In this document: one piece after another, positions 1-62,470 of the stretch
Layout of the letters: every line of letters starts with the position of its first letter
Numbering within the stretch: position 1 is the stretch's first letter
From: a virus
Virus record (IMG/VR): IMGVR_UViG_3300034198_004474
Span: 1-62,470 of that record
Strand: one strand, 5' to 3'
DNA: 62,470 nt
Translations under genes and position numbers: made by a program
Notes under the pieces: model-generated
Database searches by the model: none
Told to the model about the DNA's origin: nothing
The model's input: the letters and a program-made list of their open reading frames with translations, nothing else

Positions 1-428
1 CAAATGCGGTAAGTATGCTCATTGACCCAAGTATGAAAAACATAAGTTCAAGACTTGGTAATGGGAATAAAGTTCGTAACTTCTATGGGAACATCATAGA
101 CCCTCAGAACGCTGAATTTTTAACTGCTGACACTCATGCATTTGCGGCTGGACTAATGTTACCTTCATCCGCAAACGATGCTCAAGAATTTGGTATTTTT
201 GATGGAGGAATGTCTGTGGAATATGCAATTTTTAAAGATGCATACACAGAAATTGCAAAAGAATTTGGTATCTTGCCAAGAGAATTACAATCAATAACAT
301 GGGAAGCTGTAAGAGGCAGTATTAATACCGACAATAGAACACCTTCTATGGTGAAGGACATAAATAAAATATCTGAAGAATTACTAAATAATGGAGAATC
401 AAATGAAAACAGAACAAATGAAATACTC
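1..428. repeat. Left copy of diverged 428-bp terminal direct repeat
   Basis: Bases 1-428 align without any gap to 62043-62470 (constant offset 62042). I count 39 substitutions, so the copies are about 91% identical. The first 67 bases and about the last 30 are identical and the differences lie between. In the shared reading frame only 12 residues change, mostly conservatively. The repeat reaches both window edges exactly, as expected for the overlapping ends of a circular or terminally redundant molecule assembled from two alleles. Confidence 0.9.
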
Positions 429-3400
429 AAAAAATACCCAATCAAATTCTCAAAGGGAGAATGGTCTAACAAACGAGGAATCGTGGCTCAAGCAACAGTT
501 CTTGGGGGCGATGAGGCTTTACAGCAAACAACCGACACAGGAAGAGGCACTACAGTACTTGGAAACTTACGAGGGCAAAATGCCAAAGTGGGTAGCAGAA
601 CTTCCACAGTAGGCAGTAATGAAATTAAATCTAAGCAGTCTAAAACTGAGGATGCTAAGTCTGCATACGAAACTAAACTTGAGGAGAACTTAGAACAGCT
701 AAGAGATGCTTATGGCAATGCAAGAAAGGCTGATACTGGTGTAAGAAAAATAAAAGAAGATAGCCCTACAAGCGTAGGAAACTTTATAAAAAGATTAATC
801 AACGGAGCAACGCCTGAAGCAGCTGCTGAAGCAAAAGCTAAGTTGGTAGAGATGCAGCGTAAGTATCGTAAAGAGAAAGCTGAAATGAGAGCAATGTTGC
901 CAAGAGAAAGAGGGGTTAATTTTGTAATCGAAAAGATAAGCAGAGCAGCAAGGAATGGCGATATAACACAAGATGAAGCAGATTTAGCTATTGACCTTTT
1001 AAGAAAGTCACCTAGTTTATTTGGCGACTTAGCTATTAGTATTACAAGTGGAAATAAAAAAGCTAATGGTGATGGTATTCAAGGGTGGTATCGTGCCGCA
1101 GATGAGTTAGTAAAAATATTCAAGAACCCTAAAGACCCACTAACGGTTACCCATGAACTACTTCACCACACAGAAAGATTTCTTCCACAAGAAGTAAGAG
1201 ATGGAATTATAAAAGAATGGCATGCACAAGTACAAAGACAGGCCGCTGATATTGCTAGTAAGCTAAAAACAGAAACAGACACTGACACTAGACAGCAACT
1301 AACACAGGCATTGCTTTACTTAGGTCTAGCAGAAGCAAGACAGTTAGAGCCAGACTTTTTCAATGCCATGGCTATGGAGAACATAATGAAGAAGTACTTA
1401 GCTGACCATACAGACAGTAATGGTAACTTCAACAAAGGTCTTGGTGACTCTTGGTATCAATTATACAATCCTTCTGAATGGTGGGCGGTTAATGCAAGTA
1501 AAATTTTTAGCGATGCAAAAAATAAACCAGCGTTAAAAACTTGGACAGATAAAGCAAAGGCATTTTATAATTATTTAATTGACAGTATAAAGAAAGTATT
1601 TAAAGGCAATCCAATAGCTAACGTAGAGAAAGGTCTAAAAGCAATACTAGAAGGAAATACTCTTGAAAACATGGAAGGGAATATGCTTGCCGACTCAAAA
1701 CAATCGTTAAACATTAAACAAAAAGAAAGTTTTGAAGAAAGAAATCAAATCAAATCTAAGCAATCAAGAGTATCTGATATCCTAAACGATACATTTAACC
1801 AAGAGGCTAAGAAGACAAAAATAGATAAACTAGACATAAAAGCATTAGCTAAGAAAGTTGTTGATATAGTTAAGTCTAGTAAACTATATACACAAACAGA
1901 TGATATCGAAAGAGACAATGCAATTATTGACTTCTTAAAGAGTAAGGGTATTGTTCAGAAGAGGGTCATTGAGCCTAGAAATAAAAACATAATTTCTGTA
2001 AACGAAGTTACGGCATTAAAAGACCAGATAAGACTAGAGATAAAGGCTGCCAATGATGGAGCTAAGTCTATTGAAGACGCAGTTAAAAAAATTGGAGAAA
2101 TAATAAAAGGTTTAGCTAAAGGGAAGAAGATATCTGTAACATCTGCAAAGGCGTTGATTAATAAGTTCAGCAACATGAACACGGCTAATAAAGACTCTGT
2201 AAAGAACGTGTTAGACTATGCCGAAAAGATATTCAACGATGCAGAGTACGCAGACAAGGTATCCCAAGTAAGGGCTTTAAATTCATTGATGAGGAGGGTT
2301 AAAAACAATGACAAGATACCTTCTCCAACTAGGTCAATAGGTGTTAGCTTTGCTAAAATAAACCCAGAGGCTGTGTCTGACATTGATGCACACTTAGAAG
2401 CCGCAAAGAAAATAAAGGATGCCTTAGTTGGGGTAATTGAAAATGGTTTAAGGTTAAGGAAGGCTATAGATGTAAAAGAGATGCTGAACTATCTTGACAA
2501 AGTTAGTGCAGAACAAGAAACCTATGACGAAAAAAATCCTACTGTAACTAGAGTCGTAGAGCAGCTAGATGAGAAAAAAGCTTTAGAGTACTTAGAAAAT
2601 GAGCATGCTAGTTTATTACAGGTTGTAAAATCTATATACCCTAGTGCTGTTCTAACAGATGCTGAGTTAGCCCAACTGAAAAACTTCTTGAAGATACCTT
2701 TAAGCGACTTTGAGACTATGGAGGAGAAGATAGCGGCAGTAGAAGCACTTGACCACTTTGCAGTTAATGGTGATATGGGTAAGATACCATTCCTTTTAAA
2801 CAACCAGCAGGTAAATGCAAATATCAAAAAAGGGGTAGAAGTAATATTGCCTAAACTTAAATCAGTTAGTCTAATGTGGTTTAGTGAACAGAAAGCTAAG
2901 ATAAGAGGTTGGGTTTATAATAAATTCCTGTATGGTAATACTATTGATTATAATAAGGAACTAGCATACTTCATGAATCAATCTATTAGAAGAATAGATA
3001 ATCTAATTGGTAATTTAAAAACTTATGAGGTATTTGACAATACGTTTAAGGCGATGGCTAGTGGGTATTCAAAATACATATTTAAAATAAAGTCAATGGA
3101 TGCTGATGTTATTTTCCAAAAAGTATTAGCGTCATTCAGGGGTGATATGGAGAAAGCAGTGAAGCATTGCTATAAGATGACAATGTATAAATTACAATTA
3201 GAGTATGAATCTAACATTGGTAATAAGGAAGTAATACCTGCAATTAAACATCTTAACGAAACATTAAACTATGGAAATTTAACTGCAAAAGATAAAGCCA
3301 ATTTAGAACAATTAATTAAAGATTTTTCTACAATAGATGCGACTACTGGGGAACAGAATATAGATACAACTAAAATATGGGATAGTTTTAATAAAGTAGA

Positions 3401-5639
3401 AAAACAAGCAGCTGTATCACTTGCTGAAAACTATGCAAAGCTAACCCCATACGCTCAGCATGTTGCGGTATCTCTTAGAAATGTTTCATTTAATCCAAGA
3501 GCAAATTACATGATGTTAAATGTCGTAAGTACTGGTCAATCTTTATCTGCTTTACCTCCAAGTGCTTCACAGGTTCTAACAGGTAGAGGGTCTACTGAAG
3601 CCCAGACTATTAACCCAAGAGACGGTAACCCTCATCCAATTTCTCTTGACCCGTATAATACATTCAATACTGCGAATAGAGATATTATGATGGACTATTG
3701 TTTATTAAATCCAATTAAAACTGTTGAGGCTATATTTGAGAAGTTAGTAGAAGATACAGCTGGGGATAAGCAAGCTAATGATGTTGCACTGTCACTAGCG
3801 TTTATATTTGACGAAATAACACAGTCTGTCATAAATAGAAGCATTGTAAATTCAGATAAGATAACAGATGGTATCATTAGTTATATAAAGAAAATAGGGG
3901 CTAGATATATGCTTTCTAGGCCAACAAAAGCCACAGGGGAGTTCTCTGGGAACTTATCGTATGCTATTACTAGGTATGGCGAAAATCTAATTGAAGGAAT
4001 GAAAAATAATTCCCTTCAGAGAAACTTTAAGTTGACAACAGTAATGGAAGTATTAAACAGTTATAGTCTTGATAGATTGTATCCACATAAAGGTGAGTCT
4101 GGAGCATTCTTAGACCCTAATAGCTTTGATATAGATGTAAGAGATAAGAAGCACTTTATTGATGGATTTAGTAATGTTGCGCAAATAGCATATTATAATT
4201 CTTTATTGAAGGCACAAAAAGGCGGAGAGTCTATTTCTGATGCATTGATGTCAGTCCCAGATTTATCTATTGGTAGATTTGCTTGGGAAGGAACATTTAG
4301 ATTAACATTTAAGAAAGAGACTGGATTGGATATCGATATGGATAAAATAGCAGCAAAAGATTATGATTATTTAGAGAAATATAAAGATGAATTAGAGAAA
4401 GCTACAACAGAAGCCGACAGAGTTGTTGCAGAGATTGCTAATACAAGAAACCCATTTGTAGGTATTGCTAAAGAGGGCGCTTGGAGAGGAAAGATGTCAG
4501 AAATATTAATAATTAATAACTATATGACATCATTTACAAAAACAGAAAATCAAAATGGTATTGATGCGGCTTATGCAGTAGCCTATGGTGGTAAAATAAG
4601 TAGAATTGATGGCATTAGAACAATAGCAGCAATACTAGTTCGTAGTGGGGTGTATAATGTTGTAAAATATAAAGCTCAGTTAGCTTTATTAGCTATAGGA
4701 TATGGACTTCTTAATGCTGTAACGGGAGGTAGTGATTCTGAAGAAAGACGTAGAAGAAGAGCTAAAGGGATATTAAAATATAATACAGTTGAGAATCCTA
4801 AAATTCAAGGAAGTATTACAGGCATAAAGGATGCTATTACTATGGGTAACGCTATACAAACATACGATAGTGCATGGTTAAAAAAGGCAAATCAATATGT
4901 AGCTCCAGAAGAATCAGCTTCACATTCATTTATGAAAGGCATGGCTCAGGCAGGAGCAGGTATTATATTAGGAAGAAGTTCTGGAGGATTTTATAATAGC
5001 TTAGTTACTGCTCCACTTGTTGAATACGCTAATGAAAAGTATATACATCCAGCAATATCATCTGACCCTTACAATAAGTATAGAGATGGTATAATGTACT
5101 CAAAAGTATATGACCCTAATAGACAAGACCCAGAACTTAATTTTATAGTAGATAACTCTGGAGCATTTCAGCCATTCATGAGAGCCTCAATATCAGCAGT
5201 AAGAACTTTTTATGATAGGTATGGTAGTGAGCTTGCTAAAGTTGAGAAGAAAATAGAAGACCACGAGAGGGGGGTATTGATGAGTAGAGAAGATGCATCA
5301 AGAGCTAAGTATGATGAATTGGTTAAAAGAAGAGATGCCTTGAAAGAAAAAGAAAAATCAATGAAAAGCATGACTTTGAAAAATATAATTGTCGGTGTAG
5401 GTACATCAACTGGAATATTACCAGCTGGGAAAGATATTGATTTTGTTGGAGATAAGATTCTTAAAGATGAATCAGTGCCGAAAGATTGGAATGAAATAGT
5501 AGAGAAGTTTAAGGAGTCACGAAACTATGATGAGGGGACAATGAATCGTAGAAATAGAAACTACAAAGACATGGTTCTCCCAGAAGTATATCAAAAACAT
5601 GTATCACAAGGATACCCAATACCAGCGAAGAAGCCTTAG
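3..5639 (+). CDS. Giant polyvalent protein, C-terminal part (gene starts at 53819)
   Basis: This frame is open from the left edge, so the first ATG inside it (position 15) is not a real start. Joined to the right-edge frame through the 428-bp repeat it forms the last 1,879 residues of a protein of about 4,620. From N to C it holds the end of the DNA glycosylase-like domain, a linker with the EIKSKQSK motif (621-644), a zincin-type HELLH motif (1152-1166), another IKSKQS motif (1749-1766), and then a long helical region with little recognisable enzymology. A hydrophobic stretch occurs near 4675-4730, followed by an Arg-rich cluster. The protein ends in AKKP inside a terminator hairpin. This organisation matches the known class of phage polyvalent proteins, often delivered with the DNA. 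Delivery here is inferred from the gene's place after internal virion genes. Confidence 0.85.
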   Translation, partial: NAVSMLIDPSMKNISSRLGNGNKVRNFYGNIIDPQNAEFLTADTHAFAAGLMLPSSANDAQEFGIFDGGMSVEYAIFKDAYTEIAKEFGILPRELQSITWEAVRGSINTDNRTPSMVKDINKISEELLNNGESNENRTNEILKKYPIKFSKGEWSNKRGIVAQATVLGGDEALQQTTDTGRGTTVLGNLRGQNAKVGSRTSTVGSNEIKSKQSKTEDAKSAYETKLEENLEQLRDAYGNARKADTGVRKIKEDSPTSVGNFIKRLINGATPEAAAEAKAKLVEMQRKYRKEKAEMRAMLPRERGVNFVIEKISRAARNGDITQDEADLAIDLLRKSPSLFGDLAISITSGNKKANGDGIQGWYRAADELVKIFKNPKDPLTVTHELLHHTERFLPQEVRDGIIKEWHAQVQRQAADIASKLKTETDTDTRQQLTQALLYLGLAEARQLEPDFFNAMAMENIMKKYLADHTDSNGNFNKGLGDSWYQLYNPSEWWAVNASKIFSDAKNKPALKTWTDKAKAFYNYLIDSIKKVFKGNPIANVEKGLKAILEGNTLENMEGNMLADSKQSLNIKQKESFEERNQIKSKQSRVSDILNDTFNQEAKKTKIDKLDIKALAKKVVDIVKSSKLYTQTDDIERDNAIIDFLKSKGIVQKRVIEPRNKNIISVNEVTALKDQIRLEIKAANDGAKSIEDAVKKIGEIIKGLAKGKKISVTSAKALINKFSNMNTANKDSVKNVLDYAEKIFNDAEYADKVSQVRALNSLMRRVKNNDKIPSPTRSIGVSFAKINPEAVSDIDAHLEAAKKIKDALVGVIENGLRLRKAIDVKEMLNYLDKVSAEQETYDEKNPTVTRVVEQLDEKKALEYLENEHASLLQVVKSIYPSAVLTDAELAQLKNFLKIPLSDFETMEEKIAAVEALDHFAVNGDMGKIPFLLNNQQVNANIKKGVEVILPKLKSVSLMWFSEQKAKIRGWVYNKFLYGNTIDYNKELAYFMNQSIRRIDNLIGNLKTYEVFDNTFKAMASGYSKYIFKIKSMDADVIFQKVLASFRGDMEKAVKHCYKMTMYKLQLEYESNIGNKEVIPAIKHLNETLNYGNLTAKDKANLEQLIKDFSTIDATTGEQNIDTTKIWDSFNKVEKQAAVSLAENYAKLTPYAQHVAVSLRNVSFNPRANYMMLNVVSTGQSLSALPPSASQVLTGRGSTEAQTINPRDGNPHPISLDPYNTFNTANRDIMMDYCLLNPIKTVEAIFEKLVEDTAGDKQANDVALSLAFIFDEITQSVINRSIVNSDKITDGIISYIKKIGARYMLSRPTKATGEFSGNLSYAITRYGENLIEGMKNNSLQRNFKLTTVMEVLNSYSLDRLYPHKGESGAFLDPNSFDIDVRDKKHFIDGFSNVAQIAYYNSLLKAQKGGESISDALMSVPDLSIGRFAWEGTFRLTFKKETGLDIDMDKIAAKDYDYLEKYKDELEKATTEADRVVAEIANTRNPFVGIAKEGAWRGKMSEILIINNYMTSFTKTENQNGIDAAYAVAYGGKISRIDGIRTIAAILVRSGVYNVVKYKAQLALLAIGYGLLNAVTGGSDSEERRRRRAKGILKYNTVENPKIQGSITGIKDAITMGNAIQTYDSAWLKKANQYVAPEESASHSFMKGMAQAGAGIILGRSSGGFYNSLVTAPLVEYANEKYIHPAISSDPYNKYRDGIMYSKVYDPNRQDPELNFIVDNSGAFQPFMRASISAVRTFYDRYGSELAKVEKKIEDHERGVLMSREDASRAKYDELVKRRDALKEKEKSMKSMTLKNIIVGVGTSTGILPAGKDIDFVGDKILKDESVPKDWNEIVEKFKESRNYDEGTMNRRNRNYKDMVLPEVYQKHVSQGYPIPAKKP
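1090..1260 (+). other. Second zincin-like metallopeptidase motif in the giant protein
   Basis: Within the giant protein the sequence THELLHHTERF gives a canonical HExxH zinc-binding and catalytic motif at 1152-1166. It is preceded by an amphipathic segment (WYRAADELVKIFKN) and followed by an acidic helical region that could supply the third zinc ligand. HExxH domains are recurrent modules of phage polyvalent proteins. Substrate and activity are unknown; self-processing or attack on host proteins are both possible. Confidence 0.55.
3500..4800 (+). other. C-terminal helical region of the giant protein
   Basis: This stretch encodes an alpha-helical segment of several hundred residues with a Pro/Ser/Thr-containing loop (NPRDGNPHPISLDPYN near 3610-3660). 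A hydrophobic segment rich in Ala, Leu and Gly (4675-4730) follows, then a basic RRRRRA cluster. It resembles the large polyvalent protein-associated helical domains found at the C-terminus of such proteins, but I cannot assign a particular family. A membrane or DNA-contact role is only suggested by composition. Confidence 0.35.
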
Positions 5640-5651
5640 GGTTTCTTTGCT
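5624..5651. terminator. Bidirectional hairpin overlapping two convergent stop codons
   Basis: A 12-bp stem (5624-5635 with 5640-5651, two G-T wobbles) closes a four-base loop containing both the TAG stop of the rightward giant gene and the TAA stop of the leftward gene. It lies at the junction of two convergent transcription units and would act on both strands. Because the stem is nearly palindromic, both proteins end in the same residues, AKKP. No long T-tract follows, so termination efficiency is uncertain. Confidence 0.6.
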
Positions 5652-5821
5652 TGGTACCTCTCTGATAGTATGGATAGTTTCTTTTGTAGGATAGATATCG
5701 ACTTCAGCAATGCCTTGTCGTCTAGGTCTGCCAGTGACTCGTATATGCAGTCAGTGCTTGCGTTAATCTCTGCCATCTCTGCGTTTACCCAGTTGATAAA
5801 TTTGTCCATGTGTTTATTCAT
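5636..5821 (-). CDS. Small acidic helical protein, last gene of the leftward block
   Basis: A 61-residue protein with no recognised family, predicted mostly helical, with a heptad-like C-terminal half (LLKSISILQKKLSIL). Its stop overlaps that of the giant gene in the opposite direction. It lies two bases downstream of the preceding leftward gene, so it is probably the distal cistron of that operon. Starts at residue 1 or at the internal Met 5 are both possible. Confidence 0.6.
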   Translation of the reverse strand: MNKHMDKFINWVNAEMAEINASTDCIYESLADLDDKALLKSISILQKKLSILSERYQAKKP

Positions 5822-5822
5822 A

Positions 5823-6248
5823 CTACAAAATTATCTCTTTATTGTAAATGTTAGCATATCCTTTTGGTAAAATTATGTTATTAAGCTTTATTACCTCTTT
5901 GAATAGATAGGCAAAGTATCTCCTATCATACGTCTTCCTTGACGTTCCAAATGGTGACAATAGGAATGTTATATGCGGATGTTTTTTAGCGAAAGAAATA
6001 AACCTTTTGATATGCTTCTTCACAATCATAGGGTGTAGTCTATGGAACCTATGGGTAGAGTATGTAGGTATGCCATATCCTCTACCTGATAGTTTGTTTA
6101 TGGCACCGTATGCTACCCCGTATGATATCGCCTTCTTCCCTTGTGGGAGGTCGTGGTTCCCATCGTTGTCTGTCTCGAATACTAGCACCTCTGAGTTCTT
6201 TAGCCTGCGTATTTCTTTCGGTAGTATTCTGCTTGCTGGTATTATCAT
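5823..6248 (-). CDS. A1S_2505-like phage non-structural protein (divergent)
   Basis: A 141-residue protein. The pattern VLVFETDNDGNHDLPQGKKA, followed by a Gly-rich GRGYGIPTYST, then an HP...FLLSPFGTS stretch and a C-terminal N..LPKGYAN, matches the layout of the widespread A1S_2505-type phage family. In that family, as I recall it, an N-terminal VFVFGSN-type motif is followed by GxGxG..YAIPT and an F.VT.IG segment. Several usual positions differ here (ETD for GSN), so this is a divergent member. The family role is unknown. The start overlaps the preceding gene by four bases, suggesting coupled translation. Confidence 0.5.
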   Translation of the reverse strand: MIIPASRILPKEIRRLKNSEVLVFETDNDGNHDLPQGKKAISYGVAYGAINKLSGRGYGIPTYSTHRFHRLHPMIVKKHIKRFISFAKKHPHITFLLSPFGTSRKTYDRRYFAYLFKEVIKLNNIILPKGYANIYNKEIIL

Positions 6249-6664
6249 ACCTCCCTACTGATTAAGTCTGATTTAAAAATATTTGTGGTAAGCGTGTTCC
6301 ATAGTGGCTTATTAAAGTGTCTCAGGTTGATACATGCACCAATCGTGCTAAGGCTATCTATACCTACGATTACCATTGCCTTAAACAAGTCGTGACAATT
6401 ATTCACGGCATCAATTAGGTTTACTTGCGATTGGCCATACTTATTAAACTTTAAATAGAATGTTTCTAAGACTGGCCTGAGTTGCTTTAGCTTTACCTTC
6501 AATTCTTTCTGAACCAATGGCTTGCCGAATACCGTAACCCTTTCGTCTCCCATTAAGTCTAGCGTTGCCTCTAGTGCTAACGCTTGGATGTATGCCAGCT
6601 GTAAAATCTTATCTCTGTTTGTTTCGTCAAACTGTGCCTCTGGTATCTCTACTTCTCTTAACAT
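6245..6664 (-). CDS. Hypothetical helical protein
   Basis: A 139-residue protein with a helical N-terminal half (residues 15-75) containing a KELKVKLKQLRPVLETFYLKF stretch and a hydrophobic middle (AMVIVGIDSLSTIGACI). No family was recognised. It overlaps the DnaA-like gene upstream by seven bases and the A1S_2505-like gene downstream by four. It is therefore embedded in the replication operon and may act with the DnaA-like protein; this is inference from position only. Confidence 0.75.
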   Translation of the reverse strand: MLREVEIPEAQFDETNRDKILQLAYIQALALEATLDLMGDERVTVFGKPLVQKELKVKLKQLRPVLETFYLKFNKYGQSQVNLIDAVNNCHDLFKAMVIVGIDSLSTIGACINLRHFNKPLWNTLTTNIFKSDLISREV

Positions 6665-7011
6665 GTTGGAACTGGGTGTGGTGTTAGTGTTATACTTTTA
6701 CTTCTTACCATTAAGTAAGAATTTATTTTTTCTTTAGCTGCAAAGTATAACGCAGACTCTGATGGCTGCATATCCCTAGTGCTGATAAAGTCATCCATAG
6801 TTTGAACTCCGTGTATAATACTTGAGTGGTGTCTTCCGCCTAGCATCATGCCAATAGTCGCAAGACTATCATTTGTATACTCCCTTGAAAGTTTCATCAT
6901 CGCAAATCTAGGGTATATTATTTCTTGTTTCCTAGATGAGCCGACTATTTTCTCTATTGGCTCGTTAGATAGTTCGCTAACTATCTCTAATATTTTTTCT
7001 GATGTTATCAT
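6658..7011 (-). CDS. DnaA domain IV-like DNA-binding protein
   Basis: A 117-residue protein resembling only the C-terminal DNA-binding domain of the bacterial initiator DnaA. The helix-turn-helix signature is clear at residues 58-68 (GGRHHSSIIHG, compare GGRDHSTVxHA in DnaA). The preceding basic helix contains YPRFAMMKLSRE, in the place where DnaA has its conserved R..AM.L.R stretch. No AAA+ domain is present. It probably binds DnaA-box-like sites in the phage origin or competes with host DnaA. The start follows an A/T-rich leader typical of this operon. Confidence 0.8.
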   Translation of the reverse strand: MITSEKILEIVSELSNEPIEKIVGSSRKQEIIYPRFAMMKLSREYTNDSLATIGMMLGGRHHSSIIHGVQTMDDFISTRDMQPSESALYFAAKEKINSYLMVRSKSITLTPHPVPTC

Positions 7012-7066
7012 AATTTTGTCAAGTTATATTTTTACTTTTTTAATTATTTTGTCAAGTTGATTGTAA

Positions 7067-7210
7067 TTAGTTGATAATGTTAGCATAATAGTTTGGTTTT
7101 GTTTCGGCAATAAAGTAGTTAGCAGAAATGCCTTGCTGCTCGTTTTTAATTGAAGTACCGTGAAGGAAAAACAAAAAGAAAAAAGCCACCACACTTTTAA
7201 AATTCTTCAT
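7067..7210 (-). CDS. Small signal-peptide or membrane protein (47 aa)
   Basis: The frame has ATG at 7208-7210 and TAA at 7067-7069. It begins MKNFKSVVAFFFLFFLHGTS: a basic N-terminus, a Phe/Leu-rich hydrophobic core and a small-residue stretch, as in a Sec signal peptide or a single membrane anchor. The remaining 27 residues are polar. It overlaps the end of the PP-loop gene by 14 bases in the same direction, consistent with coupled expression. A lysis accessory or envelope protein is possible. It is real only if the short frame is translated. Confidence 0.5.
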   Translation of the reverse strand: MKNFKSVVAFFFLFFLHGTSIKNEQQGISANYFIAETKPNYYANIIN

Positions 7211-8084
7211 TTTGATAATTGATTTCATTTTTAGTTTCACTTTTTGGCGTTAAAATATCTAATCCACAAAATCCATTACAATCGAATAATGGTTTTACTT
7301 CTTGTGGTTTCATATCATCTAAGCATTTCAATTCAGGGTAGTCGGAATGTTTCTTTAAAAATATTAATTGCTTCCATTTAATACCAGTTTCAGAAACTAC
7401 TTTTTTAGCTTCATTGCTTTGGTCTTTTAACATCGTTACAGGCTCTCCTCGTAAACCCGTAAGTTTGTGTTCCATATCTGCCATAGCTTCAAACTTATCT
7501 GGAAAATCTCTTTTCATTTTTTGCCAATATCCAATACCTCCTTGAACACAACCTGTTTTAAAACAGTTATTGTTTCTAAAACCTAATTGATACATCTTAG
7601 GTATTTCAACCCCTGCTTCTTGTACAATTCTTAAGCAATCATCTTTATCATAACCCATCATTAAAAGCGGATAAATACCATTAGCTTTTTTTATTTTAGA
7701 TAAACTTAAAGCCCTATTGAACTCACTTTTATCAAACTCAAATCCAAATACTTGATAATCGTATTCATTTTCTTTTTGCCATTTTTCTCTAACTCTTCTT
7801 TTAAGTTGCGTTGAGCAAATCGCCCCAGTAGATACATTTAATGATTCGTGAGTTATCCACACATCTTGTATGCTTTGATAATCTTTTCCTATTTCAGTAA
7901 TTACCTCAATAGTTTTACCATACCACTTTTCACAATCATTTTTAAATCTGTATGTGTCATCGTCTTCGTTTTTAGTATCAATCATAATTACTCTACAATT
8001 TTTTTCACCAAATAAATCTAATGCAACTTTACAAGCTACGGCAGATGTAATACCACCACTCCACCAACAAATAACTTTCTTCAT
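7197..8084 (-). CDS. PP-loop ATPase, PAPS reductase-like family
   Basis: A 295-residue protein of the N-type ATP pyrophosphatase superfamily. The PP-loop SGGITSA lies at residues 9-15. A Cys pair (CFKTGCVQGG, residues about 174-183) and a C-terminal CNGFCG motif could bind metal or a cluster, as in phage PAPS reductase-like and DndC-like proteins. The reaction probably involves adenylation and sulfur or base chemistry on nucleotide or nucleic acid; sulfate assimilation is unlikely for a lone phage gene. Its start overlaps the stop of the deoxyribosyltransferase-like gene by four bases, so the two are probably coupled. Both genes look more AT-rich than their neighbours, which hints at transfer. 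Confidence 0.75.
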   Translation of the reverse strand: MKKVICWWSGGITSAVACKVALDLFGEKNCRVIMIDTKNEDDDTYRFKNDCEKWYGKTIEVITEIGKDYQSIQDVWITHESLNVSTGAICSTQLKRRVREKWQKENEYDYQVFGFEFDKSEFNRALSLSKIKKANGIYPLLMMGYDKDDCLRIVQEAGVEIPKMYQLGFRNNNCFKTGCVQGGIGYWQKMKRDFPDKFEAMADMEHKLTGLRGEPVTMLKDQSNEAKKVVSETGIKWKQLIFLKKHSDYPELKCLDDMKPQEVKPLFDCNGFCGLDILTPKSETKNEINYQNEEF

Positions 8085-8485
8085 ATTCCAAATGATTTTA
8101 AATAGTTCACTCCACTTTCTAAATCCTCAAATACAATATCAGAAACCTGCGTTATAAATGATAAGTAGGTGTCTTTGATTGTTTCGTGGTTAGGTTCTAA
8201 AATTGTAATTACAGTTTTGCCTAATCCTTTTGCAAATCCAGATTCACAACATAATCCTATACAGCTTGTATTTGTTCTTTCAACATACACAAATAGAATA
8301 TCGCATTGCTTAATAAAATGCAAATCCCACTTCCCGTATTCGTTTATATTCATTACAATTCGTTCTCCGTTCTTAAATTCTTTATCCTTTGGGTTTATCC
8401 ATTGGAAATTATCAGAACACTTTTTAACTTCGTTTGCCCAGTCGGTTTTAAAGCCACCTGCTAAGTATATTTTTTGTTTTGCCAT
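8081..8485 (-). CDS. Nucleoside 2-deoxyribosyltransferase-like protein
   Basis: A 134-residue protein with the Rossmann-like fold of this family. It opens KIYLAGGF, followed by an aromatic/basic stretch. A central D-I-L-F-V-Y-V strand comes next, then a small-residue segment with an acidic residue (GLCCESGFAKGLGKTVI), where the catalytic Glu of the family lies in a G..(V/C)E.G-type context. Such enzymes exchange bases on deoxynucleosides. Coupled to the PP-loop enzyme, it could supply or remove a modified nucleotide, or act on a nucleotide signal. The function is inferred from fold only. Confidence 0.65.
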   Translation of the reverse strand: MAKQKIYLAGGFKTDWANEVKKCSDNFQWINPKDKEFKNGERIVMNINEYGKWDLHFIKQCDILFVYVERTNTSCIGLCCESGFAKGLGKTVITILEPNHETIKDTYLSFITQVSDIVFEDLESGVNYLKSFGI

Positions 8486-8495
8486 CGCTTATTTT

Positions 8496-8591
8496 TTAGT
8501 TTATGTTTAGGTTAATACTGCTTATGTGAATACACGCTGCTGATAGTAGTAGCGCAATAACTATTATTATTGCTTCTTTATGGTTTCTCAT
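8496..8591 (-). CDS. Tiny membrane peptide (31 aa)
   Basis: ATG at 8589-8591 directly abuts the stop of the helicase gene upstream in the same direction; TAA is at 8496-8498. The peptide is a short basic/polar N-terminus, a strongly hydrophobic run (AIIIVIALLLSAAC) and a short polar tail. It could be a one-pass membrane peptide. The Cys after SAA is only a weak lipobox because Leu is missing at -3. Function unknown. Confidence 0.4.
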   Translation of the reverse strand: MRNHKEAIIIVIALLLSAACIHISSINLNIN

Positions 8592-10199
8592 TTAATTTAA
8601 TTTATATTTAGTTCTTAATTCTTTTTGCCACTCTGGGTAGTTATGTATACCACTATATACTGTTACTGCGTCTTCTGTTATTGTTACATACTTAGATATA
8701 TGCTCTATCGCTAAGTAGACATGATACACGCTGTAGCAAATAAAGTAAACAATTTTATGGCTTGACATCTCTGGGAGTGTTACCTTTTGGTATTCAGTAA
8801 GCCTGCCATTTGGCATCTTTAACTCTAGTCCAAAAAAGAAAGATGTGTTATCAAAGAAAACAGAATTGTCTGGAAGTCCATTTTTAGATGCAAAGTGTAT
8901 CCACCTCCCATCCTTAAACATCTTTCCGCTGTTCTGTCTCCACCAATAGTACCCAGTCTTTTTAAGGAAGTTGTTTACATCCTCCTGAAGCTCTGACTCA
9001 TCTCGATAAATCTTACTTTCATATAAGTCAAGCAAAGATGATATCTTTTTTAGATATATAAGTTTTTCTTTTGTTATACTGTTTTTTATTTCAGCTACAT
9101 TGTCTTCTATGCTCTTAATCCCAATCTCTCTATCTATAACCCTTCCTAGCTGCTTCTTATGCTTAAATTCTTTACGCTTGTCTGGCATGTCATGCTCCTC
9201 AACATTCCCACAGAAGTCTAATAGAATGCAGTCTTTCTTCCCATCGCTTAACCTGATTCCTCTACCAGCACATTGAATGTATTTACGCCATGATTTAGTA
9301 CCCATCGCTAGGATTACACACGATATCGTTGGCTCATCAAACCCAGCGGTAAGTATCTCAATACTAAACACGCCCTTTAGTTTCCCTGATTTAAGTTTGC
9401 TTAATATCAATGCTCTATCTGTATCCGTGGTTTCAGATGTTATAACAGCAGATGGCACTCCGAATGAGTTGAACATCGAGCATAAATCAATGCAATGTTT
9501 TTTATTAACCCCAAAGCCAACAAACTTTCTCCCTGATGCGTATTCCAAATAGTTTGATAGTATACTATTGTTGATGTCCTCCTTATTGATAACGCCCTCT
9601 AACTCTTCTGCGTTATAGTCTGAGCCGCTTACTTTAACGCTGCTTAAGTCAATCCTAAATGGTGCTAACACAGAGAATGGAGTAAGCCAACCCAGAGATA
9701 TTAAGTCTCCTGTTTGGTACTTACTTACAATTGAGTCAAAGCCTTCTAGCAGGTATCCATCAGATGTAACTGGCGTTGCAGATAGACCAATAAATACAGC
9801 ATTCGGAAACCTATCAAACAAAGACTGCGTTAAGTTACCTTCGTATGAATAGTGAACCTCATCTATGATTACAATATCTGGGGCATCTATATCCGTATCA
9901 ATCACCGTCTGTAGTGTGGCAACTAAGCATTTGTAATTTTCATGCTCTTTAGTTGAACCTTGTAGGTAAGATACTGGTAAGCTACCGAATACATCTCTTG
10001 ACTGTTGTGCTAATTGTATTCTATGGTTAGTAAATAATACTCGCTTACCTTTCTTAACAGCTCCATCTATCATAGAGTAACTTATGATAGTTTTACCGAA
10101 CCCAGTTGGTGCATGTACTAATATTTTTTTATCGCCAGCAAATATCCTTTCTCTTATTAGGTTTAGGATATCTACCTGCGGCTCTCTTAAATTATACAT
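8592..10199 (-). CDS. Superfamily 2 helicase fused to a VRR-NUC nuclease
   Basis: A 535-residue protein. Helicase motif I (APTGFGKT) is at residues 30-37, motif II (DEVH) at 113-116 and motif III (SATP) near 148. Motif VI occurs in the form AGRGIRLSDG near residue 315. The C-terminal 130 residues carry a VRR-NUC-type PD-(D/E)XK nuclease, with GLPD followed by GLELKMPNGRLTEYQ. The fusion suggests an ATP-driven enzyme that unwinds and cuts branched or damaged DNA during replication and recombination. It sits three bases downstream of the prim-pol/helicase gene. Confidence 0.85.
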   Translation of the reverse strand: MYNLREPQVDILNLIRERIFAGDKKILVHAPTGFGKTIISYSMIDGAVKKGKRVLFTNHRIQLAQQSRDVFGSLPVSYLQGSTKEHENYKCLVATLQTVIDTDIDAPDIVIIDEVHYSYEGNLTQSLFDRFPNAVFIGLSATPVTSDGYLLEGFDSIVSKYQTGDLISLGWLTPFSVLAPFRIDLSSVKVSGSDYNAEELEGVINKEDINNSILSNYLEYASGRKFVGFGVNKKHCIDLCSMFNSFGVPSAVITSETTDTDRALILSKLKSGKLKGVFSIEILTAGFDEPTISCVILAMGTKSWRKYIQCAGRGIRLSDGKKDCILLDFCGNVEEHDMPDKRKEFKHKKQLGRVIDREIGIKSIEDNVAEIKNSITKEKLIYLKKISSLLDLYESKIYRDESELQEDVNNFLKKTGYYWWRQNSGKMFKDGRWIHFASKNGLPDNSVFFDNTSFFFGLELKMPNGRLTEYQKVTLPEMSSHKIVYFICYSVYHVYLAIEHISKYVTITEDAVTVYSGIHNYPEWQKELRTKYKLN

Positions 10200-10202
10200 A
10201 GA

Positions 10203-12560
10203 TTAATTATTAAATATTATGTGTCTACCTAGATGGTCTCTTGACTCTGTAGGTTCTTTTTTGTATTTGAATATAGCGAATACACTGAGCCACTTATAGA
10301 ATTTTTGTTGCGATAAACTTTGTCTACCTCTAACAGAAAAGTCTGGGTACTCTTCAACGAAATTATTGAACAGCTGTGACTTGCTAATCTTTATATTAGG
10401 TATGATTGGGTCTAGTGCATCGTCTCTTAATTTATCCATAATCCACTCGTAAAATGAATGGTCTGTCTCCGATATAAACTTTCTTGTCTCGATATTATTA
10501 AAGCTGCTTGTTACAAGACCTCTAGTTAAGAATAGTTGTAAACAACCTATCATATAGTTATCAAACTTAATCCAGTCTTCTTTATCCCAACTAGCAAATA
10601 ACATCCTACCAAAGTCTTGCTCAGGTGTGAATGACATATTATAGAACTGCTTGAACTCTAACTCCCATCTTCTTCTGTTATTAGAATTACCATTACCCTT
10701 GATAGCATAGTTTGTTGTGATGATTATTTTTGGAGATTTATCCATTGGTATCTTAATGGCATCTTTATTTTTCTTCTCCAACGTAATACCCTCTGTAACA
10801 ATACTAAATAATCTTTCAAACTCAAAGTTTTTTCTTACATCATCGAATATTAGTAGCTGCGTGTCGGCACTCACTAACTGATAAGGGAATGTTTTATCGA
10901 ATGCAAACGCTTTACCATCTATAACTACACCCTTCTTCATCTTGTTTAATGCAGCAACAAAGATACCCTTACCAGTACCGCCTTCTGGATGCTCACTGAT
11001 GACCTCATCGTTTATTATCACAGCAGGACAATAACCTAAACTCTTGTGGCTATGCAACAAAAATCCTATCGTTGATTTTATAGATGACTCTCTGTCGTCT
11101 CCACCTGAAATATTTGAAACAAACCTTCGATAGTCACAGTCAACATCTTCGCTTATAAAGAAGTCTCTGTCAATTATTTGCTCCTTCCATACATGGCTCC
11201 CTAAGTCTATGTAGTCAATAATATCAATTGAGTTTTTCCCGATTTTTGTAACGCAGTTTTTAAAGTATAGGAATGCGTAGTCTTTGGTATCCTTAGCAAA
11301 CTCTGGTCTAATCGTAGCAATCATGTTAAGGAAGTCATCCTTAAAGAACCTTGTGTTGTCTGCAAAGTAGTTGTAGATAGACATATCCTTTCTATTCATC
11401 AAATAGGCAAGAATAAAGTCTTTTATCTCATCCTCAGAGGAGTTGTATAGTATGTTGTTGATAAGCCTTACATACACATAGTTGTTGCTCCCATCAGGAT
11501 AGTACTTGAAGAACCCATTCTCTTCGATGAAGCTCTTGAATAGGTTGTGCGTAATCTTTAGTGCACCCTTGTCTGTCTTAGACCAGAACACATTGCACTC
11601 CTTCTCAGCCGTTTCGATTACGTTGTTAATCTCCTCATCAGAAATGTCAGCCTCTTGTAACTTAGCTCTAACCTCTTTCTTTGGGGCGCCACTGTCTAAG
11701 ATAGCCTTTACTTCGTTTACCTTTTTTGTGTCCTCAAAGAACTTGGTGTTGTTTACATCCGTCTTCCTATATGCGCTCGTAATGGTTGACTTTATCTCAG
11801 CGATAGAGAAGTCTTGTTGAGTGTAGTTGCCCATCGCATACTCAGCTAGGCTCCTATCAATGCCAAACTCATTAAACGCCATCGCTAGGATGTAGATGTT
11901 TTTATTACGCTCTCCCTTGACTAATCCGTACTCTCTCTCCCACCATATCTTTAGCCTCCTGATAATCTCCGAAGAGTCATTCAACCTTATTGACTGGCTG
12001 TCACTTGTATGAATTGCATATTCTTTTTCTGCTTGCTCCTCCCATACACTGCTGTTTTGGTTTATGTGAATGTTTGGGTCATACGACTCGTAACATACCC
12101 TAGATATATTGCAGCTAGACACATCAAAGTTATGGCTATTGTAGTGTCGTTTTAGCGCATTGAAATACAACTTGTGGTTCTCTATGTCCTTTGGTATCCT
12201 GACGAGAACCTTGAGCCCATCACCACTAGGAGAGACGAACACGGAGAATGTATACGCATCCTCCTTTAGTTCCTCCATGTACATTTCTAGTGCCAGTGTA
12301 GACTCAAAGTTATCGAAGTCAAGACATACAAATCCGCTGTGAGCCGTTACCGACTTATCGTTCCGTTTAGTAAACTCTCCGCAGAAGCAAATGGCTGGCA
12401 GTCCTTTCTTTAAAAGGTCTCTAGCCTCTTTGTCTGACTCGGCTCTAATCTTCTCTACTAAATCTTTCGACTTCCCAGACTTTATCCTATCCAAAACATC
12501 CTCGACATTTCTGTAAAAAGGCGTAGACGTGTCACTTAATGTTTTGAATATAGTTACCAT
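10203..12560 (-). CDS. Prim-pol (BT4734-like) plus superfamily 3-type helicase
   Basis: A 785-residue replication protein. Residues 60-130 resemble the BT4734-like archaeo-eukaryotic primase domain, with metal-binding DFD at 81-83 and SPSGDGLKVLVRI at 110-122. A middle region carries a PriCT-like helical segment (about residues 195-260). The C-terminal ATPase has Walker A GGTGKG near residue 527, Walker B LLIFDD near 570 and a sensor segment IIITTN near 620, as in D5/superfamily 3 helicases. It would prime and unwind at the phage origin; no phage DNA polymerase is visible, so the host polymerase is the likely partner. Its stop overlaps the next gene upstream by seven bases. Confidence 0.85.
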   Translation of the reverse strand: MVTIFKTLSDTSTPFYRNVEDVLDRIKSGKSKDLVEKIRAESDKEARDLLKKGLPAICFCGEFTKRNDKSVTAHSGFVCLDFDNFESTLALEMYMEELKEDAYTFSVFVSPSGDGLKVLVRIPKDIENHKLYFNALKRHYNSHNFDVSSCNISRVCYESYDPNIHINQNSSVWEEQAEKEYAIHTSDSQSIRLNDSSEIIRRLKIWWEREYGLVKGERNKNIYILAMAFNEFGIDRSLAEYAMGNYTQQDFSIAEIKSTITSAYRKTDVNNTKFFEDTKKVNEVKAILDSGAPKKEVRAKLQEADISDEEINNVIETAEKECNVFWSKTDKGALKITHNLFKSFIEENGFFKYYPDGSNNYVYVRLINNILYNSSEDEIKDFILAYLMNRKDMSIYNYFADNTRFFKDDFLNMIATIRPEFAKDTKDYAFLYFKNCVTKIGKNSIDIIDYIDLGSHVWKEQIIDRDFFISEDVDCDYRRFVSNISGGDDRESSIKSTIGFLLHSHKSLGYCPAVIINDEVISEHPEGGTGKGIFVAALNKMKKGVVIDGKAFAFDKTFPYQLVSADTQLLIFDDVRKNFEFERLFSIVTEGITLEKKNKDAIKIPMDKSPKIIITTNYAIKGNGNSNNRRRWELEFKQFYNMSFTPEQDFGRMLFASWDKEDWIKFDNYMIGCLQLFLTRGLVTSSFNNIETRKFISETDHSFYEWIMDKLRDDALDPIIPNIKISKSQLFNNFVEEYPDFSVRGRQSLSQQKFYKWLSVFAIFKYKKEPTESRDHLGRHIIFNN

Positions 12561-12772
12561 TGTAGTTCGTTTATTTTGTTTATTAAAATTTCTGCGTAAT
12601 TGCCTTTTATAATGAATGCATATTCATCTGTCTTAAATAGGATATAGTTAGTAGTACTTATCTTCGTAACTAACACGTCTAGGTTTAACTCTTGTGCTAA
12701 TCTTTCTACGATGGAGACTACCTGCTGAGACCTCTTCGCTGATATTCTCTTTATTTTTAATTCTAAACTCAT
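12554..12772 (-). CDS. Small basic hypothetical protein
   Basis: A 72-residue protein, basic at the N-terminus (LKIKRISAKRSQQ) with an alternating hydrophobic C-terminal half. The start follows an A-rich leader (AATTAAAA just before ATG), the usual pattern of this operon. It overlaps the following primase gene by seven bases and, in another frame, the upstream 102-residue gene by 125 bases. No family recognised. Confidence 0.55.
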   Translation of the reverse strand: MSLELKIKRISAKRSQQVVSIVERLAQELNLDVLVTKISTTNYILFKTDEYAFIIKGNYAEILINKINELQW

Positions 12773-12956
12773 TTTTAATTCTGTTGTTTAATAAGTTAAT
12801 TTTTACAGCCAGCTCCATCTTAGCCAGTCGTCTATTTGTTGACAGACCTATTATCGGACACTTCATCCATCCGTCTTGGTAGATGTATGTGTGGTATCCG
12901 TTGTCGTTTATGTAGTCGACAACCAAGATACTCTCAATGTCTTTATAGCTTACCAC
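12648..12956 (-). CDS. Hypothetical protein with an extended out-of-frame overlap
   Basis: A 102-residue protein. Residues 1-65 look like a small alpha/beta fold (IESILVVDYINDNGYHTYIY, then a helical LAKMELAVKINLLNNRIKN). The last 40 residues are polar and basic and are read from bases that also encode the start of the next gene in a different frame. Its start overlaps the upstream gene by 14 bases. No family recognised. Confidence 0.6.
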   Translation of the reverse strand: MVSYKDIESILVVDYINDNGYHTYIYQDGWMKCPIIGLSTNRRLAKMELAVKINLLNNRIKNEFRIKNKENISEEVSAGSLHRRKISTRVKPRRVSYEDKYY

Positions 12957-13287
12957 ACTCTATCTCTCCTAAAATGTAACCAATGTTTTTTAGATGCCTT
13001 CTCATCTTCGGTATGTTAGACTCTGACATAAACTTAGCCTTTCTGTTCTCTATCTTTACGGCAGGGTTGCATATCCAAGAAAGCCAATACTCATAGCTGT
13101 TTAGCTCTGCGTTTATCTTTCTGTTAAGCTTCTCTATGTCCAATCGTAACTTAGACTCATCAGGCTCTGTTAGCATATACATCCTTAGCTCTCTCAGTAG
13201 CATTAGTGTTCTGTACGACTTGTTGTCATCTTGCGCAGTTTTTTCTAGCTCAGATATATCTGAATCAATTTTATCTAAACTAATCAT
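12943..13287 (-). CDS. Hypothetical coiled-coil protein
   Basis: A 114-residue mostly helical protein with a charged heptad-like N-terminal two thirds (residues 3-65) and a Trp-containing middle (SYEYWLSWI). It overlaps both neighbours by a few bases, indicating a tightly packed operon. No family recognised. Confidence 0.7.
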   Translation of the reverse strand: MISLDKIDSDISELEKTAQDDNKSYRTLMLLRELRMYMLTEPDESKLRLDIEKLNRKINAELNSYEYWLSWICNPAVKIENRKAKFMSESNIPKMRRHLKNIGYILGEIECGKL

Positions 13288-13579
13288 TGTTTATTAATTT
13301 TATTAATGTTAGCAAGGACTCATTGTTTATGGCATCAAAATCTATAGTCACACCAGTATCAACTTCCCCTTTAAATATTTTGTTTTGCTTAAATGTAAGC
13401 CCATTTTTTATTAATAGCTTTTCTCTACTATCAACCTGCTTATCCATTGCCCATGTCAGAATCTTTTCAAACTGCTCAGAGCTGTATGTTGAGTAGTCTA
13501 TACCCTTCTTATCGTCAGGTATAGACTCCCAATATACACTTAGCAACTTCCTCCTAGAATGGTAAGTCTGCGTCATCAT
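13280..13579 (-). CDS. Hypothetical protein downstream of the SSB-like gene
   Basis: About 99 residues when started at MMTQTYHSRR (13577-13579). The longer frame to 13609 would overlap the SSB-like gene further. The sequence contains WESIPDDKKGIDYSTYSSEQFEKILTW in its N-terminal half and ends in a Leu-rich helix. The neighbourhood points to a replication or recombination role; no family was recognised. Confidence 0.65.
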   Translation of the reverse strand: MMTQTYHSRRKLLSVYWESIPDDKKGIDYSTYSSEQFEKILTWAMDKQVDSREKLLIKNGLTFKQNKIFKGEVDTGVTIDFDAINNESLLTLIKLINND

Positions 13580-13856
13580 TACCTTGCTGATTATTACTAG
13601 CAGGTGCACTAGAGCCTTGTGTCTCTTCGTACTTTGTTACCTTGCCATCAGTCCAGAACACTCTACCATTTCCGTAGTACTTTCTAGGCTCTTTCGCCTT
13701 AGACTCTTCTGCTGTCTGCTTTTGAAACACCGATACGTTATTCCCATTTAAAGGGGTATCGTTTACCGACATTGTTAGGGCTAAGTACTTGCCATCCTTT
13801 AATGACGCTCTGTCTATCTTTGAGCAGTCGATTGAAAATGATATTAAACTTGACAT
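13554..13856 (-). CDS. Single-stranded DNA-binding protein-like
   Basis: A 100-residue protein with a beta-rich N-terminal body (SFSIDCSKIDRASLKDGKYL, LALTMSVND), an aromatic G-x-V-F-W segment, a low-complexity linker rich in Ser, Ala, Asn and Gln, and an acidic tail ending DDADLPF. That tail is the hallmark of bacterial SSB proteins, where a final acidic-x-Pro-Phe recruits partner enzymes. The body is shorter than E. coli SSB. It sits among exonuclease, annealing-partner and primase genes, in keeping with ssDNA protection. Confidence 0.7.
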   Translation of the reverse strand: MSSLISFSIDCSKIDRASLKDGKYLALTMSVNDTPLNGNNVSVFQKQTAEESKAKEPRKYYGNGRVFWTDGKVTKYEETQGSSAPASNNQQGNDDADLPF

Positions 13857-13943
13857 TTTATTTATGGCTTTTTAAAGTAGCCGAACTTTTAAGGGTTGTA
13901 AAATTAATTGTTTTTTCTTTATAACAAATTAAATTATGTTATT

Positions 13944-14201
13944 TTATTGTTTCTCTAGCTGCTCTATTCTAGCCTTTAGTGCTCTAATCGTTTTAGTTAC
14001 AGCATAGTTGTATACCCATCTAGGGTCGTTTATGTTCTCCAACTCTATTGCTATCCTCTCGTTCATGTTCAGGTCGTATAGCATTGAATCAGCGTCTTGG
14101 TTTATAAAGTCGTCTAACTTTATTGTTCTTAGGTCTCCCCAGTTTTGTACCAATACGATGTTACCTTGCTCGTATTGCTTCATTATTTTATCTTTCATCA
14201 T
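13944..14201 (-). CDS. Small hypothetical protein, helical C-terminus
   Basis: I choose MMKDKIMKQYEQ (14199-14201) as the start, because a longer frame would run into the preceding gene that stops at 14203. That gives about 85 residues, with a beta-like N-terminal part (NIVLVQNWGDLRTIKLDDF) and a C-terminal helix ending RALKARIEQLEKQ, which looks like a short coiled coil. No family recognised. Confidence 0.65.
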   Translation of the reverse strand: MMKDKIMKQYEQGNIVLVQNWGDLRTIKLDDFINQDADSMLYDLNMNERIAIELENINDPRWVYNYAVTKTIRALKARIEQLEKQ

Positions 14202-14202
14202 T

Positions 14203-14403
14203 TTATTTGTTTTTAAATTGTTTGTTATAATATTGTTCTGCGTATGCAAATGGGGGTATTTGTTGTCCATAGTTATATGCATCCATTATCTGCTCTTTCT
14301 CCATTTCCATTGCTCTTATAAAGGCAGTGGTGTTTTTAATGTCTGCATGACCATAGTACCTTTCAAGTTGTGTAGTCAACCAATCTACTGCTGTAATTTT
14401 CAT
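14203..14403 (-). CDS. Small phage protein of the TAVDWL / EKEQI family
   Basis: Started at MKITAVDWLTTQLERYYG (14401-14403), just after the exonuclease gene, this is a 66-residue protein. The pattern K(I/M)TAV(D/E)WL..Q, then A.EMEKEQI..AY..G and a C-terminal A.QYYN..F, is one I associate with many Bacteroidota phages. The gene at 25354 is a paralogue. Function unknown. A longer frame to 14481 overlaps the exonuclease gene and lacks the conserved start context. Confidence 0.65.
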   Translation of the reverse strand: MKITAVDWLTTQLERYYGHADIKNTTAFIRAMEMEKEQIMDAYNYGQQIPPFAYAEQYYNKQFKNK

Positions 14404-14413
14404 CTTATTTGTT

Positions 14414-15142
14414 TTAAAGTATTTCGTTAATATAATATTGGTCGACATCATCTGTTTTATTCTCTCCGAAGAATCGCTCATACACAGTCATCGCTTCTAA
14501 AACTTTCTGCTTACCCATCGATAAGAAATCTTCGCTAGGAGTAAACATCCCCATCCTATTTGTTACCTTCTCGATTACTAGGAAGACCAAAGGCTTCTTG
14601 AATAGCTCGCCATAGATGTATGCCTGAGAGTCATAGTTGTATTCCTTAGCACTCCACTTGAACTTATCTATGTTGGTCGTTGTCTTGATGTCGTATAAAC
14701 ATTTAGCACCAACAATATCAGCCTTACCCTTCCACGGTAACCCAAATAGCTCACCTACATTTGGCACCTCGTATTGATTTCCGTCTGCATAGATTAGGTT
14801 ATAGAAGTCCATGTTGCCCATCAGCGCATTCTTCATTGACTCAGCCTCTTCTGCTTCTTTATTTAGTATTCCTATTACCTTGCCACCATTCGTAGCATCC
14901 TTATAGATGTTTGTGGTTCTAGTGGATGAGTATACTATTAGGCACTCCTTAGCCTTCTCAGGCTCTAATACAAGCTTGTGGAAGTAGCTACCAATAGCCA
15001 TCGCTGTGGTAGTCTCTTGCTCTTGCTTAAACATTCTAGGGTTCTTCAATAAGTCCCCAATGTCTGAGTTACTAAGGTATGTCTTACCAATACCGCTGTA
15101 GTACTCGTTGTCGTCTTTTAATTTTTCTATTACTGATTGCAT
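14414..15142 (-). CDS. RecE-like PD-(D/E)XK exonuclease
   Basis: A 242-residue nuclease. The motifs are an N-terminal H (GSYFHK, residue 55), KGKADIV with the metal-binding Asp at 142, DIKTTT with Asp 151 and Lys 153, and DSQAYIY at 171-177. This pattern is the phage exonuclease VIII / DUF3799-type PD-(D/E)XK fold, which resects double-strand ends for single-strand annealing. The gene overlaps the conserved partner gene upstream by 13 bases, forming a recombination module with it and the nearby SSB-like gene. Confidence 0.8.
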   Translation of the reverse strand: MQSVIEKLKDDNEYYSGIGKTYLSNSDIGDLLKNPRMFKQEQETTTAMAIGSYFHKLVLEPEKAKECLIVYSSTRTTNIYKDATNGGKVIGILNKEAEEAESMKNALMGNMDFYNLIYADGNQYEVPNVGELFGLPWKGKADIVGAKCLYDIKTTTNIDKFKWSAKEYNYDSQAYIYGELFKKPLVFLVIEKVTNRMGMFTPSEDFLSMGKQKVLEAMTVYERFFGENKTDDVDQYYINEIL

Positions 15143-15663
15143 AGCTCTGTTATTTTGTTTTTAGCTGCATCTGTTAATGCACTCTTGGTTGATAATAATT
15201 CGATTAATTTAGGTGCACCCTTAAATAGGTTACTCGCTACCCATTTTTCTGTAACTGCCCAATGGTCACTGCTGATGTCTAGTGTTGGTTTATCTTTAGC
15301 AGGTTGCTTGATGCCACCCCTTAGTCTAACACCCCCAACGACATCTCCCTTCATCTTTACGGATGAGTCAATGTACAATTCGACAGCTACATCATTCCAA
15401 TCCTCAACGAATGGTGAGTTACCAGCTAGGTTTTTAACCATCTTACTATTGGTGCTGTTTAATACCAGTGGTTTGATTGGCTCAACGAAGTAGGCAATGT
15501 TATAGTTGCCACGTCTGCCAGCTACATCGACATTAATCTCTTGTCTAACGTGCTTGATTGTAAAGTGTAGAGACTTACCTTGCTCTAAGAAGTCTTCTAG
15601 GTCAGCACAACCTAGATGGTTGGATTTGAAGACCTTGCTGTAGTGATGTTTTTTCTGTTCCAT
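15130..15663 (-). CDS. Conserved phage recombination-module protein
   Basis: A 177-residue protein. The middle segment (KPLVLNSTNSKMVKNLAG, then VEDWND..VELYIDSSVK) matches a pattern I know from phage proteins that commonly accompany a RecE-like exonuclease. It may bind ssDNA or assist annealing, but I do not recognise a RecT, Red-beta or Erf signature, so the role is inferred from context. Its start lies inside the upstream gene (62-base overlap). Confidence 0.6.
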   Translation of the reverse strand: MEQKKHHYSKVFKSNHLGCADLEDFLEQGKSLHFTIKHVRQEINVDVAGRRGNYNIAYFVEPIKPLVLNSTNSKMVKNLAGNSPFVEDWNDVAVELYIDSSVKMKGDVVGGVRLRGGIKQPAKDKPTLDISSDHWAVTEKWVASNLFKGAPKLIELLSTKSALTDAAKNKITELCNQ

Positions 15664-15946
15664 AATTGTCTATTTTTTGTTTGTGAAATTTGTATGCGTT
15701 TGATACGCTTCTTGTTATTGTTGTTCGGTTAATTTTAAATCCCTTCCAGTCATGTATAAACTTAGAGATAATCGTACCACTAACACCCGTCATTAGTGCG
15801 AATAGTACTCCCCTAGCGTCTACCACCTCTCTCTTCTTAGAGTTAGAAAACATTTCCTCCTCTGAGATATTAAACTCTCTCAGGATGTAGTCTAGTTTAG
15901 CATCCAGACTACTGAAAAAATTATTGCCCCCATCCATGATGCCCAT
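15602..15946 (-). CDS. Second DnaA domain IV-like HTH protein
   Basis: A 114-residue protein. The segment KKREVVDARGVLFALM followed by I.KF..... INRTTITRSV resembles DnaA domain IV, in which a basic helix with an E(A/V).AR motif is followed by the TTV-containing recognition helix. The GGRDHS-type loop is degenerate here, so it is more remote than the protein at 6658. A DNA-binding role in origin recognition or regulation is plausible. The C-terminal 20 residues are encoded within the overlap with the next gene. Confidence 0.45.
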   Translation of the reverse strand: MGIMDGGNNFFSSLDAKLDYILREFNISEEEMFSNSKKREVVDARGVLFALMTGVSGTIISKFIHDWKGFKINRTTITRSVSNAYKFHKQKIDNYGTEKTSLQQGLQIQPSRLC

Positions 15947-15974
15947 ATAATAAATCTTTTTATAAATAAAATCA

Positions 15975-16352
15975 TTAGTTAAAAAATATTGTGAATAATA
16001 AAACCATTGCGATTACTTCTAGTGCTAAGAAGCAGGCGAACACTAGGAAGATATTCCATAGAGATGTGTCGTCTCTGCGTTGCCCTACCTTTGATACATC
16101 AACAAACATATTGTCAATATGCTCGCAAGGTACACTAGGCTTGTCTGTAAATATATACCTATTGCCATCCGACATGGTGTAGTACTCCGTGGCAGATGCC
16201 GTGTTGTTTCTATACTTAAATATGCTGATGTCATCAGGATGCGTTTGCTTTAACAATGCATCTAGCTTGTATAGGTTTTCTTTCTTTACTGCTACGATAC
16301 ATAGCTTGCCTGCTCTGAATAACTCAGCGTTTCTATTCAAATTCTCCATCAT
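15975..16352 (-). CDS. C-tail-anchored membrane protein
   Basis: A 125-residue protein with a soluble N-terminal region of about 95 residues and a strongly hydrophobic C-terminal helix (residues about 99-124) ending FTIFFN, consistent with a tail anchor. No family recognised. Its start overlaps the small gene upstream by about 20 bases. Confidence 0.65.
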   Translation of the reverse strand: MMENLNRNAELFRAGKLCIVAVKKENLYKLDALLKQTHPDDISIFKYRNNTASATEYYTMSDGNRYIFTDKPSVPCEHIDNMFVDVSKVGQRRDDTSLWNIFLVFACFLALEVIAMVLLFTIFFN

Positions 16353-16464
16353 AGCAATCTGCGTTTATGTGTTCTCTCTCTTGTTCAAGTTTGTACTGCT
16401 CTACTATTTGAGCCGCTCTGTAACAGCCAGTGTCTGTTAGTAGCTTTATTATTTCGTCTATCAT
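16333..16464 (-). CDS. Small hypothetical protein (43 aa)
   Basis: The frame runs from ATG at 16462-16464 to TAG at 16333-16335. It encodes a helical, charged peptide starting MIDEIIKLLTDTGCYRAAQI. The start overlaps the preceding gene's stop as ATGA and its end overlaps the next gene's start, which is what a translated cistron in a tightly packed operon looks like. No family recognised. Confidence 0.6.
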   Translation of the reverse strand: MIDEIIKLLTDTGCYRAAQIVEQYKLEQEREHINADCYDGEFE

Positions 16465-16802
16465 AATTGTGTTATTAAGTATTTTTTAATCTTTAAATCG
16501 TTTTCATCGCAGTATTTTTTCAGACTGCCGTATGTACACAGCATCTTAAACTCTCCTTCGCAGTTGCATAGTGCAACCTCTTTGTCTGTGAATGGTGTTA
16601 CGGATGGTGACTCTAGTCCTACTACCCAATTGGTAGCCTTGACATAGCATCCATGCCCATCCCCATTCCATGCCTTCAATAAGTCTACGTCTGTGTTGTC
16701 TTCTGTACAACATTCTTTCGTACAATATAGCAGTTCGTCTACCTTGTATCCGATGGATATACCATCTCCGCAATTATTGCATTGCCCTTTGTATGTTACC
16801 AT
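16461..16802 (-). CDS. Cys-rich putative zinc-binding protein
   Basis: A 113-residue protein. The N-terminal CNNCGDG and a second CTKECC about 20 residues later make a likely four-Cys zinc site. More Cys residues follow (ALCNCEGEF, LCTYG). A nucleic-acid or protein-binding role is possible, but no named family was recognised. Confidence 0.65.
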   Translation of the reverse strand: MVTYKGQCNNCGDGISIGYKVDELLYCTKECCTEDNTDVDLLKAWNGDGHGCYVKATNWVVGLESPSVTPFTDKEVALCNCEGEFKMLCTYGSLKKYCDENDLKIKKYLITQL

Positions 16803-16871
16803 GTTGAAATATATATTATCATTGTTAATAAGAATACGATGTGTATCAGTAGGCTTAACCTCTCAATAAAC

Positions 16872-17255
16872 CTATCCATAAACTAAGTCGTTTAACACTA
16901 TGTATTGGAAGCAGACATCAGCATTCTCTGCGTCATAGTCTTCACTAAGCATGGCGAATAGGTGTTGCTTGTTGTCGCTGTTTAGTAAGGTGTTTAACCC
17001 TAGCTCTATGTTGGCTTTGTTTATGCTACCTAGAACCTCTCCTTCTTCTTCCACATCCTCTACTACCATGTCTCCTCCGCTTAGTACAAACTTTAAAACA
17101 TTCTCAGAGAATGAGTATTCCTTACTCGTCTCTTTAAATTTCTTAAACGCATCACTGCGAGTAATGTATGCCCAGTAGTCACTACCACCCTCTATTGCCG
17201 TAACGAAGATGTTCTCTAGCACATCCTCTGTTATCTCTAATTTTAAATTGAACAT
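16872..17255 (-). CDS. Conserved phage protein of unknown function
   Basis: A 127-residue acidic protein. It follows a pattern I associate with many phages: an N-terminal EGG(S/N).YW segment (AIEGGSDYWAYI), a short hairpin GG..(V/I)VED.EE..E.LG, and a C-terminal D.DA..ADV..Q..V...LV(F/Y)G. The regular pattern implies a conserved fold but the role is not known. It overlaps the preceding gene by 13 bases. Confidence 0.7.
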   Translation of the reverse strand: MFNLKLEITEDVLENIFVTAIEGGSDYWAYITRSDAFKKFKETSKEYSFSENVLKFVLSGGDMVVEDVEEEGEVLGSINKANIELGLNTLLNSDNKQHLFAMLSEDYDAENADVCFQYIVLNDLVYG

Positions 17256-17551
17256 AGTAAACTATTGTATTGTAATTTTAAACGTAATAAATCAGTCCAT
17301 CTCTTGAAGCTATACTTAGCCTTCAAAAACTTTTTTGCTATAGCCATCTTGGCTTGTATTGCTGCAAGTTTTACAACATTGGCAAGCTGTCTAAGGTTAT
17401 GCATTAGCCTGATGCTAGATGCTTTTTTTTCTAATATCAACGTGGCTTCTTCTATTGTTGATACAATTTCAACGATACCATCATTGCAGATAGCACCTAG
17501 TTTTCTACTGCGTAGTGCTATATAGCCTATTGTTTTTAATTCTAATTTCAT
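17243..17551 (-). CDS. Hypothetical basic helical protein
   Basis: A 102-residue protein rich in Lys, Arg, Ala and Leu. The N-terminal 35 residues look beta-rich and the rest forms long basic helices (residues 45-95). It might bind nucleic acid. No family recognised. Confidence 0.6.
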   Translation of the reverse strand: MKLELKTIGYIALRSRKLGAICNDGIVEIVSTIEEATLILEKKASSIRLMHNLRQLANVVKLAAIQAKMAIAKKFLKAKYSFKRWTDLLRLKLQYNSLLCSI

Positions 17552-17571
17552 ATTATTTAATTTTGTTTTGG

Positions 17572-17760
17572 TTAAAAAATTTGTTCCATTAGTTTTTCGG
17601 AAACGAAATCTGCATCTAGCATTTCAATTTGCTCTTGCGTCATCTCTTCCCCATCATACTCTGCACTGACTATATATGCATCGCAATAGTCAGGATAGTC
17701 TCTATGGTTGATGCCTTTAAATTCGATGTTGGTAATTAAGCTGTAATCTATTTTTTCCAT
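17572..17760 (-). CDS. Small conserved hypothetical protein
   Basis: A 62-residue acidic protein with the pattern F.GI..RDYPDYCDAYIVSAEYDG, then a helix containing EQIEMLDADF. I associate this with small conserved proteins of Bacteroidota phages and mobile elements. The start is preceded by an A-rich leader. Function unknown. Confidence 0.65.
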   Translation of the reverse strand: MEKIDYSLITNIEFKGINHRDYPDYCDAYIVSAEYDGEEMTQEQIEMLDADFVSEKLMEQIF

Positions 17761-17789
17761 TTTATTTATTTTTAAATTGTTCTAATATA

Positions 17790-18161
17790 TTAATTTCTCT
17801 TAGCATTTACAAGTTCTATTAGTTTTTTAAGACAAGCAATTTCTGCATCTTCGTAGGTATTATTATTTCGCAGAACGAATGTAGTTGAACTAAAAGAACT
17901 AGGATTTAATGAAAAGTGTATTACAACATCATCAAGCCATCCAATTGAATATGTACATCCATATGTTTCTCTGAAAAATCTAAATGCTTGTTGGTATAAA
18001 GGTGCTTGTACACAATTATCAGTGTTGATAGACAAATTTCTATATATCTTCCATTTTAATTCTAAATCATCAACATCTAAATAATGTGCGGCACATTCTT
18101 CTTTAAATCCTAATTCTTTTAAAGCCAATGCTTCTTCGTATGGGATAAATTCTTTTTTCAT
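17790..18161 (-). CDS. Conserved hypothetical protein, APLYQQAFRF family
   Basis: A 123-residue protein. It begins with a helix-rich segment (EFIPYEEALALKELGFKEEC) and has a central APLYQQAFRFFRETYG motif and a C-terminal helix. This arrangement recurs in Bacteroidota phage proteins of unknown function. AT content and codon use look higher in A/T than in adjacent genes such as 18163-18459, hinting at a separate origin. Confidence 0.65.
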   Translation of the reverse strand: MKKEFIPYEEALALKELGFKEECAAHYLDVDDLELKWKIYRNLSINTDNCVQAPLYQQAFRFFRETYGCTYSIGWLDDVVIHFSLNPSSFSSTTFVLRNNNTYEDAEIACLKKLIELVNAKRN

Positions 18162-18162
18162 T

Positions 18163-18459
18163 TTATTTATTTTTGTGATTATTGTAAAACCTTATGAAGT
18201 CCTTCACGGACTCGTATACTATATCAATCTTCTTTGATATGTCTATGCAGACATAGCACGAGATTACGTTCTCATATATGCCTTCCTTGCCTATTGGATA
18301 GATGTGGCAAGACGTTCTCTCGATGACTACGCTATATCCCATGCACTCTATCTTGTACACCACATTCATCAGTTTGTTCCAATTGTTGTGGTATCGTAGC
18401 GTGGTGTCTGCTGACGTATCCAATCCCATGAACTCTGCGATTAAATTATTTTTCTTCAT
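18163..18459 (-). CDS. NKLIAEFMG-family protein, copy 1
   Basis: A 98-residue protein with an N-terminal NLIAEFMGLD motif, a central W.KLM.VVYKIE.MGY segment and a C-terminal V.DFIRFYNNH. The gene at 19347-19703 encodes a second, longer member. Such proteins are common in Bacteroidota phages; the role is unknown. This copy lacks the roughly 20-residue insertion found after the N-terminal motif in the other one. Confidence 0.65.
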   Translation of the reverse strand: MKKNNLIAEFMGLDTSADTTLRYHNNWNKLMNVVYKIECMGYSVVIERTSCHIYPIGKEGIYENVISCYVCIDISKKIDIVYESVKDFIRFYNNHKNK

Positions 18460-18466
18460 GGCTCTA

Positions 18467-18751
18467 TTAGTCTAGGTAGTATTCGTTTCTTACTGCCACT
18501 ACCTGAGCGCTGTCAAGGTCGTAGATGATACTTGCTTCGTTGATGTAGTACTTTATGTCCCAACTATCTCCTAGGTCTGAGTGCTTATCTACATAGCATA
18601 TTGCACTATCAATCTTTTCTTGCGAAATCATTTCTTTTTCTAGTTGTTGTGGTCTGTCTACTACACCTGCAAGTAGCATGATGCCAACTATTCCAATTGT
18701 TATTGCGACACTCTGTATCGGCTTGATTAGGTTGTGGTTTATCTTTCTCAT
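18467..18751 (-). CDS. Single-pass membrane protein
   Basis: A 94-residue protein with a short basic N-terminus, one transmembrane helix (residues about 12-32, rich in Ile, Val, Gly and Leu) and a 60-residue acidic soluble tail. It is probably inserted with the tail outside the cytoplasm. No family recognised. Confidence 0.65.
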   Translation of the reverse strand: MRKINHNLIKPIQSVAITIGIVGIMLLAGVVDRPQQLEKEMISQEKIDSAICYVDKHSDLGDSWDIKYYINEASIIYDLDSAQVVAVRNEYYLD

Positions 18752-18755
18752 TTTA

Positions 18756-18968
18756 TTAAATTGTTTTGGTTAAAAATTGTTTTACTTCTTTGTAGTACTC
18801 ATCAAATGGCATCCCATTTACAGATAAGTCCTCATGGTCTATTGTGGCAACGTATGTAGTGTAGCCAATCTCCATCTCTAGTATTGAGATGTCTTCCGTA
18901 GACCTTACAGCATTGAAGCCGTAGTCGCATAGTGCGTTCATTATTTGCTCTTTATCCATGCTATTCAT
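18756..18968 (-). CDS. Small acidic hypothetical protein
   Basis: A 70-residue protein with an alternating beta-like centre (EIGYTTYVATIDHEDLSV) and helical ends. Its start overlaps the stop of the upstream gene by eight bases. No family recognised. Confidence 0.6.
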   Translation of the reverse strand: MNSMDKEQIMNALCDYGFNAVRSTEDISILEMEIGYTTYVATIDHEDLSVNGMPFDEYYKEVKQFLTKTI

Positions 18969-19344
18969 TCATGTGTTTAAAGGTGAAATATTTTCCTAGC
19001 TCATCTAATTCTTTTACGCCATATCCGCATCTCTCAATCTCTGCAATGTATCTGCCGTAGTTTTCGTTTAGAAATACTTTGCTACTAGCAAATTGATAGA
19101 GTGCTGAGTGCAATCCCTCATGCCAATATGAGGCAATCATCTGTGCTTTGTTTGTGCTTATAATATCTATTTCTTGCGCTTCGTATAGCATTTGCTCTAC
19201 TACTAAATCCCATGTTGCTGTAGGGTCTGCTTTCTGATAGCTCTCATAGTTTTCTATAACCCATTGGATTACTTTATCGTCTGCTTTAATCAATAGAGCA
19301 TTTGCCACGTTCAATACGTCTTCTTTTTTAATTTTACTTTCCAT
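18961..19344 (-). CDS. Hypothetical helical protein
   Basis: A 127-residue largely helical acidic protein. Residues 5-60 form a charged helical region containing WDLVVEQMLYEAQEIDI. A WHEGLHSALYQFA segment follows; it has H-E-G-L-H, formally an HExxH motif, in a helical setting. This could be a small zincin-like site or chance. No family recognised. Confidence 0.55.
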   Translation of the reverse strand: MESKIKKEDVLNVANALLIKADDKVIQWVIENYESYQKADPTATWDLVVEQMLYEAQEIDIISTNKAQMIASYWHEGLHSALYQFASSKVFLNENYGRYIAEIERCGYGVKELDELGKYFTFKHMNE

Positions 19345-19346
19345 AT

Positions 19347-19703
19347 TTATTTTTGTTTGGTTTGTTCGTTATACCATTTAATAAATTGCACTACTGAATC
19401 ATAGCAAGCGTCTATTTTTTTACCCATATTTTCAAAATAGATAATTGTCTCTATAGATTTATCTGTATTGTGTGCTATTATGCATCTACTTTCAACTATA
19501 AAAAATTCATTGCCTAAACTTTCAATCTTTTCCACTACTGCCATTAGCCAATCCCAATCGGTGTCGTATTTTAATTCACTAGCCATGTATCCTTGCTCAA
19601 AGTATACACCATTTGCTTTCATCTCTTTTAGTGTATCAATATAAACACTATCCTCTGCATATCGCAATCCCATAAAGTCTGCGATTAATTTGTTGTTTTC
19701 CAT
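19347..19703 (-). CDS. NKLIAEFMG-family protein, copy 2
   Basis: A 118-residue protein with NKLIADFMGLRYAED at the N-terminus, a TDWDWLMAVVEKIESLGN core and C-terminal VVQFIKWYNEQT. These align with copy 1 at 18163-18459, so the two are paralogues kept about 900 bases apart in the same operon. The insertion after residue 20 is unique to this copy. Function unknown. Confidence 0.65.
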   Translation of the reverse strand: MENNKLIADFMGLRYAEDSVYIDTLKEMKANGVYFEQGYMASELKYDTDWDWLMAVVEKIESLGNEFFIVESRCIIAHNTDKSIETIIYFENMGKKIDACYDSVVQFIKWYNEQTKQK

Positions 19704-19720
19704 TTTGTTTTATTTTTATT

Positions 19721-19867
19721 TTAGTTGATTAAGTATTCAATGTTTTCAATGTTATAGAGTGACTCATCTACAGCCACTCCGTTGATGTGCATTTGATTGT
19801 CTGGGCTGAATCCGAACTCATACACCTTGTTGGTGGCTATCTCTACTGCCACATATTTATTCTCCAT
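19721..19867 (-). CDS. Small hypothetical protein (48 aa)
   Basis: The frame runs from ATG at 19865-19867 to TAA at 19721-19723. It opens MENKYVAVEIATNKVYEFG, a beta-hairpin-like pattern, and is preceded by an A/T-rich leader like its neighbours. It fills what would otherwise be a 169-base gap between 19347-19703 and 19873-20106 in a tightly packed operon, which supports it being real. Confidence 0.6.
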   Translation of the reverse strand: MENKYVAVEIATNKVYEFGFSPDNQMHINGVAVDESLYNIENIEYLIN

Positions 19868-19872
19868 GTTAT

Positions 19873-20106
19873 TTAGTATTTAAAGTTTACGTTGAAATTA
19901 TCCCCTACTTTGTTTGAAATCCATGCACAATTATTATTGTAGTTACCATGATACAATTTTAGGTCACATACTAAAAAGTCAATTTCATGTTGGATTATAA
20001 CTTTAGCTTCTCTTTTAGATAGAGAAGATATGTTATTGATTATTTTTTGAATGTCAGATGGCATGATGCCACTTGCTTCTATTATTACATTAATTTTTGT
20101 AGCCAT
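19873..20106 (-). CDS. Small hypothetical protein
   Basis: A 77-residue protein with an N-terminal beta strand (KINVIIEASG), a helical middle containing SLSKREAKVIIQHEIDFLV, and an Asn-rich tail. No family recognised. An A/T-rich leader precedes the start. Confidence 0.6.
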   Translation of the reverse strand: MATKINVIIEASGIMPSDIQKIINNISSLSKREAKVIIQHEIDFLVCDLKLYHGNYNNNCAWISNKVGDNFNVNFKY

Positions 20107-20141
20107 GTTATTTAATTTTATTTATGATTGTGAATGTTTGT

Positions 20142-20522
20142 TTAGTTATACTTTGCCAATACCTCCAATACCTTATAGTCTTGTGATGTCTTTGCCCAAT
20201 GGTTTCTGTTCACAAAGTCTATGTGCGTCTTTGTTATTGTGCTATATGATTTATTTTTCCTCCAATCAATCAGTAGCTTATTGTTCAGCATATTACTATG
20301 TTCAGTTGGCTTTCTCTTACTCCTCTCCTTTCGTAGTGCTAGAATATCTCTAGTGTTTATTTTTTTGGCTTCTGAGTAAAATATCATTGCAGATAGCTTT
20401 CCTATCCTAGTCCTTGCGTCATACTTAAACCTATGACCCAATAGCATATTGCTAGTGTTAAACAAATGGCTGAATGCAATCTTTCTAGCTTTTTTGATTT
20501 CTTCTTTAGTGTAATTTTTCAT
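20142..20522 (-). CDS. Basic hypothetical protein
   Basis: A 126-residue protein, strongly basic, helical, with several Arg/Lys clusters (KKARKIAF, RKERSKRKPT). It is probably a nucleic-acid-binding protein by composition. It lies just downstream of the glycosylase-like gene with 16 bases between them. No family recognised. Confidence 0.6.
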   Translation of the reverse strand: MKNYTKEEIKKARKIAFSHLFNTSNMLLGHRFKYDARTRIGKLSAMIFYSEAKKINTRDILALRKERSKRKPTEHSNMLNNKLLIDWRKNKSYSTITKTHIDFVNRNHWAKTSQDYKVLEVLAKYN

Positions 20523-20538
20523 CTTGTTTAATTTTGTT

Positions 20539-21132
20539 TTAGTTATTATTGTAATTGTTTCTTATTACCACCCAAATTATAGCTTGATATTCGTAACCTT
20601 TCAGTCCTAATTTTTTTGCTTTGCGTAATGTTAATGCTTCTAGTTGGTCATATACCAATGGCGAAGGAGTGCTTTTATCTTTGCCAAAACAAGCTCTCAG
20701 ATGCCATACATCTATTGTCACTCTGTCAGCATCTAAGCTACCAACGTTCCTAATGAATGAATATGTTTTACGTGAATCATTGGTGATTTCTACAAGATTC
20801 TTCAGTATTGCAAATGCCTTAAACTTGTTGGTATTAAATGTGCATACCTTAACATCATTTGCACCTTTGCCCTCAGTAAATGCCTTGCAAACTTTGTATG
20901 CATCCTTTAGGTTTTGATTCCATTTATTGTTAGGTGATAGCGCACTAATCACTCCCGCACATTTCAATGGGCAGATATTGAATTCATTTGCTAACTTTTG
21001 TGCCTCGTTATTGGCTATAATATACCAATCTTTGCCGTCTTGTATATCCTTTGCCGTAGCCATATTAAATATATTGTCTAGGCGTTTGTTTATGGCAAAT
21101 TTTTCGTATTGTGTTAATCCTTTTGCTTTCAT
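20539..21132 (-). CDS. HhH-GPD DNA glycosylase-like protein
   Basis: A 197-residue protein. AGVISALSPNNKWNQNL (residues 59-75) takes the place of the helix and LSAQATD loop of endonuclease III. RVTIDVWHLRACFG (137-150) takes the place of the catalytic VDTHVFRV motif, keeping an Asp (141) and a His (144). The order and spacing fit a helix-hairpin-helix glycosylase fold. No iron-sulfur Cys cluster is seen. The giant protein carries a related domain with ALSPKNNW and TADTHAF. It may remove or process modified bases. The assignment is by motif, so remote. Confidence 0.5.
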   Translation of the reverse strand: MKAKGLTQYEKFAINKRLDNIFNMATAKDIQDGKDWYIIANNEAQKLANEFNICPLKCAGVISALSPNNKWNQNLKDAYKVCKAFTEGKGANDVKVCTFNTNKFKAFAILKNLVEITNDSRKTYSFIRNVGSLDADRVTIDVWHLRACFGKDKSTPSPLVYDQLEALTLRKAKKLGLKGYEYQAIIWVVIRNNYNNN

Positions 21133-21151
21133 AGTTGTGAATGTTGTTTTG

Positions 21152-21379
21152 TTAATATGTTACGTTTGCCGTTTCTATTTCCGTATAATTTTTTGCAAGG
21201 TATTTTTGCAATGACTCTATCTTTCTGAATCTTCTGATACTTTCTTTGTCATTCCATTCATTTAAGAATGAATATTCTTTAAGTATTGCCTTATATCTAC
21301 CTTTAAAAACTTTTCCGATATCTGATATTAATAACGTGTTATCGGTTAACACGTTATTCCTTAAAATGAATGTTTGCAT
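21152..21379 (-). CDS. Small basic hypothetical protein
   Basis: A 75-residue basic protein with a KVFKGRYKAILKEYSFLNEW segment and a C-terminal helix (FRKIESLQKYLAKNY). The 5' end contains an inverted repeat, TAACGTGTTATCG followed by AACACGTTA (near 21331-21357), within the first codons. No family recognised. Confidence 0.55.
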   Translation of the reverse strand: MQTFILRNNVLTDNTLLISDIGKVFKGRYKAILKEYSFLNEWNDKESIRRFRKIESLQKYLAKNYTEIETANVTY

Positions 21380-21408
21380 AGTTGTGAATGTTTTTTTATG
21401 ATTGTGAA

Positions 21409-21906
21409 TTATAGTGTTATTGATTGTTTATTTTTATTATCGAATATAGCTATTTGCTTATTTGCCTTGCCAAATATTATAGCATCGTTTAAGCTATCAA
21501 ACTTTAAACTTACATCTAAATACCATTTGCCCTCCCATAGCCATATACCTAAATGCATTCCTTTGCTATTTAATTTTTCAGTATACTTTTCTATGTGATT
21601 TGCCAACGTATCTATATCCAATGTATTCGAAACAGATTCGCAATTTTGTAAACTTGCCATGTAGCCGTCTCTTGGATTGAATGTGTTATCGTTTAAGTTA
21701 TACGTAATGCCATTGAATGTTATTGCATTCTTAATAATTAGGTACAAGTATTTTTTATTGCACTCTTCTATAGCCTCAGCCAATGTCTCGCAGTAGCTAA
21801 CATTGTATAGATAGCTATCTAAGTTTTCTCTGTAGTATACTTCATACATGCTTTTGTGAAATGTTAGTGCTACATTGTCTCCGAAATTTGTGATTAAGTT
21901 TTTCAT
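21409..21906 (-). CDS. Hypothetical protein
   Basis: A 165-residue alpha/beta protein of ordinary composition. It opens with a beta-rich region (VALTFHKSMYEVYYRENLDSY) and ends with a W-containing segment (HLGIWLWEGKWYLDVSLKF) and a helix DAIIFGKANKQ. I recognise no family. It is the second gene of the leftward transcript. Confidence 0.65.
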   Translation of the reverse strand: MKNLITNFGDNVALTFHKSMYEVYYRENLDSYLYNVSYCETLAEAIEECNKKYLYLIIKNAITFNGITYNLNDNTFNPRDGYMASLQNCESVSNTLDIDTLANHIEKYTEKLNSKGMHLGIWLWEGKWYLDVSLKFDSLNDAIIFGKANKQIAIFDNKNKQSITL

Positions 21907-21935
21907 ATTTATTTTGCTTTTGTTTTTAGTTAGTG

Positions 21936-22115
21936 TTAATAAATTGACATTTCGTAAATTGATTGCGCTATTTCGTAAGGCGTATAGTCATCTTCCGAAT
22001 AGTAATAGTCAGCTATATTCGCTTCTAAGTTAGTATAAAATGTATCATTTCTTAGTTTTTCAAGTTCTGCGATTACTTCTATGGTATAGTTTGTTATTGA
22101 CATTTTGTTTTTCAT
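21936..22115 (-). CDS. First gene of the leftward block, small acidic protein
   Basis: A 59-residue protein if started at MKNKMSITNYTI (22113-22115), which follows an A-rich leader (AAAACAAAATAAT) like its neighbours. A longer frame to 22148 begins within a hairpin and is less likely. The protein is helical and acidic with a Tyr-rich middle (NIADYYYSEDDYTPYEIAQ). As the promoter-proximal gene it is probably expressed first. No family recognised. Confidence 0.6.
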   Translation of the reverse strand: MKNKMSITNYTIEVIAELEKLRNDTFYTNLEANIADYYYSEDDYTPYEIAQSIYEMSIY

Positions 22116-22142
22116 ATTATTTTGTTTTTGTTTTAAGTGAGT

Positions 22143-22189
22143 GTACATAGATGCATTTGATGCTACATCGTTATTCCATGTCTATGTAC
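22143..22189. promoter_or_regulatory. Inverted repeat in the leftward leader
   Basis: GTACATAGA at 22143-22151 is repeated inverted as TCTATGTAC at 22181-22189, with 29 bases between. It lies just upstream of the first leftward gene and would form a hairpin in its 5' leader or a two-site operator. I could not identify a matching promoter with confidence. Confidence 0.4.
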
Positions 22190-22876
22190 TTATTGTTTTA
22201 TACTAATATAGTTTTGTTATTACTATTTAGTACTTTTATGATAGTATACTTTTAGTGTATACTAATATTTTTTAACTACTTGTATGCCTCGTTTCCTACG
22301 ACATATACTTTACATATTATTATATATAATTCCTATATAATATGTGGGAGGATTTACTTCGGATAACCTACCTAACCTTATAGTTTTATTCTATAATCAT
22401 GATTGAATACTATATCTATCAATCTAGTTGCCTTTACTTGCTTCGAGGACTTTTTTTAAACATCTAGCGTTAACTAGTGCTAAAATCAATCGTGGGTAAG
22501 AACTTGTTTTGGTATGCGTTTGTTGCTTGATTTCGAGTGCAAGATGTAACATTTTTCCATAGTGCAATCATTTGCACCCATTTATTTTTGTAAACGAGAT
22601 GTTAATGATGCTGAAACGTAGTGTTTATAGTACTTTCAAGGTATAAAGTTTTTTTGGTATGTGCTGAAATGTTGACAAATGTTAGGCAAATTTTAGTTAA
22701 AATATGGTGAACAAAAATATTTTTACATAACATATGTTAACTATTTAGAATGCAGTTAGTTGTAATAATTGCTTAATTTAGTATCGAAATTTCATCAGGA
22801 AAAAATATTTTTTTGTGTTTTTTGGGATGGATTGCCTGATATAAGGGTAACCAACTAATAAAAAAAATAATTTATG

Positions 22877-23075
22877 ATGACTTTTATCATGTGTAACAAA
22901 AATCATCTGCATGAGTAAATTCAGTACGACTACACATAATCTGTTACATAAACGAATTAGTGCGTATGATATTTGTCATGTTAACAAATTAAATCTCGTA
23001 ATGATATTTGTCATGGTTTAATTAACCAAACATTTTGTTATGATATAAATCATGTTACGATATGATATATCTCAG
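22877..23075. promoter_or_regulatory. Array of ATGA-N6-TCATG operator-like palindromes
   Basis: Four sites share ATGA-N6-TCATG: 22877-22891, 22966-22980, 23001-23015 and 23040-23054. A degenerate fifth lies at 23062-23075. Three of the spacers begin TAT (TATTTG, TATTTG, TATAAA) and several sites are followed by GTTA or GTTT. The centre-to-centre spacing of the middle pairs is 35 and 39 bases. The dyad symmetry suggests binding by a dimeric regulator. The only obvious regulator gene nearby is the winged-helix gene at 28479, but a link is unproven. Confidence 0.6.
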
Positions 23076-23168
23076 CATAATTTATTTGGTGGTTCGATAC
23101 AATTAATGTACGAATATTCGTACTGAATTACGGCATAGTGCCAAGCATTTTTGGTAGGGTAAAATAAG

Positions 23169-23252
23169 CGTTTGTTGTCGGATAATTAGCCGTTTGTTGT
23201 CGTTTGTTGTCGGGAAAAATCTCGACATAAATTCCAAAAATCTCGACACAAA
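23169..23252. repeat. TGTCG-core iteron-like repeats
   Basis: CGTTTGTTGTCG occurs three times, at 23169-23180, 23191-23202 and 23201-23212. Then AAATCTCGACATAAA (23217-23231) and AAATCTCGACACAAA (23238-23252) follow in opposite orientation with the same CGACA/TGTCG core. More TGTCG cores lie at 23412, 23462 and, inverted, 23542. Spacings are 10, 21 and 22 bases, roughly helical. Such clusters are typical of initiator-binding iterons. Confidence 0.6.
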
Positions 23253-23285
23253 CCTGACATTTTTAGGTTTTTTTTAACATAACGG

Positions 23286-23335
23286 CTCGTTAACGTGACC
23301 CCCGTGGCTGTTTTTATTTGCATTTCGTTAACGAG
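23286..23335. repeat. Perfect 10-bp inverted repeat around CGTTAACG
   Basis: CTCGTTAACG (23286-23295) and CGTTAACGAG (23326-23335) are perfect inverted copies 30 bases apart, and each contains the 8-bp palindrome CGTTAACG. They lie between the TGTCG repeats and the AT-rich core, consistent with protein-binding sites in the same control region. Confidence 0.6.
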
Positions 23336-23450
23336 TTCAGTCGTTGGCGTGGGTGTATTAACCAACCATTATGTTAATGAGTGGCAAAGATGACAAAAAA
23401 TGACAGGCAAATGTCGATTAATTTTTAGTTAACGCTTACTCTCCCTAAGG

Positions 23451-23557
23451 CTGCGTCGAAATGTCGAGTTTTAACTACTAAATCATTTTAAAAAAAAATA
23501 TAAATATATAAATTATACTGTGGCGTATATGGGAAAAAAGTCGACATCTCGACGCAG
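23451..23557. repeat. 17-bp inverted repeat flanking an AT-rich core
   Basis: CTGCGTCGAAATGTCGA (23451-23467) recurs inverted at 23541-23557 with one mismatch. Between them is a segment of about 73 bases that is very A/T-rich, including a run of nine A and a TATAAATATATAAATTATA stretch. Repeats bracketing a low-stability core fit a duplex-unwinding element. The right copy ends 16 bases before the promoter of the first rightward gene, so regulation of that gene is an alternative. Confidence 0.55.
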
Positions 23558-23572
23558 AGTCTATTTTTTGTG

Positions 23573-23580
23573 TAATTTTG
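23573..23580 (+). promoter_or_regulatory. Bacteroidota -7 element, TAATTTTG
   Basis: TAATTTTG fits the TAnnTTTG consensus and ends four bases before the ATG at 23585. A good -33 TTG is not evident. With this spacing the transcript would start at or next to the start codon. Confidence 0.5.
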
Positions 23581-23584
23581 CCTC

Positions 23585-23899
23585 ATGGGAATTATAATAA
23601 ATAAGACATATATTTTTACTGGTTTTGACTACGACACGCTTCGCTTAGTTAGGGAAAAACTAATAGTTTTCTTAAGGAAGATTAGGATGCAAAGTTTAGT
23701 GACAAAGATATACCCATCCGTAATGAACTGTGTTGTTACGTTTTACATCATCCCAGATGGGTCGTATGAGTACTGGTCGGAGAGTGAGGTGTTTGACGAG
23801 AAGATGGATAGGTTCAGTAAGTGGTTTAACGCAAAAGACAGAGGTGTTCAAATGCTGTGCGTACAGTATGACGAAAATCATATCTTACAGAATGAATAG
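23585..23899 (+). CDS. Hypothetical protein, first rightward gene
   Basis: A 104-residue alpha/beta protein with an N-terminal beta strand (IINKTYIFTGFD), a helix (LRLVREKLIVFLRKIR), further strands (NCVVTFYIIPDGSYEYW) and a helical DEKMDRFSKWF. I recognise no family. It leads a run of small rightward accessory genes and is directly preceded by a -7 element. Confidence 0.7.
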   Translation: MGIIINKTYIFTGFDYDTLRLVREKLIVFLRKIRMQSLVTKIYPSVMNCVVTFYIIPDGSYEYWSESEVFDEKMDRFSKWFNAKDRGVQMLCVQYDENHILQNE

Positions 23900-23905
23900 T
23901 TTGTG

Positions 23906-23913
23906 TATATTTG
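23906..23913 (+). promoter_or_regulatory. Bacteroidota -7 element, TATATTTG
   Basis: TATATTTG ends four bases before the GTG start at 23918, the same spacing as before several ATG starts in this genome. It helps choose GTG over an ATG two bases earlier that is out of frame and reads only five codons. Confidence 0.5.
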
Positions 23914-23917
23914 CCAT

Positions 23918-24136
23918 GTGGAATTTAACTTAATCTTTTCTAGTATAAAGAATGGCGGTAAGATACGCAGGGCGTGTTGGCAACAAGACGACTATATCTA
24001 CCTAGAGATAGAGAAGTTAAACTCGATGTTCAGGTACCACTCGAAGGAGTTTAGGCTTCGCAGAGACTACAGCATACCAGCGACAGACATCCTAGCGACA
24101 GACTGGGAGGTATACCAAGAAAATAAAGTAAAATAA
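23918..24136 (+). CDS. Tad2-like (DUF2829) anti-Thoeris protein
   Basis: A 72-residue protein starting at GTG. The pattern F..I..SIKNGGKIRRACW, a short beta region YIYLEIEKL, then a C-terminal PATDILATDWEVY follows the DUF2829 family (a G.KVRR..W motif near the N-terminus and a final DW.VV-type strand). Some DUF2829 members are Tad2, which sequesters the cyclic ADP-ribose signal of Thoeris defence. The length is normal for the family. It is in the early accessory cluster next to the control region, as expected for anti-defence genes. The ligand-binding residues cannot be judged by eye. Confidence 0.65.
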   Translation: MEFNLIFSSIKNGGKIRRACWQQDDYIYLEIEKLNSMFRYHSKEFRLRRDYSIPATDILATDWEVYQENKVK

Positions 24137-24137
24137 A

Positions 24138-24425
24138 ATGGATAGTAAAAAAGATTCAAGACTAGTAAGAGCAAAGGTGGAGGGTTATAACAAACCAAAG
24201 AAGACACCGTCTCATCCAACGAAGTCACACATCGTTGTGGCGAAGGAAGGCGATAAGGTTAAGACAATACGGTTTGGACAGCAGGGTGTGTCTGGGTCTC
24301 CGAAGAAGGAAGGCGAGTCTGAGGCTTATAAGAACAGGAGAGAGGCGTTCAAGGCAAGACACGCAGCAAACATTGCAAAGGGTAAGATGAGTGCGGCATA
24401 CTGGGCAGATAAGGTAAAGTGGTAA
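24138..24425 (+). CDS. Conserved phage protein, ARH..NIAKGKMSAAYWADKVKW family
   Basis: A 95-residue basic protein with a disordered Lys/Pro-rich N-terminus, a KTIRFGQQGVSG strand and a strongly conserved C-terminal motif, FKARHAANIAKGKMSAAYWA. I know this domain as a recurrent one in many unrelated phages, often in virion or genome-associated proteins. It may bind DNA or the capsid. It is one base downstream of the Tad2-like gene. Confidence 0.7.
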   Translation: MDSKKDSRLVRAKVEGYNKPKKTPSHPTKSHIVVAKEGDKVKTIRFGQQGVSGSPKKEGESEAYKNRREAFKARHAANIAKGKMSAAYWADKVKW

Positions 24426-24441
24426 ATATAGATAAAGTAAC

Positions 24442-24846
24442 ATGGTAAAGCATTTATATACAGACGCAAACTATGAATATACACTAGAAGTGATATTTAC
24501 CGATAATGTAAAGAAAGCACTAAAGGCATTATTTAAAAGGTGGAAGATGGATGATGAGGCACTAGATGCTGAAGGATTTACCGTATGTTGCAAAGATGAC
24601 ATTACAAAGTATGCTTTGATATTTGACATTAATAAACTTACAGATAACCTTATTAGTCATGAGGTGCTTCATATATCTTGCTTCATATTAGACGATAGGA
24701 CTATTGACCTTGCAGGTGGTAACAACGACTACGAGAACTTAGCGTGGCTTAATGGACATTTGAACGATATGGTTAGACAGGTGATAGAGAAAGAAAGGAT
24801 TACAATACATTCAACATTAATTAAATCAAAGACAAAAAAACTATGA
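24442..24846 (+). CDS. Small zincin-like putative metallopeptidase
   Basis: A 134-residue protein with HEVLHISCF (HExxH) near residue 74 in a hydrophobic helix, followed about 30 residues later by DYENLAWLNGHLND, which could provide the third zinc ligand. The layout matches short phage proteins annotated as putative metallopeptidases. The substrate is unknown. Its stop overlaps the next gene's start. Confidence 0.6.
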   Translation: MVKHLYTDANYEYTLEVIFTDNVKKALKALFKRWKMDDEALDAEGFTVCCKDDITKYALIFDINKLTDNLISHEVLHISCFILDDRTIDLAGGNNDYENLAWLNGHLNDMVRQVIEKERITIHSTLIKSKTKKL

Positions 24847-25361
24847 GCAGAACAGAGTACCTGATTTCGCAGGAACACGAAACAGACCTAACATTAGAGT
24901 TAGCAGATAGACTGCTAAAGGATAACTTTAACGCAAGCAATACGGTGGTAGTAACCGTGTCGACAGACTACTCGTCTAATGTTGGACAGCTGTTGCGCCA
25001 TGCACTAACGAAGGATGGTGAGATTTGTGACGGCTTTGGTATAGACGTACCATACCCAGACGAGAAGTGGGACGATAAATACACATACGAGTTAGCGTCA
25101 TTGTTGAGCCTGTATAGATACAAGATGCATGGAAAGAAGATACTCTTAGTTGAGGCTGGAGTTATTAGGGGTTCAAACTATAGGTTTGTGGTAGACTGTA
25201 TTAAAAAGTTAGACCAACAGAGCAAGGTATACACACTGGCGTTGTTTGAGAACGAAGGTTCAGCGTTCAAGTCTGACTTCGTTGGGGATTTCTATGACAA
25301 CGAAGTAGAAGACCTAACATTTTGGTGGGAGAAAGAAAACAATCATTGGGTAAATGGATAA
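24843..25361 (+). CDS. Phosphoribosyltransferase-like fold protein (uncertain)
   Basis: A 172-residue alpha/beta protein. Residues 34-45 (NTVVVTVSTDYS) and 97-115 (GKKILLVEAGVIRGSNYRFV) have the strand-loop pattern of a type I phosphoribosyltransferase, where the PRPP loop reads LVDDVxxTGxT. Here the two acidic residues are reduced to E-A, so catalysis may be lost. A tail KENNHWVNG follows. Overlap with both neighbours shows operon packing. Confidence 0.4.
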   Translation: MSRTEYLISQEHETDLTLELADRLLKDNFNASNTVVVTVSTDYSSNVGQLLRHALTKDGEICDGFGIDVPYPDEKWDDKYTYELASLLSLYRYKMHGKKILLVEAGVIRGSNYRFVVDCIKKLDQQSKVYTLALFENEGSAFKSDFVGDFYDNEVEDLTFWWEKENNHWVNG

Positions 25362-25701
25362 GATGATAGAAATAATATTAATAGCATCATTTTTTATTAT
25401 AATAGTAGCATTTTTATATCTAATTTATTTAGGAAATAAAAACAATCCAATGTCAATATCAGCAACAGAAGATATTATGAAAATAAATAATATGAAACAA
25501 ACAGCAGTAGAATGGTTGGAAGAACAATTTGAAGAATCATATAGTTATATTAATGAAATATTTAAAGAAACTATTGAACAAGCCAAAGCAATGCACAGGG
25601 AGGAGATAATTAATAGTTTTTTTGAAGGTGCTTATGGTGGTGATAATATAAGTGGCGAACAATACTACAACGAAACATTTAATAAAATACAAACAATATG
25701 A
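25354..25701 (+). CDS. TAVEWL / REEI family protein with N-terminal membrane helix
   Basis: A 115-residue protein. Residues 4-27 form a strong transmembrane helix (IEIILIASFFIIIVAFLYLI). From Met 47 the sequence MKQTAVEWLEEQ, A.AMHREEIINSF..GA and GEQYYNETF matches the family of 14203-14403. This copy is therefore membrane-anchored unless translation starts at Met 47 (25492), where the conserved domain begins. Overlap of its first codons with the previous stop supports the longer form. Function unknown. Confidence 0.65.
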   Translation: MDKMIEIILIASFFIIIVAFLYLIYLGNKNNPMSISATEDIMKINNMKQTAVEWLEEQFEESYSYINEIFKETIEQAKAMHREEIINSFFEGAYGGDNISGEQYYNETFNKIQTI

Positions 25702-26135
25702 TAAAAAAAGGAACAAAGTTAATTAAAAAAGGATTCCCAGTACAGGACTTTACTGAGGGTAGTAGCTATGAGGTGAAGAGTGTAAACGATGACGGGGTTA
25801 TCATAGTCTGTGACTTGGGGTATGGTGTATCGTTCAAGCCTTACCTTTGGCAATACTTTTACCAACCAACAAGTGAGGAGTTAAAGTATTCAAGCAAGAA
25901 GAAAGAACTGTTAGACTTCTTGGTATGGCAAAATAAAAATGGATACATTGCAGACCTTGACTACGAACAGATAGCAGACTCGTACACATCGAACAGGAAG
26001 CCAACGGCAGCGATAGATGTACTAACACACTACCAGCAATGGCGACTAGACGTCCATGATGACATTAAGTACACATCGAAAGAGATAACGAATGCCATTG
26101 ACAGCATACTAGAATACATATATAAACTAAATTAA
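25698..26135 (+). CDS. Hypothetical protein with SH3-like N-terminus
   Basis: A 145-residue protein. The N-terminal 60 residues (KKGTKLIKKGFPVQDF, SYEVKSV, GVIIVCDLGYGVSF) look like a small beta-barrel seen in phage proteins that start with a KG..L+..G pattern. The C-terminal part is helical. Its start overlaps the previous stop by four bases. Confidence 0.6.
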   Translation: MIKKGTKLIKKGFPVQDFTEGSSYEVKSVNDDGVIIVCDLGYGVSFKPYLWQYFYQPTSEELKYSSKKKELLDFLVWQNKNGYIADLDYEQIADSYTSNRKPTAAIDVLTHYQQWRLDVHDDIKYTSKEITNAIDSILEYIYKLN

Positions 26136-26145
26136 ATTAAACAAA

Positions 26146-26508
26146 ATGATAAACAGAGAAAAACTATCAGTAAGACTGAAACTAGAAATCGAAAACGGTA
26201 AGATGCTTCACCGTGCAGGGCTAAAGAAAGCACTAGAGCTAGTCGAAGGACTAGACGAAGACGAAGTAGTTGAACCAGAGACACTAGCGATGGAGGTATA
26301 CAACAACCTAATGGAAAGCGAAGACTGCGACTTAGATGTAAGACACGATACATTCTCAGACGAAAGCGGAAGCTGGGTAGCTCTAGAGTCAGACGACTCG
26401 CCATACATCGTATCACTAGACTTCTCTGGCGATGGAACAAGGCTAGAAAACGTACAGGTATTCAAGAAGACACAAACAATAGTAGAAAACGAAAGTAAAG
26501 TATTTTAA
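26146..26508 (+). CDS. Acidic hypothetical protein before the chaperonin gene
   Basis: A 120-residue acidic protein (an EGLDEDEVVEPETL stretch and many Asp/Glu) ending in a beta-rich segment (SWVALESDDSPYIVSLDF). It stops one base before the chaperonin start, so the two are probably co-transcribed. A substrate-adaptor role is conceivable but purely positional. No family recognised. Confidence 0.65.
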   Translation: MINREKLSVRLKLEIENGKMLHRAGLKKALELVEGLDEDEVVEPETLAMEVYNNLMESEDCDLDVRHDTFSDESGSWVALESDDSPYIVSLDFSGDGTRLENVQVFKKTQTIVENESKVF

Positions 26509-26509
26509 T

Positions 26510-28099
26510 ATGGCAATAGTAAAACAAGTCCACTTTGGACAGGAAGCAAAAGACTCCCTATTAAAAGGGATAAACACAATAGCAGACGCAGTAAAGAGCA
26601 CACTCGGAGCAAGGGGTAACACCGTGTTGATTGAATCAGAGTTTCATGTAGGTGGATTAACAATAACAAAGGATGGTGTAACCGTGGCAAACAGTATCAA
26701 CCTAATGAACCCAACAGAGAATCTAGCCGTTGTAATGATGAAACAAGCCGCTGACAAGACCGCAGTAACAGCTGGAGATGGAACAACGACAAGCATCGTA
26801 TTGACACAGGGGATAGTATTAGAGTCTGAGGCTAAACTAAAGCCACACATGAACAAGACAGAGGTAATGAGACACATCCGTAAGGCGGCCAAAGAAGTTG
26901 AGAAAAAACTAGACGAAACATCTGTAAAGGTTAGTGGGGATACGTTAAAATACGTTGCCGCCATTAGTGCGAATAACGATGAAGAAATAGGGGGTATTAT
27001 ATCAGCTGCATACGAAAGCGTTGGTGATGGCGGAGTTGTTACAGTAGAGAACAGCACTGGTGCCAAGACGTATAGCACAACGATAAAGGGAATGAAGGTA
27101 GACAGGGGATGGGCAAGTAAGTACTTCATCAACAGTCAAAAGACACAGGAGTGTATCCTTGAAAACCCTTACATCTTGGTTGCAGACCTAGAAATAAACC
27201 TAGTGGCCTCAATCGAACACCTATTAATGCATGCCATGAGCGAGAACAGACCAATACTAATCATCGGTGAGGTAAGCGAGCAGGTTCTTAATGCGTTGAA
27301 CACAAACGTGCAGAGAGGGATAATTAAAATCTGTTCAATCATACCTCCTAACTTTGGTTACAAGAAAGGAGAGGAAATGGCAGACATCGCAGCATACGTT
27401 GGAGGTAAATATATCAGCGAAGGAACTGGGGATAACTTGGAGTTAGTTAAGACAACAGACTTAGGTAAGGCTAAGAGAGTCATCGTTGGATTGAAGCATA
27501 CGATTATCATGACAGACGATGAAGCCAATGAGAAGTCGTTACCAGAAAGAATAGAGGGATTAGAAATTGAGATGGCAGAGAAGGATAACATAGACGAGAA
27601 GAACTACATCGCATCAAGGATTGCAAACCTAAAGGGTGGAGTTGCAGTGATTACGGTTGGTGCAAACTCAGACATCGAGCTAAAGGAGAAGAGAGATAGA
27701 GTTGACGATGCTGTATGTGCAACAAAGGCAGCGATAGAAGACGGTATCCTGTCTGGTGGTGGAATAGCGTTGTATGACATCAGTAAAGAGATGACCTACG
27801 GAGACGATGAAGACGGTAGGGTTGCTTGGGCGATACTAAGTGAGGCTATGCAGTATCCATTCAGACAAATCTTAATAAACGCAGGGAAGGATGTAAAGAA
27901 GGCCGAGGAAGAAATGGTTCTTAGAGACTTAGGGTTTGGATACGATGTGAAAGAAGAGAGGTTTGGGAACATGATGGAGTTCGGGATTATCGACCCAACT
28001 AAGGTAACAAAGAGCGCACTAGAGAATGCTGTTAGTGTTGCAACGACTATATTGTCAACAAACTGCATTGTAACAAACGTAAGGGCAATAAATGAGTAA
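26510..28099 (+). CDS. groEL: Phage GroEL-type chaperonin
   Basis: A 529-residue group I chaperonin, against about 548 for E. coli GroEL. Conserved sites are intact: TKDGVTVA at 53-60, the nucleotide-binding GDGTTT at 89-94, KGGVAVI at 375-381, VDDAVCAT at 398-405 with the ATPase Asp, and GILSGGG at 412-418. The C-terminal GGM repeat is missing; the protein stops shortly after the equatorial helix (TNVRAINE). It should form folding rings for virion or giant proteins. The stop overlaps a small membrane-protein gene, and groES follows. Confidence 0.93.
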   Translation: MAIVKQVHFGQEAKDSLLKGINTIADAVKSTLGARGNTVLIESEFHVGGLTITKDGVTVANSINLMNPTENLAVVMMKQAADKTAVTAGDGTTTSIVLTQGIVLESEAKLKPHMNKTEVMRHIRKAAKEVEKKLDETSVKVSGDTLKYVAAISANNDEEIGGIISAAYESVGDGGVVTVENSTGAKTYSTTIKGMKVDRGWASKYFINSQKTQECILENPYILVADLEINLVASIEHLLMHAMSENRPILIIGEVSEQVLNALNTNVQRGIIKICSIIPPNFGYKKGEEMADIAAYVGGKYISEGTGDNLELVKTTDLGKAKRVIVGLKHTIIMTDDEANEKSLPERIEGLEIEMAEKDNIDEKNYIASRIANLKGGVAVITVGANSDIELKEKRDRVDDAVCATKAAIEDGILSGGGIALYDISKEMTYGDDEDGRVAWAILSEAMQYPFRQILINAGKDVKKAEEEMVLRDLGFGYDVKEERFGNMMEFGIIDPTKVTKSALENAVSVATTILSTNCIVTNVRAINE

Positions 28100-28259
28100 G
28101 TTTTTTTTTAAGTTCATAGGCATAAAGCCTGACGGTAACGGGTTCTATAAGTACAACCCGTTACTTTGGACAATTGTTGTACTAGCAAGTATAGCAAACG
28201 GTATTGGCGAGTGTATAGAGTATTTTATAAACAGTAAAAATGAAATTTTAAGTAAATGA
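28092..28259 (+). CDS. Small membrane protein between groEL and groES (55 aa)
   Basis: The frame runs from ATG at 28092-28094 to TGA at 28257-28259. It overlaps the groEL stop by eight bases and the groES start by four, so it is translationally tied to both. It has a basic Phe-rich N-terminus, a single transmembrane helix (LLWTIVVLASIANGIGECI, residues about 24-42) and a short polar tail. Bacterial groESL operons do not contain such a gene. It may tether the chaperonin to the membrane, or be unrelated. Confidence 0.65.
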   Translation: MSKFFFKFIGIKPDGNGFYKYNPLLWTIVVLASIANGIGECIEYFINSKNEILSK

Positions 28260-28519
28260 AAGCATTAGGTAAGTACATAGTAATTAAAAAAATAGTAGAG
28301 GAAAAGACGAGTAAGTCTGGGTTGGTTTTAACGGCATCAGACTTGGCCGACTTGAGGTACTCTAAGGGTAAGGTTCAACTTGTTGGAACGGAAATAAAGC
28401 ACATCAACGAAGGAGATATTGTTTACTACGACAAGGTAGCCGCATTTGACATCAGACTAGATGGTGTAATGCAATCAGTTATAAAGGAGAACGATGTCGT
28501 TGTTTGTACTCCTGATTAA
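28256..28519 (+). CDS. groES: Phage GroES-type co-chaperonin
   Basis: An 87-residue protein, slightly shorter than host GroES (about 95). It has the N-terminal strand KALGKYIVIKK, a mobile loop TSKSGLVLTAS (18-28) with the hydrophobic tripeptide that contacts GroEL, and the barrel motif NEGDIVYYDK (51-60). It would cap the phage GroEL, or host GroEL. The order is GroEL first, opposite to bacteria. Its last 41 bases overlap a convergent regulator gene. Confidence 0.88.
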   Translation: MKALGKYIVIKKIVEEKTSKSGLVLTASDLADLRYSKGKVQLVGTEIKHINEGDIVYYDKVAAFDIRLDGVMQSVIKENDVVVCTPD

Positions 28520-28928
28520 TTAAAGCAAAGTTATGCCTGTAGCCCTTAGCTCTTAGGGGTGTAAAGTTTGGCAACACACTATTCCTTTGGTAGAAATCAT
28601 TTATAGGATTTTCACCAAGAAGCATTTTATAGAAATCGGTAACGATTTCTTTTGCTTTTGGGGATAGTCCATATATTTTAGTCCTCTTAGAGTCGGTGTC
28701 CTTAAAGACATAAAGAAGCCCATTTTTAAGGAGCCATTTTAGTCTACCAAACCTATATGGAAGGATTTTCTGTGCTTGATTGAAGGTATCCTCGGTAAAA
28801 TAAGACTCGTGGAACAGGAAACAGATTAGACCCAAGTCGTCTTCGTTTAAGTCGTGTTTTGCCTTTATAGTAGATTTAATTAAAATTATGTACTTTAAGA
28901 AATTGTGTTTTTCTTTATCGTATCTCAT
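28479..28928 (-). CDS. Winged-helix transcriptional regulator-like protein
   Basis: A 149-residue protein if started at MRYDKEKH (28926-28928). A longer frame to 29051 runs through the divergent promoter and is unlikely. The middle region (FNQAQKILPYRFGRLKWLLKNGLLYVF) resembles the recognition helix and wing of a MarR-like winged helix, and SPKAKEIVTDFYKML follows. A TATCTTTG element on this strand sits six bases before the start. It is the only clear regulator-like gene in the rightward part, set divergently to the gene at 28958. Confidence 0.6.
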   Translation of the reverse strand: MRYDKEKHNFLKYIILIKSTIKAKHDLNEDDLGLICFLFHESYFTEDTFNQAQKILPYRFGRLKWLLKNGLLYVFKDTDSKRTKIYGLSPKAKEIVTDFYKMLLGENPINDFYQRNSVLPNFTPLRAKGYRHNFALINQEYKQRHRSPL

Positions 28929-28934
28929 ATTTGA

Positions 28935-28953
28935 CAAAGATATCATATATTTG
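28935..28953. promoter_or_regulatory. Overlapping divergent -7 elements
   Basis: On the minus strand TATCTTTG (28935-28942) lies six bases upstream of the regulator start at 28928. On the plus strand TATATTTG (28946-28953) lies four bases before the ATG at 28958. The two elements are separated by three bases, so the promoters probably exclude each other, a typical switch arrangement. Confidence 0.5.
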
Positions 28954-28957
28954 CATA

Positions 28958-29236
28958 ATGTCACTAGGTAGAACAGCAAAATTTTATAGGGATAATCCAG
29001 ATGCCAGAAAACGACATAGGGAATATCAGGCAGAATACCAAAAGTCACCATTTCAAGTAGCGAAGAGAGTTGAGTTGAATAAGTTTAATAGAGACAATGG
29101 AACGTATGGTAACGGTGATGGTAAGGATGCAGCTCATAAAAACTCTAAAATAGTCGGGTTTAAGAGTGCATCTGCAAATAGAGGAGATAAAAACGACAGC
29201 GCTGGAGATAGAAGAGCTAGGGGTGGTAAAAAATAA
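28958..29236 (+). CDS. Conserved NGDGKD-motif phage protein
   Basis: A 92-residue basic protein. SLGRTAKFYRDNPDARKRHR, then R.ELNKFNRDNGTYGNGDGKDAAHK and a basic disordered tail with ANRGDKND is a layout I recall from crAss-like and other Bacteroidota phages. It could be a minor virion or DNA-associated protein. The start used is the ATG placed four bases after the -7 element; the upstream in-frame Met codons lie within the promoter. Confidence 0.7.
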   Translation: MSLGRTAKFYRDNPDARKRHREYQAEYQKSPFQVAKRVELNKFNRDNGTYGNGDGKDAAHKNSKIVGFKSASANRGDKNDSAGDRRARGGKK

Positions 29237-29257
29237 CTTAAAAAATAAAAACATAAA

Positions 29258-29953
29258 ATGGCAGTATATAAACAACAATTAACAAACGGATACTCAAGAG
29301 CAGTAGCAGTAACACCTTCAGATACTCTTTTTATAACAAATCCAGCACAAGGAAATGATAAGCAATCGCTGGCTTCATTAACAGGGACACTAACTAGTGG
29401 CTCTTTAACAAGTGTTACAATTGGAACCGCTGGCAAGGGATATATTGTACCCCCACAGATTATTGTAGGCACCGAATGGGCAGCAAGCACTGCAATTACA
29501 GCTGGAGCTCAAATATTTTACGGTGCTAATTTATATACAGTTATTGCAAGTGGAACTACATCAACGACTCCTCCAACTGATACATCAGGGCTTACAATAA
29601 CTGATGGAACTGCACAATACAGATGGGTAGGTATAGCAGCTAAAGTAAGTGCTGTAATAAATGGAAACAATACAATTGGCGGTGCATTAACACTTGTTAT
29701 AGATAACAAAGGAAGCGGATATAGTGCAGCTCCAGCACTTACAGTTGTTGGTGGAACATTTGCTCCAAATCTACCTGTTGAGGGTGCATTTATTCAGTGT
29801 TACGCAGTATCTACATATACAGTTAATGTATTAACAGTTGGTGGTGATTCGGTAAAATTTACACTTACTGCTGGAAACCAAACATTGCCAGTATTGGTAA
29901 CAAAAGTATTTGCAACAAACACAACAGCAACAGACATAATCGCAATGTGGTAA
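29258..29953 (+). CDS. Virion decoration-like protein with G.GY repeats
   Basis: A 231-residue Thr/Ser/Ala/Gly-rich beta protein. GKGYIVPPQIIVG (about 59-71) and GSGYSAAPALTVVGG (about 151-165) are two copies of a short motif G.GY...P.(V/L)...G, separated by a W-containing insert. The same motif pair occurs in the adaptor gene at 43209. A capsid decoration or fibre role is likely. It lies ahead of the lysis genes. Confidence 0.65.
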   Translation: MAVYKQQLTNGYSRAVAVTPSDTLFITNPAQGNDKQSLASLTGTLTSGSLTSVTIGTAGKGYIVPPQIIVGTEWAASTAITAGAQIFYGANLYTVIASGTTSTTPPTDTSGLTITDGTAQYRWVGIAAKVSAVINGNNTIGGALTLVIDNKGSGYSAAPALTVVGGTFAPNLPVEGAFIQCYAVSTYTVNVLTVGGDSVKFTLTAGNQTLPVLVTKVFATNTTATDIIAMW

Positions 29954-29954
29954 T

Positions 29955-30188
29955 ATGGATATAAAACTTTCAAACTGGAACAAAGAGTCACACGCTACAC
30001 TGGTAATGCTAGGTGGTATTGTTGCGTCTTTAACGGCATTTATGCCTCAATTCTTAAGTGTACTACACGAAGCCCCGTTTACGATAAGTAACGAGGTTGA
30101 TAATTGGATTTTTTGGATTTTCAAAATGGCTACTGTAGTTCTTGCTGGGTTAAGTATTTTTTATAAATCACCAGAAGAAGCAAAATGA
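29955..30188 (+). CDS. Holin candidate with two membrane helices
   Basis: A 77-residue protein with two hydrophobic segments (about 16-37, LVMLGGIVASLTAFM; and 52-70, IFWIFKMATVVLAGLS) and a charged C-terminal tail (SPEEAK). This is a class II holin layout. It precedes a second membrane protein and an endolysin. Its stop overlaps the next start by four bases. Confidence 0.6.
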   Translation: MDIKLSNWNKESHATLVMLGGIVASLTAFMPQFLSVLHEAPFTISNEVDNWIFWIFKMATVVLAGLSIFYKSPEEAK

Positions 30189-30544
30189 TTGATGTAGTTA
30201 TTGAGAAGATTAAGAACATTACACTTCCAATAGGTGTTATGTGGGGATTAATAGGAGCAAACATATATATATTTGGTTCTAAGAATGCGTTCACAATAGG
30301 ACAAAAGTTCATAATAATATTTAACGGTGTTGCTACAAGTTATCTAACTGGTATGCTATGCGAACATTATCATGTATCTACAGCGATAACAGCAGTTGTT
30401 GGGTACGCTAGTGGGATGTTTGGTTATTCAATTGTGGTTCAAGCAATAGAGAACCAAGCCAGCTGGATGCACTATTTTACATTGAAAGCTTGTGACTTAA
30501 TTGATGCATTTATTACTAGACTTAAAAAAATAATATCAAAATAA
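30185..30544 (+). CDS. Second holin-like membrane protein
   Basis: A 119-residue protein with three hydrophobic stretches (about 12-31, 42-60, 67-90) and a basic C-terminal helix (TRLKKIISK). The pattern AVVGYASGMFG in the last membrane segment resembles phage holins of several types. With the upstream protein it may form a holin/antiholin pair. Confidence 0.6.
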   Translation: MIDVVIEKIKNITLPIGVMWGLIGANIYIFGSKNAFTIGQKFIIIFNGVATSYLTGMLCEHYHVSTAITAVVGYASGMFGYSIVVQAIENQASWMHYFTLKACDLIDAFITRLKKIISK

Positions 30545-30567
30545 CATTTTATTACAAATCAATGTAT

Positions 30568-30575
30568 TATATTTG
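30568..30575 (+). promoter_or_regulatory. Bacteroidota -7 element, TATATTTG
   Basis: TATATTTG ends five bases before the ATG at 30581. No convincing -33 TTG stands 18-20 bases upstream. It probably starts a transcript for the endolysin region. Confidence 0.45.
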
Positions 30576-30580
30576 TTGAC

Positions 30581-30865
30581 ATGAACTTAGAAAGAATACA
30601 TGACAGCGTCATTGAAGCAATCGGTGACAAGTATGATGACAAGGATTTATTTGCAAAACACTTCAATATTGCAATACGAAGAGTAAAGCCAAATGAAAAT
30701 GAAGACTCTATTCTGTATTCAGTTTTATACAGCATGCAGAATATGTTAAAAGACTATTCAAACAGCAAAGCAAAGACAAAGGCTGGTAAGTTTGGAAGAC
30801 TAATGGCAAAGATAGAGGTTGCAGTATTCCCGTTCTTAAAGAATATTAAAATTAAAATTAAATAA
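30581..30865 (+). CDS. Hypothetical helical protein in the lysis cassette
   Basis: A 94-residue protein, helical and basic toward the C-terminus (FPFLKNIKIKIK). It is one base ahead of the endolysin gene. No family was recognised; a spanin-like role is not supported because there is no membrane anchor. Confidence 0.6.
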   Translation: MNLERIHDSVIEAIGDKYDDKDLFAKHFNIAIRRVKPNENEDSILYSVLYSMQNMLKDYSNSKAKTKAGKFGRLMAKIEVAVFPFLKNIKIKIK

Positions 30866-30866
30866 T

Positions 30867-31343
30867 ATGGAGCAGCAATTAAAATTCAATAGCGTTTTAG
30901 ATATAGCAGTTTCGCAACTTGGAGTATCAGAGGTACCAAAAGGAAGCAACTGGGGTGAAGCGGTAAAAAAATACCTAGCTTCAGTAGGGATTACATTCCC
31001 AGCGAGCTGGTGCATGTCATTCGTATACTGGTGCGTTAACGAATACTGTAAGCAAAATAAAATTAAAAATCCATTAGTGAAAACAGGTGGAGTATTAGCA
31101 CAGTGGAATAAAATCCCAGCAGCAATGAAGGTAAGTACTCCTAAAGCTGGTGATATATTTATCATGGACTTTGGCTCAGGTCATGGTCACACAGGATTTG
31201 TTTCATCAGTAAAAGGAAGTAGAATAAATACTATCGAAGGAAACTCTAATGACGAAGGAAGCCGTGAAGGCTTTGAAGTTTGCAGAAAGCCTAACGGTAG
31301 ACTTATAAGTTCTTGCAAAGGATTTATAAGACTTGCATTTTAA
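30867..31343 (+). CDS. CHAP-domain endolysin
   Basis: A 158-residue peptidoglycan hydrolase. The catalytic Cys lies in SWCMSFVYWC (Cys 49), the His in GHGHTGF (His 108) and the third polar residue in EGN (about 124-126), the order of a CHAP Cys/His/Asn amidase or endopeptidase. There is no signal peptide, so it depends on a holin, and two candidates lie directly upstream. No separate cell-wall-binding domain is present. Confidence 0.85.
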   Translation: MEQQLKFNSVLDIAVSQLGVSEVPKGSNWGEAVKKYLASVGITFPASWCMSFVYWCVNEYCKQNKIKNPLVKTGGVLAQWNKIPAAMKVSTPKAGDIFIMDFGSGHGHTGFVSSVKGSRINTIEGNSNDEGSREGFEVCRKPNGRLISSCKGFIRLAF

Positions 31344-31361
31344 TAAAAAAAATTAAATAAT

Positions 31362-32519
31362 ATGGGTAAATGGGCATCGTTTAATAGCGATATAATTTCA
31401 TTGCTTCAAGGAAACGAAGCCATGAGCAATCATCTGTGCGCACAGACAATTTTAAAGACTGATAAGTCAAAGGATGAAAGCATAGATGTCAATAGTCTTA
31501 CCCAGCACATCAGAAGACACAGGGCTGAATTGCTAGATAAAAATGAGGGAATTTATAATGCGACAGAAGAACTTGATGTTCCGAATAGTAAGGTAAAGCA
31601 TCTGTGGGTTAAAACTAAGAATACATCTTTATTTGTAAAGAACCCAGATTATAAGGATAGCGAAGAAAACGATTACGAGTTATTAAGAGCAAAGTTACTA
31701 GAAGAGATAAAAGGATATGCTCCTAGTATTGAGAAAATAGAAAGAGTACAAAGCACAGACGAGCACTTATTGGTACTAGACCCAAGCGATTTACATATAG
31801 GGAAGTTATGTTCATCTTTTGAGACAGGAGAAGATTATAATTCTCAAATTGCTGTTAAAAGAGTAATGGAAGGTGTTAAAGGATTACTAAATAAAGCGTG
31901 TTCATGGAACGTGAACAAGATAATTTTTATAGGTGGAAACGATATACTACACGTTGACAATCCTAAGAATACAACAACATCAGGCACTCAACAAGACTGC
32001 GATGGGATGTGGTATGATAACTTTGTAATTGCAAAGAAGTTATATATTGATATAATATCTATGCTATTAGGTGTTGCAGATGTGCACTTTACTTACAATC
32101 CTTCTAACCATGATTTTTCAAATGGGTTCTTCCTGTGCCAAGCGATAGAAGCTTACTTCTCTAAGTGCGAGAATGTTACATTTAGCGTGGATATGAGCCA
32201 TCGAAAGTATAGCGTGTATGGCTCAAACTTGATAGGAACTACGCATGGTGATGGAGCCAAGACAGCAGACCTTCCTTTATTGATGGCGCATGAAAGTCCT
32301 GAGTGGAGTACCTGTAAGCATAGATACATTTATACTCACCATATCCATCACAAGATGAGCAAAGACTTTATGAGCGTTTGTGTAGAGAGCTTGAGAAGTC
32401 CTAGCGGAACCGATGGGTGGCACCATCGAAACGGTTACGCCCATGCACCTAAAGCAATAGAGGCATTTATTCATCATAAAGACCACGGACAAGTAGCACG
32501 ATTAAACCATATATTCTAA
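31362..32519 (+). CDS. Calcineurin-like metallophosphoesterase
   Basis: A 385-residue enzyme. Motifs are DLH at 143-145, GGND at 191-194, SNHD at 248-251 (usually GNHD) and GTTHGD at 292-297, followed by THHIHH. Together they make the di-metal site of the Mre11/calcineurin superfamily. The first 90 residues form a helical region resembling an N-terminal HTH. Nucleic acid or nucleotide phosphodiesters are likely substrates. The Gly to Ser change in motif III is the only clear deviation. Confidence 0.8.
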   Translation: MGKWASFNSDIISLLQGNEAMSNHLCAQTILKTDKSKDESIDVNSLTQHIRRHRAELLDKNEGIYNATEELDVPNSKVKHLWVKTKNTSLFVKNPDYKDSEENDYELLRAKLLEEIKGYAPSIEKIERVQSTDEHLLVLDPSDLHIGKLCSSFETGEDYNSQIAVKRVMEGVKGLLNKACSWNVNKIIFIGGNDILHVDNPKNTTTSGTQQDCDGMWYDNFVIAKKLYIDIISMLLGVADVHFTYNPSNHDFSNGFFLCQAIEAYFSKCENVTFSVDMSHRKYSVYGSNLIGTTHGDGAKTADLPLLMAHESPEWSTCKHRYIYTHHIHHKMSKDFMSVCVESLRSPSGTDGWHHRNGYAHAPKAIEAFIHHKDHGQVARLNHIF

Positions 32520-32520
32520 C

Positions 32521-32718
32521 ATGACAAAGATAACATTTACAACAGATTGCAAAGATGAAGCAAAGGTACTTTTACACGCAGTAGAAAAATCAATAGCTAT
32601 TGCAGACCTAAGAAATAATTTAAGATATAAATTAAAAGATATAGACTTTGGAGATTACCAAAGCTTTATGGAGGAATTATATAAAATAATTTGCGAGATA
32701 GATAGTATAGGAGAATGA
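32521..32718 (+). CDS. Small helical hypothetical protein
   Basis: A 65-residue acidic helical protein with a KVLLHAVEKSIAIADLRNNL helix. It is two bases downstream of the phosphoesterase gene and overlaps the next gene by four. No family recognised. Confidence 0.6.
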   Translation: MTKITFTTDCKDEAKVLLHAVEKSIAIADLRNNLRYKLKDIDFGDYQSFMEELYKIICEIDSIGE

Positions 32719-32909
32719 TAGTTAGATGTAATAATAAAAAATGCAAAAAGAAGAATGTTTGCATGAGGTTTATAGAAGAAAAGAATAGTAAATCTATTGT
32801 TATGGAGATAGAGCCAGAAATTAATGATTCTGAAAATTTCAGGTGTGATAGCATTATTACATTTAAAAAAGACTTCAGAAAATACAGAACTATATTACAA
32901 TTAAGATAA
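32715..32909 (+). CDS. Small Cys-containing hypothetical protein
   Basis: A 64-residue basic protein with CNNKKCKKKNVC near the N-terminus and another Cys (FRCDS) later, possibly one zinc site of four Cys. It overlaps the previous stop by four bases. No family recognised. Confidence 0.6.
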   Translation: MIVRCNNKKCKKKNVCMRFIEEKNSKSIVMEIEPEINDSENFRCDSIITFKKDFRKYRTILQLR

Positions 32910-32915
32910 TAGTCA

Positions 32916-32923
32916 TATATTTG
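32916..32923 (+). promoter_or_regulatory. Bacteroidota -7 element, TATATTTG
   Basis: TATATTTG ends four bases before the ATG at 32928. A weak TTA, not a full TTG, is seen about 18 bases upstream. Confidence 0.45.
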
Positions 32924-32927
32924 TAGC

Positions 32928-33461
32928 ATGATAGAAATACAAGATTATCCGATATACACGCCAATACCAAGTGGATGTAAGATTTTAGGTACAGACGAAA
33001 CTGGAGCTACTAAGAATTTTTCTATACAGGATGTCATGAAGACTTTAAAGTCTAGCGACTATCCAAACGCTACATCTGTAAGCTCAAACGATAGGCTTAT
33101 AGGTGCTAATAGTGTTGGTGAGACTCAAAGTTATTTATTTTCTGATATTGCATCGAGTGTCAAAACTAAAGGTGTAAGAGTCTTAAGCGCATCTAATACT
33201 ATTTCATCGGTAGATGCAAATAATATAATATATTTTACCATATCAGCAAATTCAACACTAACTATACCATTAAACGCTGTATCTGTAGGTACTGAAGTAA
33301 CATTAATCAGACCAGCTAGCTCATTTACACTAACGGTAACACCTGCCTCTGGGGTATTTTTAAACTCAGGGACTACTGGTATATCTATAGGGTTATCTCA
33401 ATCGTATGTAATATTAACTCAAGTAGCTGCAAATACATGGATGCTATCTCAATTATTATAA
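32928..33461 (+). CDS. Beta-rich virion protein candidate
   Basis: A 177-residue protein rich in Ser, Thr, Ile and Val. The N-terminal part has a G..ILGTDETGATKNFSIQDV pattern typical of phage fibre-associated proteins. The C-terminal half (TLTIPLNAVSVGTEVTLIRP, then a TPASGVFLN segment) resembles a beta-sandwich tip domain. A tail-fibre or decoration role is likely. Confidence 0.55.
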   Translation: MIEIQDYPIYTPIPSGCKILGTDETGATKNFSIQDVMKTLKSSDYPNATSVSSNDRLIGANSVGETQSYLFSDIASSVKTKGVRVLSASNTISSVDANNIIYFTISANSTLTIPLNAVSVGTEVTLIRPASSFTLTVTPASGVFLNSGTTGISIGLSQSYVILTQVAANTWMLSQLL

Positions 33462-33491
33462 TAAATAAATAAACAAATTAAATAAAATATC

Positions 33492-33722
33492 ATGAACGAA
33501 AAACTTACAGAAGAAGAATTGGCTCAATTAGTAGAAGCTAGAGAGTCACTATATGTTTCACAAATGAAGTTAGGCGATGCACAATATAAAGTACATTTGG
33601 CTACTATGGAGTTTCAGAAGTATGCAACAGACATAGAGTCTATTCAAAAAACATTATACGAAAAGTACGGTGACTTTGAATTAAATTTAAACACAGGGGA
33701 TATTATTAGAGATGGAAATTAG
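33492..33722 (+). CDS. Small coiled-coil protein
   Basis: A 76-residue protein with a long charged helix (residues 4-55) and a short C-terminal strand (YGDFELNLNTGDI). Similar small helical proteins occur beside virion genes in other phages. Its stop overlaps the next start by eleven bases. Confidence 0.6.
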   Translation: MNEKLTEEELAQLVEARESLYVSQMKLGDAQYKVHLATMEFQKYATDIESIQKTLYEKYGDFELNLNTGDIIRDGN

Positions 33723-33936
33723 GAAAATATCTGTAGGTTTAGATTGTAAAGATGGTGCCATGCATTACATCCACGGGCAGTCTATATTAAATGGAACCCA
33801 TAAAATACATTTGATAAAAATGGATGAGTACGGGTGTATTGTAATTTGGATTGAAAATGACCATAAAGAGGTAATGCAATGGAAGTCATTCAACATAAAC
33901 ATGCCAATATCAATTGAGTATAATATAAACTTTTAA
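33712..33936 (+). CDS. Small beta-rich hypothetical protein
   Basis: A 74-residue protein with strands such as KISVGLDCKDGAMHY and a C-terminal W-containing hairpin (CIVIWIENDHKEVMQW). The layout fits a small beta-barrel. No family recognised. Confidence 0.6.
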   Translation: MEIRKISVGLDCKDGAMHYIHGQSILNGTHKIHLIKMDEYGCIVIWIENDHKEVMQWKSFNINMPISIEYNINF

Positions 33937-33939
33937 AAT

Positions 33940-34461
33940 ATGCGTTCACCATACTGCTTCATGTGCAGGCCTGTTGGTGGAGTTAGATATGATTCGGTAA
34001 ATAAAAGTGGCCTTGTTTTAAGCGCCTCTTTAGAAGACCATACTACCACTAATAGACAGGCGGAGATAATCTCACTGCCACTAAACTATTCTGGAGAGAT
34101 ACAAGTCGGAGACATCCTTCTTGTGCACCATAATACCTTTAGAAAATATTTTGATATGAAGGGAAGAGAAAAAAGCTCTCCTTCATTTTTTAAAGACGAC
34201 TTGTTTTTAATATTCCCAGACCAATACTTTATGTATAGTAGGGATGGAGTTTGGTATGCACCAAGCCCTTACTGCTTTATGTCATTGTGCGATGAGCCAT
34301 TGACGGCTATAGTTGAGTATCCAAACATAGACATGATAAATGCAGGAATACTTAAAGGTGATAAGGTGGTATATCAACCAGACTCTGACTACGAGTTCAG
34401 GATAGACGATAAGAAATTGTACAGAATGTTTAATCGAAATATATGCATACAACTGACCTAA
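33940..34461 (+). CDS. Second GroES-like protein near the terminase
   Basis: A 173-residue protein. NKSGLVLSAS (21-30) mirrors the mobile loop of the phage GroES (SKSGLVLTAS), and SGEIQVGDILLVHHN (51-65) mirrors its barrel motif. About 85 residues follow the barrel, including a second aromatic segment and a C-terminal strand. It is therefore a GroES-fold protein with an extension, as phage T4 gp31 is a long GroES analogue. It probably helps fold the capsid protein with GroEL. Assignment is by motif only. Confidence 0.6.
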   Translation: MRSPYCFMCRPVGGVRYDSVNKSGLVLSASLEDHTTTNRQAEIISLPLNYSGEIQVGDILLVHHNTFRKYFDMKGREKSSPSFFKDDLFLIFPDQYFMYSRDGVWYAPSPYCFMSLCDEPLTAIVEYPNIDMINAGILKGDKVVYQPDSDYEFRIDDKKLYRMFNRNICIQLT

Positions 34462-34727
34462 GGGAAGAGATTATAAAGGCTGGCAGGATAGCTGTAAAGG
34501 AGTTAATAAAGGTGGCCAAGGAGGCTATTATAACCAATGACGAAGATAATCTATCAGCTGATAAGCTAAAGAGCGCTGCACAGGCTAAAAGAATAGCAAT
34601 AGAGGATGCGTTTGCCATACTAGATAAGATAGATGCGCAAGAAAGTGCTATTGGATTAAGTAATAATACTGCCGATATCAGAATAGTTGATACTAAGGGA
34701 TTTGCAGAAAAGAGGTCATCTAAATAA
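34443..34727 (+). CDS. Small terminase subunit candidate
   Basis: A 94-residue helical acidic/basic protein directly upstream of the large terminase gene, overlapping it by one base. Residues 5-60 form helices (EEIIKAGRIAVKELIKVAKE). The tail (IRIVDTKGFAEKRSSK) is extended and basic. Small terminases commonly occupy this position, but I see no HTH and no family signature. Confidence 0.4.
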   Translation: MHTTDLREEIIKAGRIAVKELIKVAKEAIITNDEDNLSADKLKSAAQAKRIAIEDAFAILDKIDAQESAIGLSNNTADIRIVDTKGFAEKRSSK

Positions 34728-36946
34728 TGTATAAAATAGAAAAAGATATAGTTCCATCAAGCGTAAAAGCTTCCAGAAATTCTAGGGGGATGTGGACTTA
34801 TGGATACAATAAAGAGTTTGATATAATTGTAATATCCAAGGATGGCACAATTGGCGATATCTATAACATAAACGATTTATTAATAGCCCTTCCAAAAGAA
34901 AAGAAGTGTGAAGCTAATGAAGAAGGTACATGGGTTCCTCATGAGATACCAAAAGAATTATCATCCATAAAATCTCAGGCAGAATGGAATGTTAGAACCA
35001 ACGAGTTTAAATCAAAATACATAGACTATATAGAAGGAGAGTTTGATAAGAGGGCTAATGGGCACTGGTTTTTAAATAAAGGAATACCTACTTACTTAAC
35101 AGGTAGTCACTACATGTACTTGCAGTGGACTAAGATAGACGTTGGGTTGCCAGAGTTTAGAGAAAGCAATAGGATATTTTATATCTTCTGGGAGGCATGT
35201 AAAGCGGACAATAGATGCTATGGGATATGCTACCTAAAGAATAGAAGAAGTGGGTTTTCATTTATGTCAGGTAGCGAATGTAGTAACATTGGAACAATCA
35301 CCAGAGATGCGAGGCTAGGCATATTAAGTAAAACAGGTGCCGATGCGAAGAAGTTGTTTACGGAGAAAGTCGTACCAATGGGGCTTAATTATCCATTCTT
35401 CTTTAGGCCAATTCAGGATGGTATGGACAGGCCAAAAATGGAGATATCATATAGGGTTCCAGCTAGTAGATTGACTAGGAAAACAATGTTTAGTACAGAT
35501 GAAGAAGAGTTAGATGGGTTAAATACAGTAATCGACTGGCAGTCTACTACAGACAATAGTTACGATGGTGCCAAGCTTAAGTTCTTGCTTCAAGATGAGT
35601 CGGGTAAATGGGTCAAGCCTGAAAATATATTAAATAACTGGAAGGTAACAAAGACATGTTTAAGGTTAGGTAAAAACATTGTTGGTAAGTGCATGATGGG
35701 AAGTACAAGTAATGCGCTATCGAAGGGTGGAGCTGAGTTTAAGGAGTTGTTTGAAAAGTCAAACCCAAGGGTAAGGAACAACAACGGACAGACTACAAGT
35801 GGACTGTATGCATTGTTCATCCCAATGGAGTGGAACTTTGAGGGATATATCGACAAGTGGGGGTTCCCGATACTAGAGGTAGAGAAAGGGAAGACTGTTG
35901 AAACATCAGACGGGGAGTCTGTTTCTATAGGAGTAATAGAACATTGGAATAATGAAGTTGAGTCACTAAAGAATGACTCAGACGCATTGAACGAACACTA
36001 TAGGCAGTTCCCAAGAACAGAGAGCCATGCTTTTAGAGATGAGAGTATAAGTAGTCTATTTAACCTTACAAAAATATATCAGCAGATAGATTATAACGAG
36101 GGTATGATAGAGGGCAGGACTTTAACTAGAGGATACTTCAGCTGGTATAATGGCGAGAAAGATACAAAAGTTATTTGGACTCCTGATAATAAAGGAAGAT
36201 TCTTAGTGTCATGGATTCCTCCAGCACATCTGCAAAACAATGTAGCTGTAAGAAATAATTTAAGGTACCCACTGAATGAGCATCTAGGTATTTTTGGATG
36301 CGATAGTTACGACATATCTGGAGTAGTTGGTGGTGGTGGTTCAAACGGAGCGTTACACGGTCTGACTAAGTTTCACATGGAACAAGTTCCTACGAACCAT
36401 TTCTTCCTTGAATACATATCTAGGCCACAGACAGCTGAGATATTTTATGAAGATGTAATAATGGCAATTCACTTCTATGGAATGCAAATTTTGGCAGAGA
36501 ACAACAAGCCTAGGTTACTATACCACTTGAAGAATAGGGGATATAGGCCATTTAGCATGAACAGGCCAGATAAGCCACTAGCAAAACTGTCAGTAACAGA
36601 GAGAGAGCTAGGTGGAATACCGAACACGAGTGAAGACGTAAAGCAGGCACACGCAGATGCCATACAGACATACATAGAAAAATATGTCGGATATGACTTA
36701 GATGGGGTATATAGGGACTCAGAAGAAATTGGTGATATGTTTTTTAATAAAACACTACAATCTTGGGCTAAATTTGATATAAACAATAGGACTAAGTTTG
36801 ATGCTGCAATAAGTAGCGGACTTGCAATAATGGCTGGACAGCGCCATTTGTACGTTCCAAAGACTGAGAATACAAAAATAAGTATTAAATTTGCGAAGTA
36901 TGACAATTCTGGTAGAACTAGTCAGCTATTAAATAATGAGAGATAA
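34727..36946 (+). CDS. Terminase large subunit
   Basis: A 739-residue DNA-packaging motor. The Walker A-like motif is KNRRSGFSF (171-179), Walker B with the catalytic Glu is FLLQDE (286-291) and the coupling motif is GSTSNA (325-330). The C-terminal nuclease has its first Asp in IFGCDSYDIS near residue 525. The size and motif spellings resemble terminases of crAss-like and other Bacteroidota podoviruses. It overlaps the portal gene by 11 bases. It would translocate and cut DNA at the portal. Confidence 0.85.
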   Translation: MYKIEKDIVPSSVKASRNSRGMWTYGYNKEFDIIVISKDGTIGDIYNINDLLIALPKEKKCEANEEGTWVPHEIPKELSSIKSQAEWNVRTNEFKSKYIDYIEGEFDKRANGHWFLNKGIPTYLTGSHYMYLQWTKIDVGLPEFRESNRIFYIFWEACKADNRCYGICYLKNRRSGFSFMSGSECSNIGTITRDARLGILSKTGADAKKLFTEKVVPMGLNYPFFFRPIQDGMDRPKMEISYRVPASRLTRKTMFSTDEEELDGLNTVIDWQSTTDNSYDGAKLKFLLQDESGKWVKPENILNNWKVTKTCLRLGKNIVGKCMMGSTSNALSKGGAEFKELFEKSNPRVRNNNGQTTSGLYALFIPMEWNFEGYIDKWGFPILEVEKGKTVETSDGESVSIGVIEHWNNEVESLKNDSDALNEHYRQFPRTESHAFRDESISSLFNLTKIYQQIDYNEGMIEGRTLTRGYFSWYNGEKDTKVIWTPDNKGRFLVSWIPPAHLQNNVAVRNNLRYPLNEHLGIFGCDSYDISGVVGGGGSNGALHGLTKFHMEQVPTNHFFLEYISRPQTAEIFYEDVIMAIHFYGMQILAENNKPRLLYHLKNRGYRPFSMNRPDKPLAKLSVTERELGGIPNTSEDVKQAHADAIQTYIEKYVGYDLDGVYRDSEEIGDMFFNKTLQSWAKFDINNRTKFDAAISSGLAIMAGQRHLYVPKTENTKISIKFAKYDNSGRTSQLLNNER

Positions 36947-39356
36947 AAAAAATATATCAATTCCGAAACAACCATTCCCTAGTGCAAACGTAAAAGATTC
37001 AATAAAGGCTACTGAAGAGTATGGATTAAAGATAGGTAAAGCAATACAGCACGAATGGTTTCAGGAGGGCGGAGGTACTTGTAAGTTTTTTACTAGATGG
37101 ACAGACTTCCATAACACTAGGCTATATGCTAGAGGTGAGCAGCCTATTCAGAAGTATAAGAAAGGGTTTGGAGAAGACTTGTCGCATATAAACATGGACT
37201 GGACTCCAGTTCCAATTATCCCAAAGTTTGTTGACATCGTTGTAAACGGTATGTCAGATAGAACCTTTAGTACAAAGGCTAGAGCTGTTGATGCTATGTC
37301 TGCTGAAGGAAGGAATAAGTACCAACAAATGGTTAAGTCTCAAATGGTAGCAAAGCCTTTCTTGCAGTTAATGAAAGATAAGTTTGGGGTTGATAATTTT
37401 AAGGTTCCTCCAGACGAATTGCCAGAAACGAATGACGAGCTTGCTTTGTTCATGCAAATGAAGTATAAGCCGAGGATAGAAATAGCTGAGGAGACAGCTA
37501 TTGATACAATATTTGAATTAAACAACTATGAAAATCTAAGAGATAAGTTTCACTACGACTTAACAACTCTTGGTATTGGGATAGGTAAGCATACATTTAA
37601 TATTAATGACGGTATTAGAATTGAGTATGTTGACCCAGCAACAGTTGTTCATTCATACACAGAGTCTCCTACATTCTCTGATTGTTTTTATTGGGGAGAA
37701 GTTAAGACAGTGCATGTAAGTGAGCTATTGAAACTAGACCCAGATATGGATGAAGAAGAGTTAGAGGAAGCGGTAAGAGGTGGGCAGGAATTTGGTGATT
37801 ACTATATAGGTATGGCAAAATACAGAGAAAGTGTTTTCCAAAAAGATACTGTAACATTACTATACTTTAATTATAAAACAACTAACAGCGTTGTCCATAA
37901 GAAAAAGAAGTTAAATAATGGAGGAGAGAAGGTAGTTAAGAAAGACGATAGTTTTAATCCAGAGCCAAATGAGAATTTTGAAAAGCTAGACAAGAAGATT
38001 GAGGTATGGTATGAAGGCGTAATGACGCTAGGGTCAAATATGCTTATCAAATGGGAGCTTTGCAAGAATATGGTAAGACCAGATGCCGCAATACAGAAGA
38101 CATATTCAAACTATGTAGCATGTGCCCCAAGGATTTATAAGGGAGAGATTGAGTCTTTAACTAAGCGAATGATTCCTTTTGCAGACTTAATACAGATGAC
38201 GCATTTAAAGTTGCAGCAGGTATTAAGCAGAATTGTTCCAGATGGTGTGTTTATAGATGCAGACGGTATTAATGAAGTTGACTTAGGTAATGGGGGCTCA
38301 TATACTCCAGAGGATGCATTAAACATGTACTTCACAACGGGTAGTGTTATTGGTCGTTCATATACTCAGGATGGTGAATTGAATCATGGTAAGATACCTA
38401 TCCAAGAGTTAAATAGTAACAATGGACAGGGTAAAATAAATAGCTTAACTAGCACTTATAATCATTACTTAGGTATGATTAGAGATGTGACAGGGTTAAA
38501 TGAAGCAAGAGATGCAAGTACCCCTGACCCAAATAGTTTGGTGGGGCTTCAAAAGTTAGCTGCTGCAAATAGCAATACAGCGACTAGGCACATTCTAAAT
38601 GCCAGCGTATATATTACAAAGATGTTAAGCGAGGCTATATCATATAGGATTGCTGATGTGTTAGAATACTCTGATAATAGAGAAGAGTTTGCAATGCAAA
38701 TTGGTAAGTATAATTATGATATGCTAGATGAGATAAAATCATTGCCATTGCATAGCTTCGGAATCTTCTTAGAGGTATCACCAGACTCAGAGCAAGAAAA
38801 TCAATTAGAGAACAATATTGGCATTGCATTGAAAGTAGGTCAGATTAATCTTGAGGATGCTATCGACATCCGAAACATGAAAAATATAAAGCTTGCTAAC
38901 GAATTATTGAAGCAAAGAAGAAAGTCAAGAGATAAGCAGCGAATGGATGAGCAGAAGCAGGCTATGGAACAGCAAACTCAAGGTAACATACAATCAGCAC
39001 AGGCATCTAGTCAAGCAAAGGCGCAGTCTTTACAGATTGAGGCACAGGTTAAAATGCAAGTAATTCAAGCTCAATCTCAGGCAGACATGGCTAAGATGGA
39101 AAGAGAGGCTCAATTAAAACTTGAGTTGATGAACCAAGAGTTTGAAATGCAGATGAGATTGAAGCAAGCAGAGATAGAGTTAGTTAATGGCAGAGACATG
39201 AAGAAGGAAGAAGCTAAAGACAATAGAACAAAGATACAAGCAACACAGCAATCGAAATTAATTGAGCAAAGACAAAACAAAGCATCTGCTGTAGACTTTG
39301 AGTCAAACGAGGATTCTTTAGACGGATTTAGTCTAGGTGAGTTTGAACCGAGGTAG
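36936..39356 (+). CDS. Portal protein
   Basis: An 806-residue protein directly downstream of the terminase. The segment DVTGLNEARDASTPDPNSLV (about residues 515-535), followed by GLQKLAAANSNTA, is one I associate with Bacteroidota podovirus portals. The last 170 residues are a Gln/Glu/Lys-rich coiled coil with many QAQ and EAQ repeats. The length is typical for that group. It forms the dodecameric DNA channel. Confidence 0.8.
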   Translation: MRDKKNISIPKQPFPSANVKDSIKATEEYGLKIGKAIQHEWFQEGGGTCKFFTRWTDFHNTRLYARGEQPIQKYKKGFGEDLSHINMDWTPVPIIPKFVDIVVNGMSDRTFSTKARAVDAMSAEGRNKYQQMVKSQMVAKPFLQLMKDKFGVDNFKVPPDELPETNDELALFMQMKYKPRIEIAEETAIDTIFELNNYENLRDKFHYDLTTLGIGIGKHTFNINDGIRIEYVDPATVVHSYTESPTFSDCFYWGEVKTVHVSELLKLDPDMDEEELEEAVRGGQEFGDYYIGMAKYRESVFQKDTVTLLYFNYKTTNSVVHKKKKLNNGGEKVVKKDDSFNPEPNENFEKLDKKIEVWYEGVMTLGSNMLIKWELCKNMVRPDAAIQKTYSNYVACAPRIYKGEIESLTKRMIPFADLIQMTHLKLQQVLSRIVPDGVFIDADGINEVDLGNGGSYTPEDALNMYFTTGSVIGRSYTQDGELNHGKIPIQELNSNNGQGKINSLTSTYNHYLGMIRDVTGLNEARDASTPDPNSLVGLQKLAAANSNTATRHILNASVYITKMLSEAISYRIADVLEYSDNREEFAMQIGKYNYDMLDEIKSLPLHSFGIFLEVSPDSEQENQLENNIGIALKVGQINLEDAIDIRNMKNIKLANELLKQRRKSRDKQRMDEQKQAMEQQTQGNIQSAQASSQAKAQSLQIEAQVKMQVIQAQSQADMAKMEREAQLKLELMNQEFEMQMRLKQAEIELVNGRDMKKEEAKDNRTKIQATQQSKLIEQRQNKASAVDFESNEDSLDGFSLGEFEPR

Positions 39357-39387
39357 TTGTTTATGTATGATATTAGTCATATATTTG
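39357..39387 (+). promoter_or_regulatory. Bacteroidota promoter, TTG-N20-TATATTTG
   Basis: TTG at 39357-39359 and TATATTTG at 39380-39387 are separated by 20 bases, matching the -33/-7 architecture of Bacteroidota sigma factors. It is the best-formed promoter in the window and has a 17-base leader before the scaffold gene at 39405, so it should drive the scaffold and major capsid protein. Confidence 0.65.
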
Positions 39388-39404
39388 CTAAAATTTAATA
39401 TAAT

Positions 39405-40481
39405 ATGGAATTTACTAACGTAAAACTAGTTGACGATGAAGAAAAATCATTATCAGAAAAAGAAGCTGATGTAATAGCTGCTGCAAAAGAAGAAGAAGTT
39501 GCCATAGAGGCAGAACCTGAAGTAGCAGAAGAAGCTGAGGCGGAAGCAGAGTCAGAACTCAGCGAAACAAGTGTTCTTTCATTTATTAAGAATAAGTTTA
39601 ATAAAGAAGTAAATTCTTTAGAGGATTTATTTAACGAGAAAAAAGAAGCAGTAGACTTACCAGAAGATGTTTCGATGTACATGAAGTACAATAAAGAAAC
39701 AGGGCGTGGGTTTGAAGACTTTATAAAAGCGAATAGGGATTTTACACAAGAAGAACCTACAACCTTACTTAAAGAATACTTGGCTATAATGAATCCAGAG
39801 CTTGATGAAGAAGACATGGAGTTCGAGATGGAGAAGTACGAGTATGACGAATTTGATGAAAAAAGAGAAATAGCTGCTAAAAAAGTAGCTTACAAAAAAG
39901 ACCTTGCGGAAGCAATTGATTACTTTAATAAACAAAAGGAGCAGTACAAAATACCAGCAGCGTCTGTTGGGACTGGATTGCAAGAAGAGGAAAAAGAAGC
40001 GTATGAATTGTTTAAGCGGACACAATCGCAGGTGGCAACCTACGAGGAAGAGAATAATGCAAAAGTTGAATATTTTAAGCGGAAAACTGATGAGTTGCTT
40101 AATGAGAAATTTAAAGGTTTTGAATTTCAAATTGATGGCAAGAATTTAGTATACAAGCCTTCAGATATTGCTAAAATCAAAGAGCAACAATCTAACATTG
40201 GCACATTTATTAGTAGCCATGTTGGAGAAAACGGATTGCTTAAAAATGCAGAGGCTTACCACAAAGCGATGGTGATGGCTTCTAACCCAGACATGATGGC
40301 TAAATTTTTCTATGAGCAAGGGGCAGCAGATGCTACCACAAACTTTGCAAAAGATAGTAAAAATATAGACATGTCAGGAACTAGAAGTTCACCGCAATCA
40401 ATTTCAAAGGGTGGCCTAAGTGTTAAAATGGTTGAAGATGACGACGATTATTCTCTGAAAATAAGCAGCAACAGAAAATAA
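39405..40481 (+). CDS. Scaffold protein candidate
   Basis: A 358-residue, very acidic protein (E-rich from residue 10 to 50, long charged coiled-coil 130-260) between portal and major capsid. That position, composition and helicity are typical of a scaffolding protein. A basic C-terminal tail (ISSNRK) could bind the capsid. It has its own promoter. Confidence 0.7.
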   Translation: MEFTNVKLVDDEEKSLSEKEADVIAAAKEEEVAIEAEPEVAEEAEAEAESELSETSVLSFIKNKFNKEVNSLEDLFNEKKEAVDLPEDVSMYMKYNKETGRGFEDFIKANRDFTQEEPTTLLKEYLAIMNPELDEEDMEFEMEKYEYDEFDEKREIAAKKVAYKKDLAEAIDYFNKQKEQYKIPAASVGTGLQEEEKEAYELFKRTQSQVATYEEENNAKVEYFKRKTDELLNEKFKGFEFQIDGKNLVYKPSDIAKIKEQQSNIGTFISSHVGENGLLKNAEAYHKAMVMASNPDMMAKFFYEQGAADATTNFAKDSKNIDMSGTRSSPQSISKGGLSVKMVEDDDDYSLKISSNRK

Positions 40482-40510
40482 TTAACAATTAAAAACAAAA
40501 AACCAAAAAA

Positions 40511-41953
40511 ATGGCAGGTACATTATCATTATCACCTACTTACGGATTAACGCCAACACCGCAGAAAATCCCAACAACAACAAACTATATTAAGGATTTC
40601 AATTTCCTTAATCAATACTTACCAGAGCAATATCAAAAAGAATTTGAGCGCTATGGTAACAGAAGCGTAGCATCATTCTTGAGAATGTTAAGCGCAGAGA
40701 TTCCATTTGCATCAGACTTAATCAAATGGTCAGAGCAAGGTCGTTTACACACAAAATACACTGACGTATACACAACTTCAGTAGCAGGCGCAAAAACAGT
40801 TGCTGTACAATTTAGTGCGCAAACTGGTAAACCTGTTAATTTCAGAAAAGGTCAAACAGTTTTAATTTCTCAAAACGCAGGTTCAGCAACAAACAAAGGT
40901 GTTATTACAGATGTTGCTTCAACTGGTTTGACATTTGATGTAGCTTTTTATGAAGCAAACCAAAATATTATAGCAGGTACTTCATCTACAAACTTATGTA
41001 CTGTATTTGTTTATGGCTCAGAGTTCCAAAAAGGTCAAGCAGGAATGGTTGGTAGCTTAGAGGCTCAATCTACATTCTTTGACAACAAGCCAATTATCAT
41101 TAAAGAAAACTATGAAGTTAGTGGTTCTGATATGGCTCAAATCGGATGGGTAGAAGTATCTGACGAAACAGGTGGCGGAGGTTACTTGTGGTATTTAAAA
41201 TCATCTCATGAAACTCGTACTCGTTTTGAAGATTACTTGGAAATGAGCATGGTTGAAGGTAAGCCAGCAGATACTAACTCTGGTGCATATAATGCATTAA
41301 GTCCAACTTTAACACCTGTTACTGGTGGTACTACCGCTCAAACTAGTGCAGGTACTAAGGGTTTATTCTATGAAGTAGAGAACAGAGGTAACGTGTGGAG
41401 CGGTGGTAACCCTAACACATTGAATGACTTCGATGCAGTTATCCAAAGATTAGATAAGCAAGGTGCGATTCAAGAGAATGCAATTTTCTTAAACCGTCAG
41501 TTTAGCTTTGATATTGACGATATGTTAGCAGCTCAAAGCGCAAGCGCTATGGGTGGTTCTAGCTTCGGATTGTTCGATAACGATAAGGATATGGCTTTAA
41601 ACTTAGGTTTTTCTGGTTTCCGTAGAGGTTATGATTTCTACAAAACAGACTGGAAATACTTAAACGATGCTCAAACTCGTGGAGATTTAACAGCAGGTGC
41701 CATAAATGGAGTATTAGTTCCAGCAGGTTCAACTAATGTTTACGACCAAGTTTTAGGCAAAAATGCTAAACGCCCATTCTTACACGTTAGATATCGTAAG
41801 AGTGAAGTTGAAGATAGAAAATATAAATCATGGGTTACAGGTGGTGCAGGTGGTGCAACTACTAGCGATGTAGATAGCATGAAAGTTAATTTCTTATCTG
41901 AAAGAGCACTTTGCGTATTAGGAGCTAATAACTTCTTTATCTTTAAAAACTAA
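40511..41953 (+). CDS. Major capsid protein
   Basis: A 480-residue protein. Codon use is more regular and Gly/Ala/Ser/Thr-rich than in neighbours, as expected for an abundantly made virion protein. It sits after scaffold and before the adaptor genes. The N-terminal region (PEQYQKEFERYGNRSVASFL) and the C-terminal LHVRYRKSEVEDRKYKSW are patterns I associate with HK97-fold capsids of Bacteroidota podoviruses. A strong hairpin follows the stop. Confidence 0.78.
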   Translation: MAGTLSLSPTYGLTPTPQKIPTTTNYIKDFNFLNQYLPEQYQKEFERYGNRSVASFLRMLSAEIPFASDLIKWSEQGRLHTKYTDVYTTSVAGAKTVAVQFSAQTGKPVNFRKGQTVLISQNAGSATNKGVITDVASTGLTFDVAFYEANQNIIAGTSSTNLCTVFVYGSEFQKGQAGMVGSLEAQSTFFDNKPIIIKENYEVSGSDMAQIGWVEVSDETGGGGYLWYLKSSHETRTRFEDYLEMSMVEGKPADTNSGAYNALSPTLTPVTGGTTAQTSAGTKGLFYEVENRGNVWSGGNPNTLNDFDAVIQRLDKQGAIQENAIFLNRQFSFDIDDMLAAQSASAMGGSSFGLFDNDKDMALNLGFSGFRRGYDFYKTDWKYLNDAQTRGDLTAGAINGVLVPAGSTNVYDQVLGKNAKRPFLHVRYRKSEVEDRKYKSWVTGGAGGATTSDVDSMKVNFLSERALCVLGANNFFIFKN

Positions 41954-41962
41954 TAAATAACA

Positions 41963-41998
41963 AATAATGAGTGGCAGGTAATTCTGTCACTCATTATT
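41963..41998 (+). terminator. Strong hairpin after the major capsid gene
   Basis: AATAATGAGTGGCAG (41963-41977) and CTGTCACTCATTATT (41984-41998) pair over 15 positions with one G-T wobble and a six-base loop. It starts ten bases after the stop codon. No T-tract follows, so it may act as a partial terminator or stabilise the capsid mRNA 3' end. Confidence 0.65.
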
Positions 41999-42015
41999 AA
42001 ATTAAATTAAATAAA

Positions 42016-42771
42016 ATGAAATCGACAAAAAAAACACAAGTAGGGAAAGACAAAACTTATGTATTGACAGGCAATAGCTCGCCAATATGTTTCATGTTAC
42101 AATCAAAAAATAGTAGGAGTTCTCCGTTGCTATACTTCGATGAAGAGACTAATGAAAACAGAGCATTAAGATATGCTAAAAATCAGAAGAGTCCATTTGA
42201 AGATGAGCAAGACGGGAACGCAATATTAGAGCATGTAATGTTTGAAGACGGTTCGCTTCATGTTCCATACACAAACCCAACACTACAAAAGTTCTTAGAC
42301 ATCCATCCAGCCAACGGTTCCTTATTTAAAGAGTTAGACCACGAAGCTATAGCAAAGGATGAAAAAGATGCTTTATTAAAAGAGATAGATGCATTGGTAA
42401 CAGCTAAGGGGTTAGAGGTATCGGTTGCAGAGTCTGTTTTAAGGGTGTATGCTGGGGCAAATGTAGACAGCATGACTACGAGTGAAATAAAAAGGGACAT
42501 ATTGATATACGCAAAGAAAAGCCCTAGAGAGTTCTTAGAAGCCTTAGAAGACCCAACGCTAACATTAGACAATACTGTAGCTAGGTCGTTCACTGAAGGC
42601 ATATTTATAACAAAAAACAATGGTAGAGATATCTATTACAACTTAGAAAACAACAAGTTGAAGTTACTGACAATACCTTCTGGAGAGACAGCAGAGCAAG
42701 CATTAAGTGCGTTCTTCTTAACTACAAAGGGACTTGAGGTAATGAAGATGGTTGAAAGTAAGTTGAATTAA
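42016..42771 (+). CDS. Hypothetical virion-region protein
   Basis: A 251-residue protein with a beta-rich N-terminal half (TYVLTGNSSPICFMLQ, then NAILEHVMFEDGSLHVPY) and a helical C-terminal half. It sits between the capsid hairpin and the adaptor genes. A capsid-associated or head-completion role is likely by position. No family recognised. Confidence 0.65.
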   Translation: MKSTKKTQVGKDKTYVLTGNSSPICFMLQSKNSRSSPLLYFDEETNENRALRYAKNQKSPFEDEQDGNAILEHVMFEDGSLHVPYTNPTLQKFLDIHPANGSLFKELDHEAIAKDEKDALLKEIDALVTAKGLEVSVAESVLRVYAGANVDSMTTSEIKRDILIYAKKSPREFLEALEDPTLTLDNTVARSFTEGIFITKNNGRDIYYNLENNKLKLLTIPSGETAEQALSAFFLTTKGLEVMKMVESKLN

Positions 42772-42772
42772 T

Positions 42773-42780
42773 TATCTTTG
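42773..42780 (+). promoter_or_regulatory. Bacteroidota -7 element, TATCTTTG
   Basis: TATCTTTG with a TTG 18 bases upstream (42752-42754), immediately after the preceding stop. It would give a leader of about 30 bases before the gene at 42817. Confidence 0.5.
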
Positions 42781-42816
42781 CGAATAATTTAACAATTTTA
42801 AAAAAAATAAAAAAAA

Positions 42817-43137
42817 ATGAAAAGATTAATTAGTTTTCCTATCGGTACAGCAGGAAATAAAGTGATTGTCGGGGTAGATAATATTGCAACAATTACATTC
42901 CCTACAACATCTACAATGTTTATATTCTATGTTGGTAGTGCTACCTTAAAAACAACTATTACGTTTACAACAGCTGACGCAACTTATGCGTCTCATAATG
43001 CTGTAGTAAAAGCAATTAGTGATGCTTTTGCTATTGGTGCATTTAGTAAAGATAACTTTGCAGTTTATGAACTTCCTACGTTACCTATAGTAAGTGGTAC
43101 AACGCAGCAGGTTCTTACTTCTGTAGCTTACGCTTAA
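42817..43137 (+). CDS. Small beta-rich virion protein candidate
   Basis: A 106-residue Thr/Ser/Ala/Val-rich protein with alternating hydrophobic strands (KVIVGVDNIATITFPT, TMFIFYVG). It has its own promoter and is followed by a perfect terminator, so it is probably a strongly expressed monocistronic gene. Decoration or cement protein is a reasonable guess. No family recognised. Confidence 0.6.
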   Translation: MKRLISFPIGTAGNKVIVGVDNIATITFPTTSTMFIFYVGSATLKTTITFTTADATYASHNAVVKAISDAFAIGAFSKDNFAVYELPTLPIVSGTTQQVLTSVAYA

Positions 43138-43156
43138 TAGTAACACAACAAATTTA

Positions 43157-43193
43157 AAAAAAAATCGCATAATCTTTATGCGATTTTTTTTTA
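43157..43193 (+). terminator. Rho-independent terminator
   Basis: The stem AAAAATCGCATAA (43160-43172) pairs with TTATGCGATTTTT (43176-43188) across a three-base loop, followed by more T residues. The A/T symmetry makes it bidirectional. It ends the small gene at 42817 and is immediately followed by the next promoter. Confidence 0.8.
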
Positions 43194-43194
43194 T

Positions 43195-43202
43195 TATCTT
43201 TG
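43195..43202 (+). promoter_or_regulatory. Bacteroidota -7 element, TATCTTTG
   Basis: TATCTTTG begins right after the terminator T-tract and ends six bases before the ATG at 43209. The TTG inside it is also an in-frame potential start, but the ATG fits the spacing seen elsewhere. Confidence 0.5.
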
Positions 43203-43208
43203 CTGTCT

Positions 43209-44312
43209 ATGATTGATAAAGTTAGACAGTCCGTATTGTATATCCTAAACAAGGATAACAACGGGTATATTACTCCACAGGAGTTCAATCAATATGCAGG
43301 CATGGCACAATTGGATATTTTTAATAAATATTTTGTTGACTATGAAGAAGCAAAACAGCTATTAAAGAATGGTAAAGCAAGCGATAATTATGCTGATACT
43401 GTTAGAAAAATAGAGTATAACATAAATGTTTTTTTAGAAAATATATTAATAAGCAAAGAATCAGATACAGCTACAGCGATTGCCGCAATAAATGCAGGCA
43501 CAATATCAAGTATAGCTTTAACAAATAGTGGTGGAGGTTATTCTTTAGCTCCAAATGTATTTATCGGTAGCTCTGGTTCAGTAGCGTTTGCTGCAAATAC
43601 GAGTGTTGTAAAGGGTGCAATGCTATCTAGTGGAACGAATTTTTTCATCGTAATTACAGCAGGAACTACAGGAGCCAATATCACAAGTTTTGATAAGAAT
43701 AATAACTTTACAAATGGTTCAGCAGTATTAAAGTATGTAACAGTTTCAAATGGAGCTGGTTCAGGAGCGTTAGCAACTGCAAGTATTGATACAAAAGGAA
43801 ATATTTCAAATATTATAATAACAAATGCTGGTTCTGGTTACACATCAGTGCCTACAGTTATTATTGCATCAAAGAGTGCAGGGAAGGGGTATGCATTACC
43901 TTCTGACTGGTTCTTTATTGACAACCTATTTATAGGTAATAATGAAATTCAAAAGGTTAGTCCTAGAGAGTTAGCTCTATTGTTAAAGTCTCCAAGTGTT
44001 TATCCATCTACTGAGTTCCCAGTGTATAACCAGAAGGCATCCTTAGTGGAGGTTTACCCTAGTTCTATAGTATCCGACATAGAGTTAAACTACATTAGAT
44101 ATCCAAAGTATCCAAACTGGACTTACACCTCTATTGCAAATGGAGAACCTATATATAATCCATCTATTTCAGGGTTCCAAGATTTTGAATTATACGATGA
44201 AGAGTTTCCTAAGTTGGTTGCAATTATATTGCAGTATGCAGGTGTTCAAATAAGAGAGACACAGGTCGTACAACTAGAAGCGCAGCGTGAAGCAATGTTA
44301 AACAAAAAATAA
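43209..44312 (+). CDS. Head-tail adaptor protein with inserted G.GY domain
   Basis: A 367-residue protein. The N-terminal part (MIDKVRQSVLYILNKDNNGYITPQEFNQYA) and the C-terminal part (GYALPSDWFFIDNL, PRELALLLKSPSVYPSTEFP, ELNYIRYPKYPNWTY, VAIILQYAGVQIRE) form a continuous family I recognise from Bacteroidota podoviruses. Between them, from about residue 92 to 218, lies an insertion with two G.GY...P motifs (GGGYSLAPNVFIG, GSGYTSVPTVIIA), the same as in the gene at 29258. The inserted domain probably protrudes as a decoration. Confidence 0.7.
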   Translation: MIDKVRQSVLYILNKDNNGYITPQEFNQYAGMAQLDIFNKYFVDYEEAKQLLKNGKASDNYADTVRKIEYNINVFLENILISKESDTATAIAAINAGTISSIALTNSGGGYSLAPNVFIGSSGSVAFAANTSVVKGAMLSSGTNFFIVITAGTTGANITSFDKNNNFTNGSAVLKYVTVSNGAGSGALATASIDTKGNISNIIITNAGSGYTSVPTVIIASKSAGKGYALPSDWFFIDNLFIGNNEIQKVSPRELALLLKSPSVYPSTEFPVYNQKASLVEVYPSSIVSDIELNYIRYPKYPNWTYTSIANGEPIYNPSISGFQDFELYDEEFPKLVAIILQYAGVQIRETQVVQLEAQREAMLNKK

Positions 44313-44317
44313 AAAAA

Positions 44318-45187
44318 ATGCAAGATTCAGTATATTATGGAGATAGTTCAAATTTTGGGAGCTATCAATACCTACCACTAACCGAAATAGTTTCTAATTT
44401 CCTGTTGCAAAGTACAGGAGATAACTTCATTATTAATAATACGAGCAGATTTAGCGTAGTATTTTGTGCGAAGAGAGGGATACAAGAGTTACACTATGAT
44501 GCAGCAAAAGAAACATTGTCATTTGAGGGGGAGGTATCTTCTTCATTAAAAATGGTTATGCCATCTGATTTTGTAAATTATATAAAGGTTTATAGAGAAG
44601 TAAATGGTAATCTAATCCAGCTTGAAGAGTCTAATTCAGTGATAAGCGCTAGAGCAATGCTGAGGGACTCTAAGGGTGATACAATTTACGACTCAAACGG
44701 TAACGCTGTTTTAGTAGACAGCGACTTAGACTTAGCTAGGATTAATGGTGACGCTCAACAGATGTCTCCAGAAGGGTATTTAGGGTGGTTCATTAATAAT
44801 GAGTGGTATTACCCATACAACTATCCTTTGCTTGGCATTGACATGGCTAAGATTGACTTTAACCCTACATTTAGACTAGACAAAAAAGCTGGAGTAATTA
44901 ATTTCTCTAGTGGCATGTCTGGAGAAAAGGTAGTGATAGAATACTTTAGCGATGGGATGAAGGCAGACGATGCAGACATAATGATACATAAAATGGCAGA
45001 GGAGTATCTGTACATGTATATCAAGTGGGCATTGTTAAATGGAAAGAGCGGTATTCCTGAGTATGTTGTGAATAGAGCTAGAAGAGACAAGATGGCTGCA
45101 TTAAGAAACACTAAAATAAGATTAGGTAACAATAGCCCTAGTAAGCTGAAAAAAGCTTTAAGAGGTGCTTTAAATTGGATAAAGTAA
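44318..45187 (+). CDS. Virion adaptor/tail component
   Basis: A 289-residue protein. Its N-terminal part (SNFGSYQYLPLTEIVSNF) and C-terminal helical segment (EEYLYMYIKWALLNGKSGIP, then a basic RRDKMAALRNTKIRL) are patterns seen in the gene after the adaptor in Bacteroidota podoviruses. A role in the head-tail connector is likely. The next gene begins one base after its stop. Confidence 0.65.
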   Translation: MQDSVYYGDSSNFGSYQYLPLTEIVSNFLLQSTGDNFIINNTSRFSVVFCAKRGIQELHYDAAKETLSFEGEVSSSLKMVMPSDFVNYIKVYREVNGNLIQLEESNSVISARAMLRDSKGDTIYDSNGNAVLVDSDLDLARINGDAQQMSPEGYLGWFINNEWYYPYNYPLLGIDMAKIDFNPTFRLDKKAGVINFSSGMSGEKVVIEYFSDGMKADDADIMIHKMAEEYLYMYIKWALLNGKSGIPEYVVNRARRDKMAALRNTKIRLGNNSPSKLKKALRGALNWIK

Positions 45188-45188
45188 T

Positions 45189-48100
45189 ATGAACACAGTA
45201 AATACATTTACAGGAGCAAGAATGAACAAGGATATTGACGCTAGGTTAATTCCTTCAACAGAGTATATAGATGCACTGAATGTAGATGTTATAAATTCTA
45301 CTGATGGTAATAAGAATGGAGTTTTACGAAATTCAAAAGGTAACAGAAGGCTAGAAACGCCAATTGGCACAACGATAGATGTAAAAACAGTGGCAGGTGC
45401 AGCATTGACAAACCCTGTAGTAATAGGAGTTTGTAAGTATGAGCCGAATAATGCTATTTATTGGCTCATAGCCTCCGATACAGAGGATATAATTGTTGAG
45501 TACATAGACAGACCAGATACAGTAAGCGCTGTAACAGCTGGCCTTTATGGCGTTGTTGGAGATATGACTGTGATACTTCGTGCCGCCAAGGCTTCCCCTA
45601 CGACAGCTAGCTTATTGGGGTTTAATAAGAACTACTTAATATCAGGTATAAACTACTTTAATGGGTTCCTATTATGGACAGATAACCTATCTGCACCAAA
45701 AATGGTAAACATTGCAGACGCTAAAAACTGGACTGCAACAAACTTTTCTTGGAACATAGATGACATTATTGTTATTGTCAAGCCTCCTGTAAGTGCGCCT
45801 TCATTATTTTTAAAGAATGATACAAATATAAAAACTAATACAAAGAATAAGTTCTTGTATTTTTCTTATAGATACAAATATGCAAATAGCCGATGGAGTT
45901 CTATGGCACCATTTAGCAAGGTTGGGTTCTTCCCATCTGCATTTGCTTACGACCAAAATTCAGAAGCTAATGTTGGGATGCAGAATATATACAACTCTGT
46001 TGATATAACGGTAAATACTGGCAGTAGACAAGTAACTGATATACAGATATTGTTTAGAGATACGTCATCAAACAATGTTTATATAATTGAGACGATAAAT
46101 AAAGCTCATCCAATACTACAGACAGGTACTATTGCAGACAATACTACGTTTACATACAAGTCTTTTGATAATAATAAAATATATACTGCACTACCAAGCA
46201 GACAACTTACTAGACTATTTGATAATGTTCCGATAAAAGCATTAGCACAAGACATTATAGGTGGCAGATTGATTTATGGTAACTACACTCAATTCTATGA
46301 CCTAAAAACAGATTTTAATAGTTTAGTGTTACCTAACTACACTGTATCTATAAACTCTACCACTATAGCAACTGCCGCTCCTCCTGAACCAAGCTTGAAA
46401 ACAGGTAGAGATTACGAAATAGGACTAATGTATTTAGATGACTATGGGCGCATGAGCACTGTCTTAACATCGCCAAAGAATACAATCCATTTGCCATATA
46501 GTAAGGCTGGGAATAAAAACTCATTAATTCTTGATATAGCACATTTCCCTCCGAAATGGGCTACTAAATATAGAGTTGCAATTAAGCAGTCTAAAGACTC
46601 GTACTATAACATATACCCAAGCGTAGCATATAATGTGGGGACTGGCACTTGGTTTAAAATAAGCAGCAGCGATGTAAACAAAGTCGCAGTAGGGGACTAC
46701 GTTGTTATAAAAACATTGTATACTGGAGTTAGTGGAGATAGCAAGGAATATAAAGTACTAGAAATAGCTTCAAAAAATGCAGGAGATATAGTAAGTGGTA
46801 GTCTTGCAGGCACATACTTAAAGTTAAATTACACGCAATCGATAACAGCTGCTAATTTGTATAGCTTCACTAATACTGGATTTATGTTCAATAGCATGAG
46901 TCCATCTGCCACATCAGGTAATAATCAAGTTGGGTCTTCGTGGATTGTACCTTATACTAAGCCAAGTATGGACTATTCGCCATGTGTGCTATATAGAGCT
47001 AATGGCACATCGTTTAAAGGAGCTTCAAGTGGAGCTGTATATTCAAAGATAAATTCTCCATCTAAAGATATAAGATATATAATAGAATATATTGGCATAG
47101 TTGGGGCATATCATTGTTTAAATTATAGGGAGTTCCCAAGTCAAATAAATATAAATTCAACTCCAATACAATTTAGACATGTTTCAACAGGTAGTCCTGT
47201 AGCTGTTTCTTTACTTTCATCATTCATGTCTGGAACAGTAGGCCAATTATATATCGTTCCAACACACCAATTGCAAGTTGGTGACTCTTGGAGGATTAAT
47301 GTATACTCATTGTTCTTAGGAACAACTATTGGAGGGAATGGTATTAATAGACTAGCATCTGTAGTAAAAACAGACCCAGTAAAACAAGAAATAACAGGAG
47401 GTACTTTAATAGAGTTCCCATTTTTCACTGACGGTACTACAGCATCAAATAGTTTAGTTTCCACTCCTCCACAATCTTTTATAGCTACTAAAACGTATGT
47501 AGATATTCAAGAGTGGTTTTGGGAAGATGGAGCATATTTAACATTTAATCATTTATATCTAAATAATGTATCATTAGGATATAAAAATGTATTTTTTAGG
47601 AATGCATATCCTAATATAAATAATTTCATTTTCCCAATAGACGCAAATCAAATATGGGCAGCTTCAGGGGCAACTTCAAATACAAATGTATTTATGATAG
47701 TAAGCAGTGGTGGCGCTGGGACATTTTCAGCTTCAGTAAATGGCTCGATGCAAATTAGTGTTAAATTAACATACCAAAAAAATGTGTTATGCTTAGAAAC
47801 CGCACCAAAAGATACTGATAGCAAAATATTCCATGAGTGTAGTGAAGATTTTCAAATATATCAAAGCGGATACAACAGATGCCACACAGGGGATATTCAG
47901 AACCAAACAGCAATACAACACGCTCAGTTAACACTCCCTTGGACATTTAATTGCTTTGCTTTTGATAATGGAGTTGAGTCAAACAGAATTAGAGACGACT
48001 TTAATGCACCGACTATGGAGTGGTCTACTAGGGTAAACGCTGTGTCTGAAGACTATGGTCAGCAGATACAGTCTGAGAGCTTAACCTATAGTGGTGTGTA

Positions 48101-48704
48101 CAGAGCTGATAGTAATGTAAACAACTTGAATGAGTTTAATTTATCTATTGGTAACTTTAAAAACCTAGAGAAATCATTCGGCTCCATCCAGAAAATTAAA
48201 TCAAGAGATAATGATTTGATTGTAATACATGAAGACAAAATAACAAAGGTATTGTTTGGTAAAAACTTATTAAGCGACTCAACAGGCGGTGGCACCGTAT
48301 CTTCAGTTCCAGAAGTTTTAGGGACACAAATATCATACGAAGGTAACTACGGTATAAGCAGAGACCCAATGACGTTTAGTGAGTATGCTGGGGACATGTG
48401 GTTTAGTGACGTTCAGAGAGGCGTATTATTAAGACTAAACAATCAAGGGTTATTCCCAATAAGCAAAAATGGTATGCAATCATTTTTTAATACTAGATTT
48501 GCTGCTGATTTCTCTACCAAGAAGATTGGTGCATTTGACCCAGTAAACAAGAGGTATATGTATACAGATACATCTGTAAAGATAACTAAGCAACCAAACA
48601 CTATAATCATTAATTCACCTGTAGTTGACGCTATGGGTAGTTCATTAGGAGGCTTTTTGAACAACCCAATACTTTCGTCTTCAAACAACAACCCAATACC
48701 ATAA
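45189..48704 (+). CDS. Large tail/stabilisation protein (P22 gp10-like)
   Basis: An 1171-residue protein. The opening pattern GARMNKDIDARLIPSTEYIDA and the following LNVDVI, then N..G..RN.KGN resembles phage stabilisation proteins that build the tail base. Repeated strand-rich blocks, including a middle segment with QLTRLFDNVPIKA, suggest propeller-like repeats. The position after adaptors and before the BACON protein supports a tail hub. It is the largest structural gene besides the giant one. Confidence 0.65.
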   Translation: MNTVNTFTGARMNKDIDARLIPSTEYIDALNVDVINSTDGNKNGVLRNSKGNRRLETPIGTTIDVKTVAGAALTNPVVIGVCKYEPNNAIYWLIASDTEDIIVEYIDRPDTVSAVTAGLYGVVGDMTVILRAAKASPTTASLLGFNKNYLISGINYFNGFLLWTDNLSAPKMVNIADAKNWTATNFSWNIDDIIVIVKPPVSAPSLFLKNDTNIKTNTKNKFLYFSYRYKYANSRWSSMAPFSKVGFFPSAFAYDQNSEANVGMQNIYNSVDITVNTGSRQVTDIQILFRDTSSNNVYIIETINKAHPILQTGTIADNTTFTYKSFDNNKIYTALPSRQLTRLFDNVPIKALAQDIIGGRLIYGNYTQFYDLKTDFNSLVLPNYTVSINSTTIATAAPPEPSLKTGRDYEIGLMYLDDYGRMSTVLTSPKNTIHLPYSKAGNKNSLILDIAHFPPKWATKYRVAIKQSKDSYYNIYPSVAYNVGTGTWFKISSSDVNKVAVGDYVVIKTLYTGVSGDSKEYKVLEIASKNAGDIVSGSLAGTYLKLNYTQSITAANLYSFTNTGFMFNSMSPSATSGNNQVGSSWIVPYTKPSMDYSPCVLYRANGTSFKGASSGAVYSKINSPSKDIRYIIEYIGIVGAYHCLNYREFPSQININSTPIQFRHVSTGSPVAVSLLSSFMSGTVGQLYIVPTHQLQVGDSWRINVYSLFLGTTIGGNGINRLASVVKTDPVKQEITGGTLIEFPFFTDGTTASNSLVSTPPQSFIATKTYVDIQEWFWEDGAYLTFNHLYLNNVSLGYKNVFFRNAYPNINNFIFPIDANQIWAASGATSNTNVFMIVSSGGAGTFSASVNGSMQISVKLTYQKNVLCLETAPKDTDSKIFHECSEDFQIYQSGYNRCHTGDIQNQTAIQHAQLTLPWTFNCFAFDNGVESNRIRDDFNAPTMEWSTRVNAVSEDYGQQIQSESLTYSGVYRADSNVNNLNEFNLSIGNFKNLEKSFGSIQKIKSRDNDLIVIHEDKITKVLFGKNLLSDSTGGGTVSSVPEVLGTQISYEGNYGISRDPMTFSEYAGDMWFSDVQRGVLLRLNNQGLFPISKNGMQSFFNTRFAADFSTKKIGAFDPVNKRYMYTDTSVKITKQPNTIIINSPVVDAMGSSLGGFLNNPILSSSNNNPIP

Positions 48705-50599
48705 TGAGTAAGATAATATTAGACACCGATGTATCATGGAAAATAGACGCTAGCGAAAAGTGGGTGGAACAACTGCCAATAGAAGGTACAGGTTATTTTG
48801 AGTATACTCCAGTTTTTGAAGATAATGAAGGAGCCGCCAGATATACTGATATAACTATAACGTACTACACTCCAACACCCACAATTGAGGTTATCCCAGT
48901 TATGCAAACGGGGGTAGGCGGATATCGTAATGCTAAAATATTTGTAGTAGGGTTAGAAGAGGATAGCGAACTACCTGTAAGAATAAAAACAACTGTTGGA
49001 GAGTATGAAAATACATTCTCTCCAAAATGTAATACAGAATTAGATATTAGTGGGTTCATGGGCAGCCAGACAATCCCATCAAGCGGTGAAAACCTTACAA
49101 TAACAATATATTATGCGGGGGATGAGAGTGGCGGATATAAACCATTCCTCAATCAATTAAATTCAGTATGGTTTTTAGAAGCGAATGGAATATGTAATGA
49201 TTATATAAGTGTACTAGAAGGAGGTGCAACTGCTGTAACATTAACGGATAATGGTATAGATGGATATTATGGAGATGCCTCATTCAATGCAGGATATAAC
49301 TATGCATACTTTGTTTTAGACTATAGAAACATAATAGCTGATTCAACTTTGAATATAGACAATTTAAGTACATCACTTGTTACTAACTTTAGACTAGGAC
49401 AAGACAATGGTGGCGCTGTAGTGTTCAGTATGGTAGAAATAGACTCGTTTACAGCTTCATCTGTCAAAGAGCTTACTTACGATGGGCAACAGGTATTCAA
49501 GGAAGAGAGTGATTTGGATAATGTAATTATACTTACCAATATAAACAAAGAAAATCCTTATTCAGTGTTATCGTTAAGCCCTCCAACACCAGAGGACTCG
49601 TTTAGCGTATGGACTCCTAGGATAGTATTAAATACATATCCATGTAATTCGGTTACAATAAGTGCTGTAAAAAGAGACTACTACTACGATTGTTTACCTG
49701 ATACGCCAGTAAATAGTTATCGTCATACAAATTATTATTCAGCAACTCCAGATGTAGGAACGCAGTTGCTGAACAGTACAACATATGAGACAGTAATATT
49801 TACAGCAGGTTGGTATAGAAACTCAACATATGCATTTAACCTAAACTCAGCAGGGGTTGTTATAGAAAGAAGACTACTAGCTTGTTCAGAGGCTGGAATC
49901 CCTTCATTAACATCAGAAACTTTTACTATAGAAAAAGGAAGCGATGTTGAGTTTAAGATAGTGGCAACAAATAATCCATATAAATATAGGATAACAAGCG
50001 TATATACAGATGTGTCTGTATTAGGTGGAACGACAGGTGGAAGTTGGAGTTATACAAATACAGATGGAGTTACTAGTATAGTTAGTGTAGGTATAGGTGA
50101 GACTACTATCGTTGCTGGGAACTACAGTACGTTTACAAACATTAGAGGAACTGGGTCAACGATAGTAAACGGTGGCCAAGCAGCATTAGATGGGATATTT
50201 GTAACAGATGACGGAGTAATAAAAATAGGCTCAGATGTAGGAGGTACATTTAGTGTTGTTGTGGTTGCAACAAACTGCGTAGGGACTAGTGCAAATAAGA
50301 CATTTACGTTTGTTGTTAAAAACCCTAGTTTACTATATAAGTTTGCAATAAATTTTGCTACTCCAAAATGTAGTAGCAGTTTAGCATGTGCAATACATCC
50401 TACCATCCCAACAACTACACTGTGGTTCGATGGGTTGGCTCCATGTACTTATCCAGTAAAAAATAGTTATATATACACAGATAGCGATGGACTTATTCCT
50501 TTTAATGGGGGGTACTTGTGGTATTATTTAGCAAATAATTATTCTATCTTAATAGATAGCACAGGATGTGTTGTTGACATAGTTAATTGTGCAGTTTAA
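48704..50599 (+). CDS. BACON-domain tail protein
   Basis: A 631-residue beta-rich protein. Residues 1-70 match a BACON domain: W.I..S..WV, G.GYFEYTP, N.GAARYTDITITY and a final V.PV.Q.G. BACON domains occur in Bacteroidota carbohydrate-binding proteins and crAss-like phage tails. The rest holds Ig-like strands and a Cys-containing C-terminus (CSSSLACAIHP). It probably contacts the host surface or mucin. It overlaps the previous stop as TAATG. Confidence 0.65.
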   Translation: MSKIILDTDVSWKIDASEKWVEQLPIEGTGYFEYTPVFEDNEGAARYTDITITYYTPTPTIEVIPVMQTGVGGYRNAKIFVVGLEEDSELPVRIKTTVGEYENTFSPKCNTELDISGFMGSQTIPSSGENLTITIYYAGDESGGYKPFLNQLNSVWFLEANGICNDYISVLEGGATAVTLTDNGIDGYYGDASFNAGYNYAYFVLDYRNIIADSTLNIDNLSTSLVTNFRLGQDNGGAVVFSMVEIDSFTASSVKELTYDGQQVFKEESDLDNVIILTNINKENPYSVLSLSPPTPEDSFSVWTPRIVLNTYPCNSVTISAVKRDYYYDCLPDTPVNSYRHTNYYSATPDVGTQLLNSTTYETVIFTAGWYRNSTYAFNLNSAGVVIERRLLACSEAGIPSLTSETFTIEKGSDVEFKIVATNNPYKYRITSVYTDVSVLGGTTGGSWSYTNTDGVTSIVSVGIGETTIVAGNYSTFTNIRGTGSTIVNGGQAALDGIFVTDDGVIKIGSDVGGTFSVVVVATNCVGTSANKTFTFVVKNPSLLYKFAINFATPKCSSSLACAIHPTIPTTTLWFDGLAPCTYPVKNSYIYTDSDGLIPFNGGYLWYYLANNYSILIDSTGCVVDIVNCAV

Positions 50600-50607
50600 A
50601 TTTATAG

Positions 50608-50615
50608 TATCTTTG
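50608..50615 (+). promoter_or_regulatory. Bacteroidota -7 element, TATCTTTG
   Basis: TATCTTTG ends four bases before the ATG at 50620, with a TTG 18 bases upstream (50587-50589). Confidence 0.5.
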
Positions 50616-50619
50616 TAAA

Positions 50620-51402
50620 ATGGCATATACAGTAGCATATCAGCCCTCGGTAGATGGGTTTACTTCATTCTATAGCGGCATACCAGAGATGATGATAGGG
50701 ATGAACAACTATTTCTATACGTTTAAGAACGGCCAAATATGGAAAGAGTATATGGGCATAAGGGGAAACTATTATGGAACTCAGTACGGAAGCTCTATCA
50801 GAATATCACAAAACAATTCACCAAACGAGGTGAAGATTTTTAAGACCGTATCGTTTACTGGTGACATCACAGAGGGCGAAATATCGTCATCACTAATGAC
50901 AGCGTATCTTGGAGACAGAACATACACAGGGTCTATCTCTGCAAATGAGTTTGTGAACAAAGAAGGTGAGCTATTTTGTAGTATTAGAAATAACTCTGAA
51001 GGCACAGCAGAAACTGGGTCAACAATGATTGACAAGGGTATTGGTGTATTGGCTGCAATAAAGGCAACAAACTCATACGAGGTTATTACCAATGAGTCGC
51101 TTACCATTGCCACTGGCATCAACTCTACCTCTGGAACCACACTGTTTTACTATAGCGGCACAACGCTTAATGTCATAGGGTATATATCTAGCATGGAAAA
51201 AACGAATAGTGGTTATATCATAAAAACCTATGCATCTGCATTAACCCCAACGGTAGGAAGCATTATCGGAACACGGGTAAGTTCAAAGATTGAAAGCTAT
51301 GGACTTAGAGGCAACTACAATATATTAGATATAAATATCAACTCCACAAATGCAGTGGAATTATTTTCTGTTCAGGCAAATATAATCAAATCTTTTCCTT
51401 AA
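50620..51402 (+). CDS. Tail-region structural protein
   Basis: A 260-residue beta-rich protein opening AYTVAYQPSVDGFTSFYSGIPEMMIGMNN, a pattern I associate with the gene after tail proteins in crAss-like and related phages. Its Ser/Thr/Gly-rich body suggests repeated strands. No enzymatic motif. It is preceded by its own -7 element. Confidence 0.65.
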   Translation: MAYTVAYQPSVDGFTSFYSGIPEMMIGMNNYFYTFKNGQIWKEYMGIRGNYYGTQYGSSIRISQNNSPNEVKIFKTVSFTGDITEGEISSSLMTAYLGDRTYTGSISANEFVNKEGELFCSIRNNSEGTAETGSTMIDKGIGVLAAIKATNSYEVITNESLTIATGINSTSGTTLFYYSGTTLNVIGYISSMEKTNSGYIIKTYASALTPTVGSIIGTRVSSKIESYGLRGNYNILDININSTNAVELFSVQANIIKSFP

Positions 51403-51407
51403 ATTTG
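51400..51407 (+). promoter_or_regulatory. Bacteroidota -7 element, TAAATTTG
   Basis: TAAATTTG begins inside the stop region of the preceding gene and ends five bases before the ATG at 51413. No good -33 motif. Confidence 0.4.
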
Positions 51408-51412
51408 CATGA

Positions 51413-51817
51413 ATGTACTCCAGAAAATTACAGCTTGAAGATTACGAGGTGTTGGTTAAATGGTGGAAAGAGTGGGGATGGACAGTAGCGCCATCTCTTG
51501 AAATGCTTCCTCCGTTAAACACACATGGCGTAATGATATGTGACGAGGATGGCTGTATCTGTGCAGGGTTTGTTTATGAAACTAATTCAGCGTTTTGTTG
51601 GTTTACATTTCCTATATCAGACCCATCAATCAGAGGGTTTAGAAGAAAGAGCGGAGTACGTCATTTAATAATAGCCTGCGAAGAATTAGCTAGAGAACTA
51701 GGATTTGCTTATATTTACAGTAGTATTAGAAATCCAAATATGATAACACTACAAAAACAGCTAGGGTTCTCAGAAGGCGGAATAAATCACACAGAATTAA
51801 TAAAAAAAATAAACTAA
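51413..51817 (+). CDS. GNAT-like acetyltransferase
   Basis: A 134-residue protein with the fold order of GNAT enzymes: an N-terminal Y..L..WW..WGW segment, then GVMICDEDGCICAGFVYET, and a C-terminal LARELGFAYIYSSIRNPNMI..L.KQLGF. The acetyl-CoA loop is poorly conserved (KSGVRHLIIAC), so activity is uncertain. Such genes are common among internal virion genes of Bacteroidota phages. Confidence 0.65.
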   Translation: MYSRKLQLEDYEVLVKWWKEWGWTVAPSLEMLPPLNTHGVMICDEDGCICAGFVYETNSAFCWFTFPISDPSIRGFRRKSGVRHLIIACEELARELGFAYIYSSIRNPNMITLQKQLGFSEGGINHTELIKKIN

Positions 51818-51818
51818 A

Positions 51819-52403
51819 ATGGGAGTAGAAGTAGCATTAGGTGTCGCTGGACTTGGATTAAGTGCAATACAAGGAGTCGCTGGATTAGTCCAAGAAAAAA
51901 AGGCTAGACAAGCCGCAGAGGCAGCATATAATAACTTAAAGAATATGCCGAAACAAGCCAACGCTATGAATGCAGTTGGCGTTCCTGTAAACATGTACGA
52001 CCAAGCACAGGCTAACATTAACCAGCAATCAGCGAACATGATAGATGCCGCTAGAGAGTCTGGGGCTGCTGCTGTGTTGGGTAGTGCTGGAACCATTCAG
52101 GGAGGTATAAAAAATGCTGAGATGGACTTAGCAACCAGAAAGGCACAAGATGCGCTTAATTTAAGCTTAGAGAAGCAAAAGACTCAGCAACAAATAGATA
52201 GCGATTATTATAATTTCCAAAGACAGCTAGAGGCTTCTCAAATGGAAGGTGCTCAAACAGCCGCAGCACAGGGAGCTACTCAGTTCCAGCAAGCTCTTGG
52301 TGGAGCTGCTCAAAACTTAACGTCTTTAGGCGTTGCTTCATATACTGGTAAAGGTAAAAAGGGTGGCGGTAAAAAAGGTAAGGCTACAATAGAAGGACAA
52401 TAA
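51819..52403 (+). CDS. Internal virion / DNA ejection protein
   Basis: A 194-residue Ala/Gln/Gly-rich helical protein. The N-terminus (GVEVALGVAGLGLSAIQGVA) is glycine-rich and hydrophobic and could insert into a membrane. A long Gln-rich coiled region follows (KQKTQQQIDSDYYNFQRQLE), then a basic KGGGKKG tail. This is the layout of small internal core proteins of podoviruses. The gene lies one base after the GNAT gene. Confidence 0.65.
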   Translation: MGVEVALGVAGLGLSAIQGVAGLVQEKKARQAAEAAYNNLKNMPKQANAMNAVGVPVNMYDQAQANINQQSANMIDAARESGAAAVLGSAGTIQGGIKNAEMDLATRKAQDALNLSLEKQKTQQQIDSDYYNFQRQLEASQMEGAQTAAAQGATQFQQALGGAAQNLTSLGVASYTGKGKKGGGKKGKATIEGQ

Positions 52404-52404
52404 T

Positions 52405-53799
52405 ATGACATACGCAGGATATAAACCAAATGAAACAGCAAGTCTAGGGGCAATAACTGCAACTGGTATAGACGCTATTACTAAAATAAACTTAGAAAGA
52501 GAAAAGTTAGATGCAGCAAGACAGGTTAAGAAAGATGCCTTAGCAGCCAAAGCTGCTCAGGATAAGGAAAAGCAAGCCGCAAAAGAAGCAGCTGAATTAG
52601 AGAAAGAGAAAAACTCTACTAAAGAGAAACTTTCTAAAAATGAGGGGAAAACCCCATTTACCATAAACTTACAAGCAAATATGGGGGAAGTTGGGGTAAA
52701 AAATATAGACTTAGACCCATCTTCACAGAATGCACTAATTGGTCAGTCAAGCACATACCATGCGCTTCTTGGGAACCAAGACGCAACCACAACAAAATTA
52801 GCAGAAAATAAAAATCCTTCCATGCAGGCAACTTGGAGATATGGAAGAACTATTGGCGATTTTCAGAAACAAACAGTAAGTACAATCGTTGAAGGGAAAG
52901 GTAACGATGCTAAGTTTATTTTCAAGAACGAGAAAGGAGAAACTGTATCAATGGATGGACTTGGGTCAATAATGATTAATGTATCAAATACAATGCCTAA
53001 CTTAGATGAGGATTATAATAATTGGTATGCACAAATAGGTGAACAGCAAAAAGAAGTAGGCAGAACGAGTAAGCTTGATGTAGGAGCCCAAAATAACTTT
53101 ACTACTAAAAAAGATGAAATTAAGAGTTTAATCCTTGCCGACAGAGAGAAGCTTGGAGATAGATATTATTTAGTATCTCAAAAACTAGGAAAGACTCCAA
53201 TATTCTATAGTGAAGGCGATGACCAAGAAGCATTGAGGGTAAAAAGTGGGGCAGTTAATCCTGAATATATAAAAATGGTAACAACCCAAAACGGTGAGAC
53301 CTATGCTGAATTAACTCAAACCCAAAAAGATGCAATGAAAAAAGATGTAGATGACGAGCTTGGTATAAGAGTTAAAAAGAGTCAGCATACACGACCAGAG
53401 GGCGGAGGTAATATAACTATTACACAACAGATTGGAGAGGCTAAAACTAAAGAGGCAGGGAAATATTATGATAAGGTAATAAAAGGAAATAATCCTACAG
53501 AGGCGCAATTTGTTAGGGGAGCACAAGCAGCTGGGAATATATTAGCAGGGACTACTGCTCCATACTATGACCCTATTACAAAAACAACTAAGGACACTCC
53601 AGTATATCAAAATGATGGTAAAGGGAATATAAAGATACTATATGAAGATAAATATGGTAATATAGTACAATATAAATCAAACCCAAGTATGACTAAAGAG
53701 GAGCTAGTAGCAGACTTAGAACAATTTTATTCTTTTAGTAAAGTAAAGAGTGGGGCAGAAGCTGTTGCTACAACTCAAGCAGTAACAGGTAAAAAATAA
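52405..53799 (+). CDS. Internal virion protein with coiled coil
   Basis: A 464-residue protein. It starts TYAGYKPNETASLGAITATG and runs into a Lys/Glu/Ala-rich coiled coil (residues about 30-75). A central and C-terminal region follows with no enzymatic motif. Position between the small core protein and the giant gene suggests it is part of the ejection machinery. Codon use is like the neighbours. Confidence 0.65.
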   Translation: MTYAGYKPNETASLGAITATGIDAITKINLEREKLDAARQVKKDALAAKAAQDKEKQAAKEAAELEKEKNSTKEKLSKNEGKTPFTINLQANMGEVGVKNIDLDPSSQNALIGQSSTYHALLGNQDATTTKLAENKNPSMQATWRYGRTIGDFQKQTVSTIVEGKGNDAKFIFKNEKGETVSMDGLGSIMINVSNTMPNLDEDYNNWYAQIGEQQKEVGRTSKLDVGAQNNFTTKKDEIKSLILADREKLGDRYYLVSQKLGKTPIFYSEGDDQEALRVKSGAVNPEYIKMVTTQNGETYAELTQTQKDAMKKDVDDELGIRVKKSQHTRPEGGGNITITQQIGEAKTKEAGKYYDKVIKGNNPTEAQFVRGAQAAGNILAGTTAPYYDPITKTTKDTPVYQNDGKGNIKILYEDKYGNIVQYKSNPSMTKEELVADLEQFYSFSKVKSGAEAVATTQAVTGKK

Positions 53800-53818
53800 A
53801 TAAAACAAACAATAAATA

Positions 53819-56800
53819 ATGGAATTACAAGACGGAAACAGCGCCCCTAAAGGGAGCACAAAGCACAACGAAAGTGATGTATTACTTTACAATAAGTTGA
53901 CATCTGAGTTGCCAGATTTAAAAATAGCACCTGTAAAGAATGCAGATGAAATAGATGATAATAATTTTAGCTTCTTACAGTATAAGAAAGCTAAGTCTAA
54001 TTTTGCTGACATGCCTGATGTGGCATTACCTACAGACATAACTCCAGCACACATGGCTGTAGTTGCTAAGGCAGCAGGCATTAGTTATTTTAATAATTTA
54101 GTTGATAATGTAAAGGATGATAAAGATGTTAAAAAAAGAGGCTTTAAGAAATTAACATATACTGATGTTATTAATCCAGATGACGAAAGTTATTTAGAAC
54201 AAAAAAATGCAGATATAATAAGCGAAAAGGCTACTAAATTAGGGAAGTCAGTAGGGATTGACTATATGGAAGCTATACCTACTGCTGGTACCCAACAAAA
54301 AAATCCTTTAGCATATACTAATTATGGTCAATTAAATCAAATAAATGAACGACTTACTGAAAAAGCTAATAATAAAAATTTAGCAATTGTAAATTCTAAG
54401 ATAAAAAAAATAAATGCATCTCTTCCTAAAGAGGAAAGGATGCAAGAATTGACTTCTTTTAAAGAGTATGAATCTCAAGAACCTATAATAAAAGAAAAAG
54501 CTAAAAGAGCAGATTTATTAAATACTAAAAAGAGTAATGATATATTTTTAAAAGGAGTAAATGAGGCTGCTAAAAAAAGTGGTATACGTCAGTTCGTAGA
54601 TATTGCAGATTATAATAAAAACTATGAGCCAGAAACACTAAAAAATATAAATAAGGAAGCAAAGGAAAATGGTACTCGTGAATATACATCGCTTGAAGAT
54701 TATAACAAAAATTTCGAGAAAGAAACACTAAAGAGTATAAATGATAAAGCGAAGAAAAATGGCACTCGTGAATATACGTCACTTGAAGAATACAACAAAA
54801 GTGTATCGGTAAAAATAGCACCTAAAAAAATTGTTTATTCTAGGGAAGAACAGAAAAAACAAATAGTAAAAGCTGGTAAAGCTTCTGGTACTATCCCAAA
54901 ATGGGTATCTGATGAAGATGCAGTAAAAATGCTATCAAAATATGAGGGCAACTTTACCCCTGCTCAGGTTGCTGGTGTCGCACAAACTGCAAGAACATTT
55001 AATGAAAATATAACAAAAAAAGAAGCAGCTAGGAAACTAACAAAGCCAGTACCTAGTTTAAGTGAAACACTACAATTTGGTTTTGCTTCAGTTAATCCTA
55101 TTAACATAAAAGCTCCAATCCCACCTGCCCAAACAATCGCCCCTAAGCGTGTATATTCTGAGGAAGATGTAAATATGGCATTTCTTGAATCGGGGAGATT
55201 GTCTGGGGTTATCCCAAAAGGATTATCTAATAAAGATGCATTAAAATTAATAGCAGAAAAAAGACTCCAACTTGACCCAAAAACAAAAGATATTATTTCT
55301 GAAGCAGTAGTAACATCAAAGGAAAAAAGAAAAGAGATAGCTACTGCTTCACATGAAGAAATATTAAATAATGCAGCATTTAGAACACAAGAGTTATTAA
55401 GTGCTGATACTCCAACTCAAAATCTTTATAAGCAAAGTAGAGAAGGTAAGGTTGCGGATATTATCAATAGAATACAAAGCGGCCTTCAAGGAGAGGTAGG
55501 CAATGAGACTGTTTCTGAAGCAGAGTGGAAATACCTAAAAGAAGTTGCTCCAAAAGCAGCAGAATCATTATGGAAAGAAATTAATCCTAATAATAGCAAT
55601 AAATTAAGCGATGTAATTGCTGTCTATAAGGATAAAGAAAAAGCATATAAGGTTACATCGGCTAACTCTAGGGCAAAGTCAATATTTGCAGCATTGCCTC
55701 AAGATTGGCTTGATGAGAATGGACAAATATCTGATGCCAGCTTATTAGAGAAGCATAAAGAATTTAATGACAACTATGCTCAATCTCTTATTGCTTTGGA
55801 AGAAAAGTATCCTATGCAATATGCTATGATTAAAACAGCAGATGGGATGCAGAATAGACCAATAGGTAGAGGCTATGAGTATGCGGCAGAAAAAAGAGAA
55901 TTAGAAGATAAAAGAGCACAGGTAAATAACATTATTGCAGAAGCTAATGGGATAATGTTTGTTAGACAGGTTGATAAAACAACTGGTAAACAAAAAAATG
56001 CTTTGCTAAGTCCAGATGTAATAGGAGAAAAAATATTTAAATTGCAATCCCCTGACCTATATAAAGTATATGTAAAAGGTGGAAAGACAGACAGAGGTAC
56101 AAAAGAAGAGATTAAAAGATTAGGCATTAATGCATTATATGCAAGTAATGATAAAAATGCCATTGAGTTAGCATCTGTAGATGAAAGAAAACTAAATGAA
56201 ACAAGTTTAGATTTAGAAAATGATACATATAATAGGATAGGAGCAGAGGTTTACAAGCAAGGTAGTTGGGTAAAATATATTGGTACTCGTAGGAGAGATA
56301 TAGATGAATTAGATAAGATAGTAGAACAATTGCCATACCAAAATAGAAAAATGTGGTATGGTAAATTAAGAGCGATTGAAGAGAGTCAAACATTCGGGAC
56401 TAATATCCCAATGGGCGGTGCTCTAAATAGTGCAGTTTATGGGTTTGGTAAAACAGCAGCATCTACAGTAAATACATTATCTGGTGCAGTTGGATTCAGA
56501 ACTGATAGCGATATAGCAAACGATGCTCTTGCTGGGCAAGATAATAAATATTCAGTTGTAGGAGAAACAAAAACAGCTCAAAAAATAAAATCACAATTAG
56601 AATATAAATTAAGTAATAAAGAACAGCTAACATATAGTGAATTACAGGATTTAGAAAATGCAAAAAATTTACTAGGCACTAAGACATTTACATCAAAATT
56701 CACAGATAAAGGATTTGAATTAATAGGACAAGTTACATTTCAAGGGCTTGTTGCAAGAGGGCTTGGTGGGTTGTCTGCTGGTGCATTAGGGGAGATAGGC

Positions 56801-59800
56801 TTGCTATCTGAAGCAGGATTGATATCTGAAGAAGCAGCAATTGTTGCTGGGTCTGGAGAATTTGGAACAGCGATGTCAGGAGCAACTACCATAGGTGAAA
56901 TAGGTGTTAGTAAAACAACTCTTGATACTTTAGCAAATGCTTATGTAGCTTATGCTTCTAGTTTAGACCAAGCAAAACAAGAGGCAGTTTTATTAATGCC
57001 AGATAGCAAAGCAAAACAAGAAATATATGCAAATGTTGTAGGGTTATTAAATGCAGCAACGGCACATTTATTCCCAGAGCAAAAGTTATTTGACCCTTTA
57101 AAGAAAGAATTATCTGCAACTATTACAAATATTGTTAATGATTTATCTGCATCAAAGCTTAGCAAGGAAGCATTATCTGGTTACGTTAAAAAAGCATTAT
57201 TAGCATCTAAGGCTTTTGGTATCGCAGTAATAAAAAATAACCAAAAAGAATCAGCTGAAGAGGTAGCAGGGCAAATAGGTACAAGTATTGCATTAGCAAT
57301 ATTAGCACCAGATAAATTTAACAACAAAGAAGAGTTTGATAAAGTTTTAGATACATACGTTCAAACTACAGTAGATGGTACTTTGTTATCACTATTTGCT
57401 GGAGGGAAAGAATATTTCTCTAACGTAGTAGGTATACCTTTATTGTCAAAAGTAGGTACAGATGAAAATGTATATAATAAAGTAATACAAGGTATTAATT
57501 CCCAAGTATCTAATAAAGAAATAAGTGAAGCAGAGGGAGAAGAAAAAAAATATATAGCTAATACGATTAGATATATATATAAAAAATCAATACCTAAAGT
57601 TGCTGAACTTTCACCTAATTTAAAAGAGAGAGACATACAGAAGTATGCAATAGTATTAGCAAATGAATATGTTGTTAGAAAAAAAATAGATACAGAAAAA
57701 GACCCTGTTATAAAAGCTAAATTAGAGGCTCAAGTAAAGGATAGTGAAGCTAAAAGAGAAGCTATAATAGATGAGAAACTAACAACTGTAAATAACTATG
57801 AATTAGTTACAATTGAGGAGGCAAATAAGATAGCAAAAGCTGAAGCAGATAATGGCCAAATAGTAATTACTAACGCAGATGGTACTGTAACAACAACACC
57901 TACTAAAACTATAGATGGTGTAGGTACTTATGAGTTTGATAATAAATTATATGTTCAAGATAAAGATGGTAATATAACCTATGAAAATGGTGTTATGGCA
58001 CCAATAGCAGAGCAAGAAAAGGTTAAAAAAGAAGGATTATTTACTCCGCAGACAGCTACGACTAAAATAGCTGATATAAACAAGGAATTAGAAACATTAA
58101 CCATTGGGCAGAACGAGACTAAAGAAGAAATAGATGCAAAGAATGCAAGGAAAGTTGAGTTGCAATCTGAACTTAAAACATTAGAGCAGGAGGTTGCTAC
58201 TGATGCTATTGCTAAAAAAGCTGCTAAAAATGGCACTACAGTTGAATTTGAGACTAAGAAAGCTGATATAGAAAAAAGAAGAAAAGACGAGCTATCTACC
58301 AGCGATTATAAAAAGCAAGTAGGTCTAAATTTCAGTAATGGCAAGTATCAGATAAGTACATTTGATGGAGAAGAGGATAGTTTTTCTCAAGATGTAGAGC
58401 TTACAAAAGAAGAGAAAAATGAGTTAAGCAAAATAGATGCAGACTCAAAAGCTGATGGAGATAGCCCTAGCATAGTAGCTAGAAAGGCTGAATTATCTGA
58501 AAAAATTATAAATAGGTTGGGCATTTATGGTGTTACAGCTAAATCCACTGATGTAATTAATGCTAAATATGATAAAGAATTAGCTACACTAGAAACTTCT
58601 GTTAACCCTGCTGCCATATCTGCATTGAAAGAAGTAGAAGTATTAAGGACTGAAGAGCAAAAAGAACTTGATACTAAAATAGAAAATGCAGAGCAGTATA
58701 GAGTAAATGGTAAGGTAAATAGAACTAAGCTTACAAGCGATGCAGATAGAAAGGCGTTTGATGAGGTTTATGCTAAATATGATAAGTTAATTGCCCCATT
58801 ATTAGAGAAGGCAAAACCTAAGATAAAAACAAAACTAGAGGCTTTACCAACAGGGACAAGAGCTTCTGATGGGGAAGCTGCTAGAAAGGTTCATGCACCT
58901 TTATTCTCAGCTGCAAAAAGAGCATTAAAAGTATTAAATCAATTATTCCCTAGTGTAGATATACATTTCCATGATAACAATGAAGATTTCCAAGAAGTTT
59001 TGAATGTTACAGCAGGAGGGAAGCCAGCTAGAACTACTCAAGGTAACTTTACATATTCAAAGGATGGTAAAACAATTCGTATTGATATAAATTTAGCTAG
59101 TGGGGCTACAACAGAAACGGTTGTACATGAAGCGGCACATGCTATACTATTCAAGGCATTTGGAGATACCCCAAGACTTTTTAAATACTTTAAAAATCAA
59201 GTAGCAAGAAATATTGGTTTTACTAAAAGCGCAAAATTAAAAAAGTTTATAAGGAACTATGAAGATATAGAAAAGCCTGAAGAGTACCTTGTACAATTAG
59301 GAGCCATTTTAAAAGATGGAGAGAATATAGAGCCTACTGTATTTAGACGTATAGCCGAAGCTATTAATAAGATAGTTTTTAAATATACAGGCGGCAAATT
59401 TAAACCGTTTGAAGATGTAAAGAAGAGTAACGATAAAGTTAGATATTTTGCTTCTTTAGTAAATGCCATTAAGACTGGTGATTTAGGCAGCATAGACATT
59501 AATTCACAGTCACAATTTAGGAGAAATCAAACGGGTGGTTCCAAGCAATCAAGAGGTGGTATTACTGCAACTGATATGAAGTCTATGACGGTTGCTGATA
59601 ATGGCGATTTATTATTCTTTCATTATGGTGATATTAAGGGGTCTAAAATAGACGCAAGGAAAGGAACACCAAAAGCATATACAACCGACAAGCGTGTATA
59701 TACAGCTAACTACTACTACACTAACGAGAGCGATAGAGAAGGAATGGTTGGCGGAAAAGTAAATGTTGTAAGAGTTCCAGCCGATAAAGTATATAATTTT

Positions 59801-62470
59801 AATAAAGATGTTTTAGGATTATTTGATGAGGCTAAGAAAAACTCAGAGGCTCATTCAAAAGGCCAAGCATTTTCTCCTAATAGACAAGCCGATTTTATTG
59901 CTCAATTAGCAGCTAAGAACGGTTTTGATATGGTTGTCGCCAAGTGGGGTAATGGGTACCGTGCTGAGTCTCCTAAGGCTCTTCCTATCGATGCAGCGTT
60001 GACCAAGCAGATGCGAACTAACGGAAGTTTATCAACTGCCGCTGTAGATGATAAATTAAACCAAGACATATACAATGCAGCTGCATCTAAAGCTAATGGC
60101 AATAGTGAGAAATACAGAAGCGCATTTTATGGGATAAAAGATATTACCGCTAAAGACATTATGGAGCATCCTATTTTGTCAAGAGGTATTCCTAAAAAGT
60201 TAGCAGATAAATATAATGGTGGGGAAATTAAATCTAAGCAAAGCTTAAAGGCTGGAGACAAGGTTAAAATAGAAGGGGTAAGTGTAACAATACCTAATGA
60301 AGCACAGCAGGATTTATTAAAACAAGAAAGAACTGCAAAGAGTTACTTTGATGAAAAGGTAAGGTTAATGGAACCTTCTCCATTGTCAAAAGAAGAGATT
60401 AAGTCTATTTTAAATAGAGATGATATAGCTATACTTACGGGAACAAACCCTGATGGGAATGCTGTTGCCGATAATACTAATAATCTATTAAATAAAAAAG
60501 CAGAGGATTGGCTTAAAAGAAATGGGTATACATACCATCAGGTTACTGGGAAGTACGGACAGACAGAGTCATCGTTTCTTGTAGAGGGGATGACAGGTAA
60601 TGTAGCCTTAGAGTTTGCTAAAATATTCAAGCAAGACAGTGTCCTTCAATCTGAAGGGTTAATATATAGGGAAGGTACTATAGAAAAAAGAATCGCTGAT
60701 GGTGATGCCTTTGGTCTTGATGTAACAGAGCCAGATGCTGACTATGTAAGCGCAATAAAGACCAAAACTGGTGAGGTTATAGGGTTTCAATTTGGTATCG
60801 ACTTAGGTAACAAGGTGCAATATGAAATTAAATCTAAACAGTCTAAAACTGAGGATGCGTTGAAGATTAATAGCATTGAAGATACATACGAAAAATATCA
60901 CGTAGCTCCTGAATCAGGACATACAAAAATAGATGTCACAGGAAGCGAGCCGATAAAAAAAGGAGAAACATTTGGAACGGTAACCTATTCTAATAAAGAA
61001 GAAGGAGATGTTGTAGTGGATTCTTTTTCTATTAATGATATTGATAAATTATCAAAATCGAGTTCAGGATTTATAACAACCGCAATAAACCTTGGAAGAG
61101 GATTTATTTATTCTAAACCATCCCCGAAGGAAATAACTGAACAATTATTCGTTAAGGGGAAAAAATACAAAACCCTTTCCGATGAAAACAAAGCAAAAGT
61201 AGATAAGGAAAGGGCAAAACAAACCACTAAGTTTAATTTGCCTTGGTCAAATAAAAAAGCAGGGAAAAACCTTTCTGACTATGTAGAGAGATACAGAGAC
61301 AAGAGACCTAGCGAAAATAAAATAGCCGATGAATTATTTAAAAAGGGTATAGTTAAGGGAGTAAAATACAAAGAACTTTCTGTAGAAGACAAAGCAAAGG
61401 TAAGAGCCGAGAGGAAGGAACAAAGCAAGTCAATAAAGGTTGAACCAAAGCCATCCGATTATTACGATGTAGTTAAAAAGAAATCAAAGGATATAATAAA
61501 TTCTTTTAAGGAAGAGGTGAAAAATAATCTTCGTGCGTTATATAATAATGTATCTGAAGATTTTAAAGAAACATCAAGACAGTGGTATGATGGAGCAAAT
61601 AGATTAGCACAGGGTATATCAAAGTCATATGGAATATCCCTTGAGCAATCTGCTGGTATACTTGCCGCTTTAAGCCCTAAGAATAATTGGTTTAATAATA
61701 TATCTGCTGCGGAGAGAGTTATACGTGCTTGGGCAGACCATCAAAACACTACTGTCACTAAAGAGATGGTTGCTCGTACTATTGCTTACATGGAACGCAA
61801 TGGGGACGCTCCGTTTGCAAAAGATATCAGAGCTGCATTTGCTAAAACAAAAGGACGGTCAATATCTGAATTAACAAAGGAATATAAAAAAACAGGTGCC
61901 CCCGAGATGTTAGAAGCTATTGGCATCACGATGAGAATAATCGACCAATCTGAGTACAGCCCAACAGTTTATTCTGTGTCACCCGAAGGGTTTATTGATG
62001 GTAAGTATGGTGTGATTGGTTGGTCTGGTGGAGCAGCATTAACAAATGCGGTAAGTATGCTCATTGACCCAAGTATGAAAAACATAAGTTCAAGACTTGG
62101 TAATGGGAACAAGGTTCGTAACTTCTATGGGAATATTATAAACCCTGAGAATGCTGAATTTTTAACTGCTGACACACACGCATTTGCGGCCGGACTAATG
62201 TTGCCTGCCTCTGCTGATGAAGCCCAAGAATTTGGTGTTTTTAAAGGAGGAATGTCTGTTGAGTATGCAATTTTTAAGGATGCATACACAGAAGTTGCAA
62301 AAGAATTTGGCATCTTACCAAGAGAACTACAATCAATAACATGGGAAGCTGCAAGAGGTAGTATTAATACCGACAACAGAACACCATCTATGGTGAAGAA
62401 CATCAATAGAATATCTGAAGAATTGTTAACTAATGGAGAATCAAATGAAAACAGAACAAATGAAATACTC
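53819..62470 (+). CDS. Giant polyvalent protein, N-terminal part (runs off the window)
   Basis: The frame starts at ATG 53819-53821 and has no stop to the window edge (2,884 codons). Its continuation is 3-5639, giving about 4,620 residues. In order: a lysine-rich N-terminal region with a 30-residue repeat, a helical body, a hydrophobic zone (about 860-1200), a long coiled-coil region (about 1200-1700), a zincin motif (HEAAH, residues 1770-1774), an ART-like region (about 1917-2090), a DUF3293-like region (about 2145-2330) and a glycosylase-like region (about 2565 onward). IKSKQS motifs lie between several of them. The gene closes the virion operon, so the protein is probably packaged and injected. 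Size and composition match phage polyvalent proteins. Confidence 0.85.
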   Translation, partial: MELQDGNSAPKGSTKHNESDVLLYNKLTSELPDLKIAPVKNADEIDDNNFSFLQYKKAKSNFADMPDVALPTDITPAHMAVVAKAAGISYFNNLVDNVKDDKDVKKRGFKKLTYTDVINPDDESYLEQKNADIISEKATKLGKSVGIDYMEAIPTAGTQQKNPLAYTNYGQLNQINERLTEKANNKNLAIVNSKIKKINASLPKEERMQELTSFKEYESQEPIIKEKAKRADLLNTKKSNDIFLKGVNEAAKKSGIRQFVDIADYNKNYEPETLKNINKEAKENGTREYTSLEDYNKNFEKETLKSINDKAKKNGTREYTSLEEYNKSVSVKIAPKKIVYSREEQKKQIVKAGKASGTIPKWVSDEDAVKMLSKYEGNFTPAQVAGVAQTARTFNENITKKEAARKLTKPVPSLSETLQFGFASVNPINIKAPIPPAQTIAPKRVYSEEDVNMAFLESGRLSGVIPKGLSNKDALKLIAEKRLQLDPKTKDIISEAVVTSKEKRKEIATASHEEILNNAAFRTQELLSADTPTQNLYKQSREGKVADIINRIQSGLQGEVGNETVSEAEWKYLKEVAPKAAESLWKEINPNNSNKLSDVIAVYKDKEKAYKVTSANSRAKSIFAALPQDWLDENGQISDASLLEKHKEFNDNYAQSLIALEEKYPMQYAMIKTADGMQNRPIGRGYEYAAEKRELEDKRAQVNNIIAEANGIMFVRQVDKTTGKQKNALLSPDVIGEKIFKLQSPDLYKVYVKGGKTDRGTKEEIKRLGINALYASNDKNAIELASVDERKLNETSLDLENDTYNRIGAEVYKQGSWVKYIGTRRRDIDELDKIVEQLPYQNRKMWYGKLRAIEESQTFGTNIPMGGALNSAVYGFGKTAASTVNTLSGAVGFRTDSDIANDALAGQDNKYSVVGETKTAQKIKSQLEYKLSNKEQLTYSELQDLENAKNLLGTKTFTSKFTDKGFELIGQVTFQGLVARGLGGLSAGALGEIGLLSEAGLISEEAAIVAGSGEFGTAMSGATTIGEIGVSKTTLDTLANAYVAYASSLDQAKQEAVLLMPDSKAKQEIYANVVGLLNAATAHLFPEQKLFDPLKKELSATITNIVNDLSASKLSKEALSGYVKKALLASKAFGIAVIKNNQKESAEEVAGQIGTSIALAILAPDKFNNKEEFDKVLDTYVQTTVDGTLLSLFAGGKEYFSNVVGIPLLSKVGTDENVYNKVIQGINSQVSNKEISEAEGEEKKYIANTIRYIYKKSIPKVAELSPNLKERDIQKYAIVLANEYVVRKKIDTEKDPVIKAKLEAQVKDSEAKREAIIDEKLTTVNNYELVTIEEANKIAKAEADNGQIVITNADGTVTTTPTKTIDGVGTYEFDNKLYVQDKDGNITYENGVMAPIAEQEKVKKEGLFTPQTATTKIADINKELETLTIGQNETKEEIDAKNARKVELQSELKTLEQEVATDAIAKKAAKNGTTVEFETKKADIEKRRKDELSTSDYKKQVGLNFSNGKYQISTFDGEEDSFSQDVELTKEEKNELSKIDADSKADGDSPSIVARKAELSEKIINRLGIYGVTAKSTDVINAKYDKELATLETSVNPAAISALKEVEVLRTEEQKELDTKIENAEQYRVNGKVNRTKLTSDADRKAFDEVYAKYDKLIAPLLEKAKPKIKTKLEALPTGTRASDGEAARKVHAPLFSAAKRALKVLNQLFPSVDIHFHDNNEDFQEVLNVTAGGKPARTTQGNFTYSKDGKTIRIDINLASGATTETVVHEAAHAILFKAFGDTPRLFKYFKNQVARNIGFTKSAKLKKFIRNYEDIEKPEEYLVQLGAILKDGENIEPTVFRRIAEAINKIVFKYTGGKFKPFEDVKKSNDKVRYFASLVNAIKTGDLGSIDINSQSQFRRNQTGGSKQSRGGITATDMKSMTVADNGDLLFFHYGDIKGSKIDARKGTPKAYTTDKRVYTANYYYTNESDREGMVGGKVNVVRVPADKVYNFNKDVLGLFDEAKKNSEAHSKGQAFSPNRQADFIAQLAAKNGFDMVVAKWGNGYRAESPKALPIDAALTKQMRTNGSLSTAAVDDKLNQDIYNAAASKANGNSEKYRSAFYGIKDITAKDIMEHPILSRGIPKKLADKYNGGEIKSKQSLKAGDKVKIEGVSVTIPNEAQQDLLKQERTAKSYFDEKVRLMEPSPLSKEEIKSILNRDDIAILTGTNPDGNAVADNTNNLLNKKAEDWLKRNGYTYHQVTGKYGQTESSFLVEGMTGNVALEFAKIFKQDSVLQSEGLIYREGTIEKRIADGDAFGLDVTEPDADYVSAIKTKTGEVIGFQFGIDLGNKVQYEIKSKQSKTEDALKINSIEDTYEKYHVAPESGHTKIDVTGSEPIKKGETFGTVTYSNKEEGDVVVDSFSINDIDKLSKSSSGFITTAINLGRGFIYSKPSPKEITEQLFVKGKKYKTLSDENKAKVDKERAKQTTKFNLPWSNKKAGKNLSDYVERYRDKRPSENKIADELFKKGIVKGVKYKELSVEDKAKVRAERKEQSKSIKVEPKPSDYYDVVKKKSKDIINSFKEEVKNNLRALYNNVSEDFKETSRQWYDGANRLAQGISKSYGISLEQSAGILAALSPKNNWFNNISAAERVIRAWADHQNTTVTKEMVARTIAYMERNGDAPFAKDIRAAFAKTKGRSISELTKEYKKTGAPEMLEAIGITMRIIDQSEYSPTVYSVSPEGFIDGKYGVIGWSGGAALTNAVSMLIDPSMKNISSRLGNGNKVRNFYGNIINPENAEFLTADTHAFAAGLMLPASADEAQEFGVFKGGMSVEYAIFKDAYTEVAKEFGILPRELQSITWEAARGSINTDNRTPSMVKNINRISEELLTNGESNENRTNEIL
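54581..54805 (+). repeat. 90-bp tandem repeat in the giant gene
   Basis: Units start at 54581, 54671 and 54761 with a strict 90-base period, and the third is partial. Each encodes a 30-residue helix-turn segment with the motif G(T/I)R(E/Q)(Y/F).(S/D)(L/I).(D/E)YNK. The second and third are nearly identical in protein and the first is older. A degenerate further pair, GK.SG.IPKW..DEDAVKML and GRLSGVIPKGLSNKDALKLI, lies downstream. These are protein repeats, not a CRISPR array. Confidence 0.75.
56401..57420 (+). other. Hydrophobic region of the giant protein
   Basis: Residues about 860-1200 contain several glycine/alanine-rich hydrophobic stretches, for example GALNSAVYGFGKTAAS, LVARGLGGLSAGALGEIGLL and GTSIALAILAP. 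A segment ESAEEVAGQIG resembles those in internal virion proteins. It could cross or perturb a membrane during ejection. No enzymatic motif. Confidence 0.4.
59090..59250 (+). other. Zincin-like metallopeptidase motif in the giant protein
   Basis: TTETVVHEAAHAILFKAFG contains HEAAH (59126-59140) in an amphipathic helix preceded by a beta strand (IRIDINLA), as in zincin peptidases. An acidic segment (YEDIEKPEEYLVQLGAIL) about 45 residues later may supply the third ligand. This is the first of two zincin motifs in the same polypeptide. Confidence 0.6.
59570..60100 (+). other. ADP-ribosyltransferase-like region of the giant protein
   Basis: The segment LLFFHYGDIKGSKIDARKG, then AYTTDKRVYTANYYYTNES and GKVNVVRVPADKVYNF resembles the N-terminal core of phage polyvalent ART domains: an F.H.(G/T) strand, then a T....A..Y helix and a V..V strand. 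A catalytic Glu cannot be assigned by eye. The region lies between a GGSKQSR and an EIKSKQS motif. Confidence 0.4.
60245..60820 (+). other. DUF3293-like region of the giant protein
   Basis: The pattern IAILTGTNPDGNAVADNTN, a helix, GYTYHQVTGKYG, TESSFLVEGM and then ALEFAKIFKQDSVLQSEGLIY follows DUF3293 (ITA.NP...... N..L, then a G..........E.SF.V... A..LA..F.Q.AV). DUF3293 is also found in phage polyvalent proteins. Function unknown. It is bounded on both sides by EIKSKQS motifs. Confidence 0.55.
61500..62470 (+). other. DNA glycosylase-like region of the giant protein
   Basis: From about residue 2565, RQWYDGANRLAQGISKSYG and ILAALSPKNNWFNN are followed about 165 residues later by FLTADTHAFAAGL (D2785, H2787). 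These take the place of the helix-hairpin-helix core and the VDTHV motif of endonuclease III-type glycosylases, and of the protein encoded at 20539. The insertion between them is longer here. The diverged terminal repeat lies inside this region but keeps TADTHAF unchanged. Confidence 0.45.
62043..62470. repeat. Right copy of diverged 428-bp terminal direct repeat
   Basis: See the left copy at 1-428. The frame of the giant gene continues through the repeat in register with 3-5639 (62057 and 15 are equivalent codon starts). Plain end-to-end joining without collapsing the repeat would put a stop after three codons, so the overlap model is the one that preserves the gene. Confidence 0.9.

What the first reader, a model, noticed from the sequence alone, without database searches (positions are those of the whole stretch)
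53819..62470. Giant multi-domain protein of about 4,620 residues spanning the contig ends
The frame opened at 53819 has no stop to the right edge and continues in the same frame from the left edge to 5639. The joined protein carries two HExxH motifs, ART-like, DUF3293-like and DNA glycosylase-like regions, a hydrophobic zone and a long helical C-terminus. It would take up 22% of the genome and directly follows internal virion genes. This combination could be an injected all-in-one effector; the exact architecture looks new to me.
Basis: partly seen in the sequence, partly recalled or inferred. Interest (0 to 1): 0.85.

Follow-up and report, generated by a model that had tools for sequence, protein, structure and literature searches.

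The report
Giant phage polyprotein with punctuated cassettes
A phage related to viruses of Flavobacterium devotes 22% of its genome to one 4,620-residue protein, probably injected into the host, in which exchangeable enzyme modules are separated by a repeated short tag that looks like a protease cut site, giving a testable answer to how such giant proteins are broken into working parts.

Summary
An independent public contig (L004) carries the gene unbroken as one 4,620-aa ORF, with window 52045-62470 running into 1-7191. The genome is a circle of about 62,042 bp. The window's last 428 bp are a second strain haplotype (91%) of positions 1-428, not a second copy. A relative (L005) has a 4,558-aa ORF; isolated Flavobacterium elemoviruses have a distant 3,694-aa homologue in the same place, annotated 'structural protein'. 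So it is a new member of the known class of phage polyvalent proteins, in the ejection-protein slot of a podovirus-like genome.

What appears new is how it is built. All six copies of the tag SKQS (four as IKSKQS) lie between a zincin-like peptidase domain and the C-terminal region, most at module borders: ART-like, DUF3293, DUF7178, second zincin. Relatives keep the plan but swap the modules. Three further lineages use variant tags (KIKAQK, T[KR][AG]QK, PKSKQ[SQ]). Across 22 relatives, tag-like motifs are 8.5-fold denser in that interval than elsewhere. Tags are conserved in protein but not in codons; those modelled lie in low-confidence linkers. Best reading: processing sites of a self-cleaving injected polyprotein. 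Cleavage is inferred, not shown.

The parts
53819..62042 (+). Giant gene, first part (residues 1-2742); continues at window base 1 across the contig ends
   Evidence: continuous 4,620-aa ORF in L004
1..5639 (+). Giant gene, second part (to residue 4620 and stop)
62043..62470 (+). Second strain haplotype (91%) of window 1-428; assembly redundancy, not a second copy
   Evidence: L004 is 428/428 identical to the start copy, 389/428 to this one
53819..58798 (+). N-terminal region (residues 1-1660), probably virion/ejection part; weak hydrophobic stretch near 56795-56851
   Evidence: same start MELQDG in L023; hydropathy; no Pfam or PHROG match
58805..59482 (+). Zincin-like peptidase domain 1 (residues 1663-1888), HEAAH at 59126-59140
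   Evidence: HExxH plus downstream E(E) near-invariant in 13 homologues; weak Pfam SprT-like; weak SprT/metallopeptidase fold matches
59540..59551 (+). Tag 1, SKQS (GGSKQS)
59549..60226 (+). ART-like module (residues 1911-2136)
   Evidence: 18 homologues, invariant H, Y, RA; the model that contains it matches an ART-PolyVal-like phage protein in BFVD, E 1.6e-9
60227..60244 (+). Tag 2, IKSKQS
   Evidence: pLDDT <50 in the model
60245..60826 (+). DUF3293 module (residues 2143-2336)
   Evidence: Pfam E 6.2e-8; elemovirus homologue 37% identity, E 3e-29
60827..60844 (+). Tag 3, IKSKQS
   Evidence: pLDDT <50
60845..61453 (+). Uncharacterised stretch in the DUF7178 cassette (residues 2343-2545)
   Evidence: no clear match
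61454..62042 (+). DUF7178 module, first part; continues at 1-446 (residues 2546-2890)
   Evidence: Pfam DUF7178 E 6.6e-27; all-helical high-confidence model
1..446 (+). DUF7178 module, second part
   Evidence: Pfam E 2.8e-9
624..641 (+). Tag 4, IKSKQS
642..1694 (+). Zincin-like cassette 2 (HELLH at 1152-1166), related to a region of Erwinia phage Pavtok/PEp14 giant 'DarB-like' proteins
   Evidence: 30-32% identity, best E 1e-22
1695..1706 (+). Tag 5, SKQS
1749..1766 (+). Tag 6, IKSKQS, directly before the C-terminal region
   Evidence: KIKAQK and TTRGQK at the same place in relatives
1767..5636 (+). C-terminal region (residues 3331-4620), conserved in all close relatives and partly in elemovirus gp18
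60822..60858 (+). 37-nt near-identical repeat at tag 3 (partner 619-655 at tag 4, 97%)
   Evidence: D5
51819..52403 (+). T7 gp14-like internal virion protein candidate, two genes upstream
   Evidence: Pfam PF24072 E 0.0011, below its curated cut-off
52405..53799 (+). 464-aa protein in the slot between the gp14-like gene and the giant (gp15-like position)
   Evidence: order matches elemovirus gp20-gp19-gp18

Best explanation
The gene encodes a virion-borne polyvalent protein of an elemovirus-like podovirus. It occupies the last, gp16-like position of an internal-virion (ejection protein) gene set and is probably delivered into the host with the DNA. Its plan is: N-terminal region, zincin peptidase, a series of effector cassettes each set off by a short Q-containing tag ((I/V)xSKQS here), then a large C-terminal region. 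Proposed mechanism: after assembly or after ejection, the built-in zincin (or a partner protease) cuts at the tags. This releases the ART-like, DUF3293, DUF7178 and second zincin cassettes as separate proteins that act on the host or protect the incoming genome, while the ends serve virion structure and ejection. Because the tag is the only thing a cassette must carry, cassettes can be exchanged between phages. Shown: the continuous gene, the modules, the tags, their placement, their conservation in protein but not in codons, and cassette exchange. Inferred: packaging and injection (about 0.85), that the tags are processing sites (about 0.5), that the zincin is the protease (about 0.4).
For: Continuous ORFs in L004 and L005. 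Same place in elemovirus, gp20-gp19-gp18. Module order differs from elemovirus. SKQS six times in 4,620 aa against 0.08 expected, P 3.5e-10 (5.6e-5 after all 4-mers), four times in L023, three in L024. Different cassettes between the same tags in L023 and L024. Ten different 12-mers encode 19 SKQS sites. All three tags in model A lie at pLDDT <50 beside domains at about 80-95. Variant tags bound the same modules in other lineages: KIKAQK or IKSQK around DUF7178, LPD23 and the GNAT-containing module; T[KR][AG]QK four times in L144 (P 5e-9); PKSKQ[SQ] three times in L143 (P 1e-8), the first two on either side of the ART-like module. Tag-like motifs lie between zincin and C-terminal region 8.5 times more densely than elsewhere (27 in 17,390 aa against 10 in 54,803 aa; P 5e-10), against about 1-5 times for permuted motifs. 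An HExxH motif is found in the tagged giants examined. Unbiased flank test: 8 of 35 modules at p<=0.05, binomial 2.7e-4.
Against: No cleavage product or virion proteomics was seen. Many related giants with a zincin lack a recognisable tag (15 of 22 have fewer than two motifs between zincin and C-terminal region), so tagging is not a general rule of polyvalent proteins. Elemovirus gp18 has the zincin but no repeated tag. The motif regex was drawn from part of the same data; without the SKQS, KIKAQK and L144 lineages the enrichment falls to 2.95 (P 0.03). A second flank test at the C-terminal junction gave only 2 of 46 at p<=0.05. N4 vRNAP, which has an HExxH domain, is packaged unprocessed (PMC5512222). 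Not every tag is a clear domain border: tags 5 and 6 lie 20 residues apart.
Confidence: 0.55

Rival explanations
1. An injected, unprocessed all-in-one effector: the tags are only flexible linkers that let domains unfold and refold one by one while passing the narrow tail.
For: N4 vRNAP (~3,500 aa, HExxH domain) is packaged and ejected as one chain and is thought to unfold (PMC12633501, PMC5512222). Tags lie in low-confidence linkers.
Against: A linker needs no exact sequence, but SKQS is kept through codon changes, recurs in distant relatives and sits almost only between zincin and C-terminal region.
Confidence: 0.25
2. The tags are DNA seams: short homologous stretches that promote cassette shuffling, with no role in the protein.
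For: A 37-nt near-identical repeat links tags 3 and 4. Cassettes are clearly exchanged between phages.
Against: Nineteen sites use ten different DNA words for SKQS, including AGC against TCN serine codons; other lineages keep a similar peptide with different sequence.
Confidence: 0.12
3. The tags are cut, but by another protease (virion maturation or host enzyme), and the zincins are themselves effectors.
For: The window protein has two zincins, one of them inside a cassette; Iyer et al. (PMC5512222) allow MPTases as effectors. A glutamine before the cut would be unusual for a zincin (own knowledge).
Against: SKQS does not occur in other window proteins, so a general virion maturation protease is not indicated; the tags start just downstream of zincin 1 in relatives.
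Confidence: 0.3
4. Assembly artefact: two separate genes, or a larger genome with a duplicated DUF7178 half.
For: Terminal repeat is only 91% identical.
Against: L004 and L005 show the single continuous gene; the terminal mismatch is haplotype variation.
Confidence: 0.02

Closest known systems
Elemovirus gp18 (Flavobacterium phage vB_FspP_elemoE_6-9C, YP_010109083.1, 3,694 aa, 'structural protein', DUF3293)
   Same: Same position at the end of the virion gene set; homologous zincin 1, ART-like, DUF3293 and C-terminal regions
   Different: Module order differs, N-terminal region and most cassettes differ, no DUF7178 or zincin 2 match, no repeated tag
Polyvalent proteins of phages and conjugative elements (Iyer et al. 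2017, PMC5512222)
   Same: Very large, many unlike domains in one chain, zincin MPTase, ART-type domain, late virion gene context, structural match to ART-PolyVal and LPD-containing proteins; LPD23 cassette in relative L166
   Different: DUF3293, glycosylase and linker are not words of that paper; no repeated inter-module tag or cut site is described in the passages found by searching it
N4 virion RNA polymerase (~3,500-aa ejected protein)
   Same: Giant ejected podovirus protein with an HExxH domain and a large C-terminal domain (PMC12633501)
   Different: No RNA polymerase match here
Erwinia phage Pavtok/PEp14 giant 'DarB-like' protein
   Same: Zincin 2 region is homologous
   Different: Methylase/helicase domains annotated for that protein are not found here
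T7 gp14-gp15-gp16 ejection proteins
   Same: Gene order: gp14-like candidate, a ~460-aa protein, then the giant
   Different: No transglycosylase domain found; much larger

Membership tests
Phage polyvalent protein | Two or more domains of disparate activity in one polypeptide | tested here: met
   zincin, DUF3293, DUF7178, ART-like, second zincin in one 4,620-aa ORF
Phage polyvalent protein | Zincin-like MPTase with HExxH and downstream E | tested here: met
   alignment of 13 homologues; no significant PDB hit by sequence
Phage polyvalent protein | Known polyvalent-specific domains (ART-PolyVal, LPD) | tested here: inconclusive
   No such Pfam hit in the protein itself; model with the ART-like module matches an ART-PolyVal-like protein at E 1.6e-9 and an LPD protein at 8e-6 in BFVD; LPD23 in relative L166; ART-PolyVal below cut-off in L023
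Phage polyvalent protein | Late/virion gene context | tested here: met
   follows terminase, portal and structural genes and a gp14-like gene
Phage polyvalent protein | Injected into the host | not testable with these tools
   needs proteomics or labelling
ADP-ribosyltransferase (module 59549-60226) | ART fold | tested here: inconclusive
   AcrIF11 (6kyf) and MbcT (6fkg), ART-type folds by my own knowledge, are among top PDB matches but at E 0.5-0.9; BFVD support
DNA glycosylase (DUF7178) | HhH-GPD fold | tested here: inconclusive
   all-helical model and conserved DTH, but no PDB sequence match, no fold match, no HhH-GPD Pfam hit listed among 36 members
N4-like vRNAP | RNA polymerase domain | tested here: not met
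   no match in Pfam or PHROGs
T7 gp16 | Lytic transglycosylase domain | tested here: not met
   no match
DarB | Methylase-helicase dyad in the same chain | tested here: not met
   no match in the giant

The most novel reading that the evidence does not exclude
Phages deliver a self-cleaving polyprotein: a built-in zincin cuts at lineage-specific glutamine tags that punctuate interchangeable effector cassettes, so that any module flanked by the tag can join the injected payload. The tags would be the missing cut sites of the MPTases found in many polyvalent proteins.
Probability: 0.35. Interest if true: 0.85.

Novelty: new variant of a known kind. Interest (0 to 1): 0.62.

Why it matters
Zincin peptidases are the most common domain of polyvalent proteins, and whether, when and where they cut has been left open since the class was defined (PMC5512222). 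A short, repeated, exchangeable tag beside the zincin gives exact predicted cut sites that mass spectrometry or a reporter assay can test. If true, tags would also let one split giant phage proteins into their real functional units and find unknown counter-defence cassettes by their brackets.

Tried and rejected
Exact circular overlap: rejected, the ends differ by 39 of 428 bases. Duplicate domain or larger genome: rejected by L004 and L005. Plasmid relatives of the ART-like/DUF3293 stretch: none. RNA polymerase, transglycosylase or methylase-helicase in the giant: none. DNA glycosylase for DUF7178: four tests, none conclusive. PDB fold matches of both models: none significant. A universal tag in all polyvalent proteins: rejected. 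[FY]S[LRK] stood out in only one DUF7178 giant, the general repeat scan showed no comparable tag in most giants whose results I could read (output partly cut), and the C-terminal junction test was at chance overall. (I/L/M)LFQ in Rhodobacteraceae phage LS06-2018-MD07 (five matches to the regex against 1.1 expected, four of them FQ) is suggestive only. Zincin 2 relatives beyond the window's own genus in IMG/VR: none with the patterns used. Host from bacterial genomes: only one contig of an Aliivibrio MAG, uninformative.

Full report
WHAT IS THERE. The window ends share 428 bp at 91% identity. This would be odd for a simple circular overlap, so I looked for the gene elsewhere. Contig L004 from a public metagenome holds it unbroken as one ORF of 4,620 codons. 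L004 aligns to window 52045-62470 and then, without a gap, to 1-7191. It is identical to the window over 52045-62025 and over 1-428, and differs only in the last ~444 bases of the window (41 mismatches) and at a few later sites. The right tip of the window is thus a second haplotype of the same place, the genome is a circle of about 62,042 bp, and the gene is 22.3% of it. L005, at roughly 83-97% identity, has a 4,558-aa version.

RELATIVES AND PLACE. Known Flavobacterium elemoviruses carry a 3,694-aa 'structural protein' with DUF3293 at the same place, after terminase, portal and structural genes and two shorter genes. Here the gene two upstream of the giant is a weak match to T7 gp14, an internal virion protein (below the curated cut-off; the elemovirus gp20 gave no such match). 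The giant thus sits where T7 has gp16. Comparison with elemovirus gp18 shows homologous zincin 1, ART-like, DUF3293 and C-terminal regions, but in a different order.

MODULES. Zincin 1 has HExxH and a near-invariant downstream E(E) in 13 homologues; fold search returns SprT-type and other metallopeptidases, none significant. The ART-like module has an invariant H, Y and RA. The model that contains it matches an ART-PolyVal-like phage protein (E 1.6e-9) and other polyvalent-domain proteins in BFVD; AcrIF11 and MbcT, which I know as ART-type folds, are among the top but non-significant PDB matches. DUF3293 and DUF7178 are Pfam matches. DUF7178 is all-helical in the model and occurs in many giant phage proteins, but I could not show that it is a glycosylase. 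Zincin 2 is related to the giant proteins of Erwinia phages Pavtok and PEp14.

THE TAG. The peptide SKQS occurs six times in the protein against 0.08 expected (P 3.5e-10; 5.6e-5 after correction for all 4-mers), four times as IKSKQS. The copies separate the ART-like, DUF3293, DUF7178 and zincin 2 modules and precede the C-terminal region. In L023 and L024 the tags are kept but the modules between them differ: L023 has a GNAT-containing module and an ART-PolyVal-like module bracketed by IKSKQS, L024 another 550-aa module (the GNAT label is by eye and has no Pfam support). Nineteen SKQS sites use ten DNA spellings, so the protein sequence is what is kept. SKQS is absent from the other window proteins. 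The three tags in the modelled stretch lie at pLDDT below 50 beside domains at about 80-95.

OTHER LINEAGES. Relatives with 25-45% identity carry related tags at the same places. KIKAQK or IKSQK bounds DUF7178, the GNAT-containing module, an LPD23 module and others in L014-L017, L157, L159, L160, L162, L163 and L166. T[KR][AG]QK occurs four times in L144 (P 5e-9). PKSKQ[SQ] occurs three times in L143, the first two on either side of the ART-like module (P 1e-8). In several KIKAQK proteins and L144 the last tag stands at the same place before the C-terminal region as IKSKQS does here. In 22 non-redundant giants with a zincin upstream of this C-terminal region, tag-like motifs are 8.5 times denser between the two than elsewhere (P 5e-10). 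Permuted motifs give about 1-5 times, so part of the ratio is composition. Without the strongest lineages the ratio drops to 2.95 (P 0.03), and 15 of 22 giants have fewer than two motifs in the interval. An unbiased test for any six-residue match between the two flanks of a module found 8 of 35 modules at p<=0.05 (binomial 2.7e-4), four of them IKSKQS or IK[AS]QK tags. The same idea at the C-terminal junction gave 2 of 46. So tagging is real and recurrent in several related lineages, but not universal.

HOW IT LIKELY WORKS. Iyer et al. proposed that zincin MPTases of polyvalent proteins may cut the chain, before packaging (P1 DdrB is processed) or after injection (PMC5512222). I found no cut site described there. 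The tags have what such sites need: exact short sequence, low-confidence (probably flexible) setting, module borders, placement downstream of the zincin, and presence where cassettes are exchanged. I therefore propose a self-processing injected polyprotein. Shown: gene, modules, tags, placement, exchange. Inferred: injection, cutting, and which protease cuts. Main rivals are uncut linkers, a different protease, and DNA-level recombination seams; the codon evidence speaks against the last.

NOVELTY. The protein is a new member of a known class with a known distant homologue; the punctuated cassette plan appears to be undescribed in the literature I could search, which lacks many subscription papers. 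The original elemovirus genome paper was not found in the library, so I could not check what the annotation 'structural protein' rests on.

Noticed in passing
window 26510-28099: Phage-encoded GroEL-like chaperonin (PHROG E 2e-128); elemoviruses also carry groEL/groES. A link to folding a 4,620-aa protein is speculation.
   Followed up: no
window 54603-54692 and 54693-54782: Two tandem 90-nt copies (81%) inside the N-terminal part of the giant gene.
   Followed up: no
window 17546-20556: Four dispersed 40-nt AT-rich repeats in the minus-strand region, possibly shared regulatory or start sites.
   Followed up: no
window 8592-10199: SWI2/SNF2-like helicase with a weak VRR nuclease match; neighbours are a BT4734/primase-type protein (10203-12560) and a PAPS-reductase-like protein (7197-8084).
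   Followed up: no
window 40511-41953: Virion structural protein with a weak match to the crassvirus major capsid protein (Pfam PF23898, E 6e-4).
   Followed up: no
L060-L137: DUF7178 occurs in many giant phage proteins and also in short (470-890 aa) proteins; 235 candidate loci in IMG/VR.
   Followed up: partly
L057 (OP947163.1), residues about 1343-2395 of its giant protein: (I/L/M)LFQ peptides bracket an ART-PolyVal-like module and DUF7178 in a Rhodobacteraceae phage, a possible analogue of the tag.
   Followed up: partly
L220: A relative of the C-terminal region lies in a contig assigned to an Aliivibrio MAG, possibly phage contamination or prophage.
   Followed up: no
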